37,653 nt of DNA, taken from contig QIAH01000349.1 in NCBI GenBank assembly GCA_003225465.1, positions 1 through 37,653 of the forward strand, in the 5' to 3' direction. The position numbers were made by a program, and so were the translations under genes. Positions within the stretch are counted from its first letter, which is position 1. Every line of letters begins with the position of its first letter. The notes beneath the pieces were generated by a model, which had not been told where the DNA came from, made no database searches, and saw nothing but the letters and a program-made list of their open reading frames with translations. Shown here piece by piece: positions 1 through 37,653 of this stretch. Origin of the DNA: Acidobacteriota bacterium (GTDB lineage Bacteria; Acidobacteriota; Terriglobia; Terriglobales; Acidobacteriaceae).

Positions 1-100
1 AGTATGTGTGTAGCGGTTGATGGCCATTGACCGGCAGAGGATCGATCGGTGCCAAGGCTTCGAAATCATCAGAGTTGTTTCGCGTTGGCTGCAATGCCAT
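1..100 (-). CDS. Partial hypothetical protein (N-terminus only)
   Basis: An open frame reads leftwards from an ATG at 98-100 to the window edge without a stop (33 codons). It begins MALQPTRNNSDDFEALAPID and is hydrophilic, with no signal peptide or membrane segment visible. A Shine-Dalgarno-like GAGG lies about 8 nt upstream of the ATG on the minus strand, which is the main reason for calling it. The gene is divergent from the RpiR-type regulator at 587 and shares a roughly 490-bp intergenic region with it. I do not recognise the family, and most of the protein lies outside the window. It could be a chance open frame, since 100 bp is short. Confidence 0.45.
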   Translation of the reverse strand, partial: MALQPTRNNSDDFEALAPIDPLPVNGHQPLHTY

Positions 101-262
101 CAGTTAACCTCAGGGCCCCCTCTTTTGTCTGTTCGGTGAATCGATGTTGTGGAAGAGCATGCAAATTCTAACATTCCCTCGAAGTTTTCCCCATATCGGT
201 TTTTGGTACCTCAGAGCCCCGTTTGCACCTTAGGAGGGGCGTTCAGCAACGGGATCCAACGC

Positions 263-285
263 TTGACAATGAAGAACTCTGTCAA
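263..285. promoter_or_regulatory. Candidate operator, inverted repeat copy 1
   Basis: A perfect 6-bp inverted repeat, TTGACA-N11-TGTCAA. It shares the flanking C on both sides and the GAACTC just before the right arm with the second copy at 376-398. It has no properly spaced -10 element on either strand, so the TTGACA is unlikely to be a -35 box. It probably binds a dimeric regulator, plausibly the RpiR-type protein encoded just downstream; this is inference. Confidence 0.45.
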
Positions 286-375
286 CGGGGTAAATCCTTT
301 AAGTGGACAAACCTAGTAAAACTAGTCAAAAAAACATGACAACATGCTGTTCATGACATCCTCAAAATCTCGGGC

Positions 376-398
376 TTGACACGCTTGGAACTCGTCAA
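376..398. promoter_or_regulatory. Candidate operator, inverted repeat copy 2
   Basis: TTGACA-N11-CGTCAA, the same 23-bp length as the element at 263-285, with 5-bp arms TTGAC/GTCAA perfect and the outermost-in sixth pair imperfect. GAACTC precedes the right arm as in copy 1. The two sites are 113 bp apart start to start, a spacing that would suit looping or cooperative binding. Function is inferred from repetition and position only. Confidence 0.42.
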
Positions 399-586
399 CC
401 TGTGGGGCGGAGGAGCGATGACGCCAACAGCGGGATCCGTTGAAGAACCGCTGACCCAATCGTCGTGCATCTAATAATGCATACAATTGACCACATGCAA
501 CAACTGGTGTAAATCTAAAAGGTTGCTTCGCAAGAAATTGAACTTTCCCTGCTCGGTTAGGGATTTGGAATCATGGAGGGCCTGAA

Positions 587-1576
587 ATGAGAGCTGGGCA
601 GCGAGCGGACGGCCAAAATGTTGCTATGGGCGCTAGCCCAAAGTCGAGAGATGGCATCTCTCCCGCCGGCGCGCCCTGGACAACGACCTTGGAGGCCCGG
701 GTTGCACAGGCGCAACCGAATCTTAGCGCCAGCCGGAAACGCCTCATCCGCGAGATATTAGACCATCCAGAAGACACGTACTTTTTGTCCTCTCGTGCCT
801 TGGCCAAACACTATGACGTGAACACGGCCACGATCGTGCGAACCGTCCAGGCTCTCGGCTACGAGCGCTTCGCCGATTTCACTGCCGATCTCCGCTCCCA
901 TTTCGTGACTCACATCACGCCCTATGCGGTCATGAAGTCGACCGCCCGGGAAAAGCGCAGCATCGCCGACCATATTAACCACAGCCTGGAAATGGATGAG
1001 CGCAATTTGCATGCCTTGCATTCGAGCCTGGATGTGGCACGCGTAACCGAACTGGCGAGACGAGTTCATCGTGCCCACCGAATCGTTGTCATTGGAATTG
1101 ATTTTGCCGCATCACTTTCTCACATGCTGGCCTATGCATTAGTTTCGATCGGCCTGGATGCAGAGGCTCCGGTCGGCTCGGCTGGCAATCTGCAACAAAA
1201 GATATTCCTGCTGGGGCCGAAAGATTTGCTGATCGCGATCAGTTTCGGGCGCTGCCTGCAGGATACGGTTGACGCGGTTCTGGTGGCTCACAAAAATGGC
1301 GTGCCAACGTTTGGCATCACCGATAGTGACAAGACCCCGATCGCCCGATTCTGCGATTCCTTCTGGATCACCTCCATTGCGAATCCTTCGTTTCACGGGT
1401 CATACGTGGCTCCGCTTGCGGCCATGAATGCGCTCCTGATCGCCTGCGCTCAAATCAAACCGCAACAATCTCTAGCAGTGTTGCGGCGCAAGGAACAGGA
1501 GTTCCGATCCCGGTGGTACTCTCCCAGGACTCCGGCAGAGGAACAGGCGGGGAATGGGCAGCGCAAGAAGGGCTGA
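587..1576 (+). CDS. MurR/RpiR-family transcriptional regulator (HTH-SIS)
   Basis: A 329-residue cytoplasmic regulator. Residues about 45-125 form the RpiR-type helix-turn-helix domain, with the recognition region around 68-95 (SSRALAKHYDVNTATIVR). Residues about 150-290 form a SIS domain (VVIGIDFAASLSHML, LLIAISFGRCLQDTV), which in this family binds phosphosugars such as MurNAc-6-phosphate. The first 40 residues are an unconserved extension. The start is chosen for the GGAGGG box 6 nt upstream; an internal ATG at 626 is the alternative. The gene is tail-to-tail with the DD-carboxypeptidase/D-aminoacylase fusion, only 49 bp apart. Because MurR-type regulators control cell-wall sugar recycling in other bacteria, it is a sensible candidate regulator of the adjacent D-amino-acid operon, but no direct evidence of its target is visible. 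Confidence 0.9.
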   Translation: MRAGQRADGQNVAMGASPKSRDGISPAGAPWTTTLEARVAQAQPNLSASRKRLIREILDHPEDTYFLSSRALAKHYDVNTATIVRTVQALGYERFADFTADLRSHFVTHITPYAVMKSTAREKRSIADHINHSLEMDERNLHALHSSLDVARVTELARRVHRAHRIVVIGIDFAASLSHMLAYALVSIGLDAEAPVGSAGNLQQKIFLLGPKDLLIAISFGRCLQDTVDAVLVAHKNGVPTFGITDSDKTPIARFCDSFWITSIANPSFHGSYVAPLAAMNALLIACAQIKPQQSLAVLRRKEQEFRSRWYSPRTPAEEQAGNGQRKKG

Positions 1577-1625
1577 CTCGTCCTTCTCGTCCTTTTCAAA
1601 GACAAATTCAATTCTGCGAAGACCC

Positions 1626-4600
1626 TCAATGGCGATTTTTCGAGCCTGGACCACGAAGAACCTGGCCTGCTGCGACGCCGGTCAAGCGTCCGTTGTCGAA
1701 TTCGAGTTGACCATTCACAAAAACATACTTCACGCCCTCTGAGAGCTGGGCAGGATCCTCGTAAGTCGCCCGGTCCTGAATGGTTGCGGGATCAAATACG
1801 GTGATGTCGGCGAAATATCCTTCTTTCAGCAATCCTCGGTCACGCAGGCGTTCGCGCTGGGCGGGCAGGGAAGTCACTTTTCGAACGCCCTGTTCGAGCG
1901 ACAGCAAATGCAGATCGCGAACGTAGTGACCGAGAAAGCGAGGCATCGAACCGTAGGCGCGAGGATGGTTGTGAGGCTCGAATAAAAGCCCATCGAGCGA
2001 TACTTCATTGGCGTCGAGGCCAATGCTCGTCCAAGGCTGCTTCAATCCGTACTGCAGGTCGTTTTCGCCGGCGATGAAGTAAATTGCGCCCGTTTGAGCA
2101 TCGTCGGCGATCACCAGATCTATCAAGGCATCCACGGGATCTTTCTTTTCGTCTGCTGCAATCTGTGCGACGGTCTTGCCGTCATACTTCTTGAGCTGAG
2201 TCTTTTGAATTCCGGCGACTAGAACTCCGCTGCCGCCACCGCTATCCAGGAACAGATTTTCCCAGTCAGTATGCTCTGTTTTCAACTCTTGCTTGATTCT
2301 GGTGCGAGTGGACGGATCGTGCAGCCTTTCGAGAAGCTTCTTTTGCCCGCCATCAGCAACCCACGGTGGAAGGCTGGATGCCAGCGCAGTGCCGCCCGCC
2401 ACATACGGATACATGTCTGCGGAAACGTCCTGGCCGCCATCGCGCGCCGCCTGGATTTTGGCCACAATCTTCGGCATCGATCCCCAGCGACTCTTTCCGA
2501 TCACTTTCAAGTGAAATATCTCTACGGGCACATGTGCCTCGCGGCCGATATGGAGAGCCTCTTCGATGGCACTTTCCTCAGAGCGCCCTTCGCTGCGCAT
2601 GTGGGTGGCATAAATACCGCCGTATTGCCCAACGACCTTCGCTAATTCAACCAGTTCATCTGTTTTGGCATAGTGGCCCGGAGGATAGATGAGAGCTGTC
2701 GAAATTCCGAAGGCGCCCTGCTGCATCGCTTCCCCAACCATGTCCTTCATCTTCTCGAGTTCTTCCGGAGAAGGGGTCCGATTCGCATCGCCCAAGACTG
2801 CTTCACGAATTTGGGCCGCACCTACGTAGGTGCCGATGTTCAGCGGCGTGCCCGATTTCTGAAGCCGGTTGAAGTAGCCGTCGAGACTGGTCCAGTCCAC
2901 GGTCAAGTGGTATTGAGTGAGTGTGGGTGCGAGACTCGCCAGTGTGGTGTCATTTTGCGGCGCAATCGATGCGCCTTCGCCTGTGATCTCAGTGGTGATG
3001 CCTTGGGACAACTTACTGAGCGACCGGTTGTCGATCAACAGCGCCATTTCGGACTGCCCCAGCATGTCAATAAAACCCGGGGAGACGACCAGACCAGAAG
3101 CATCAATCGTGCGTTTCGCGGTGGCAGCACCCAAATTTCCGATTGCCGCAATCCGCTCACCTTCAATCGCGATGTCACCCGAAATCCAGGGATTCCCCGA
3201 GCCATCGATGATTCGCCCATTGCGAATGATTACGTCATACGAGGCGTTAGTAGAATTCGCAGGAGGCCCCAATGGGGCGCTATAGGCTGCACTCGCAATC
3301 TCGCCCAAAGCTTCGCCCGCCACTCTCTGCACCGCTTCAGGATCGTCCTTGGAAACCGAAACCATGTTGACGTAGAGCGCGAAGCCGAGATGCTCTCCCT
3401 TGGCGGTTTCCAGGTACCCTGCAAGGCCCTTACCCGTAATCATGAGGTTGTTGTTCAAGGAGTCGCCGACATCATAGGTTCCGGTTTTCGCGAATACATG
3501 TCCGGCTGCGGGAGAATTCACCTGGATCTTATAGAGCGTTCCATCACGGCCCATGATCGGCAACCCTCGCCGAAAATCCGCGAAGTCTTTCTGCTTCGAC
3601 ATGAAAAGCAGGTAACGAACCATGAAGTCCGGTGTGAAGAAGGCGTTGCCGCCGGCGCCATCGCTTTGCGAGGCTGCGGTTAAATCCAATCCCGCCTTCT
3701 TTAAAAACTCATTCTCGAGGTCAAAGCCCGCTTGGTCGACGTCTTTACTTTTGTGGGCAAGAAGCGCGCCGAGCAAGTACGGAGTTGTGCTGGCGTGCAG
3801 ATTCTGACTGAGCTTGAGCGTGATCTTGACGTCTTCCTTCAGCGGAGGCGATACATGTTCGGCGACCACGTTCTCCGGGCGATAGCTTGCAGCCAGCGCC
3901 TTGAAATCCTGAGGTGGTGTTTTGCGGTCAGAAGAAATCTCGACGCCATTCGAGCGCAGCGCTTCCCCAAAAACGATTGCTGCGAAACGGCTGGGTTCCG
4001 GGACGCGGTACGCCATCATTCCGAACGGCTTGCCGAGCGGGATGCTGCCGGTAACGGTTACGGCATGAGTCCCGTCGGGATTGGTTTTGTCCTCCGTGTA
4101 ATCGATGGTTGGTTTCGAATCTGCTTTGCCCGTGACAGCCTTGTTTGTGATCTGGATATAGCCAGTTTTCGGAGAGATCTCCAGATTGACCGGCGCGCCT
4201 TCACTCGCCCCCGGGCTCGCGATCACGTCAATCACATTGTCATTCACGACCATGGGAGAGATCACGACTCCCGTGCCCAACTCGGCAGTGCCTTCCGGAA
4301 AAAGGCTCGTATCCACAAGCAAACGTCCGGTCACTCGCTTAATACCCTTGCTCGTCACCTGTTGAGCCAATTCTTTGATCACCCGCAGCGGATCTCCTCC
4401 CACGCCTTTGCTGTCGGGTCCGCCATAGGAGTGGTCCATGTTTTCGTAGGCGAGGGTGCCATCGGATTGAATTCTTCCTGACAAATTCAGATCACCGCTG
4501 CCAACCAGCACCAGGTCGCCTTCCACGACACCTTTCTTGTTCACCGGGCCAGTGCGATAGACATAAGTATGAGATCGGTAATCACCTCCCAATAGCTCAA

Positions 4601-4883
4601 GCGCGGTGCCTTCGGTGACCAGCTTTGTGGTCGACCCAGGAACTATGAGTTTGCCCGCATTACGCTCATAGATAACTTTTCCCGAATCGATCGAGTAAAA
4701 CTCGATTCCGAAAGTCGAGTGCGCAAATTCCGGGCGATCCATAATTCGCTGAATCTGAGCGTCGAGGCCGAACTGGCCGGTCTCAGCCGGAGTCGACTGC
4801 GAAGCCAAGCCTGTAGTCGCAATCACCACCAGCAACAGTGCTCGTGCACCACATGCTGCCGAATGGCGCCCTATATTCAACAT
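1626..4883 (-). CDS. Fusion of PBP4-type D-Ala-D-Ala carboxypeptidase and N-acyl-D-amino-acid deacylase
   Basis: A 1085-residue exported protein with two enzymes in one frame. After a signal sequence (about 1-28), residues 35-535 resemble peptidase S13 (DacB/PBP4). SxxK is at S84-K87 (VPGSTTKL) and KTG at 466-468 (FAKTGTY). The usual DGSGLSxxN stretch is reduced to DGAGGN at 408-413, so the SxN serine seems absent. A short linker (about 536-548) leads to residues 549-1085, an amidohydrolase of the D-aminoacylase family. It has THMRSEG (H761), EIFHLKVIG (H791), a late metal-site-like GLDANE (D957) and the C-terminal FADITVFD strand. The usual FIDxHxH metal motif reads FIDMLGQSE at 604-612. Each half is near normal family length, so this is a genuine fusion, not a remnant. 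AAGGAG lies 5 nt before the ATG. It is the last gene of the operon, 11 nt after the racemase. It likely releases D-amino acids from wall peptides in the periplasm. Confidence 0.88.
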   Translation of the reverse strand: MLNIGRHSAACGARALLLVVIATTGLASQSTPAETGQFGLDAQIQRIMDRPEFAHSTFGIEFYSIDSGKVIYERNAGKLIVPGSTTKLVTEGTALELLGGDYRSHTYVYRTGPVNKKGVVEGDLVLVGSGDLNLSGRIQSDGTLAYENMDHSYGGPDSKGVGGDPLRVIKELAQQVTSKGIKRVTGRLLVDTSLFPEGTAELGTGVVISPMVVNDNVIDVIASPGASEGAPVNLEISPKTGYIQITNKAVTGKADSKPTIDYTEDKTNPDGTHAVTVTGSIPLGKPFGMMAYRVPEPSRFAAIVFGEALRSNGVEISSDRKTPPQDFKALAASYRPENVVAEHVSPPLKEDVKITLKLSQNLHASTTPYLLGALLAHKSKDVDQAGFDLENEFLKKAGLDLTAASQSDGAGGNAFFTPDFMVRYLLFMSKQKDFADFRRGLPIMGRDGTLYKIQVNSPAAGHVFAKTGTYDVGDSLNNNLMITGKGLAGYLETAKGEHLGFALYVNMVSVSKDDPEAVQRVAGEALGEIASAAYSAPLGPPANSTNASYDVIIRNGRIIDGSGNPWISGDIAIEGERIAAIGNLGAATAKRTIDASGLVVSPGFIDMLGQSEMALLIDNRSLSKLSQGITTEITGEGASIAPQNDTTLASLAPTLTQYHLTVDWTSLDGYFNRLQKSGTPLNIGTYVGAAQIREAVLGDANRTPSPEELEKMKDMVGEAMQQGAFGISTALIYPPGHYAKTDELVELAKVVGQYGGIYATHMRSEGRSEESAIEEALHIGREAHVPVEIFHLKVIGKSRWGSMPKIVAKIQAARDGGQDVSADMYPYVAGGTALASSLPPWVADGGQKKLLERLHDPSTRTRIKQELKTEHTDWENLFLDSGGGSGVLVAGIQKTQLKKYDGKTVAQIAADEKKDPVDALIDLVIADDAQTGAIYFIAGENDLQYGLKQPWTSIGLDANEVSLDGLLFEPHNHPRAYGSMPRFLGHYVRDLHLLSLEQGVRKVTSLPAQRERLRDRGLLKEGYFADITVFDPATIQDRATYEDPAQLSEGVKYVFVNGQLEFDNGRLTGVAAGQVLRGPGSKNRH

Positions 4884-4894
4884 TCATGCTCCTT

Positions 4895-6025
4895 CTACGC
4901 GCTCACCACTGCGCGCGTGGCCGTCCAGGTTCGGGACCGGCATGTCAAGCGTTCGATGAAGTTACGCTTCACTCGGAAACCCAGCCCCGGCGTTTGGGGA
5001 ACGCGAATGGTTCCGCTGCGAGATACTTCCACCTCGGGCTCGATGACATCTTCTGCCCAATATCGCTGGCTGGCCGAGACGTCTCCGGGCAGAGTGAAAC
5101 CCGGCTGCGTCGACATGGCGATGTTATGAGCCCGGCCAATGCCCGATTCGAGCATGCCTCCGCACCATACCGGTATCCCGTGCTCACGGCAGACATCATG
5201 GACCTGCCGGGCGCTGGTATGCCCGCCCACACGCCCTAGCTTGATGTTGATAATCCGGCAGGCCGCCAGTTCGATTGCCGTCTGTGCATGCCGCGCATTG
5301 GTGATGCATTCATCCAGACAAATGGGGGTGTTGATCAGCGCCTGCAATTTTGCGTGGCTATGGATCTCGTCCCATTGCAGAGGTTGCTCAATCATCAGGA
5401 GGCGAAATTCATCCAGCTTTCTTAGATGAGGGGCGTCCTTGAGTTCGTAGGCGGAGTTGGCGTCAACCGAGAGCAGGATTTCAGGGAACTCCTTCCGGAC
5501 CGCGGCGACGAAAGCCACGTCCTTTCCCGGCTTGACCTTCAGCTTAATTCGCTGATACCCACTCTCCAGCTCTTCGCGTACTTTGACGACAAGGTGCTGC
5601 GGGGTTTCGCGAATCCCCAACGAGACGCCGCAGACGATTTCCTGGCGTGATCCTCTCAGGAGAGTATGTAAAGGCACACCCTTCTGCTGCGCTTCCGCAT
5701 CCCACAAGGCATTTTCCACGCCGGCTTTGGCCATTTCGTGCCCGCGGAATCCTGCCAGCAGTGCAGGCAGCTCCGTTGCGGTTGAAACTTCCTTTCCGAT
5801 CAGCACCGGCGCGATGTAGTCGCTAATGACGTGCCAGGCCGTGTCGGTCGTCTCCGAGTTGAACAGCGGGCTTTCCAGGCTGGTGATCTCTCCCCATCCG
5901 CTTACTCCATCGGCTGCCAGTTCGACCAGCAGGATTCTGCGTTCTTGCGTGACTCCAAAGCTGGTCTCAAACGGTGTCTTGAGACGCATGCGAAGTTCTC
6001 GCAGCGTAATCATCTCGATTTTCAT
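4895..6025 (-). CDS. N-succinylamino-acid racemase / o-succinylbenzoate synthase-like enolase-superfamily enzyme
   Basis: A 376-residue cytoplasmic enzyme of the muconate-lactonising subgroup of the enolase superfamily. The full catalytic set is visible: KxK at 161-163 (RIKLKVKPG), metal ligands D188 (SVDAN), E213 (MIEQP) and D238 (CLDEC), and the general base K262 (NIKLGRVGG). The C-terminal GGMLESGIGRAHN at 289-301 is characteristic of the NSAR/OSBS family and argues against a dipeptide epimerase. No menaquinone genes are nearby, so racemisation of N-acylamino acids is favoured over MenC function. Start: ATG at 6025 with GGAG 5 nt upstream; an in-frame upstream codon at 6058 lacks this. The gene overlaps the end of the GNAT gene by 59 bp, which implies translational coupling. 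Predicted role: interconvert N-succinyl-D- and N-succinyl-L-amino acids. Confidence 0.9.
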   Translation of the reverse strand: MKIEMITLRELRMRLKTPFETSFGVTQERRILLVELAADGVSGWGEITSLESPLFNSETTDTAWHVISDYIAPVLIGKEVSTATELPALLAGFRGHEMAKAGVENALWDAEAQQKGVPLHTLLRGSRQEIVCGVSLGIRETPQHLVVKVREELESGYQRIKLKVKPGKDVAFVAAVRKEFPEILLSVDANSAYELKDAPHLRKLDEFRLLMIEQPLQWDEIHSHAKLQALINTPICLDECITNARHAQTAIELAACRIINIKLGRVGGHTSARQVHDVCREHGIPVWCGGMLESGIGRAHNIAMSTQPGFTLPGDVSASQRYWAEDVIEPEVEVSRSGTIRVPQTPGLGFRVKRNFIERLTCRSRTWTATRAVVSA

Positions 6026-6761
6026 AAGGCTCCAGAATGTAGGTGGCGTAATCCGCATCTAATTCGAATGCTGTTGCCGCGAAGGAGCTGTTGAACAGCA
6101 GCTCAAGCTCAAGACGAAGTCGGACTTGGATTTGGCGTGCAGTCCCCGGCTCGGTCTTGCAGATTTCGCGAATGCGCCGAGGCAGACGAATGGTGCGCAC
6201 ATCCGGTGTTGACCGTGGTGGCCGCCCTTCCAGGATCTGTTGAACGCGAGATTTCCGAATCCACCACTCGGCCACCAGGCGGTCCGTCGGCAGGCCTGCA
6301 TCCAGTTGACTGGTTGTGTTTCCGTAAACGTTCGGCAGGTATTCGCGCACAATTGCGCCTAGATGGGTGATGTTGAAATTCGCGTTTCCCAACTGAAGAG
6401 GGTCGAAGGTCCACTCGACGAGATCGAAGCCCCGTTCGAGCGCGTCTTCTCGTTGTGCCAACTTCAGCTTCTTGCCAATACCTTGACCTTGGTACTCAGG
6501 CAGGACTGCCGTCATGTGAGAGTGCAAGTAGATACGCCCTTCATGAACGCCCGGAAATGCCAGAAGAAATCCAACTATTTTGTCTTGTTCGAAGGCGCCC
6601 AGCACCTGGCCGCCAGTTCGATGAGCAACCACGAACATGTGATGAGGCACGACCTCTAGTTCCGAACTCCTCCAAACACGTTGTTGCAGGTCCATGCAGA
6701 CGCGTGCTTCGTCATCAGTCATCAACCTGCGGATTGTGATTTGTTCCGGATGCGAGTTCAT
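5967..6761 (-). CDS. GNAT-family acyltransferase, putative D-amino-acid N-succinyltransferase
   Basis: A 264-residue cytoplasmic protein. The acyl-CoA-binding motif A is QGQGIGKKLK at 91-100, after strand YLHSHMTAVLPEY. The segment EWTFDPLQLGNANFN (116-130) followed by LGAIVREYLPNVYG and LPTDRL is characteristic of the GNAT subfamily found beside NSAR-type racemases. In Geobacillus such a partner transfers succinyl from succinyl-CoA to D-amino acids, and the racemase and an L-desuccinylase then yield the L-form; here that assignment is by family and context. The gene begins 24 nt after the permease and overlaps the racemase start by 59 bp. No strong ribosome binding site is seen before the ATG at 6761, so coupling to the permease is likely. 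The C-terminal 60 residues are less conserved-looking and include the overlap. Confidence 0.85.
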   Translation of the reverse strand: MNSHPEQITIRRLMTDDEARVCMDLQQRVWRSSELEVVPHHMFVVAHRTGGQVLGAFEQDKIVGFLLAFPGVHEGRIYLHSHMTAVLPEYQGQGIGKKLKLAQREDALERGFDLVEWTFDPLQLGNANFNITHLGAIVREYLPNVYGNTTSQLDAGLPTDRLVAEWWIRKSRVQQILEGRPPRSTPDVRTIRLPRRIREICKTEPGTARQIQVRLRLELELLFNSSFAATAFELDADYATYILEPYENRDDYAARTSHASQDTV

Positions 6762-6784
6762 ACGGCAATCAATGTGGGGGCATT

Positions 6785-8158
6785 TCAGCTAGATTTGTCT
6801 TCCACTCGTGCCAGTCTCCGCCAGGCGAAATAGGCGGGAACTCCGGTGAGAACAATCGCAGTGCCTACGAAGGCGCGGAGCGGTTGGTGAACGATGGTAT
6901 TCGCGACGAAGAGACCGACGATCGCGATAAAGCAGGACGGTGTCCAGGGATATCCCGGCACCCGGTAAACCGTCCCCGTCGTTTTACGTTTGCGATAGAC
7001 AAATATGCTGGCGGCCGCCAGGGCGTAAAATGCCCAACCCACGAATACCACGTATGTTAAAAGTTGCTCAAACGTCCCCGTAATGGCCAGCAATGACGCC
7101 CATACGGTGGCAGCGAGGATCGCGAAGGCCGGCGTGCCGAACTGTGGATGCACTTGGGCCAACTGTTGGAAGAACACCCCGTCCTTCGCCATCGCGTAAA
7201 AAACACGAGGTGCGGTAAGGGTTATCGAGTGGGCTGCGCTGAAAATCGAAATCAGGATTGCCAGAGTCACGAATCTGGCCAGCACCGGACTAAGGGTTGA
7301 GAGCGCGCTCGCGGCCACGCGGCTGGAATTCGCGACCCCATCCGCGCCCAGGGCGGCTACGTAGCCAAGATTCGCGAGCAGGTAAACTCCAATCAGAATC
7401 CCAATTCCCGACATGAACGCCAGCGGAAAGTTACGCTGGGGATGAATCGTCTCGCCTGCTGTAAAAGTCGCGTACTGCCATCCTTCGTATGCCCATAGAA
7501 CGCTGACCATCGCCGTGCCGAACCCTGCCCAGATACTGCCAACCTCAGCACTGGGAGGCATTCCGACCTTGAGTGGATGAACAGCATGAGAGAACAACAG
7601 CAGACCCGTCGCCATGGCGAGGATGGCTGCGACCTTGATCGCAGTTGTCAGATTTTGCAGGTTAGCGCTTTGACGCGTGCCTCGCACATTGACCACCGCG
7701 ATGACGCCGATCATCAGAAGAGATACGACCTTGGCCGCCCAGGGCTTCAGTTCAATCAGTCCGCCCAGATAATTGCTGAACGCGACCGCCAGCGTGGCCA
7801 CGGATCCGGTGCTGACGACGAAGAAGAGAATCCAGCCAAAGAGGAAGCCCGCGAGACCTCCAAAACAGTCGCGAATGTAGATGTAAAGGCCCCCGGCCTC
7901 GGGCTTCGTGGCGCTGAGTTCGCCGTAGGTGAGAGCTCCCAGGAGCGACAAAAATCCTCCGATGACCCAAACCATCAAGGCCACCGTAACTGAATTTCCC
8001 ACGGAGTGCAGAACTGCGCTCGGGACGAGGAAAATTCCCGAGCCAATCACCGTTCCAACAATGAGCAACACCAGATCACGAAGGCCGAGAACTCGGCGCA
8101 ACTCTGGCCCAGTGCTATTCAGTCTAATGTGGCCCGGGGCTGTCGTCTCCACAGGCAC
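6785..8158 (-). CDS. APC-superfamily amino-acid permease
   Basis: A 457-residue inner-membrane transporter with about 12 hydrophobic segments. The N-terminal GLRDLVLLIVGTVIGSGIFL (25-44) is the signature first helix of APC transporters, where the GSGIF break binds the amino-acid backbone. YIYIRDCFGGLAGFLFGW near residue 100 is typical of the LAT/SteT-like group. It would bring amino acids, here presumably D-amino acids or alanine, from periplasm to cytosol. The call uses GTG at 8158, two nt after the receptor stop codon; a second GTG at 8152 is possible. No clear ribosome binding site is seen, which fits translational coupling to the receptor gene. Substrate cannot be read from sequence. Confidence 0.9.
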   Translation of the reverse strand: MPVETTAPGHIRLNSTGPELRRVLGLRDLVLLIVGTVIGSGIFLVPSAVLHSVGNSVTVALMVWVIGGFLSLLGALTYGELSATKPEAGGLYIYIRDCFGGLAGFLFGWILFFVVSTGSVATLAVAFSNYLGGLIELKPWAAKVVSLLMIGVIAVVNVRGTRQSANLQNLTTAIKVAAILAMATGLLLFSHAVHPLKVGMPPSAEVGSIWAGFGTAMVSVLWAYEGWQYATFTAGETIHPQRNFPLAFMSGIGILIGVYLLANLGYVAALGADGVANSSRVAASALSTLSPVLARFVTLAILISIFSAAHSITLTAPRVFYAMAKDGVFFQQLAQVHPQFGTPAFAILAATVWASLLAITGTFEQLLTYVVFVGWAFYALAAASIFVYRKRKTTGTVYRVPGYPWTPSCFIAIVGLFVANTIVHQPLRAFVGTAIVLTGVPAYFAWRRLARVEDKSS

Positions 8159-8160
8159 GT

Positions 8161-11100
8161 CTAGAAGACCAGGCGCAGCGCAAATTGCAGGATTCTCGGA
8201 TTTGTGCTGGTTGCCGTGATGGCGCCAAAAGTTGGGTCTGGTGCGACCAATCCCAGCGCCGCCGCACTTAAACCCAGATCAAGATTCGGATTGGCAAACT
8301 GGGGATGATTGAATGCGTTGAAAAAGTCGGTGCGAAATTGTAGCTGAAGTCTTTCGGTCAGATTGGTGTTCTTGGCCAACCCGATGTCCCAATTGTTCTG
8401 ATCCGGTCCGACGACTTCCCCAATTGCGCTATTGCCGAAAGCCGTCCCGATCCCGTCATCCCCGATTACGGCATAGTTGCTGAGATCAAAACAGGAGCTG
8501 TTGATGAAATTGTTCAGTTTCTTCTGCACCGAACCCGAAGTGACAAAGCGGTTGCCACAGCCGGAAGCAGAAGCGGGAGCCCGATCGGTCAGAATCCCGA
8601 ACACGTTTTGGACGTTGGTCGCTGTGACCGTCAAGCGCTGGCCAGACTGAATCGTGGTAACGCCGGCCAGCGACCAACCGCCGAGTGTTTTGCGGGCGAA
8701 AGCGCCATGTCCGGTAATTTCCGGGAACTGATAAACCCAGCTCAAAATGAAGCGCTGCGGGCGGACAAAACTGTCCCAACCATACCGCGCCCGAGGGTTG
8801 TTCTGATCACCCACCGCAGTGCCTCCATCAAGACTGCCGCTAACGAAGCTCTGCGTCGTTGCCAGCATACTTGACCAGGTGTAGGAAGCAAGGAACTGCA
8901 GACCCTTGCTGAAACGTTTGTTCAAGCTTATGGCCAAGCCGTTGTACCAGGAGGCGCCCGTCGAATCTACTTGCAACGCCGCTGTGGATACTCCCGGAAC
9001 GAGCGCTCTTTGCGTGACGTTGGAGAAATTCATGTCTGTCGCTCCATTCACGGGGTGAGCGACGCTCGCGGGGAAGGCTTGATTGAAGTTGCGTAGTTCG
9101 AACAGGTGTGTTCCTCTCGCGCCTTGATACCCGATCTCCAGCACAAGGTTCGGCACTATCCCGATCTGGGTGTTCAGATCGAATTGCTGAGTCGCCGGAG
9201 GTTTGACATTGATCGACACATTGGCAAAAGAGAGGCACCCCGGATCCAGCACCGAGGTGCAAGTCGCCAGTGAGTAGCTCGGAAATGACGGCAGGACGGG
9301 CGCTGGGGGAAACGGATTAGAAAACGGAATCGCGATGCCTTGTGTAAGGCGCACCTGTCCAAATGGAGGCGAGGTCAGCTCCTGAAAAACCGGTTGCCCC
9401 GTGGTGCGCGAGTAATAGATCCCATAACCGCCCCGTAAGACGACGTGATCGTTACCCGGCAACTGCCAGGAGAAACCAACGCGTGGTCCCCACGTATTTT
9501 GTCCGAGGCCTCGGGTGGCGGCTTCGTTGGGCGCACGCACAACTCCTGGGGGGAGGGCTGCTCCGCGGAAATTGGACGCCACTACGTAGCCTGCCTGACT
9601 GCCAGCTCCGGTATGGTCTGCCTGCAGTGGATCGAAACTGGAATTCCTTCCGAGATTATCTGAGAGATCCCCGAGCCGCTCATAGCGTAGTCCGAGGTTG
9701 AAGGTAAATTTTGGAGTGATCTTTATATTGTCCTGGGCGAACAGATTGCCGTCCCAGGTACGGTAATAGCGATCGAAGAGGCCCGGCACATCCAGCGAGT
9801 AGCTCCCGTTCCCCAGCAAAAACTGCCCGTAGTCTGGAAATTGAAGACCGCCCAGGAAATGAAATTGAACTTGATTGATCTGCGAGCGCTCAATCCCACC
9901 ACCGACATGGAGCGAATGCCGTCCGTGAGCCCAGAAAAGAGAATCGTTGAAGTTATAGAAATTCTGAGCCAGGTTAAGGTTCTGCCCTCCTCCGCCAGTC
10001 TCGAATGATCCCGCGACTCCGATTTCGGGATGGGAATCGTCAAAGGAAGGCGCCGTTACACCAATATCGGAAAACTTGAATACCTCGGCCTGCCCCAGAA
10101 GCCCAACCAGGCGGTGATAGCCGAGCGTCGCCTCGTTCACGAGGCTGGACGAGATCGAGTACCGGTGAGATAGGGAAACCACCCGGTAGCGATTATCGGT
10201 GCTTTCGGGAAAACCAGGGACCGCATTTCCCGCGATATTCCCGTTCGTGGCAAAGGTCGCAATCTGACTGGTATTCGAGAAGAAAAAACTGCCTGAGAGC
10301 GAACTCTTCGCGCTCTGCAGATAGTCAATGTTGATGAGGAACTGGTCTTCGCTGAAGGGGCAAGCAGTACTGAAGGAAGCCTTGCCCTCGGTCGAGAATT
10401 GCTCGAGGGTAGGATTTGAAACTGCATTCACCGTTTGTGGACTGGGAACTACGTAATCACCATTGGGCAGCTTGAGATTCAAAAGAGCTACTGCTTGCGG
10501 GCTGATGTTGGAGCCATCGGGAGCGATGGCGCCCGCGCTTGGACCCGAGAACATGGCGCCCAAGGCGGCGGGCGAGCGGTCATTCGTAAACGGAGGCAGG
10601 AACACAGTGCTGATGCAGCTGCCGGCGCCCAGCCCGTTGCGCTGGCGAGTACCTTGATAGGACCCGAAATAGAAGAGCCGGTCACGCACAATATGCCCGC
10701 CCAGGCTGCCGCCAAATTGATTCTGCTTGAGCGCGGCGCGCGGCTCGTGCTGTTGATTCAGGAAATAGTCGTTAGCATTCAGAGCGTCATTGCGTAAGAA
10801 CTCGAAGAGCGTCCCATGCAGCTGATTGCTGCCGCTCTTTGTCACAAGATCGACATTTGCGCCTGAGTTTCGCCCGTAGGAGGCGTCATATTGGCCCGTC
10901 TGAACCTTGAACTCCTGAATCGTGTCTGGATTCGGCACAGGAACGCCGCCGCTGAGAGCGCCCGATCCCATGAGGTCGTTCACTTCCACGCCATTGAGTT
11001 GGTAATTGTTGTCGTTGGTTCCGCTTCCGTGGGCCGAGAACCCATGATCGGCGGCGGCTTCGCTCCCCGTGCCTCGTCCCAGCGCCGTGGCATCCGTCAC

Positions 11101-11604
11101 TTCAGCTGAGACTCCGGGCGACAAGCCAATAATCTGGGTGTAGTTGCGGGAGGCGAGCGGCAGAGCGGAAATCGCCCGCCCGTCTGTGACTGTGCCTTCC
11201 GCGGAGTCCACCGTATCCAGCAGTTCGGGCTCTGTGTTCACAGTGACAACTTCCGATACTGCGCCCACTTCCAGTCGCACGTTCACGCGCGCGGTCTCCG
11301 TGACCGTGACCTGTACGTGCGGCCGCACGAGTTCTTTGAAGCCAGTTTTGGACGCCTTCACGGTGTACGAGCCCGGCGGAAGCAGAGGAAATAGATAACT
11401 TCCCGTCGAAGAAGACGAAACGTTTCGGGAATCTCCTGTAGCCTCGTTCGTGGCGGTGATGCCGACCCCGGCCACGACCGCTCCCGACGGATCGGCCACA
11501 GTGCCTGTAATTGCGCCTGTACTGGCGCTTTGTCCCGCGCTGGCTTGAACAAGCGCTAAGAGCGCAACCACCATTGCGATGATACGAATGAGCGATGGGT
11601 TCAC
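8161..11604 (-). CDS. Oar-like TonB-dependent outer-membrane receptor with carboxypeptidase-regulatory domain
   Basis: 1147 residues from the GTG at 11604. The order is a signal peptide (about 1-25, ending QASAGQ), a carboxypeptidase-regulatory-like Ig fold (GAITGTVADPSGAVVAG onward, to about 115), a TonB plug (ELLDTVDSAEGTV to about 260) and a very long beta-barrel ending in an aromatic strand (QFALRLVF). This is the acidobacterial Oar/CarboxypepD_reg receptor layout. The open frame extends 30 codons upstream to an ATG at 11694, but the GTG is preferred because AAAGG lies about 6 nt before it and it places a normal signal peptide at the N-terminus. It is the first gene of the five-gene operon and is separated from the permease by two nt. 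It likely imports peptide or muropeptide material across the outer membrane; the ligand is inferred from context. Confidence 0.9.
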   Translation of the reverse strand: MNPSLIRIIAMVVALLALVQASAGQSASTGAITGTVADPSGAVVAGVGITATNEATGDSRNVSSSSTGSYLFPLLPPGSYTVKASKTGFKELVRPHVQVTVTETARVNVRLEVGAVSEVVTVNTEPELLDTVDSAEGTVTDGRAISALPLASRNYTQIIGLSPGVSAEVTDATALGRGTGSEAAADHGFSAHGSGTNDNNYQLNGVEVNDLMGSGALSGGVPVPNPDTIQEFKVQTGQYDASYGRNSGANVDLVTKSGSNQLHGTLFEFLRNDALNANDYFLNQQHEPRAALKQNQFGGSLGGHIVRDRLFYFGSYQGTRQRNGLGAGSCISTVFLPPFTNDRSPAALGAMFSGPSAGAIAPDGSNISPQAVALLNLKLPNGDYVVPSPQTVNAVSNPTLEQFSTEGKASFSTACPFSEDQFLINIDYLQSAKSSLSGSFFFSNTSQIATFATNGNIAGNAVPGFPESTDNRYRVVSLSHRYSISSSLVNEATLGYHRLVGLLGQAEVFKFSDIGVTAPSFDDSHPEIGVAGSFETGGGGQNLNLAQNFYNFNDSLFWAHGRHSLHVGGGIERSQINQVQFHFLGGLQFPDYGQFLLGNGSYSLDVPGLFDRYYRTWDGNLFAQDNIKITPKFTFNLGLRYERLGDLSDNLGRNSSFDPLQADHTGAGSQAGYVVASNFRGAALPPGVVRAPNEAATRGLGQNTWGPRVGFSWQLPGNDHVVLRGGYGIYYSRTTGQPVFQELTSPPFGQVRLTQGIAIPFSNPFPPAPVLPSFPSYSLATCTSVLDPGCLSFANVSINVKPPATQQFDLNTQIGIVPNLVLEIGYQGARGTHLFELRNFNQAFPASVAHPVNGATDMNFSNVTQRALVPGVSTAALQVDSTGASWYNGLAISLNKRFSKGLQFLASYTWSSMLATTQSFVSGSLDGGTAVGDQNNPRARYGWDSFVRPQRFILSWVYQFPEITGHGAFARKTLGGWSLAGVTTIQSGQRLTVTATNVQNVFGILTDRAPASASGCGNRFVTSGSVQKKLNNFINSSCFDLSNYAVIGDDGIGTAFGNSAIGEVVGPDQNNWDIGLAKNTNLTERLQLQFRTDFFNAFNHPQFANPNLDLGLSAAALGLVAPDPTFGAITATSTNPRILQFALRLVF

Positions 11605-12065
11605 GGGCGGCCTTCTTTCGAAGAAAGATTTCCCGGTACCGGCCGGGCGTAATGCGCGTGAAACAGGCAAATTCTGCAATCTTCCGTTCCGCATCGGGCG
11701 TTTCAGTCGCCGACCTTTATTCCTGAACGATCGAGGCAGGTGGCATCGGAAAATGCCATGCGTTCACGCAATGGCCAAAAAGTAGAACCGGGTGTCGGGC
11801 TCTGTCAAGAGAAATCTCACTAAATGGTGCCTGTCAGATGTTTCGTGCATCATATGTTGCATAGCCAGTGTCGAAACAATCCTGTGCAGAAGCAGGTAGG
11901 CGCAACAAGTGATGCATTATATTGACAGTGTGCACCACATAGTGTAACACTCGATCCCTTTAACAATGGTGGTTTCAATCGCGAACGACGGCAGACTGAA
12001 TCCAAAAGAAAAGGTCGGCACACTTCAGCTATCCATGCAACGGTGAGAAACAGGAGGCGAAGGTT
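11605..12065. promoter_or_regulatory. Divergent promoter region between receptor operon and serine hydrolase
   Basis: No gene is supported in this 461-bp stretch. Plus strand: TTGACA (11922-11927), 17 nt, TAACAC (11945-11950) is a fair promoter for the serine hydrolase, leaving a leader of about 110 nt. Minus strand: TTGACA read from 11808 to 11803, 18 nt, then TACTTT is a plausible promoter for the receptor operon. Between the two promoters lies a near-perfect 16-bp palindrome centred on CATATG (11846-11861). The layout suggests joint control of both transcription units. Confidence 0.5.
11846..11861. promoter_or_regulatory. Palindrome between divergent promoters, candidate operator
   Basis: TGCAT-CATATG-TTGCA is symmetrical except for one T/T pair. 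It sits just upstream of the putative minus-strand -35 box at 11803-11808 and about 60 bp upstream of the plus-strand one. Its sequence is unlike the TTGACA-type repeats near the RpiR gene, so a different regulator would be needed. Function inferred from symmetry and location. Confidence 0.3.
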
Positions 12066-14084
12066 GTGACTAACAGAGACAAATGGTTTTTCTTTGTTCG
12101 CAATTTCTTCCTTCGAATGACACCCTGCTTGCTCGTCATTACTATTACTATTCTTCTCGCGTCCACCTTCGCACAATCGGTCTCGCCAAACCCGTCAAGT
12201 TCGAAACCGCCTGCCTCCCACAAGGAAATCCCTGGAGAAGTCTCCCATCATGAACTCTCGCCCAACGACATCGAATCCTTCCTCGACGGTCTCGTGCCGC
12301 TGCAATTAGCCAGAGAAGATATTGCGGGCGCTGTCATTGCAGTTGTAAAGGATGGGAAGGTTCTCTTCGCAAAAGGCTACGGTTACTCCGACGTTGCAAA
12401 ACGAACTCCAGTTTCGGTGGATGCCACCCTGTTTCGTCCGGGCTCAGTCAGCAAGTTGATCACCTGGACCGCGGTAATGCAGCAGGTGGAACAAGGAAAA
12501 CTGGATCTCGATCGCGACGTCAATGACTACCTGGATTTCAAGATTCCTCCCGCCTACAACAAGCCCATCACCCTGCGCAATCTGATGACCCATACGCCGG
12601 GTTTCGAGGAAATGGGAGAAGAAGTATTCGTCCCAGATGTGAAAGATCTGAAGCCGATCGGCGATTTTCTCAAACACCGCGTTCCCGCGCGCATTTTTCC
12701 TCCAGGAACAACGCCGGCGTATTCGAATTACGGTGCTACTGTCGGGGGCTACATCGTGGAGAGGGTGTCGGGACAATCGTTCAATGATTATGTGGACGAG
12801 CACATCCTGAAGCCGCTGCACATGACCCATTCCACCTGCCGCGAGCCTCTCCCCGACGAGTTGAAGCCCCTGATGTCGCAAGGCTACAAAGTGGCATCCG
12901 AGCCAGCGCAGCCGTTCGAAGTTGTGGAGGCGTTACCCGCTGGAAGTTGCTCTGCCACCGCCGCAGACATGGCGAAGTTCATGATCGCGCACCTGGAGGG
13001 CGGGCGCTACGAGGGTGCTCAGATCCTGCGCCCCGAAACCGTCGAGTTAATGCATACTCGCCAATTCACAATGCGCGATGACATGAATGGCATGGCGGCA
13101 GAGTTCTACGAGGAAACACGAAACGGGCACCGAATCATCGGTCATGCCGGTGACACGCTGGCCTTTCATACCGACCTGCACCTGATGCCCGATGCGCAGC
13201 TCGGTTTTTACGTTTCCTACAACAGCCTGGGGAAGGGAGAGGGTCGCCCGCGCGAATGGGTCTGGCATCAATTCCTGGATCGCTACTTTCCCTACACACC
13301 GCCCTCGGGGGTGTCGCCGGCCGACGCCAAGCAGGACGCGCAAACCCTCGATGGCAGGTACCTCGTAACTCGCCGTGCTGAAACCACTCTTCTTACTATG
13401 TTCAACCTGATCGAGCAGACGAAAGCCTATCCGAACTCCGATGGAACCATCAGCGTCGACGCCTTGAAAGATCTGAATGGAGCGCCCAAGAAATTTCGCG
13501 AGATCGGACCCCTGCTCTTTCGTGAGGACGGCGGTCAGGATCGGATTGCGTTCAAGCGTGACAATAGCGGGCGAATGGCTCTGATCATAGATTTTCCCTT
13601 CTTTATTTTTCAGAAGGTAGCGTGGTACCAAAGTCAGCCATTTGTGACGACGGTCGTCGGTGGAAGCGCAGCCGTATTGTTGCTGGCGTTGCTGTTGTGG
13701 CCGATCGGAGCGATCCTGCGGCGGCACTATCGCAATCCGCTGAATCTTGATCCGTCGCAGCGGCGCTTGCGACTGCTCGTCCGGCTCGGGTGTGCCGCCC
13801 TGCTAGTTTTCGTAGTCTCCCTGGTGGTGTTCTTTCTGATGGCATTTGAACACAATAGCCTGGCTACTCCCAGCTACAATCCGCTTTTACGCCTGCTGCA
13901 ATTCATAGGTTGGATTGGTGTGGTGGGTACGATCGTCGCGCTCTACGCAGCCGTACGCAGTTGGCGGGAGACAAACCTTGGCACCTGGACCAGGCTGGGA
14001 AATTCGCTGCTGGCTCTGTCCTGTTTCATCCTGGTCTGGTTCGCCTTCGCTCACCACATGTTTACCTGGAACCTGCTGTACTAA
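12066..14084 (+). CDS. Membrane-anchored serine hydrolase of the beta-lactamase / DD-peptidase (S12) fold
   Basis: 672 residues starting at GTG, with GGAGG 8 nt upstream. The N-terminus (about 1-38) is a long signal sequence or anchor. Residues 65-410 are the class C beta-lactamase-like hydrolase: SxxK at S127-K130 (RPGSVSKL), YxN at Y219-N221 (PAYSNYG) and HAG at 360-362 (IIGHAGD), all intact. About 110 residues of an accessory domain follow, then four hydrophobic segments (about 520-545, 570-592, 600-622, 638-662), giving an enzyme domain facing the periplasm above a membrane bundle. The family includes DD-carboxypeptidases, D-aminopeptidases and esterases. Its divergent position beside the D-amino-acid operon favours a D-peptide substrate, but sequence alone does not decide. 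Confidence 0.88.
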   Translation: MTNRDKWFFFVRNFFLRMTPCLLVITITILLASTFAQSVSPNPSSSKPPASHKEIPGEVSHHELSPNDIESFLDGLVPLQLAREDIAGAVIAVVKDGKVLFAKGYGYSDVAKRTPVSVDATLFRPGSVSKLITWTAVMQQVEQGKLDLDRDVNDYLDFKIPPAYNKPITLRNLMTHTPGFEEMGEEVFVPDVKDLKPIGDFLKHRVPARIFPPGTTPAYSNYGATVGGYIVERVSGQSFNDYVDEHILKPLHMTHSTCREPLPDELKPLMSQGYKVASEPAQPFEVVEALPAGSCSATAADMAKFMIAHLEGGRYEGAQILRPETVELMHTRQFTMRDDMNGMAAEFYEETRNGHRIIGHAGDTLAFHTDLHLMPDAQLGFYVSYNSLGKGEGRPREWVWHQFLDRYFPYTPPSGVSPADAKQDAQTLDGRYLVTRRAETTLLTMFNLIEQTKAYPNSDGTISVDALKDLNGAPKKFREIGPLLFREDGGQDRIAFKRDNSGRMALIIDFPFFIFQKVAWYQSQPFVTTVVGGSAAVLLLALLLWPIGAILRRHYRNPLNLDPSQRRLRLLVRLGCAALLVFVVSLVVFFLMAFEHNSLATPSYNPLLRLLQFIGWIGVVGTIVALYAAVRSWRETNLGTWTRLGNSLLALSCFILVWFAFAHHMFTWNLLY

Positions 14085-14377
14085 TCCTCGGCTTGTGGAT
14101 TAGGTGCTACGCACTGAGCCAGGATCGCGTCGTCTCCCATTTCTGAAGACGCTTTCGTCGACGTAGTGGAGAGTCGCTACACCGCTCCTGCTTAACACGC
14201 CCCCGAACTTCCCGTTGTTCTGTGAGTTCCTCGCGTTTTTGCGGATCGATCATTGCAGTCTTCGCCGCAGTCGCAGCAATGAGTTTTCCCTCGAAGAGAT
14301 GAACGAAAATTAATGTGCACTAATTCGATATTGCTGAGTTAAGCTCTCCGCCGCGCAGAACAGAAGGGAGCCCTCCC

Positions 14378-17300
14378 GTGACTTGCAATTCGAATTTCAG
14401 AACGCTGTGCATGGTCGTCGTAGCCTTCACTGTTCTCTTCGACGTTGACCCCATACCCGTAAATGCACAAGTGGCTGGAGGTACGATGACAGGCACAGTC
14501 ACCGACAGCAGTAGCCGAGTCATTACCAATGTTCAGATTGCGATTGAAAACGTCGCAACTAGCGTGAAACGCGAAGTCACCACCAATGAGGAAGGTTTCT
14601 ACTCGGCGCCCAATCTGTTGCCGGGAACCTATATCGTAACGTTCTCGGCGAGCGGATTTAAGACCGAGGTGCGGCGAGGAATTGCGCTGACCGTTGGAGC
14701 ATCGGTAGTCTTGGACCTTTCTCTCAGGGTCGGCTCCCTTACCGAAAAGGTAATAGTGGAAAGCGAAGTACCCGCCGTGCAGTTGTCGAGCTCGGACATT
14801 AGTGCGGTGGTAAATGCAACGACAGTCCGCGAACTGCCCCTGAACGGGCGCAGCTGGACTGACCTGGCTCAGCTTCAACCCGGCGTGAGTGCGATCCACA
14901 CTCAACCGGATTTCTCGGCGGGCACGGATCGTGGCAATCGCGGCTTCGGCCAGCAACTCACGATCTCGGGCGCGCGGCCGCAGCAAAACAATTACCGGTT
15001 GGATGGAGTTAGCCTCAACGATTATGCCAATGGGGCACCAGGAAGCGTGTTGGGTGGAAATCTGGGTGTGGACGCGATCCAGGAGTTTTCAGTACTAACC
15101 ACCAACTACTCGGCGGACTACGGCAAAACCTCGGGTGGCGTGGTCAACGCGATCACCCGATCAGGAACGAATCAGATCCACGGGAGCGCCTACGAGTTCC
15201 TACGGAACAGCGCGCTGGATTCCAAGAACTACTTCGATACCGGCAAGATTCCCCCGTTTAAGCGAAATCAGTTTGGCGGCGCGATCGGCGGTCCGATCGT
15301 CAAGGACCACACGTTCTTCTTTGCCGACTATGAAGGCATTCGGCAATCTTTGGGCATATCAACACTCGCTTTCGTTCCTTCGGTGAATGCCCGTAACGGG
15401 CTGATCTGTTCGAACCCAGCCGGGGATCCCAGCGGTGCTTGCTCAACCCATCAGATAACCTTGGATCCTGCAGCCGCTTCGTACCTCACCTTTTACCATT
15501 CACCCGATCCCAATACTGAAATCGGCAATGGAGATATCGCAAGCTATACGTTCTCAGGACAACAGGTCGTCAACGAAAACTTTTTCACCGCACGCCTTGA
15601 CCACAAATTCTCCGAGAAAAACAGTCTGTTCGGTACCTACATGTTCGATCGGACGCCGTATTCCTCCCCCGACGGTTTGAACAATGTTGAATTCGATACT
15701 CTGACGGCGAGGCAGTTTTTGTCGTTGGAAGACACTCACATTTTTACTCCTCGACTGGCGAACTCGATTCGCATCGGCGGCAATCACGAAGCGGTCGACA
15801 ATAACAAGAGCCTGAAGGCAATCAATCCGGACGCCACCAGAATCGATCTTGGTGTGGGTGGCACGGCTTTTGCAGGACGGGCGGCTGCCCAGGCTTTAGT
15901 AGGTGGCCTCAGTGACTTCACTGGCGGTATCGGCGGGAGCCCGACATATCTCGACCGATGGAACTCCATCCAGGCCTATGACGATGCCTTCCTGACCAAG
16001 GGTAAGCATTCGTTGCGATTTGGCGCGGCTGTCGAACATATGTCTCTGAATGTGGTCGCGGATACTGATCCGAACGGCATCTGGAACTTCAACAGCGTGG
16101 AAGGATTTCTTCTTAACCAGCCCACAAGATTCCAGGGTGGTATTGCCAGCACACTTTCCCCGCGCAATCTTCGGCAAACTCTTTTCGGAGCATATTTGCA
16201 AGACGACTGGCGCGTGCGATCGAACCTGACCTTGAATCTCGGCCTGCGATACGAGATGTCTACCGTTATTAGCGAAACTTCAGGCAAGCTGGCGAATCTG
16301 CGGAACATCACTGATGCCACGGCTCATCTGGGCAACCCTTTCTTCAGCAACCCCACGCTCAGGGATTTCGAGCCGCGTGTCGGCTTTGCATGGGATCCCC
16401 TCGGCAAAGGCAGAACCTCCGTTCGCGGAGGGATCGGCCTGTTTGATGTGCAGCCTTTGCCCTATCAGTTCCCACTACTGGTAACGCAAGCCATTCCATT
16501 TTTTTCGTATACGGTGGTCAGGAACCCGGTTGACCTTTGCGGATGTCCACATCCCTTTTACAACTTTGGGGGCCAGGATATTACGTTTGCGGTCAACCGC
16601 CTGCGCACCACCTACCTCGAACCTCATCCCAAGCGTAACTACGTGATGCAATGGAACCTGAATGTGCAGCAACAAATCACTCCCAACCTGGCAGGTATGC
16701 TTGCCTATGTTGGCTCGCGCGGCATTCATCAGCCATTCCGGGTAGATGATGCAAATCTGGCCATTCCGACCAAGACATCAGCGGGATATGTGTGGCCCTA
16801 CATTACCGACCCCAACGATCCGAACTTTGGCGGTCCCGTCGATCCTATTAACCCGAATTTTGGTTCGGTCCGAGGAATGTTTTACCGCGGCCATTCTCAG
16901 TACGATGCACTGGAAGGACAACTGGTGAAACGGATCAGCCATGGCTTTCAAGTCCAGGGCACCTTCACCTGGAGTAAGAGCATCGACACCAGTTCGGCCA
17001 CTGTAGCTGGGGATGCGTTTGGCAATTCCATCTCGAGCTTGCACTGGTTTGATATGAGGCTCAGTCGGGGCCTCTCGGACTTCAATGTTGGACGCGCGGT
17101 GGTGATCAACGGCACATGGGAAGTACCTACTCCGAAGTCTATCGCTGGGCCGGCGCAATGGGCACTTGGAGGCTGGCAACTCGGACTGATCTTCACGGCC
17201 AGTGACGGGGTTCCTTTCACTGCCACGTGGGGAACCGGGTCAGATCCGGCCAACACGAACAGCGGTGACGATTGGGCATTTCCGAATCGGCTGGGTGGGT

Positions 17301-17749
17301 CAGGTTGCAAGAGTCTCACGAATTCAAGGAATCCCAACGCGTATATCAAAACGGAGTGCTTCGCTGTCCCCACAGCTCCCGACATGGCTTTTTGGAATCA
17401 ATACTGTGATCCGCTCCCGCCAAGTCTTGGAGCACCTGTCGCATTTCCAACGTGTTTCAATCTCCGCGGGAACGCCGGCCGCAATATCCTGATCGGCCCG
17501 GGTCTCACTGATCTGGACTTCTCACTATTCAAGAATAACTACATCCGACGGATTTCCGAGAGATTCAACATCCAATTCCGTGCCGAGATTTTCAATATTC
17601 TGAATCACGTGAATTTCGCTCCGCCATCCACCCCGACCAACACCGACGTCTTCCTAGGCGACGGCACTCCCAACCCTGTGGCTGGGGCACTTACGAAGAC
17701 CACCACGAGCGCGCGCGAGATTCAGTTTGCCGTAAAGGTGATCTTTTAG
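14378..17749 (+). CDS. Second Oar-like TonB-dependent receptor with carboxypeptidase-regulatory domain
   Basis: 1123 residues from a GTG at 14378 with GGGAG about 8 nt upstream. It has a signal peptide (about 1-31, ending VNAQ), a carboxypeptidase-regulatory-like domain (TMTGTVTDSSSRVITNVQIA, to about 115), a plug with LPLNGRSWTDLAQLQPGVS near 155 and DAIQEFSVLTTNYSADYG near 235, and a long barrel ending in REIQFAVKVIF. It has the same architecture as the receptor at 8161-11604 but clearly different sequence, so this is not a recent duplication. It is followed by an MFS transporter about 100 bp downstream and begins the plus-strand cluster that faces the PrpD/D-malate-dehydrogenase genes. The ligand is unknown; an organic acid or its carrier is an inference from those neighbours. 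Confidence 0.9.
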   Translation: MTCNSNFRTLCMVVVAFTVLFDVDPIPVNAQVAGGTMTGTVTDSSSRVITNVQIAIENVATSVKREVTTNEEGFYSAPNLLPGTYIVTFSASGFKTEVRRGIALTVGASVVLDLSLRVGSLTEKVIVESEVPAVQLSSSDISAVVNATTVRELPLNGRSWTDLAQLQPGVSAIHTQPDFSAGTDRGNRGFGQQLTISGARPQQNNYRLDGVSLNDYANGAPGSVLGGNLGVDAIQEFSVLTTNYSADYGKTSGGVVNAITRSGTNQIHGSAYEFLRNSALDSKNYFDTGKIPPFKRNQFGGAIGGPIVKDHTFFFADYEGIRQSLGISTLAFVPSVNARNGLICSNPAGDPSGACSTHQITLDPAAASYLTFYHSPDPNTEIGNGDIASYTFSGQQVVNENFFTARLDHKFSEKNSLFGTYMFDRTPYSSPDGLNNVEFDTLTARQFLSLEDTHIFTPRLANSIRIGGNHEAVDNNKSLKAINPDATRIDLGVGGTAFAGRAAAQALVGGLSDFTGGIGGSPTYLDRWNSIQAYDDAFLTKGKHSLRFGAAVEHMSLNVVADTDPNGIWNFNSVEGFLLNQPTRFQGGIASTLSPRNLRQTLFGAYLQDDWRVRSNLTLNLGLRYEMSTVISETSGKLANLRNITDATAHLGNPFFSNPTLRDFEPRVGFAWDPLGKGRTSVRGGIGLFDVQPLPYQFPLLVTQAIPFFSYTVVRNPVDLCGCPHPFYNFGGQDITFAVNRLRTTYLEPHPKRNYVMQWNLNVQQQITPNLAGMLAYVGSRGIHQPFRVDDANLAIPTKTSAGYVWPYITDPNDPNFGGPVDPINPNFGSVRGMFYRGHSQYDALEGQLVKRISHGFQVQGTFTWSKSIDTSSATVAGDAFGNSISSLHWFDMRLSRGLSDFNVGRAVVINGTWEVPTPKSIAGPAQWALGGWQLGLIFTASDGVPFTATWGTGSDPANTNSGDDWAFPNRLGGSGCKSLTNSRNPNAYIKTECFAVPTAPDMAFWNQYCDPLPPSLGAPVAFPTCFNLRGNAGRNILIGPGLTDLDFSLFKNNYIRRISERFNIQFRAEIFNILNHVNFAPPSTPTNTDVFLGDGTPNPVAGALTKTTTSAREIQFAVKVIF

Positions 17750-17848
17750 CGTAAGGATAGGTATGCAGTCGGGAATTCGGTCGGATGGTTGGCCACCGCT
17801 GCTTGACCGCGGGCTGTCCCGCCCTCAACAAAAGGAAGCAAGTTAGCC

Positions 17849-19198
17849 ATGAGTTCTACTCCCATGCGACTCGATGTCCACAGCACGAATGGGAGCTCAT
17901 CCACGCTACCTGGCGGGGAAATCGTACGGAGAGCTCGCCACCGGATTGCCCGGCGACTGCTGCCGTTCCTCTTTCTGCTCTACGTCATTGCCTTCCTCGA
18001 CCGAATGAATGTGGGGGCCGCAGCGCTGCAGATGCCGCGTGACCTGGGATTCAGCGAAGGTGTAATCGGCTTCGGGGCTGGGATTTTCTTTCTGGGTTAT
18101 TTCTTGCTGGAGATTCCCGGCGCGCTGATCGTAGAGCGGTGGAGCGCGCGCCTCTGGATCGCTCGCATCATGATTTCATGGGGCCTGATGACGGTGCTGA
18201 TGGCCTTCATCCAGACTGCCCATCAGTTCTACCTTGTGCGTTTCCTGGTGGGCGCGGCTGAGGCAGGTTTCTTTCCCGGCGTCATCGTGTATTTGACGCA
18301 CTGGTTTCGATATCAGGACCGAGCCAAAGCCGTCGCATTTTTCTATGCGGCAAACCCGCTCTCTTACGTCATCGGTTCGCCGCTTGCCGGTTTGCTCCTG
18401 GGACTCTCCTGGCTAGGCCTAAGAGGCTGGCGCTGGCTGTTCATCATCGAAGGCATTCCCGCGGTCGCATTGGGATTGATCACGATCTGGTACCTCACCG
18501 ATCGGCCTGAGCAAGCCCGTTGGCTGCCGGAGGAAGAGAAATCCTGGATTATCAGCGAACTGCAGCAGGAAAAAGAAGCCAAGCGGCGTCATCGTTCATT
18601 TCAGGTATGGGAGGCGCTTCGTCATCGGGATGTGATTCTGCTCACCCTGTGCTACTTCTGTGCCATGACCGGAAGCTACGGCATTGCATTCTGGTTGCCC
18701 ACGATTCTCAAGCGTCTTTCGGGCAAAAGCGATTTCAAAGTGACTCTGCTCGCTGCCCTGCCATACGTAGCCGCGTTCATCACGCAGCAAGTTAACGGGT
18801 GGCACTCTGATCGTACGCAGGAACGCCGTTGGCACGCGGCCTTACCCGTCTTCGTGTGTGGTATAGCGCTTGCTCTGGCAGTTCTCTCGCGCGCGAATTT
18901 GGCGTTATCTGTCGGGTGGTTTGTTGTCGCCGGGGGAGCGTTCTACGGTTTCCAGCCTGTGTTCTGGGCCGTGCCGACGCGATTTCTGAGTGAGTCCGCC
19001 GCCGCCGCGTCGATTGGACTTATCAATTCTGTCGGCAACCTGGGAGGGTTCGTCGGACCCATGGTGATGGGCTATCTAGCCAGTCGAACGCACTCCTTCT
19101 CGGCCGCATTGCTCTATCTCGTAGCTAGTTTGTTCGCGTCGGGCATTCTCATGCTTGCCGTCGGCAAGCAAGCGGGCCGGAGTGAGAATCCTGTCTAG
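17849..19198 (+). CDS. MFS transporter, anion:cation symporter (ACS) family
   Basis: 449 residues with about 12 membrane helices. After a hydrophilic 25-residue head comes RRLLPFLFLLYVIAFLDRMN (41-60), the first-helix signature of the ACS family, which carries tartrate, glucarate, hydroxyphenylacetate and related organic anions. The conserved WG..T..MAF (helix 4 region) and a central loop of charged residues (ELQQEKEAKRRHRSFQVW) are also as expected. The ATG at 17849 has only a distant GGAAG, so a slightly later start is possible. It lies between the second TonB receptor and the propeller genes. With the tartrate/D-malate-dehydrogenase-like gene nearby, a hydroxy-dicarboxylate substrate is plausible. 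Confidence 0.9.
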   Translation: MSSTPMRLDVHSTNGSSSTLPGGEIVRRARHRIARRLLPFLFLLYVIAFLDRMNVGAAALQMPRDLGFSEGVIGFGAGIFFLGYFLLEIPGALIVERWSARLWIARIMISWGLMTVLMAFIQTAHQFYLVRFLVGAAEAGFFPGVIVYLTHWFRYQDRAKAVAFFYAANPLSYVIGSPLAGLLLGLSWLGLRGWRWLFIIEGIPAVALGLITIWYLTDRPEQARWLPEEEKSWIISELQQEKEAKRRHRSFQVWEALRHRDVILLTLCYFCAMTGSYGIAFWLPTILKRLSGKSDFKVTLLAALPYVAAFITQQVNGWHSDRTQERRWHAALPVFVCGIALALAVLSRANLALSVGWFVVAGGAFYGFQPVFWAVPTRFLSESAAAASIGLINSVGNLGGFVGPMVMGYLASRTHSFSAALLYLVASLFASGILMLAVGKQAGRSENPV

Positions 19199-19310
19199 AG
19201 GCTCTGGCAGAGTGGCGATTGTAGGTTTACGCCCACAGCCGAACGACGGTCTCTTTTCATGCAGTCTTAAGAATCATTGGGAAGAATTGGTTGAATCGAG
19301 GATAGATTCC

Positions 19311-20342
19311 ATGTCGAAAGTGAGATTGTGCCTCGCGGTGTGGATAGGATTAACCGGAATGCTGGCCTGGACCGAGAGCAAGCCGGCAGCCGAAAATCTC
19401 CTGCTCTACGTTGGGAACAGTCGTGGAGACGACATCAGCATTGTGGATTTGAACTCGTTCAAGGTAATCGGAGACATCAAACTCGGCGAGCGCATTCACG
19501 GGGTCACGGTCCAGCCGGACGGCAAGCGTTTGTTTGTCACAGTGGAGTCCGACCATACGCTCCGGATCATTGACACCGCTACCCGCCAGGTTATTGGAAG
19601 CGTGAAGGTGAGCGGTCGTCCCAACCAGGTCGCTGTCACTCCCGATGGAAAGTATGTAGCAGTTCCAATCCGCGACGGGGACAAAGTGGACATCGTGGAC
19701 GTTGGGAAACAAGCAGTGGTCAAGAGCTTGCCTATTAAGGAACCGCATAACGCGCTGAACACGGGCAGCAATCGCTACATGTTCGTCAGTTCGATGGGAT
19801 CCCACGAGATCAGGGTCATCGATTTAGAGAAAATGGACTACTCTGCAGTCATCCCAGCCGGTGGACGACCACGGCCGTATGCGGTCAGTGCCGATGGGAA
19901 CACCATGTTTGTCGCGGTCGCGGAGCTCCATGGATTCAACATCGTTGACGTTCCGGAGAAAAAAGTCATTCAGAGGGTGGAAATACCCGCCGAACATCCC
20001 ACTCCCCATCCTCTGCAATACGAAACCGCAGATACCCGCACTCATGGGCTTGCGCTGACTCCCGATGGGAGCGAACTGTGGGTATCGAGCCTGCTCGATG
20101 ACTGCGTCTACATCTACGATGTGAAGGCGAAGAAGATCGTGGGAAAAGTGGCTACCGGAACTGGTCCAAACTGGCTTGCGTTTACACCCGATGGTAAGTT
20201 TTTGAGCGTAAGCAACGCCGATTCCGATGACGTTTCTGTCATCGACGTTAAGAGCCGTCGGGAACTCACGCGAATCAAGGTTGGCAAAGTTCCAAAACGG
20301 CTGACAGTTGCGGTCGCCCCGCCTGGCAATATGCAGAACTGA
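19311..20342 (+). CDS. Exported seven-bladed beta-propeller protein (YVTN repeats)
   Basis: 343 residues with a signal peptide (MSKVRLCLAVWIGLTGMLAW region, 1-26) followed by about seven repeats of the YVTN/propeller type. Each has a strand such as LYVGN or MFVAV, an acidic turn (SIVD, RIID, DIVD, NIVD), and PDGK or PDGS loops (QPDGKRLFVT, TPDGKYVAVP, TPDGSELWVS, TPDGKFLSVS). The start is the ATG at 19311 with GAGG 9 nt upstream. The frame stays open to 19155, but that part overlaps the MFS gene and carries no domain. Such proteins are usually periplasmic or surface binding scaffolds; no catalytic motif is visible. It probably belongs to the same transcript as the MFS gene and the next propeller. 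Confidence 0.85.
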   Translation: MSKVRLCLAVWIGLTGMLAWTESKPAAENLLLYVGNSRGDDISIVDLNSFKVIGDIKLGERIHGVTVQPDGKRLFVTVESDHTLRIIDTATRQVIGSVKVSGRPNQVAVTPDGKYVAVPIRDGDKVDIVDVGKQAVVKSLPIKEPHNALNTGSNRYMFVSSMGSHEIRVIDLEKMDYSAVIPAGGRPRPYAVSADGNTMFVAVAELHGFNIVDVPEKKVIQRVEIPAEHPTPHPLQYETADTRTHGLALTPDGSELWVSSLLDDCVYIYDVKAKKIVGKVATGTGPNWLAFTPDGKFLSVSNADSDDVSVIDVKSRRELTRIKVGKVPKRLTVAVAPPGNMQN

Positions 20343-20348
20343 ACTGTT

Positions 20349-20365
20349 TTTAATGTTGCGTTAAT
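20349..20365 (+). promoter_or_regulatory. Direct repeat TTTAAT-N5-GTTAAT, candidate response-regulator site
   Basis: Two TTAAT hexamers repeat with an 11-bp period in the gap between the two propeller genes. Direct repeats with this spacing are the usual binding pattern of OmpR/PhoB-class regulators, and the form resembles the known PmrA box. An OmpR-type regulator is encoded at 24484 in this window, but no link is shown. The repeat also sits inside a CTGAAC/GTTCAG inverted repeat (arms starting near 20338 and 20371). Confidence 0.25.
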
Positions 20366-20447
20366 GCACGGTTCAGACTGATGTGGGCCTAATGGTGGAC
20401 GCAATCTGTGCTCATCACTAACAGTTTCTTCAAACCTGGAGATCAAA

Positions 20448-21467
20448 ATGAACAAAGCGCGCGTCCTCATCATGCTCGCGGCGATTTTTGCATTCGGCAC
20501 CGGTGCTTTTGCACAAAAAGCGCCACTCAAACTCGAGCATACAACGCCCCTTCCGGAACTCCATGACGGCGATTTCGACCATTTGCTGGCGGATGTCGAA
20601 GGAAACCGTCTGTTCGCCACCGCAGAAGAAAACTCCAAGGTCTTAGTGTTTGATCTCAGAACCAACAAACTGATCCACACCATTGATGATCTCAAGGCCC
20701 CGCACTCGCTTCTTTATCGGGCGGACTTGAAGAAGCTCTTTGTGGTCGACGGCGATCTGGGCGAGGTCAAAATCTACGAAACGGTGTCCTTCAAACCTGT
20801 CGGCAGCATCAAGCTGCGCGAGGGGGCGGACGCGAGTACCTATGATTCCGCCGCCAAGTATCTGTACGTCGTGAACGGTGGCAAGGATGCCAAGCTTCCC
20901 AATTCCTACATCACGGCGATCGATACCGACGCCGGCAAAACCGTCGGCGAGATCAAAATGGATTCCAACGATGTAGAAGGCATGGCTTTCGAGAAGTCAG
21001 GCCCTCGAATGTTCGTAAACGTCCGCGGAAACAGTACGGTCGAGGTAATCGATCGTACCAACCGCAAGCTGCTGGCGACGTGGCCGATCTCTGAGGTTGC
21101 GAAGAAGCCCACTGCAATCGCTTTGGATGAAGGCTCCCATCGGCTGTTTGTCGGCACACGGGATCCCGGCAAACTGGTTGTCCTGGATACGAACTCGGGG
21201 AAAGTTGTAAGCAGTTATCCGGCGGCGGCCATGGTGGATGACATGGCCTACGACGGAGGCCACAAGCGAATCTATTTCGCGGGGACAGAGTTCCTTGACG
21301 TATTCCAGCAGACAGACCCAGACCACTATGAACGGATTGCGCACGTAGCCACAGCGTTCCGGGCGAAGACGGCGATTTTCGTTCCTGAGCTCAATAAATA
21401 CTTTCTGGCGGTTCCGCATCACGAGAAACAGATTGCGGAACTTCGCGTATACGATGTTGTGCCTTGA
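20448..21467 (+). CDS. Exported YncE/YVTN-type beta-propeller protein
   Basis: 339 residues with a clean signal peptide (MNKARVLIMLAAIFAFGTGA, cleavage near FAQ at 24). The rest is a propeller with repeats such as LFATAEENSKVLVFD, LFVVDGDLGEVKIYE, YLYVVNGG, LFVGTRDPGKLVVLD and IYFAGTEFLDVF. It is distantly similar to the preceding propeller but lacks the regular PDGK loops. It contains no haem motif or catalytic signature. The gene follows the first propeller by 105 bp, has a good GGAG about 8 nt before the ATG, and ends tail-to-tail with the dehydrogenase gene. Role unknown; presumed periplasmic binding or scaffold protein of the same cluster. Confidence 0.8.
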   Translation: MNKARVLIMLAAIFAFGTGAFAQKAPLKLEHTTPLPELHDGDFDHLLADVEGNRLFATAEENSKVLVFDLRTNKLIHTIDDLKAPHSLLYRADLKKLFVVDGDLGEVKIYETVSFKPVGSIKLREGADASTYDSAAKYLYVVNGGKDAKLPNSYITAIDTDAGKTVGEIKMDSNDVEGMAFEKSGPRMFVNVRGNSTVEVIDRTNRKLLATWPISEVAKKPTAIALDEGSHRLFVGTRDPGKLVVLDTNSGKVVSSYPAAAMVDDMAYDGGHKRIYFAGTEFLDVFQQTDPDHYERIAHVATAFRAKTAIFVPELNKYFLAVPHHEKQIAELRVYDVVP

Positions 21468-21479
21468 GGGGGGCGCGGG

Positions 21480-21510
21480 AGGTCTCACCGTGTAGACGCC
21501 AGTGGGACCT
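21480..21510. terminator. Weak hairpin between convergent genes
   Basis: Nine-base arms AGGTCTCAC and GTGGGACCT pair with one G-U wobble around a 13-nt loop, in the 77-bp gap between the convergent propeller and dehydrogenase genes. There is no clear T-tract on either side, so the terminator call is tentative. Confidence 0.3.
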
Positions 21511-21544
21511 TCTCAGCGTCATGCCCGGTACCTAATGAGCCGGG

Positions 21545-22627
21545 TTAGCGGGCTGACACGCCTGCGCTCGCGGAAACTTCCTCGGCGATCACTTCTCCCA
21601 TTTGGCGAGTGCTTGCTTTGCCGCCGATGTCACGAGTTCGCACACTCGAACTCGCAAGCACCTTGAAGATGGCTTGTTCCACAGCATGAGCGGCCTGCTC
21701 TTCGCCGAGATGTCGCAACATCATCGCGCCCGTCCAGATTTGTGCCACCGGGTTCGCGATCCCTTTTCCGGCGATGTCTGGAGCCGATCCATGCACAGGC
21801 TCAAACAAGGATGGATACTCCCGCTCGGGATTCAGGTTCGCTGCGGGAGCGAGACCCATGGATCCTACGACTGCGGCCCCCAGGTCCGACAAAATGTCAC
21901 CAAACAGGTTGGAGCCGACCACCACATCAAACCAGTCAGGATGCGCCACGAGATGCGCGGACAGGATATCGATGTGGAACTGATCGGCTTTCACATCGGG
22001 ATATTGCTTTGAAATTGCCGCGAAGCGTTCGTCCCAGAAAGGCATGGAGAAAACAATACCGTTGGACTTGGTGGCCGACGTCACGTGTTTTTTCCGGGTG
22101 CGAGCCAGTTCGCAAGCATATCGGATGATGCGGTCGCAGGCGCGGCGGGTGAATATCGATTGCTGAATCGCAATATCGTCCTCGGTGTTGCGGTTCAGGC
22201 GCCCGCCTACCTCGGAATATTCTCCTTCGCTGTTCTCGCGCACGATGACGAAGTCGATCTCTCCGGGCTTGCGCCCGCTCAGCGGGCTGGTAATCCCTTC
22301 CAGAAGGCGCACCGGACGTAAATTGACGTACTGCTTAAAACCGCGCCGAATCGGAATTAACAAGCCCCACAGGGAGACATGGTCGGGCACGCCGGGATAC
22401 CCGATCGCACCCAGGTAGATAGCGTCAAACGGGCGCAGCTGTTCGAGCCCATCCTCCGGCATCATACGACCCGTTTTCGCATACCTTTCACAACTCCAAT
22501 CGAAGTTCTGCCACGAGAACGAAAGGTCGAAGCGGTGCGCAACCGCTTCCAGCACGCGAACGCCTTCGGGGACAACTTCACGGCCGATGCCGTCTCCCTC
22601 GATCACCGCTATTTTGTAGGCTTTCAA
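21545..22627 (-). CDS. D-malate / tartrate dehydrogenase-like decarboxylating dehydrogenase
   Basis: 360 residues of the isocitrate/isopropylmalate dehydrogenase family. The N-terminal IAVIEGDGIGREVVPEG is the dinucleotide-fold start. LGAIGYPGVPDHVSLWGLL (73-91) followed by RRGFKQYVNLRPVRLL is the pattern of the tartrate/D-malate (TtuC/DmlA) branch rather than LeuB. The metal-site region GDILSDLGAAVVGSMGLAPAAN is intact. Predicted reaction: NAD-dependent oxidation and decarboxylation of D-malate or tartrate. The start is an uncommon TTG at 22627, supported by GGAG 7 nt upstream and by the fold starting four residues later. It lies 33 nt downstream of the MmgE/PrpD gene in the same operon. Substrate within this branch cannot be fixed from sequence. 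Confidence 0.88.
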   Translation of the reverse strand: MKAYKIAVIEGDGIGREVVPEGVRVLEAVAHRFDLSFSWQNFDWSCERYAKTGRMMPEDGLEQLRPFDAIYLGAIGYPGVPDHVSLWGLLIPIRRGFKQYVNLRPVRLLEGITSPLSGRKPGEIDFVIVRENSEGEYSEVGGRLNRNTEDDIAIQQSIFTRRACDRIIRYACELARTRKKHVTSATKSNGIVFSMPFWDERFAAISKQYPDVKADQFHIDILSAHLVAHPDWFDVVVGSNLFGDILSDLGAAVVGSMGLAPAANLNPEREYPSLFEPVHGSAPDIAGKGIANPVAQIWTGAMMLRHLGEEQAAHAVEQAIFKVLASSSVRTRDIGGKASTRQMGEVIAEEVSASAGVSAR

Positions 22628-22660
22628 GTTTCTTCTCCGTTAAGTCGCTGCACGCCGATA

Positions 22661-24178
22661 TTATTTGCTGCAAAGAGCTGTCAGAGTGCGCACATCAGAA
22701 ACGCCTTCGAGCTTGCGCACGAGCTCAATCACGCCATCGGCCTTCGATTTGGGCCACTCCGCAAACGCGGCACAACCTTGAAATTTCTCAGCCACTTCTT
22801 CAAAGCTCATCGGATTCGATGGACTGCCTTTTCCGAAATCTGCCCTGCCCGTGATGACGCGCCCGTCTTTCAGCGTGATCTTGAGGATGGTGGTCATCTT
22901 GTCGTAGCCCGCCTTTTCAGCTTCCGGGTCAGTATAGAAGCGCACCCGCCCAATCATATCCTGCACGTCGGGACGGTTCACCACCGCATCCGTGAACTTC
23001 GTCTGGTCCGCCTTGCCGTCCACCAGCAGGATCGCCATGCAGAACTCCATGCTGAATTTTGCCTGCAATCCGGTCGTCGGACGATGATGTATCAGCGTAT
23101 TGAGCATGTTGTGATTGGTGCCGACTTCCACTTGCGCGACATCGGCTGCACGGATCGAGTTCTCCCGGATCAGGCGCTGGAGTTCGGTCATCCCCGGATG
23201 AGTCAGCGATCCGGAAGGAAACGGCTTGATTGAAACTCCCGGGCTTTGGAATGTCCACGGCTTTCCCAGATGATCGAGAATCGCAGAGGGATCGTAGGTT
23301 CCACCATAAGCATGAAAGAAGCCCCGTTGCGCCTCCAGAATCTGTTCCGCGCCCGTCCAGCCGAGCGCAGCCAGATCGACGGCGACCACTCCGCTCTCGG
23401 TTGCATGACCCGCCTGAAACGGTTTCATCATGGTGCCGAAATTTTCGCGCAATCCAGCAGCCTGGCTGGCGGCGATCGCGAATGCGCACGCGGTGTGAAC
23501 AGTGTCCAGACCCTTGAGCCGCGCGCATGCGGAGGTCCCCCCAAAGACACCACAGGTGCCGGTGGAATGAAATCCGTCTTCATAGTGGCGGGGCGAGATC
23601 GCTTCCGCTATCTTGCATTCCACTTCCACACCAAGCTGGTAAGCCAGGAGGAGATCTTTGCCACTCCTGCCGCCCACTTCAGCCGTAGCCAGCGCTGCCG
23701 GCAGCACGCACACCGTGGGATGCACCAGCAATCCATAGACGCGGTCTTTGCCCACAGCGAGCTGTGTGTCGTCGAAGTCGTCGACGTGAATCGCAATTCC
23801 GTTGGCGAGAGCAGCAAAGCGGGCCGGTAGCTTGGCCGCGGATCCCAACACGACGGCGGCCCCCGACTGGCAACCAAGAGATCTAATGTACTGCTGGATT
23901 AAGGGCGCAGTTTCCGCTTTCGATCCACTGAGCGCCAGTCCCAGGCCGTCGAGGATCGACTTCTTACCGAGTTCGATCGTCTCAGAGGGAATGTCGGTTA
24001 ATTGTGTGTTGACGACAAACTCGGCGACCCGGGACGTGAGCTTGTCGACCTTTGGGAACGTTGCTTCCTTACAAGTCTGGTCGACTTCAGGTCCACCGAG
24101 GGCGCGTGCCCGCGAACCGAGAATTCCAAATGTAACCGCGATCCCGGTAGTGTTTCTTAGCAGATCCCTTCGCTTCAT
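22661..24178 (-). CDS. MmgE/PrpD-family protein with Tat signal
   Basis: 505 residues. The N-terminus MKRRDLLRNTTGIAVTFG carries a twin-arginine motif and hydrophobic stretch, predicting export of the folded protein. The rest follows the MmgE/PrpD family: LTSRVAEFVVNTQ...IP near 46-62, KKSILDGLGLALSGS near 67-82, ALANGIAIHVDDFDDT near 128-143, and GFHSTGTCGVFGG near 205. The family contains 2-methylcitrate dehydratase, cis-aconitate decarboxylase and imino-disuccinate epimerase, so a C4-C7 polycarboxylate substrate is likely. Family members are normally cytoplasmic, which makes the Tat leader unusual. It is the first gene of the PrpD-dehydrogenase operon, divergent from the two-component system. 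No propionate genes (prpB, prpC) are nearby, so methylcitrate dehydration is not favoured. Confidence 0.88.
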   Translation of the reverse strand: MKRRDLLRNTTGIAVTFGILGSRARALGGPEVDQTCKEATFPKVDKLTSRVAEFVVNTQLTDIPSETIELGKKSILDGLGLALSGSKAETAPLIQQYIRSLGCQSGAAVVLGSAAKLPARFAALANGIAIHVDDFDDTQLAVGKDRVYGLLVHPTVCVLPAALATAEVGGRSGKDLLLAYQLGVEVECKIAEAISPRHYEDGFHSTGTCGVFGGTSACARLKGLDTVHTACAFAIAASQAAGLRENFGTMMKPFQAGHATESGVVAVDLAALGWTGAEQILEAQRGFFHAYGGTYDPSAILDHLGKPWTFQSPGVSIKPFPSGSLTHPGMTELQRLIRENSIRAADVAQVEVGTNHNMLNTLIHHRPTTGLQAKFSMEFCMAILLVDGKADQTKFTDAVVNRPDVQDMIGRVRFYTDPEAEKAGYDKMTTILKITLKDGRVITGRADFGKGSPSNPMSFEEVAEKFQGCAAFAEWPKSKADGVIELVRKLEGVSDVRTLTALCSK

Positions 24179-24483
24179 GAGCTTGACCTTCCCGGTCCTC
24201 TCACTTCAGTCGCTTTGCTGCGGGAGCAGACCAATAGCAGGCAAGCAAATAATCTCCGAGCCATAAAGGGATAACGATGCTGGCCGCTCAACATGAAGTT
24301 CGGCTGAAGACCCGATGAAACATTGTTCAGGATTCTAAAGCCACACGAGCAGTTAGCTTGGCAGGTCTCAAACCGGCCGCGGGCCCGAATTCTGAACGAT
24401 TTTTCATGTGAAGTACGCTACCGCTTGGAGCGATCGACATTATACTGATGCGGCAGAAAATCGCTTAGTGCGGTAGAAACTCG
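24179..24483. promoter_or_regulatory. Divergent intergenic region with tandem 20-bp repeat before the response regulator
   Basis: No gene is seen. A -10-like TATACT lies at 24441-24446 without a recognisable -35. Immediately after it are two tandem 20-bp units, at 24449-24468 and 24469-24488. Both start TGCGGYAGAAAHTCG (H is A or C), and the second unit runs into the ATG at 24484. No Shine-Dalgarno sequence is visible before that ATG. Confidence 0.4.
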
Positions 24484-25164
24484 ATGCGCATCCTTCTGGT
24501 GGAAGACGAGGAAAAGGTTTCCAGTTTTGTCGCTCGCGGACTCTCGGCCGAGAGGTTTGCGGTTGACGTCGCGCTCGACGGCCAATCTGGGCTGGACCTC
24601 GCCACTACCTACCACTATGACCTGGTGATACTCGACCTCATGCTCCCGAAACTGGATGGGAGCGAAGTTCTTCGGCGGATTCGGACGCAGAATACGCACG
24701 TACCGGTGCTGATTCTCACTGCTCGCGATGCAGTTGCGGACAAAGTGGGAAACTTCGAGGCCGGTGCTGACGACTACCTGACCAAACCATTTGCTTTCGC
24801 TGAATTGCTGGTTCGCACTAAAGCCTTGCTTCGGCGCGGACCCGTGACCCGCGATAGTGTGGTTCGTGTAGCCGATCTGGAACTGGATCGCCTTTCACAA
24901 CAAGTGAAACGCGCGGGGCAGCGCATCGAGCTTACCTCGAAGGAATACTCGCTGCTGGAATATCTCGTCTCCAACGCTGGCCGCGTCCTCTCGCGGACAA
25001 TGATCATCGAGCACGTTTGGGATCAGAGCTTCGACGGAGTCACCAATATCGTCGATGTATATGTCCGCCATTTACGCAGCAAAGTGGATGATCCCTACGT
25101 ACAGAAGCTGATCCGCACGGTCCGCGGGGTCGGCTACACCGTTACCAAGGGAGCGCCATCATGA
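24484..25164 (+). CDS. OmpR/PhoB-family response regulator
   Basis: 226 residues: receiver domain 1-115 with acidic pocket E7-D8-E9 (LLVEDEE), phosphoacceptor D51 (VILDLMLPKLDG), T79 and K101 (YLTKPF); winged-helix DNA-binding domain 125-224 (LTSKEYSLLEYLVSNAGRVL, DVYVRHLRSKVDD, IRTVRGVGYTV). All key residues are present. The C-terminal pattern is closest to the CusR/CopR heavy-metal group, but that subgroup call is tentative. The stop overlaps the sensor-kinase start by four bases (ATGA type), so the pair is co-translated. The gene is divergent from the PrpD operon and lacks an obvious ribosome binding site, with its ATG inside the second unit of a tandem repeat. Confidence 0.93.
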   Translation: MRILLVEDEEKVSSFVARGLSAERFAVDVALDGQSGLDLATTYHYDLVILDLMLPKLDGSEVLRRIRTQNTHVPVLILTARDAVADKVGNFEAGADDYLTKPFAFAELLVRTKALLRRGPVTRDSVVRVADLELDRLSQQVKRAGQRIELTSKEYSLLEYLVSNAGRVLSRTMIIEHVWDQSFDGVTNIVDVYVRHLRSKVDDPYVQKLIRTVRGVGYTVTKGAPS

Positions 25165-26591
25165 ACGTTCGCTCGTTGCGCTTCCGCATGACGGCTTGGT
25201 ATGCCGGGCTCCTCCTGTGCGCTCTGCTGATGTTTGGGGTGTCGGTATACTTGGGGCTGGAACGCTACCTGAATTGGACATTTCAGAGCATGCTGGTCTC
25301 CGAGTGCCGCACCATCGGTACCGAACTACTTGCTCAGTTGCCTGCCAAGCGCGCTGGCTGGCTTGCGGCCGAGGTCAACGAGGCGTATGCCCCGGAAGTA
25401 AACGGGCGCTTCATCCGCGTTTATCGAGATGGCACAGGCATCGTCTATTTATCAGGGACGCCAAAAGATGGCGCCTTCGAGCCATCCGAGATTCCTTTCC
25501 CGCAAGGCAACCAAAGAGATGGGGTTCGCCGCATTCACCTCAAGGACGGGCGTCAGTTGCTCACCCAGGCGATGACCTTCACAACTCCCGATGGCAGCCA
25601 TTTTCTTGTAGAAAGCGGGACCCCGTATCAGCAGATACAGATCGTTCTGCACGGATTGTTGTTAACCCTTGCGATCTATACGCCGTTCATTGTGTCGCTG
25701 GCGATCGCGGGTGGTTATTGGCTCATGCGACGATCGCTTCAGCCGGTAGATGAAATCACCGAGAGAGCCGAGGGCATCACATCCAGCAATCTGAGCGAAC
25801 GCCTGCCCACCATCCGAACAGGAGACGAACTCGAGCGCCTGTCGACCGCCCTGAACCGGATGATCGGACGTCTGGATGATGCATTCCAGCACATCAATCG
25901 TTTTTCTGCGGATGCTTCTCATGAGTTGCGCACACCATTGACCATTTTGCAGTTGGAACTAGAAGGCATCGTGCACAACTATCCGCTGAGCGAGTCTCTT
26001 GAAAACCAGATCGGCAGCGCCCTGGAAGAGACCCACCGAATGTCCCGGATCGTCGAGAGCCTGCTCACGATTTCTCGCCTGGATGCGGGCGAGGTGAAAC
26101 TAGACAGATTGCCGCTGGATCTCAGCGAATTGATCACTCGCACTGCTGGCGAGATGAACGTTCTGGCACAGGAAAAGTCGATTGCGCTTTGTACCTCCGT
26201 CGAGGCTGGCATTTCCCTCGACGGTGATCGTACACACCTTCAGCAGGTCATCGTGAACCTCATCGACAATGCAATCAAGTACACGCAGGTAGGCGGCACG
26301 ATTCACGTGAGTCTGTACCTGGAAGGCGGCAAAATCATAGTCGCGGTATCTGATAACGGGGCCGGAATTCCAGCGCAAGCGCTTCCTCATGTGTTCGAGC
26401 GCTTTTATCGGGCTGATAAAGCTCGTTCTCGCGCCTCCGGCGGCGCCGGACTCGGACTTTCGATCGTGAAGGCGATCTGTACAGCGCATTCCGCGGGAAT
26501 TTATGTGACAAGTGAGGAAGGACTGGGCAGTCGCTTCCGTGTGGAATTTCCGACGATTTCTGCATCTCACACAGCCAATTGCGCCAGTTGA
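25161..26591 (+). CDS. Membrane sensor histidine kinase partnered with the upstream response regulator
   Basis: 476 residues. There is a first membrane helix at about 12-32, a periplasmic sensor of about 125 residues, a second helix at about 162-188 (LLLTLAIYTPFIVSLAIAGG) and a HAMP domain (188-242). The H-box FSADASHELRTPLTI has phosphoacceptor H254, and the ATPase carries N-box VNLIDNAIKYT, G1 VSDNGAGIP and G2 GGAGLGLSIVKAI. The layout matches CusS-like heavy-metal sensor kinases, but the periplasmic part has no obvious metal-binding cluster. The start overlaps the regulator stop by 4 bp. No metal efflux genes are in the window, so the signal and regulon are unknown. Confidence 0.93.
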   Translation: MNVRSLRFRMTAWYAGLLLCALLMFGVSVYLGLERYLNWTFQSMLVSECRTIGTELLAQLPAKRAGWLAAEVNEAYAPEVNGRFIRVYRDGTGIVYLSGTPKDGAFEPSEIPFPQGNQRDGVRRIHLKDGRQLLTQAMTFTTPDGSHFLVESGTPYQQIQIVLHGLLLTLAIYTPFIVSLAIAGGYWLMRRSLQPVDEITERAEGITSSNLSERLPTIRTGDELERLSTALNRMIGRLDDAFQHINRFSADASHELRTPLTILQLELEGIVHNYPLSESLENQIGSALEETHRMSRIVESLLTISRLDAGEVKLDRLPLDLSELITRTAGEMNVLAQEKSIALCTSVEAGISLDGDRTHLQQVIVNLIDNAIKYTQVGGTIHVSLYLEGGKIIVAVSDNGAGIPAQALPHVFERFYRADKARSRASGGAGLGLSIVKAICTAHSAGIYVTSEEGLGSRFRVEFPTISASHTANCAS

Positions 26592-26728
26592 GGTACGAGG
26601 CGTCCTTATCTCAACTCCGTCATTCCAATCATCAATGGGCATGGAGGGACGGGCATCTCGCCCATCCAGGGCGAACCTCCCTTTCCAAAAACAGGTCGTT
26701 GGTCTACACCCTGTTTGCTCTGTGGAAG

Positions 26729-26754
26729 GTTTAGCGGTCTACGAGCTGCTAAAC
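26729..26754. promoter_or_regulatory. Inverted repeat GTTTAGC-N12-GCTAAAC, candidate operator
   Basis: Perfect 7-bp arms separated by 12 bp, ending 27 bp upstream of the TTG start of the small membrane-protein gene. There is no T-tract, so it is more like an operator than a terminator. It is the only strongly symmetrical element in the 190-bp gap after the histidine kinase. Confidence 0.35.
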
Positions 26755-26781
26755 TACGGCCACAAAAAAGGAAGGCGATAA

Positions 26782-27201
26782 TTGAAAGCGCCCACGCTCT
26801 ATCGAATCGCTGCTGTTCTTCTGCTGCTCTTTGCCGTCGGACATACACTTGGTTTTCGCCAGTCCGATCCCAGATGGGGAGTGGAGGCGCTTCTGGGCTC
26901 AATGCGGTCCATACACTTTGACGTGCAGGGGTTTAGCAGGACATATTGGGATCTCTTTGTTGCTGCCGGATTCTGTGTCGGCGTGTTTTATCTATTCGCG
27001 GCGATATTAGCGTGGCAGCTAGGTGGCCTTCCGGCAGAGACTTTGGCGCTGATGCGCGGCCCGGCCTGGGCGTTCGCCCTCTGCTTTGCCGCCATCACGG
27101 TTCTGAGCTGGAGATACCTCTTTATCCTTCCTATCGTTTTCTCTTTCCTTATAACGGTGTGTTTGATTGCGGCGGCATGGCTTTCCGCCAAACCAATCTG
27201 A
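26782..27201 (+). CDS. Small four-helix membrane protein, function unknown
   Basis: 139 residues. Hydrophobic segments lie at about 7-25 (YRIAAVLLLLFAVGHTLGF), 56-80 (WDLFVAAGFCVGVFYLFAAILAW), 92-108 and 110-133. The first helix with GHTLGF and the short loop DPRWG resemble small acidobacterial membrane proteins usually annotated as hypothetical. The start is TTG at 26782, supported by GGAAGG about 7 nt upstream and by the helix beginning at once; no ATG is suitably placed. A 7-bp-arm inverted repeat lies just upstream. It stands alone between the two-component system and the DUF1328 gene. No function can be assigned. Confidence 0.75.
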   Translation: MKAPTLYRIAAVLLLLFAVGHTLGFRQSDPRWGVEALLGSMRSIHFDVQGFSRTYWDLFVAAGFCVGVFYLFAAILAWQLGGLPAETLALMRGPAWAFALCFAAITVLSWRYLFILPIVFSFLITVCLIAAAWLSAKPI

Positions 27202-27303
27202 GCCGTTGTTCGTGAAAATCCGCATTTCAGCGGTCATGCCAAGTGGGCATTTATGCGGACTTGTAGATCGACGCGAGATGGAGGGTGGCGGTGCGAGCAA
27301 AAA

Positions 27304-27331
27304 AATCGCGGCCAGTTCATTGGCCGCGATT
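27304..27331 (-). terminator. Intrinsic terminator for the DUF1328 gene
   Basis: Perfect 10-bp arms AATCGCGGCC and GGCCGCGATT with an 8-nt loop. On the minus strand the hairpin is followed by seven T residues (A-run at 27299-27305 on the plus strand, partly inside the stem). It lies about 75 bp beyond the stop of the minus-strand DUF1328 gene and about 100 bp after the convergent membrane-protein gene. Confidence 0.85.
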
Positions 27332-27405
27332 GCGAATGGTGAAAAGATTCAGTAAACCTAGCACTCGGCGTTCGACGCTTGATTACGCCTCCTGTTCAGT
27401 TGCGC

Positions 27406-27582
27406 CTACACGCCTCGTGAGGTTCCGCGGGCGAAGTGCATGATCAGACTGATCAGGAAGACTGCCAGGAAGATGTAGAAGATGATCTTGGCAATCCCGG
27501 CAGCGGCGAATGCGACGCCACCGAAGCCCAAGAATCCTGCCACCAGTGCAATCACAAGAAACACCAGCGCGTAATACAGCAT
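27406..27582 (-). CDS. DUF1328 small membrane protein (YtjA-like)
   Basis: A 58-residue protein read from an ATG at 27582 with a strong AGGAGG box 4-5 nt upstream, ending at the stop at 27406-27408. It starts [20 protein letters not shown] and contains [20 protein letters not shown], that is two membrane helices with the characteristic [17 protein letters not shown] region of the DUF1328 family. Family members are short stress-associated membrane proteins of unknown mechanism, often induced by osmotic or general stress. The gene is monocistronic, with its own terminator at 27304-27331. Family identification is confident; function is not known. Confidence 0.92.
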
Positions 27583-28088
27583 GGAACCTCCTCGCCTAGC
27601 TCAATGCTTAGGCAGTCTCAGCGTACGAAAATCGGGCGCGACAGGCCATACAGGGAACAGATCAGTTTTGGATCTCAAGAGACTAAGGTCGACAGGACGC
27701 AGCCCTCCCCGATTCTCTGTATGGCTGAGCAGGAAAACTAGAATTATCAATTCTTTTGTGAAGCTGCACTCCGATACAGAACGCTCAAAAGGCCCTGAGG
27801 GAGGCGATCCGAAATCTCCCGAGAACGAGCCTCTCCCATCGGAGAAGCCCAGTCACACGACCCACAAAGGTAGCCCTTGCCTCGACAACAAACGGGCGCT
27901 GACCGATTATGCCGACGCTTTAGATAAGCTGTGGCAGCCGTAACCAAATCAGATCGGGTGTCGGGCGTGCGTGGGCGGCGAGGTGAGCATCGTGCCAAGG
28001 GCAGAATTTAGCTCGACCTCGACCGACCACCCACGAAACAGCGCGGCGGTACAGGGCCAGTGTTAGTGCCTTAAGCCGTTAATTCACC
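27583..28088. other. Intergenic stretch without a convincing gene
   Basis: Between the DUF1328 start and the end of the zinc dehydrogenase I see no gene I would defend. The best candidate is a 61-codon plus-strand frame from GTG at 27758 to a stop ending at 27943 (hydrophilic, ending ALTDYADALDKLWQP). It has no ribosome binding site and no recognisable domain, so it is left as doubtful. The promoter of the DUF1328 gene should lie in the first 100 bp. Confidence 0.4.
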
Positions 28089-29309
28089 CTACGCCGCCAT
28101 CGAACTCTCCTGTGACGGCTCCAGCTTCACTTTGACCCATCCGGGCTCTCTTTTGTCGAAAGCTTTATAGGCTTCGATGACGGAAGTTATGGGTTCTCGC
28201 TGCGTGAGAATCTCCGCTGGGTCGAGCCCGCCAGTTCGAACGAGCTCAATGAGATGAGGTATGTATCGGCGATGATTGCAATTTCCCATCATCAGCGTAA
28301 GGTTCTTTTCCATCGCGTTCCCGATGGGGAATGAGTCCATCGAACCGTAGACGCCAATGATCGATATAGTGCCCGCCTTGGCGACCGCCTCGACACCCCA
28401 AGTAAGGACGATGGAGGGCGCATCGCCAGGCTCCCAATTCCCGTTGTCGGGACTGGCTTCAGGAGCGACCTTCTCCTTTTCCCAGACGTGTTTCTTCGCA
28501 GCTGACTTCGCGGCCGGGCCGCGGTGAGGGCGATTCGCGTCGATGCCGACGGCATCAATCACACGGTCCACACCGATGCCCGAGGTTAATTCTTTGATGG
28601 CTTCGATGGGGTCTTCGGCATTGAAGTCGATCACCTCGGCGCCTTGGGCGCGGGCCATATCGAGTCGCGATGGAATAGTGTCAATTGCGATCACCCTGCC
28701 CACGTCGAACAACTTCGCGCAGGCAACACAAAATTGTCCAACCGGCCCAAGTCCGAACACCGCAACGGTATTGCCGGGCTTGATCTGCGCGTTGTCGGCG
28801 CCCATGTAGGCTGTCGGCACGATGTCGGAAAGGAGGATCGCCTGGTCGTCGTCGACCTCGTCTGGCAGCTTCACTGGACCGACGTTGGCGAATGGGATGC
28901 GGGCTTTCTCGGCCTGCAAGCCGTCGAAGGGCCCAGAGCTCTTCGGCCCTCCGAAGAAGGCAGTTCCGGCGGTCGGTCCGTTGGGATTTGCGCGATCGCA
29001 CTGTGCGTAGTATCCCGCCCGACAATACGAACAGTTACCGCATGCGATGGTGGAAGGAATCACCACACGATCCCCAGGGGAGAGATTCCGCGCAGCGCGG
29101 CCGATTTCTTCAACGACGCCCACACCTTCATGTCCGAGAATGGTGCCTTCCTGCATTCCCGACACAGTGCCGCGAATCAGGTGGAGGTCGGTGCCGCAAA
29201 TGGCGCTTGCTGTCAGCGCCACGATGGCGTCAGTGGGCTCTTTGATTTTGGGTTCTTTTACGTCTTCTAAACGGATGTCGCCAATGTCGTGAAATACGAC
29301 GGCTTTCAT
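28089..29309 (-). CDS. Zinc-dependent alcohol dehydrogenase, formaldehyde-dehydrogenase-like branch
   Basis: 406 residues of the medium-chain dehydrogenase family. The catalytic zinc site is seen in AICGTDLHLIRG (C38 region) and GHEGVGVVEEIG. The structural zinc lobe is CGNCSYCRAGYYAQC (91-105), with all four cysteines. The NAD-binding fold contains AVFGLGPVGQFCVACAK. A long insert of about 45 residues after DAVGIDANRPHRG, and a total length near 400, match the glutathione-independent formaldehyde dehydrogenase-like branch rather than simple alcohol dehydrogenases. It is cytoplasmic. It stands in line with the PRC-barrel gene upstream (111 bp apart). Such genes often accompany stress-type small proteins in this phylum, but the substrate is not defined here. 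Confidence 0.9.
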   Translation of the reverse strand: MKAVVFHDIGDIRLEDVKEPKIKEPTDAIVALTASAICGTDLHLIRGTVSGMQEGTILGHEGVGVVEEIGRAARNLSPGDRVVIPSTIACGNCSYCRAGYYAQCDRANPNGPTAGTAFFGGPKSSGPFDGLQAEKARIPFANVGPVKLPDEVDDDQAILLSDIVPTAYMGADNAQIKPGNTVAVFGLGPVGQFCVACAKLFDVGRVIAIDTIPSRLDMARAQGAEVIDFNAEDPIEAIKELTSGIGVDRVIDAVGIDANRPHRGPAAKSAAKKHVWEKEKVAPEASPDNGNWEPGDAPSIVLTWGVEAVAKAGTISIIGVYGSMDSFPIGNAMEKNLTLMMGNCNHRRYIPHLIELVRTGGLDPAEILTQREPITSVIEAYKAFDKREPGWVKVKLEPSQESSMAA

Positions 29310-29420
29310 ATCTGCTCTCCATTAATCGAAGTGGTGAAGGGGCGTGCGAAGACGCCAAGTTTCAGAATTGGGGATGAGCGGAGCCGTGTTCGGCGCACGG
29401 ATCCGCCCGACCAAGGAAGA

Positions 29421-30137
29421 TTAAACCGCCTTCTTAAACGTGTCTGCGCTCTCGGAGCCCTTTGTACTTGCCGGGCCTACCGTGCAGGTGCTGCATCCGG
29501 CCACAGCTTCTTTGCGGCGTTCGCGCAGACGAGCCTGGAAAGTATCCCAGCGGCCTCCGATCCCGACGGCACTGTTATCGATGATGACTGCGTCAGTACC
29601 TGCCGGCACGATGCGACTGGGCGAGGTGCCTTTCTCGGTCAAAGGCTCTTCCCGAAAACTTTGCCGGCTGGTCTCCGGCACGCGCGCGCCTTCCGCACGC
29701 AAAGAAGACTGATTGCCCTGGAGTTGTTGTGTGGTGGGCGTGATATTGCGATCGGTTTCCGCGCGGTGCATTACGGGACTGGCCTCCCACTTCGACCGAT
29801 AGCGAACTTCATAGTCCGCCCAGCCTTCCTGGGAATTGAGGTCGGACTCATTGTAGGGTGGAAAACTCTCGACCTGTTGCTTGGTCAAATCAGAAGCAAA
29901 ATCGTCTTCGTGCCTGCTCGCGGGGCGTAATCGCTCAGCGGGCACAATGAACTTTTTGCTTTTAAGCCAGCCGCCTGTGTCGACGACCACGTAGCCAATG
30001 TTTCCGCTGGAATGATCGAAAATGACATCGTCTATTTTTCCGAGTTTGTCGTCGTTGAGCCCGTACAGCGTAGCTCCGCGAATATCTTCCGCAGCATCGG
30101 GAAACTGATAATTTCCTAAACGTCCGTAATGCGCCAT
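29421..30137 (-). CDS. PRC-barrel domain protein
   Basis: 238 residues. Residues about 16-80 are a PRC-barrel: IRGATLYGLNDDKLGKIDDV, then GNIGYVVVDTGGWLKSKKFIVPAERL. The middle (about 80-125) has FPPYNESDLNSQEGWADYEVRYR, as in acidobacterial PRC proteins with an appended SH3-like segment. The C-terminal 110 residues are polar and low complexity, rich in T, Q, R and E, and include CSTC near 219-222. There is no signal peptide, so it is cytoplasmic. The ATG at 30137 has GGAGG about 8 nt upstream. PRC-barrels act in RNA processing or as stress and photosynthetic-complex accessory proteins; nothing here decides which. Confidence 0.85.
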   Translation of the reverse strand: MAHYGRLGNYQFPDAAEDIRGATLYGLNDDKLGKIDDVIFDHSSGNIGYVVVDTGGWLKSKKFIVPAERLRPASRHEDDFASDLTKQQVESFPPYNESDLNSQEGWADYEVRYRSKWEASPVMHRAETDRNITPTTQQLQGNQSSLRAEGARVPETSRQSFREEPLTEKGTSPSRIVPAGTDAVIIDNSAVGIGGRWDTFQARLRERRKEAVAGCSTCTVGPASTKGSESADTFKKAV

Positions 30138-30380
30138 ATTTCTCCTCCGGTAAAACCTTTATCGATAGGACTTGTGAGTTAGATGCCACAGCCCTGGGGG
30201 AGTGTTTTACTCAAGCATCCACCGGACCCTACGAGGACCGCGCAGTTGAAAAGAAGAGAACCGATTGGGAGGGCAATCCTTGAACATCTTTTCGACCGTT
30301 CTTCCTCTTTACCCTCGGCTTCTCGAACAGTGTTATCGTCGCCGGTAATTCAACGACTTTAGGTAGGAAGCGTCGGATCT

Positions 30381-30881
30381 TTAACGTGGAGATGGCGTCA
30401 GGGATCTGAGGTAGGCGACCACGCTCTCGGCGTCCTCGCGGCTCATGCGAAATTGTGGCATGGGCGGCCGGAGCCGTTGGCCATCGCGCCAGACTCCCGT
30501 GGTCAGAAGCCTGATCATGTCAGCATCACTGCCGCCGGGAGAACCCGCAATGCGAGGCGCCTGAAGCGGCCAATCTCCCATGGGCTGGGCCGGGAGCAAC
30601 CACAGCGGAGCTCCCTCGAGCCATTGGCCACGTTCGAGATCGCCTGCGCTGTTGCGGGGAGTATGACACTGGCTGCAGACGGCCACGTCCTCGACAATGT
30701 ACCGGCCACGATTTACCAAGGCAATGTTGGCATTGTTCTTGAGGTGGTCGTTCGTCTGCTGAGCAGCTTGCGTCCAGCTGTCGTGAACGAGAATCGGAAT
30801 TATAAGAAGTGCAAGGAGAACTACCAGTAGTAAGTCCGGGAGACGAGGCCGGGCAACAGAGAAGAGAGACGAACGTGTCAT
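30381..30881 (-). CDS. Membrane-anchored monohaem cytochrome c
   Basis: 166 residues from the ATG at 30881. A hydrophobic anchor or uncleaved signal lies at about 13-35 (RPRLPDLLLVVLLALLIIPI). The haem site is CSQCH (C69, C72, H73) in VAVCSQCHTPRNSAG, and the likely axial methionine is M141 (PPMPQF), both in normal positions for a class I cytochrome c domain. The HTPRNSAG context resembles cytochrome subunits that accompany alcohol/aldehyde dehydrogenases. An alternative TTG at 30896 would add five residues; neither start has an ideal ribosome binding site. It is periplasmic, tethered to the inner membrane. No oxidase genes are adjacent, so its redox partner is unknown. Confidence 0.88.
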   Translation of the reverse strand: MTRSSLFSVARPRLPDLLLVVLLALLIIPILVHDSWTQAAQQTNDHLKNNANIALVNRGRYIVEDVAVCSQCHTPRNSAGDLERGQWLEGAPLWLLPAQPMGDWPLQAPRIAGSPGGSDADMIRLLTTGVWRDGQRLRPPMPQFRMSREDAESVVAYLRSLTPSPR

Positions 30882-31188
30882 GACAGGTACGACCAAACCT
30901 TTTTAGGAGTTTCTCATGTGCAATCAGATCTCTGCGATCCTGTAAGGCCTGTAGCTGGCGGTGAAATTCCGTGAGGTGCAGATCGTTGCATATACAGAAA
31001 GAAATGGAGACGTTGACAAAGGAAGTCGGGCAGGAGCGTGGTCGTCAGCGCGACTTTCCCTGGAAGAGCAGAGCAGTAAGCAAACATTCACGCATTTCTA
31101 TCTTCGTCGAACAAACTTCTACTTAGCATAAAGCATCAAAGGCTCGCTCGAAACCCTTCCGTTCAGGGAACCTCCAGGAGTCGAACCC

Positions 31189-31536
31189 ATGAAAGTCAGA
31201 AGTCCCCTGTCTATGCAGCGGTTCCTCGCTCGCATCGCTAGTCTCGCGCTCTGTCTCTCGGGCGCAGTCGGCAACAGCCTCGCTCAACACGCGGTTCCCC
31301 CGTCCCTAGCAGCGTCTCCCGTGCACTTCGTGGCGAATGCGCAGGCAACCAATTGCAAGAGCGGCATCGCGGCGATACGCATCTACACTGCTCCTGGTGT
31401 GAATGCATACACCGTGAACGCTGCGAGCTTGGACACGCGCCTCTCCCTGGCATCAGGGACGTACAACATTGTGATTCAGGCTTGGGACAACTGTGGGCAT
31501 GTGTATCAGGCGCCGGAGACGATCACGGTTCATTGA
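31189..31536 (+). CDS. Small secreted protein of acidobacterial type
   Basis: 115 residues with a signal peptide (about 1-32, ending SLAQ). The mature part holds one compact beta-rich module: IAAIRIYTAPGVNAYTVNAA, LDTRLSLASGTYNIVIQAWD, NCGHVY, ETITV. C56 and C102 flank it and could form a disulfide. This single module, ending QAWDNCGHVY, recurs in my experience in acidobacterial secreted proteins, sometimes as tandem Ig-like repeats. The ATG has CAGGAG about 9 nt upstream. A strong hairpin terminator follows about 50 bp after the stop, so it is monocistronic. The 292-bp region upstream (30897-31188) shows no other gene. Function unknown. Confidence 0.78.
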   Translation: MKVRSPLSMQRFLARIASLALCLSGAVGNSLAQHAVPPSLAASPVHFVANAQATNCKSGIAAIRIYTAPGVNAYTVNAASLDTRLSLASGTYNIVIQAWDNCGHVYQAPETITVH

Positions 31537-31587
31537 TCGCACCTCACGCAGTGCGCTTTGAACGCCTCAGCGCGACAGAATCGAAAA

Positions 31588-31620
31588 GCCCCACGTCTCG
31601 AGATGTGGGGCATTTGTTTT
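31588..31620 (+). terminator. Intrinsic terminator after the small secreted protein gene
   Basis: Arms GCCCCAC (31588-31594) and GTGGGGC (31605-31611) with a 10-nt loop are followed by ATTTGTTTT. The four A residues before the left arm give partial function in the other direction too. Confidence 0.8.
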
Positions 31621-31748
31621 GAAAGCTGCGCGCCGCAGCTTTCGAGGCGCGGGTAGCGGCCGCTATCACTGGGACAGCCTGGACAAGCCACTGGTTCGTT
31701 GAAATGGACGCGACGATGACGTAGCATCGGCGGACTGTGAGGTCTGCC

Positions 31749-32729
31749 ATGAGCACCGATGTTTCAACCGCCGCGAAACCTAAGCGCGAAATTCCGGTCG
31801 GTCTGATCGATGACGCGCGGAAACACGTGTACGAGGCCGCAGTACGGACCCCGCTCCTGCGCCTTAACTATGGCGGACCGGCGGAAATTTACTTGAAGTT
31901 AGAGTGCCTGCAGCCAATCGGGTCCTTCAAGATTCGAGGAGCGTATAACGCGGTTCGGCTCCTGCCAGAGGAGCAGAGGAAACGCGGGGTCTGGACTGTG
32001 AGCGCCGGCAACGCCGCGCAAGGAGTAGCGCTGGCGGCGCGCAAGGCAGGCGTCCCTTGCAAGGTGCTGGTTATGGACACGGCCCCGGTGGCCAAACTGG
32101 ATGCGGCACGGCGTCTGGGTGCCGAAATCGTGAAGGCTTCTTACGATCAATGCTGGCAGGCGCTGGCGGATCGGACGCATCCCGCCATGAGCGGATCGTT
32201 TGTGCATCCTTTCGAAGATGACGCATTCATTGCGGGCAATGCCTCGGCGGGCCTGGAGATCCTGGAAGATCTACCAGATGTGGAGTGCATCATCGCGGCT
32301 TTTGGCGGAGGAGGATTGTCGTGCGGGATCGCGGCTGCCATGAAAGAGCGCAGCCCTCAGGTGAAGGTGTTCGCGGCCGAACCGGAAACGGCAGCGCCCC
32401 TGGCACGTTCGCTCGCAATGGGCTCGGCGCAAAAGTTTCCTGACTGGAAAGCGAGTTGGGTGGACGGGTGCGGAGGCAAATCCGTGTTTCCGCGAATGTG
32501 GGACCTGGCACATCACCTGTTAGCCGGATCGATCGTGTGCACGCTGGAGGAGATCAGGCAGGCGCTGCGCCTTCTGGCGGAGCGGAACCATGTAATCGCC
32601 GAGGGCGCGGGCGCATGTGCGGTCGCGGCCGGGCTCAGCGGGAAGTGCGGTTCCCGAAAAGTTGCGTGTGTGGTCAGTGGCGGGAACATCGATCTGGCAA
32701 AGTTCGCGGATTTGGTGTTGGATGTCTAA
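31749..32729 (+). CDS. Threonine/serine dehydratase-like PLP enzyme
   Basis: 326 residues of fold-type II PLP enzymes. The cofactor lysine is K61 in PIGSFKIRGAYNA, the phosphate-binding glycine loop is FGGGGLSCG near 182-190, and SGGNIDL near the C-terminus holds the pyridine-nitrogen-side serine region. It lacks the C-terminal regulatory ACT domain of biosynthetic IlvA, so it fits the catabolic threonine dehydratase/serine racemase group. Serine racemase activity is a possible alternative worth noting given the D-amino-acid operon elsewhere in the window. ATG at 31749 is preferred (GAGG 6 nt upstream) over GTG at 31737. It is cytoplasmic and appears to stand alone. Confidence 0.85.
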   Translation: MSTDVSTAAKPKREIPVGLIDDARKHVYEAAVRTPLLRLNYGGPAEIYLKLECLQPIGSFKIRGAYNAVRLLPEEQRKRGVWTVSAGNAAQGVALAARKAGVPCKVLVMDTAPVAKLDAARRLGAEIVKASYDQCWQALADRTHPAMSGSFVHPFEDDAFIAGNASAGLEILEDLPDVECIIAAFGGGGLSCGIAAAMKERSPQVKVFAAEPETAAPLARSLAMGSAQKFPDWKASWVDGCGGKSVFPRMWDLAHHLLAGSIVCTLEEIRQALRLLAERNHVIAEGAGACAVAAGLSGKCGSRKVACVVSGGNIDLAKFADLVLDV

Positions 32730-32750
32730 GCCTGAGAAAAAATAACAACC

Positions 32751-32773
32751 AAGGACACGAAGTTACACGAAGG
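32751..32773. repeat. Short tandem ACACGAAG repeat in an intergenic gap
   Basis: ACACGAAG occurs at 32755-32762 and 32765-32772 with a 10-bp period, within AAGGACACGAAGTTACACGA. Similar ACGAAG-rich strings occur between genes in many soil bacteria. Only one short copy is present here and no function is evident. Confidence 0.35.
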
Positions 32774-32874
32774 AAAGCGGGCAATCGTCGACGGGATCGC
32801 TTTTGGGCGTCGATCTTCAGCCGTCAGTCGTCAGGAGACCCTGACGAACCTGCGCGAATTGGGCGAACTCCATT

Positions 32875-33255
32875 ATGAATAGCGTGCGGATGGATACGTG
32901 GCTCTGGGCCGCGAGATTTTTCAAGACGCGTACGCTTGCGAAACGGGCATGTGAACTGGGCCGCGTCGAATCGAATGGACAGGCCGCCAAGCCGGCGCGC
33001 GACGTTCGCATCGGGGACAAGCTGAAAATCACCAATGAGGGTGGGGACTTTCGGGTTGAGGTCTTGTTTGTAAGCGAGACACGCGGCCCGGCTTCCGTGG
33101 CGCAGACTCTCTATTGCGAAACCCAGGCGAGCCGGGAGTTGCGCCAAAAACTCGCCGACGAACGCCGGGCGAGCAGACAGTTCGAAACGCTTCCACTAGG
33201 CAGACCATCCAAGCGCGACCGGCGGCAAATCATCCGGTTCCGGGGAAGAGGATGA
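32875..33255 (+). CDS. S4-domain RNA-binding protein, Hsp15-like
   Basis: 126 residues. The first 70 residues are an S4 domain: MDTWLWAARFFKTRTLAKRA, then CELGRVESNGQAAKPARDVR and IGDKLKI, as in heat-shock protein 15. The C-terminal tail is basic (RRASRQFE, GRPSKRDRRQIIRFRGRG), as in that family. Hsp15 binds free 50S subunits carrying stalled peptidyl-tRNA. Length is close to the family norm (about 130). A second ATG six codons in (MDTWLW) is an equally plausible start, since no strong ribosome binding site marks the first. It ends tail-to-tail with the DUF3291 gene, only 13 bp apart. Confidence 0.87.
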   Translation: MNSVRMDTWLWAARFFKTRTLAKRACELGRVESNGQAAKPARDVRIGDKLKITNEGGDFRVEVLFVSETRGPASVAQTLYCETQASRELRQKLADERRASRQFETLPLGRPSKRDRRQIIRFRGRG

Positions 33256-33268
33256 GCGCGCACGGCGG

Positions 33269-33772
33269 CTAGACTGCCGGACAAGGCTGGAAGGACGACC
33301 AGTCAATTCCCCGCTGAAATTCTTCGTGTGGCTGGAAAACAGTTTTGAAATTGAACGCGTATTCCGTCGGACCGTGAGCATCGAGGTGGGCGATGCGCTT
33401 TTTCGCCTCGTCGATACCAGGCTTATGCCCCGCGGGCACCCACCAGAGCGCGAGATAGTTGCTGGCGAAAGCCTCGAACCACTCCTGGCGCTGGCGAACG
33501 AGCTCGATGTGAACGGTGCGATAAACATAATTGCGGAGTGCTTCGACATTTTCCCAGACGGACATGTTCATCAGGATTCGATCGTCGTCGTTATAAGGAC
33601 GGAAGTAGGTCGCGTTTCCCTCCGAAGTCTGAAGCCGCCAGACGAAGCCGGGACTGCGATCGGCAAGCGCATTGAGTTCATCCAAGCGGCTCATGAAGCC
33701 CGCCATGCGCGGATCGTCAAGAGGAGCTTTGATGCGGCCAATGTTGACTTGGGCTAGATGGTAGGTGGTCAT
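33269..33772 (-). CDS. DUF3291 domain protein
   Basis: 167 residues, cytoplasmic. YHLAQVNIGRIKAPLDDPRM at the N-terminus, MNMSVWENVEALRNYVYRT in the middle and ALWWVPAGHKPGIDEAKKRI further on are the recognisable DUF3291 pattern. The fold is related to the dimeric ferredoxin-like ABM monooxygenase group, and no enzymatic activity has been assigned as far as I know. H111-type and W residues in the WWVPAGH stretch are conserved in the family. It stands alone between the Hsp15-like gene (convergent) and the phosphoesterase gene. Confidence 0.82.
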   Translation of the reverse strand: MTTYHLAQVNIGRIKAPLDDPRMAGFMSRLDELNALADRSPGFVWRLQTSEGNATYFRPYNDDDRILMNMSVWENVEALRNYVYRTVHIELVRQRQEWFEAFASNYLALWWVPAGHKPGIDEAKKRIAHLDAHGPTEYAFNFKTVFQPHEEFQRGIDWSSFQPCPAV

Positions 33773-33820
33773 GTGGCGTCCTCGTCTCGGGACAGTAGAT
33801 GCTGGCGAGGGGACGCGGTT

Positions 33821-34759
33821 TCAGAAAAACTCCGCCATGTTGGGAGCCTGCGCGGCGGCGCCCGGATAGCTGGAAATTCCCAGGCCCTGTAGGATGAGGC
33901 GCAACGTGCTCTGGTGCTGGTATAGCGTCGTGGATTGAAAGCCCGATTTTGCCTGGGGGCTCACAATAACGGCAGCCACATGTCCGCCGCCGTGCGTGGA
34001 GTCGTTGCCGCCGGCCTCGTCAAAAACAATGATCAACAATCCATCCTTCTGAAACGCCGGGCTGTTTATCAGGGCGGACATGTTTTGCTGAAGCCAGAGG
34101 TCCGCCATCGGGAGGATTCCATCGTGTGCATCGTCGATCAAGTTGGGCACGACGAAGGAGAAATTCGGCAACTGGCCGCTGCTCACATCCGAGGCGAATT
34201 GCGAAAAGGGAACCAGGTTATTGACCTCGGAGCTGCTGTTCACGACGTCGGTAAAGTAGGCGAATATGTTGTGGCGTTTCGCGTAGGGGTATACATCTCC
34301 CCCCGTGTATCCGACGGAGGGCAGACCTTCCGCATAGGATTTCCAGGTTTTGCCCGCGGTGAGCAGTTCGCGAACGATGTTGTCGTCGCTCACGGTGCCG
34401 GTGAAAGAATCGTTAGTCGTGATGATCTGGCCGGTTGTGAGCATGAGGTAATTCCCGATCGAAGGATGGATGTTGGCGTAGTACTGGGTCGCCAGACCGT
34501 ACTTGGTGGCAAGGCTGTTCAAATAGGGCATCGCAGGATTGCCAATCACGTCGGAGTAGCCGTGATTCTCTTCCATGACCAACACGACATGACCGAACTG
34601 CGGGAGTGAGCCTGCAGCGGCCCCGCCTCCAGAAGTCGGCGTTCCACTGTTAGTACCGTTACCAGACGACGAAGAACTGCCACCGCAACTGACTGCAGTC
34701 AGAACGGCAATGCTTAACCAGAATAGTACGAGTACCCTCAGGCCGCGGGAAAGCATCAT
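33821..34759 (-). CDS. Secreted lipoprotein phosphoesterase (phospholipase C / acid phosphatase family)
   Basis: 312 residues. A lipoprotein-like signal, LSIAVLTAVSCGG, has the lipid cysteine at 25, followed by a serine/glycine/threonine-rich linker (about 26-50). The catalytic domain matches the phosphoesterase family of AcpA and phospholipase C: FGHVVLVMEENHGYSDVIGN (metal-site E-N-H near 63-65), an IHPSIGNYLMLTTG segment holding the nucleophile region, and LLIIVFDEAGGNDSTHGGGH (second metal site D-E and H). Predicted to hydrolyse phosphomonoesters or phosphodiesters outside the cytoplasm. At 312 residues it is shorter than the phospholipases and nearer to the acid phosphatases. It stands alone. 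Confidence 0.87.
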   Translation of the reverse strand: MMLSRGLRVLVLFWLSIAVLTAVSCGGSSSSSGNGTNSGTPTSGGGAAAGSLPQFGHVVLVMEENHGYSDVIGNPAMPYLNSLATKYGLATQYYANIHPSIGNYLMLTTGQIITTNDSFTGTVSDDNIVRELLTAGKTWKSYAEGLPSVGYTGGDVYPYAKRHNIFAYFTDVVNSSSEVNNLVPFSQFASDVSSGQLPNFSFVVPNLIDDAHDGILPMADLWLQQNMSALINSPAFQKDGLLIIVFDEAGGNDSTHGGGHVAAVIVSPQAKSGFQSTTLYQHQSTLRLILQGLGISSYPGAAAQAPNMAEFF

Positions 34760-34934
34760 GATCCTTTGCTGCGCCTTGCTGGCGTTTGATATAGGGACGA
34801 TTAGGCCGACATAGGGATGCGGGACACGGCACGAAAGGTTGGCAGCGGTAAGGCGCTCGGTTCGAAGAAACTAAACGCCATGACTCGGTGAGCTGCCACT
34901 CCGGACAGCGATAGTGCAAACGGGGACCTGCCAA

Positions 34935-35861
34935 TTACGCAAAATATTGCTCGATCGAACGAAGATATTCGCGGTTGCGAAAGGCGCTGTTTTTCGGCGC
35001 CCCCATTCCCGGCAAGACGTCTTGTTCGACCAGCACGTAGCTTTGGTAGCCGATACTTTTTAGCCAGCGCAGCACCTTCGGAAAATCCACGCAGCCCTTG
35101 CCAAGCTCACAAAAGATGCCGTGACGCAAGGCTTGGAAATAATCCCAGCCTTCGGTGCGAGATTTCTCGGCGATGTCGCGACGGCAGTCTTTCAGGTGGA
35201 TGTACCAGATGCGATCTTTGAATCGCTCCAGGCCCGTTATGACGTCGCAATCGCCCGAGCCGAACACGTAGTGCCCGGTGTCAAAAACCAGGCCAACGGT
35301 TTGCGGGTGGGTCAATTGGAGGAATTGTGCGATTTCATCGGGGGTTTCGACGTACCCGGCGCAATGGTGATGAAAGACGGTGCGCAGCCCGGTGGCTTTG
35401 GAGACGGCGTTGGCGACGGCATTCGCGCCGTCTGCAAACGCTTTCCACACGGCCGGAGAGAGGGAAAGGCTTGGGCGGATGCGCCCGGCATTCAGAGTCC
35501 GCTCGGGCACGGTGCCGTTCTGATCGGCGAGCACGAGGAAGGGAGCGGGATCGCGCGCGACTTCCGCGATGAGACGCGCCGTCCTGAGAGCAGTTTCGAT
35601 TCCGGCCGCGTGGGCGGATGCATCTTTGAGGGCGACCGGCACAAACGCGCCGAGCATGACCACTCCGCGACGGGTAAGCTCCTGCGTCAGCGTGGGCGCG
35701 TCGGTGGGCATATAGCCCCAGTCTCCCAACTCGGTGCCGGTATAGCCGGTCTCGACGAGTTCGTCGAGCATCCGATGAAAATCGATCTGCTCCGACTTCA
35801 TTCCTTCGAACTCCAGCGTACCCCAGGAACACGGAGCGTTACCCACGCGCAATTTGGTCAT
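34935..35861 (-). CDS. IolE-like TIM-barrel sugar isomerase/epimerase family protein
   Basis: 308 residues from the ATG at 35861, with GGGAG 5 nt upstream; a TTG four codons earlier is unlikely. RVGNAPCSWGTLEFEG at the N-terminus is the signature of the inosose dehydratase/xylose-isomerase-like AP-endonuclease-2 fold. Later motifs are TGTELGDWGYMPTD, FHHHCAGYVETPDEI (metal-binding histidine and glutamate region), GLVFDTGHYVFGSGD and WYIHLKDC, which supply further metal ligands. The C-terminus ends QSYVLVEQDVLPG. It is cytoplasmic. No other inositol catabolic gene (iolG, iolD, iolB) is nearby, so myo-inosose dehydratase is only the nearest named relative. It is divergent from the nicotinate phosphoribosyltransferase gene. 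Confidence 0.85.
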   Translation of the reverse strand: MTKLRVGNAPCSWGTLEFEGMKSEQIDFHRMLDELVETGYTGTELGDWGYMPTDAPTLTQELTRRGVVMLGAFVPVALKDASAHAAGIETALRTARLIAEVARDPAPFLVLADQNGTVPERTLNAGRIRPSLSLSPAVWKAFADGANAVANAVSKATGLRTVFHHHCAGYVETPDEIAQFLQLTHPQTVGLVFDTGHYVFGSGDCDVITGLERFKDRIWYIHLKDCRRDIAEKSRTEGWDYFQALRHGIFCELGKGCVDFPKVLRWLKSIGYQSYVLVEQDVLPGMGAPKNSAFRNREYLRSIEQYFA

Positions 35862-36051
35862 CTGTTCTCCCAAGAGCCTAGTTACTTATGTATTCGCACC
35901 TTGCCGGCTGGAAGTGGCGGGAAGAGCCCGCATTCACCGTGAACTGGAGGGCAAAACGCCGCGGGCGATTTTCTCACACGCCTCGATAAAGCACCAAGAA
36001 GCTGCCTACTGCCGTTGACTTCGTGAGGCGCGAAGAAGAGGATAATTGCGA

Positions 36052-37437
36052 ATGATCGTGAACTTCGCTCGCCGCGCGCACAATCACAACTGGGAACTGG
36101 ACCCGGTTACCCGATCCCTGCTCGATACCGATTTTTACAAGCTCCTGATGCTTCAGTTCATCTGGAAGCACTATCCGAAAACGCACGTGACGTTTTCGCT
36201 AGGCAATCGGGCGTCCTCAGTGCGCCTGGCGGATATGTTTCCGATCGAAGAGCTGGAAGCGCAAATGGAACACGCGCGCAGCTTACGGTTTCGGAGGTCG
36301 GAGCTGGTCTGGCTGGCAGGAAATACTTTCTATGGCCGGCGAGGGATTTTTCAGCCGGAGTTCCTGACCTGGCTGGAGCGCGATTTTCGGTTGTCTGACT
36401 ACGAGCTCTCGGTCAAGGACGGCCAGTTCCAGATGAACTTTACCGGATATTGGCTGGAGACGACCATGTGGGAGCTATACGCGCTCTCCATTGTCAATGA
36501 ACTGAAAACGCGCGCGAGTCTGAAGAAATTGAGCGAGTTTGGTCTCGACATTCTGTATGCGCGCGCGAAGACAAAGCTGTGGAACAAGATCGAGCGATTG
36601 CGCGGTGTGCCCGGACTCAAGCTTGGAGACTTCGGCACTCGTCGCCGGCACAGCTTTTTGTGGCAGGAATATGTGGTAGAGGCGCTGGCCGATAATCTCG
36701 GAAGCGCGTTCATCGGCACCTCGAATGCCTTTCTCGCTCACAAACACGATTTGGAAGCGATTGGCACCAACGCGCACGAAATCCCCATGGTGCTGGCAGC
36801 ACTAGCGCCGGACGATGCCGCGCGCAAGGCCTCGCAATATCGCGTCCTGGAGTTGTGGCAAGGCACGTACGATGGTGCGTTGTTGATCATGTTGCCGGAT
36901 ACGTTTGGCACTACGCAGTTCCTCGAGAACGCGCCCGATTGGTGCGCGGACTGGACAGGGCAGCGCGTCGACAGTAAGGACCCGTACCTCGCGGGCGATG
37001 AATATATCGAATGGCTGAAAAAGCGGGGCCGGGACCCGAAGAACAAGCTTCTCATTGCCTCCGACGGGCTCGATGTGGATGACATCCTAGGGCTGCATGC
37101 GTATTTTGCAGGCACCCTGCAAGCTGGCACGACGATCAAGGATTTCCGGAGTGCCGCCGACTTCGAGGACCGACGGAAATGGATCCCGGGACGACGCATT
37201 CGCTTCAGCGCGGGCTGGGGCACGCTGCTCACCAACGATTTCCGGGGCTGCGATCCGGAGGGTGGAACTGGATTTGATCCGCTCAGCCTGATCTGCAAGG
37301 TCGCCGATGCCGATGGTCGTCCCGCGGTGAAGCTCTCGGACAACTATGCGAAAGCGCTGGGTTCGGAGTCCGAAATCGAACACTATCGCGAGATCTTTGG
37401 AACGGCTGGGGTGAAGAATGTTCCCGTGCTGGTCTGA
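36052..37437 (+). CDS. pncB: Nicotinate phosphoribosyltransferase
   Basis: 461 residues. The enzyme makes nicotinate mononucleotide from nicotinate and PRPP in NAD salvage. Motifs are LLDTDFYKLLMLQFIW (N-terminal nicotinate-binding strand and helix), DFGTRRRHSF near 193-202, FIGTSNAFLAHKHDLEAIGT and THAHE-like TNAHE with the phosphorylatable histidine at 242, then LIASDGLDVDDI and FSAGWGTLLTND for PRPP binding. Length matches the PncB family. ATG at 36052 is preferred, with GAGG about 10 nt upstream; TTG at 36046 is too close to that box. It is cytoplasmic and convergent with the gene at the right edge. No other NAD-salvage gene is adjacent. Confidence 0.93.
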   Translation: MIVNFARRAHNHNWELDPVTRSLLDTDFYKLLMLQFIWKHYPKTHVTFSLGNRASSVRLADMFPIEELEAQMEHARSLRFRRSELVWLAGNTFYGRRGIFQPEFLTWLERDFRLSDYELSVKDGQFQMNFTGYWLETTMWELYALSIVNELKTRASLKKLSEFGLDILYARAKTKLWNKIERLRGVPGLKLGDFGTRRRHSFLWQEYVVEALADNLGSAFIGTSNAFLAHKHDLEAIGTNAHEIPMVLAALAPDDAARKASQYRVLELWQGTYDGALLIMLPDTFGTTQFLENAPDWCADWTGQRVDSKDPYLAGDEYIEWLKKRGRDPKNKLLIASDGLDVDDILGLHAYFAGTLQAGTTIKDFRSAADFEDRRKWIPGRRIRFSAGWGTLLTNDFRGCDPEGGTGFDPLSLICKVADADGRPAVKLSDNYAKALGSESEIEHYREIFGTAGVKNVPVLV

Positions 37438-37467
37438 GGCAGCATCAAAAGGAACGTTGTCCCCTGC

Positions 37468-37653
37468 CTAGAATCTATACTTGGCAACGACGGTTTTGCT
37501 CTTCTTGCCGATAACCGCGATGGCCGCATGCTGAGAAGATATTTGCAGGCTCAAGCGCACGCCCGTGAGCTTGTCACGAAGCTCGATCTTGGAGTTCTCG
37601 GCGCTTTCGGAAGCAATGATGTAGAGCACGGAATCTTCCAGCACGATCGGGAA
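37468..37653 (-). CDS. Partial protein, C-terminal 61 residues
   Basis: A minus-strand frame enters from the right edge and stops at 37468-37470, 30 bp from the convergent pncB stop. The visible part has alternating beta-strand character: VLEDSVLYIIASESAENSKI, ELRDKLTGVRLSLQI, SQHAAIAVIGKKSKTVVAKY. It shows no cysteines, signal or known motif. Such repeats of short strands could belong to a propeller or similar beta protein, but this is speculative. The call rests on an uninterrupted 61-codon frame with protein-like composition. Family not recognised. Confidence 0.55.
   Translation of the reverse strand, partial: FPIVLEDSVLYIIASESAENSKIELRDKLTGVRLSLQISSQHAAIAVIGKKSKTVVAKYRF

Follow-up and report, generated by a model that had tools for sequence, protein, structure and literature searches.

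A candidate RpiR-controlled gene cluster for the salvage of D-amino acids in a soil Acidobacterium

Several described systems touch on the conversion of D-amino acids or the recycling of wall components, and each shares some features with the gene cluster considered here. The NSAR-dependent D-to-L pathway of Geobacillus and Deinococcus includes a GNAT succinyltransferase step in vivo. Wall-sugar recycling in E. coli by MurR-murQP involves an RpiR-family regulator, and the E. coli ddp genes are under the control of NtrC/RpoN. The ddpXABCDF genes encode a D-Ala-D-Ala dipeptidase and a transporter (PMC8743547), and the tandem of NSAR and L-succinylase has been put to use as a biocatalyst (PMC7431475). 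OngB, a GlcNAc1A deacetylase with the D-aminoacylase fold, depends for its activity on both histidines of an HxH motif (PMC12017989). Searches of the open-access literature turned up nothing on D-amino acids together with D-aminoacylase in Acidobacteria, or on D-amino acids combined with peptidoglycan and TonB-dependent receptors.

The locus lies on contig QIAH01000349.1 of an Acidobacteriota bacterium (GCA_003225465.1), of which positions 1 to 37,653 make up the stretch called the window; all positions refer to it (Table 1). A preliminary description had placed a receptor, a permease, a GNAT, an NSAR-like racemase and a DD-carboxypeptidase/D-aminoacylase fusion in one minus-strand operon, with a divergent serine hydrolase of the beta-lactamase fold and a convergent MurR/RpiR regulator. 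Profile and reading-frame checks bear this out, every gene being an open frame of the expected order, strand and family. The gaps of 2 and 11 nt were also recovered, while that given as 24 nt is actually 23 nt, and the 59-bp overlap between GNAT and NSAR holds provided that NSAR begins at Met12, where its alignment with 1SJA starts.

Table 1. Genes and paired operators of the locus, by position in the window
Feature	Position	Strand	Basis and remarks
Operator pair	466-481 + 496-511 (466..511)	+	30 bp apart; TTGACC at 487-492; upstream of RpiR gene
RpiR-family regulator	587..1576	+	HTH_6 and SIS (Pfam); convergent with operon
S13 + amidohydrolase fusion	1626..4883	-	Profile matches, motifs
NSAR, enolase superfamily	4895..6058	-	Likely start 6025 (Met12)
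GNAT acyltransferase	5967..6761	-	Pfam
APC amino-acid permease	6785..8158	-	Profile matches, including Pfam
Oar-like TonB-type outer-membrane receptor	8161..11694	-	CarboxypepD_reg, plug and OMP_b-brl_4
Operator pair	11816-11831 + 11846-11861 (11816..11861)	-	30 bp apart; receptor-proximal side of divergent promoter
Operator pair	11901-11916 + 11931-11946 (11901..11946)	+	30 bp apart; -35-like TTGACA at 11922-11927; S12 side of divergent promoter
S12 serine hydrolase, beta-lactamase fold	12066..14084	+	Profile matches, motifs

We think it probable, from the sequence comparisons set out below, that this locus is an RpiR-controlled regulon for the salvage of D-amino acids from peptides containing D-residues, of which the stem peptides of peptidoglycan would be the most likely. 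As in the Geobacillus and Deinococcus pathway, GNAT adjoins NSAR, and NSAR has the K263-x-x-R266 pattern. Unlike that pathway, the cluster has no L-succinylase (M20), adds periplasmic peptidases, a permease, a receptor and an RpiR protein, and exists in a class most of whose members carry a separate core GNAT-NSAR pair besides. The use of D-Ala-D-Ala-type dipeptides proposed here recalls the E. coli ddp system, and M15 enzymes of the VanX/DdpX type are found at related loci; in contrast to ddp, the cluster is without an ABC transporter, combines S13 and S12 enzymes with NSAR conversion, would answer to RpiR, and has no M15 gene in the window.

The preliminary description had conceded that homologues scattered and never clustered in relatives would refute salvage. 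Instead, the set (RpiR, S12, TonB-type receptor, permease, GNAT, NSAR and fusion) occurs together, in shuffled order, in genomes from at least three families. The fusion gene is present in about 33 of 399 genomes of the class. At 33 fusion loci an RpiR gene was found 17 times and a VanX-type M15 gene 11 times, and RpiR, M15, S12 and NSAR were absent from all 28 control neighbourhoods. The M15 proteins are D-Ala-D-Ala dipeptidases with intact motifs, some of them joined to S12 in a single protein, and the receptors at four other cluster loci are 46-49% identical to that of the window. Clustering, these dipeptidases and an operator type common to part of the loci thus support the salvage reading. 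Counting against it, several fusion loci (L126, L128, L129, L131 and L153) have no partners within 8 kb. On the same side stand the lack of an L-deacylase in the cluster, the missing HxH and Cys of the amidohydrolase domain, the want of an M15 gene in the window and the failure to see the operator at most g47 loci.

The NSAR gene could easily be taken for menC, since by sequence alone the MenC (o-succinylbenzoate synthase) model is passed with 342 bits against a cut-off of 200.65 (TIGR01928). Yet menB scores above cut-off in none of 61 relatives and MqnA/MqnD in all 61; these bacteria make menaquinone by the futalosine route, and a MenC role is rejected. Alignment with 1SJA shows that KxK, the Asp/Glu/Asp metal ligands, K263 and R266 are kept (Amycolatopsis NSAR numbering), and KxGR is retained in every NSAR examined. 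Because the relatives rely on futalosine synthesis and R266, which we take to be the mark of NSAR activity, is conserved, the sequence evidence identifies the "o-succinylbenzoate synthase" of the cluster as very likely a racemase. One accessory NSAR clade spans three families (f1, f3 and f7). The cluster GNAT, a second copy of a GNAT present in 56 of 61 relatives, is predicted to be a D-amino acid N-acyltransferase. Neighbourhoods of the core GNAT-NSAR pair hold mazG and unrelated genes.

The fusion protein begins with a signal-peptide-like N-terminus, followed by a PBP4-type S13 DD-peptidase domain (residues ~41-517) and an amidohydrolase domain (~545-1080). The S13 half matches its family well (Pfam 198 bits; TIGR00666 143 against a cut-off of 108) and has its STTK, SQN and KTG motifs intact. 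The classical substrate of PBP4-type S13 enzymes is the wall of the cell that makes them. This and the signal-like N-terminus would suit recycling or remodelling of the host's own wall, with NSAR and GNAT disposing of released D-Ala and no foraging at all. We consider this improbable: the genome has a separate S13 gene, 36% identical, on another contig (C495), and the set is accessory and equipped with its own receptor.

The divergent S12 protein has hydrophobic segments at both ends, one at the N-terminus and four at the C-terminus, and the motifs SxxK, YxN and HxG, the last in the form HAG or HGG. Beta-lactams contain D-configured residues, and S12 resembles class C beta-lactamases, which might suggest that the locus degrades or detoxifies such compounds. 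However, class C models score far under their cut-offs (100 against 415 bits), the third motif is not the KTG of beta-lactamases but the HxG of DD-peptidase or D-aminopeptidase types, and D-Ala-D-Ala dipeptidases recur at related loci, leaving this explanation the slenderest of chances.

The amidohydrolase half had been called a D-aminoacylase; the homology stands (E ~1e-90), the name does not. Like the A. faecalis enzyme (1RJP) and OngB (9kb1), it belongs to the D-aminoacylase superfamily over the whole domain and keeps H220, H250 and D366. Unlike them, it is fused to S13, reads LxQ in place of HxH and lacks Cys96 (TGE-G). These three residues belong to the Cys/His/His zinc site, catalytic Asp and HxH required of subtype V amidohydrolases; with them gone the metal site is changed, and D-aminoacylase membership was rejected. 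L-Ala-D-Glu, for its part, is formally an N-acyl-D-glutamate.

The same domain raises the question of amino-sugar catabolism, in which it would resemble OngB and deacetylate carbohydrates or sugar acids, and RpiR would sense a phosphosugar. RpiR proteins do usually bind phosphosugars (PMC12713135), and a stand-alone domain 70% identical to this one sits beside a two-SIS-domain protein at four loci (L143, L145, L146 and L149). Against this, both HxH histidines that OngB needs are missing, and amino acids or peptides are the substrates of NSAR, GNAT, the permease, S12, S13 and M15 alike, making an amino-sugar role very improbable.

Comparison across loci revealed a 16-bp palindromic operator, TGCACCATATGGTGCA, which occurs in pairs 30 bp apart flanking a -35-like box; searching each promoter region separately for near-perfect inverted repeats did not reveal it. 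A matrix trained on other loci detected all the pairs in the window, two in the divergent promoter and one ahead of the RpiR gene, the last implying autoregulation. The third-best pair score was matched by none of 200 simulated windows. A combined promoter and operator search of the 399 class genomes gave 10 matches, 9 of them at cluster genes, including genomes outside the training set; one of the nine precedes an unlinked S12 gene of this genome, which contains no other close paralogue of the S12 hydrolase. Most loci of genus g47, where the RpiR proteins are only 35-39% identical, did not show the operator, so the switch is not universal, and another locus (L043) has a strong site on its own, unpaired at 30 bp. 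A fourth match inside the fusion gene (4845-4860), with no partner at 30 bp, may be due to chance. The regulator has the HTH_6 and SIS domains of the RpiR family, but identity with the MurR of E. coli was rejected (30.8 against 408 bits), and unlike MurR-murQP the cluster has no MurQ or PTS gene; MurQ is encoded elsewhere, on contig C39.

In the salvage pathway proposed here, the receptor would carry peptide fragments into the periplasm, where the S12 hydrolase and the S13 domain, aided in some relatives by VanX-type M15 enzymes, would cleave D-Ala-D-Ala-type bonds and the amidohydrolase domain would free a further N-acylated D-residue. The permease would take up free D-amino acids, GNAT would acylate them, probably from succinyl-CoA, and NSAR would epimerise N-acyl-D to N-acyl-L forms. 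The conversion to L-forms claimed earlier would thus hold only with a separate L-deacylase; none lies in the cluster, and the genome has 19 M20 matches elsewhere, one of which may liberate the L-amino acid. These M20 enzymes and MurQ count in favour of salvage. RpiR, probably as a tetramer, would occupy two palindromes around the -35 region, presumably repressing transcription until it senses its ligand, which is probably a phosphosugar.

The wall origin of the peptides is itself a matter of inference. General scavenging of other D-residue peptides, such as non-ribosomal peptides or racemised soil proteins, would use the same enzymes on different food. S9, S41 (tricorn) and S15 peptidases at some loci (L040, L041, L046/L047, L125 and L144) count against wall salvage and are compatible with a wider diet, and no peptidoglycan glycosidase was identified among the clusters. 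The recurrent DD-peptidase types (S13, S12 with HxG, VanX-type M15) indicate D-Ala-D-Ala-like bonds, however, and we judge non-wall scavenging unlikely. A more elaborate form of wall salvage is offered tentatively, as rather doubtful: a receptor-fed pathway eating foreign stem peptides, with the fusion as a two-step processor whose altered amidohydrolase centre would cleave L-Ala-D-Glu, acyl-racemisation replacing oxidases, and RpiR on paired operators sensing a wall-sugar phosphate.

The o-succinylbenzoate synthase label is very likely wrong for these genes in futalosine-route relatives, and a recurrent fusion enzyme with an altered amidohydrolase active site has been flagged. The genes of the set are named, and with the regulator and the precisely defined DNA switch they are open to direct testing. 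Soil organic matter holds a large amount of bacterial wall peptides and D-amino acids, and soils are rich in Acidobacteriota. In this soil Acidobacterium the gene set, which together in part with its paired switch recurs in distant relatives, would strip D-amino acids from wall-type peptides and yield usable L-amino acids.

All genes of the preliminary description were found at the positions it gave, on a contig (C172) of a 6.15-Mb host genome assembled in 590 contigs. Within the five-gene operon, the reported gaps of 2 and 11 nt stand, but the gap reported as 24 nt measures 23 nt, and the 59-bp overlap of the GNAT and N-acylamino acid racemase (NSAR) genes is true provided that NSAR begins at Met12, where homology to 1SJA starts in the alignment.

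The set, comprising an RpiR regulator, S12 hydrolase, TonB-type receptor, APC permease, GNAT, NSAR and a fusion of S13 DD-peptidase and amidohydrolase, is real, recurrent and co-regulated. When the window proteins were compared with ORFs of other loci, all seven genes were recovered in a different order at locus L043 (genome G033), with the S12 gene and receptor on one side, followed by RpiR, GNAT, NSAR, permease and lastly the fusion. A second locus, L125 (G319), holds RpiR, S12, fusion, NSAR, GNAT, permease and a different receptor, and six further loci (L039, L040, L046, L052, L127, L166) carry subsets of at least four genes drawn from the set with its M15 extension. About 33 of the 399 class genomes, in three families, encode the fusion (a count that includes G061, added separately). 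Its 33 neighbourhoods, 8 kb to each side, contain RpiR (17), M15 (11), NSAR (7), S12 (6), GNAT (5) and permease (5) genes, counts that are not independent because many of these loci belong to one genus; RpiR, M15, S12 and linked NSAR were each found in 0/28 control neighbourhoods. Stand-alone S13 genes lacking the amidohydrolase domain, which share 50-57% identity with the first half of the fusion, occur at L049/L050 (G040, G043) and L042-type loci. Every kind of enzyme in the set is already known, and no description of the combination, the fusion or the paired switch was found in the open papers searched.

Part of these loci share a putative paired palindromic operator. A matrix trained solely on other loci (L038, L039, L043, L046) placed its top three window sites at three intergenic positions of this locus. 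When pairs spaced anywhere between 20 and 44 were sought across the whole 37.6-kb window, the three best all had spacing 30, and 0/200 simulated windows matched even the third. Pairs with the 30-bp spacing also lie at L038, L039, L125 and, twice, L052, whereas the L046 pair has a spacing of 29 bp; at most paired loci a TTGAC element sits a few bases 5' of the downstream palindrome. RpiR proteins are tetramers, mostly repressors, that bind near-palindromes and phosphosugars (PMC12713135), so two operators three helical turns apart fit such a regulator.

Across 61 relatives, the promoter-operator pattern gave three matches in the host genome, two of them at this locus and the third (C539) directly upstream of the genome's sole close S12 paralogue (49%; next 32%). 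Allowing at most one mismatch, 399 class genomes yielded 10 matches, including those three. Since the pattern was partly derived from the window sites and L039 (G275), matches there are not independent; those in G166, G194, G307, G174, G319 and C539 are.

Operator pairs, pattern matches and other located features
Feature	Position	Context
Fusion	window 1626-4883 (-)	
Operator pair	window 11816/11846	among three best in window; matrix pair search
Operator pair	window 11901/11931	among three best in window; matrix pair search
Operator pair	window 466/496	among three best in window; matrix pair search
Pattern match	G275	fusion locus
Pattern match	G319	fusion locus
Pattern match	G166	upstream of frame-broken fusion gene
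Pattern match	G194	cluster of S12-M15, NSAR, permease, RpiR, receptors, S12
Pattern match	G307	precedes RpiR gene adjoining receptor
Pattern match	G174	S12-receptor locus
Pattern match	G157	unrelated
S12 paralogue (L092)	G000:C539:2690-4842	unlinked to the cluster; preceded by the same operator pair at 30-bp spacing; reading frame in two pieces, from mutation or assembly
MurQ etherase	G000:C39:10472-13903	close to two more S12-type genes
Second Oar-like receptor, MFS transporter, two beta-propeller proteins, isocitrate/isopropylmalate-type dehydrogenase, MmgE/PrpD protein	window 14378-24178	looks like a separate organic-acid locus

The regulator had been described as MurR/RpiR; as a MurR ortholog it was rejected by cut-off. 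MurQ is encoded elsewhere in the host genome (C39), so MurNAc-6-P could be made; the C39 MurQ/S12 region is possibly a separate wall-recycling locus.

GNAT is present in 56/61 relatives and NSAR in 57/61, usually adjacent, and this core pair adjoins mazG in three core neighbourhoods checked. The host genome carries a further GNAT at C327 and a further NSAR at C313, truncated by the contig end, which makes the window pair a second copy. Accessory NSARs (window, L052, L039=L123, L125=L096, L154, L156=L122, L046=L033, L043=L008) form one clade in the tree (100/98 support) that spans families f1, f3 and f7 and is distinct from their genomes' core NSARs; several accessory rows lacked a group label because they were entered under duplicate locus ids. 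The NCBI model labels the window NSAR, whose catalytic residues and R266 are conserved, o-succinylbenzoate synthase. We rejected this menaquinone role, which would have no pathway to serve because menB above cut-off is found in none of the relatives and MqnA/MqnD in all. The core pair (relatives G001-G060) is adjacent in nearly every class genome despite futalosine menaquinone synthesis, and the menC label on its racemase is, given that route, probably wrong.

The amidohydrolase domain matches 1RJP along its whole length and retains H220, H250 and D366. In the alignment, however, each of the eight fusions and the majority of stand-alone relatives have LxQ in place of HxH and have lost Cys96. 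D-aminoacylases are of subtype V, with Cys/His/His plus Asp, and OngB requires both HxH histidines (PMC12017989); the D-aminoacylase assignment was rejected for this reason. In TGE-G, the conserved Glu might serve as a substitute ligand, and a role on stem peptides is conceivable since L-Ala-D-Glu is formally an N-acyl-D-glutamate. At L143, L145, L146 and L149 an amidohydrolase that stands alone and shares about 70% identity with the second half of the fusion lies beside an S12 enzyme (of DUF3471 type at L143) and a two-SIS-domain protein resembling an aminosugar-phosphate isomerase or deaminase. The cluster contains no L-deacylase; 19 M20 matches lie elsewhere in the host genome.

Substrate clues come from the peptidases. 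The window fusion has intact S13 motifs (STTK, SQN, KTG). The separate S12 enzyme of the window carries SxxK, YxN and HxG; of these, HxG suits DD-peptidases or D-aminopeptidases more than beta-lactamases. In genus g47 a VanX-type D-Ala-D-Ala dipeptidase gene (PF01427) sits between RpiR and fusion, with SRHNRGCAVD and EWWH, the VanX metal motifs, intact; at L127, L144 and L166 a VanX-type (M15) domain is fused to an S12 enzyme belonging to the cluster. Gamma-glutamyltranspeptidase genes lie near 15 fusion loci, those near the g47 fusion being at L132-L142, L154-L156 and L158. A wider reading, in which any D-residue peptide serves, stays alive because some loci carry general peptidases. Taken together, the peptidase findings point to D-Ala-D-Ala-type peptides and hence, by a last step that we infer, to wall stem peptides, from which the set would salvage D-amino acids under RpiR control.
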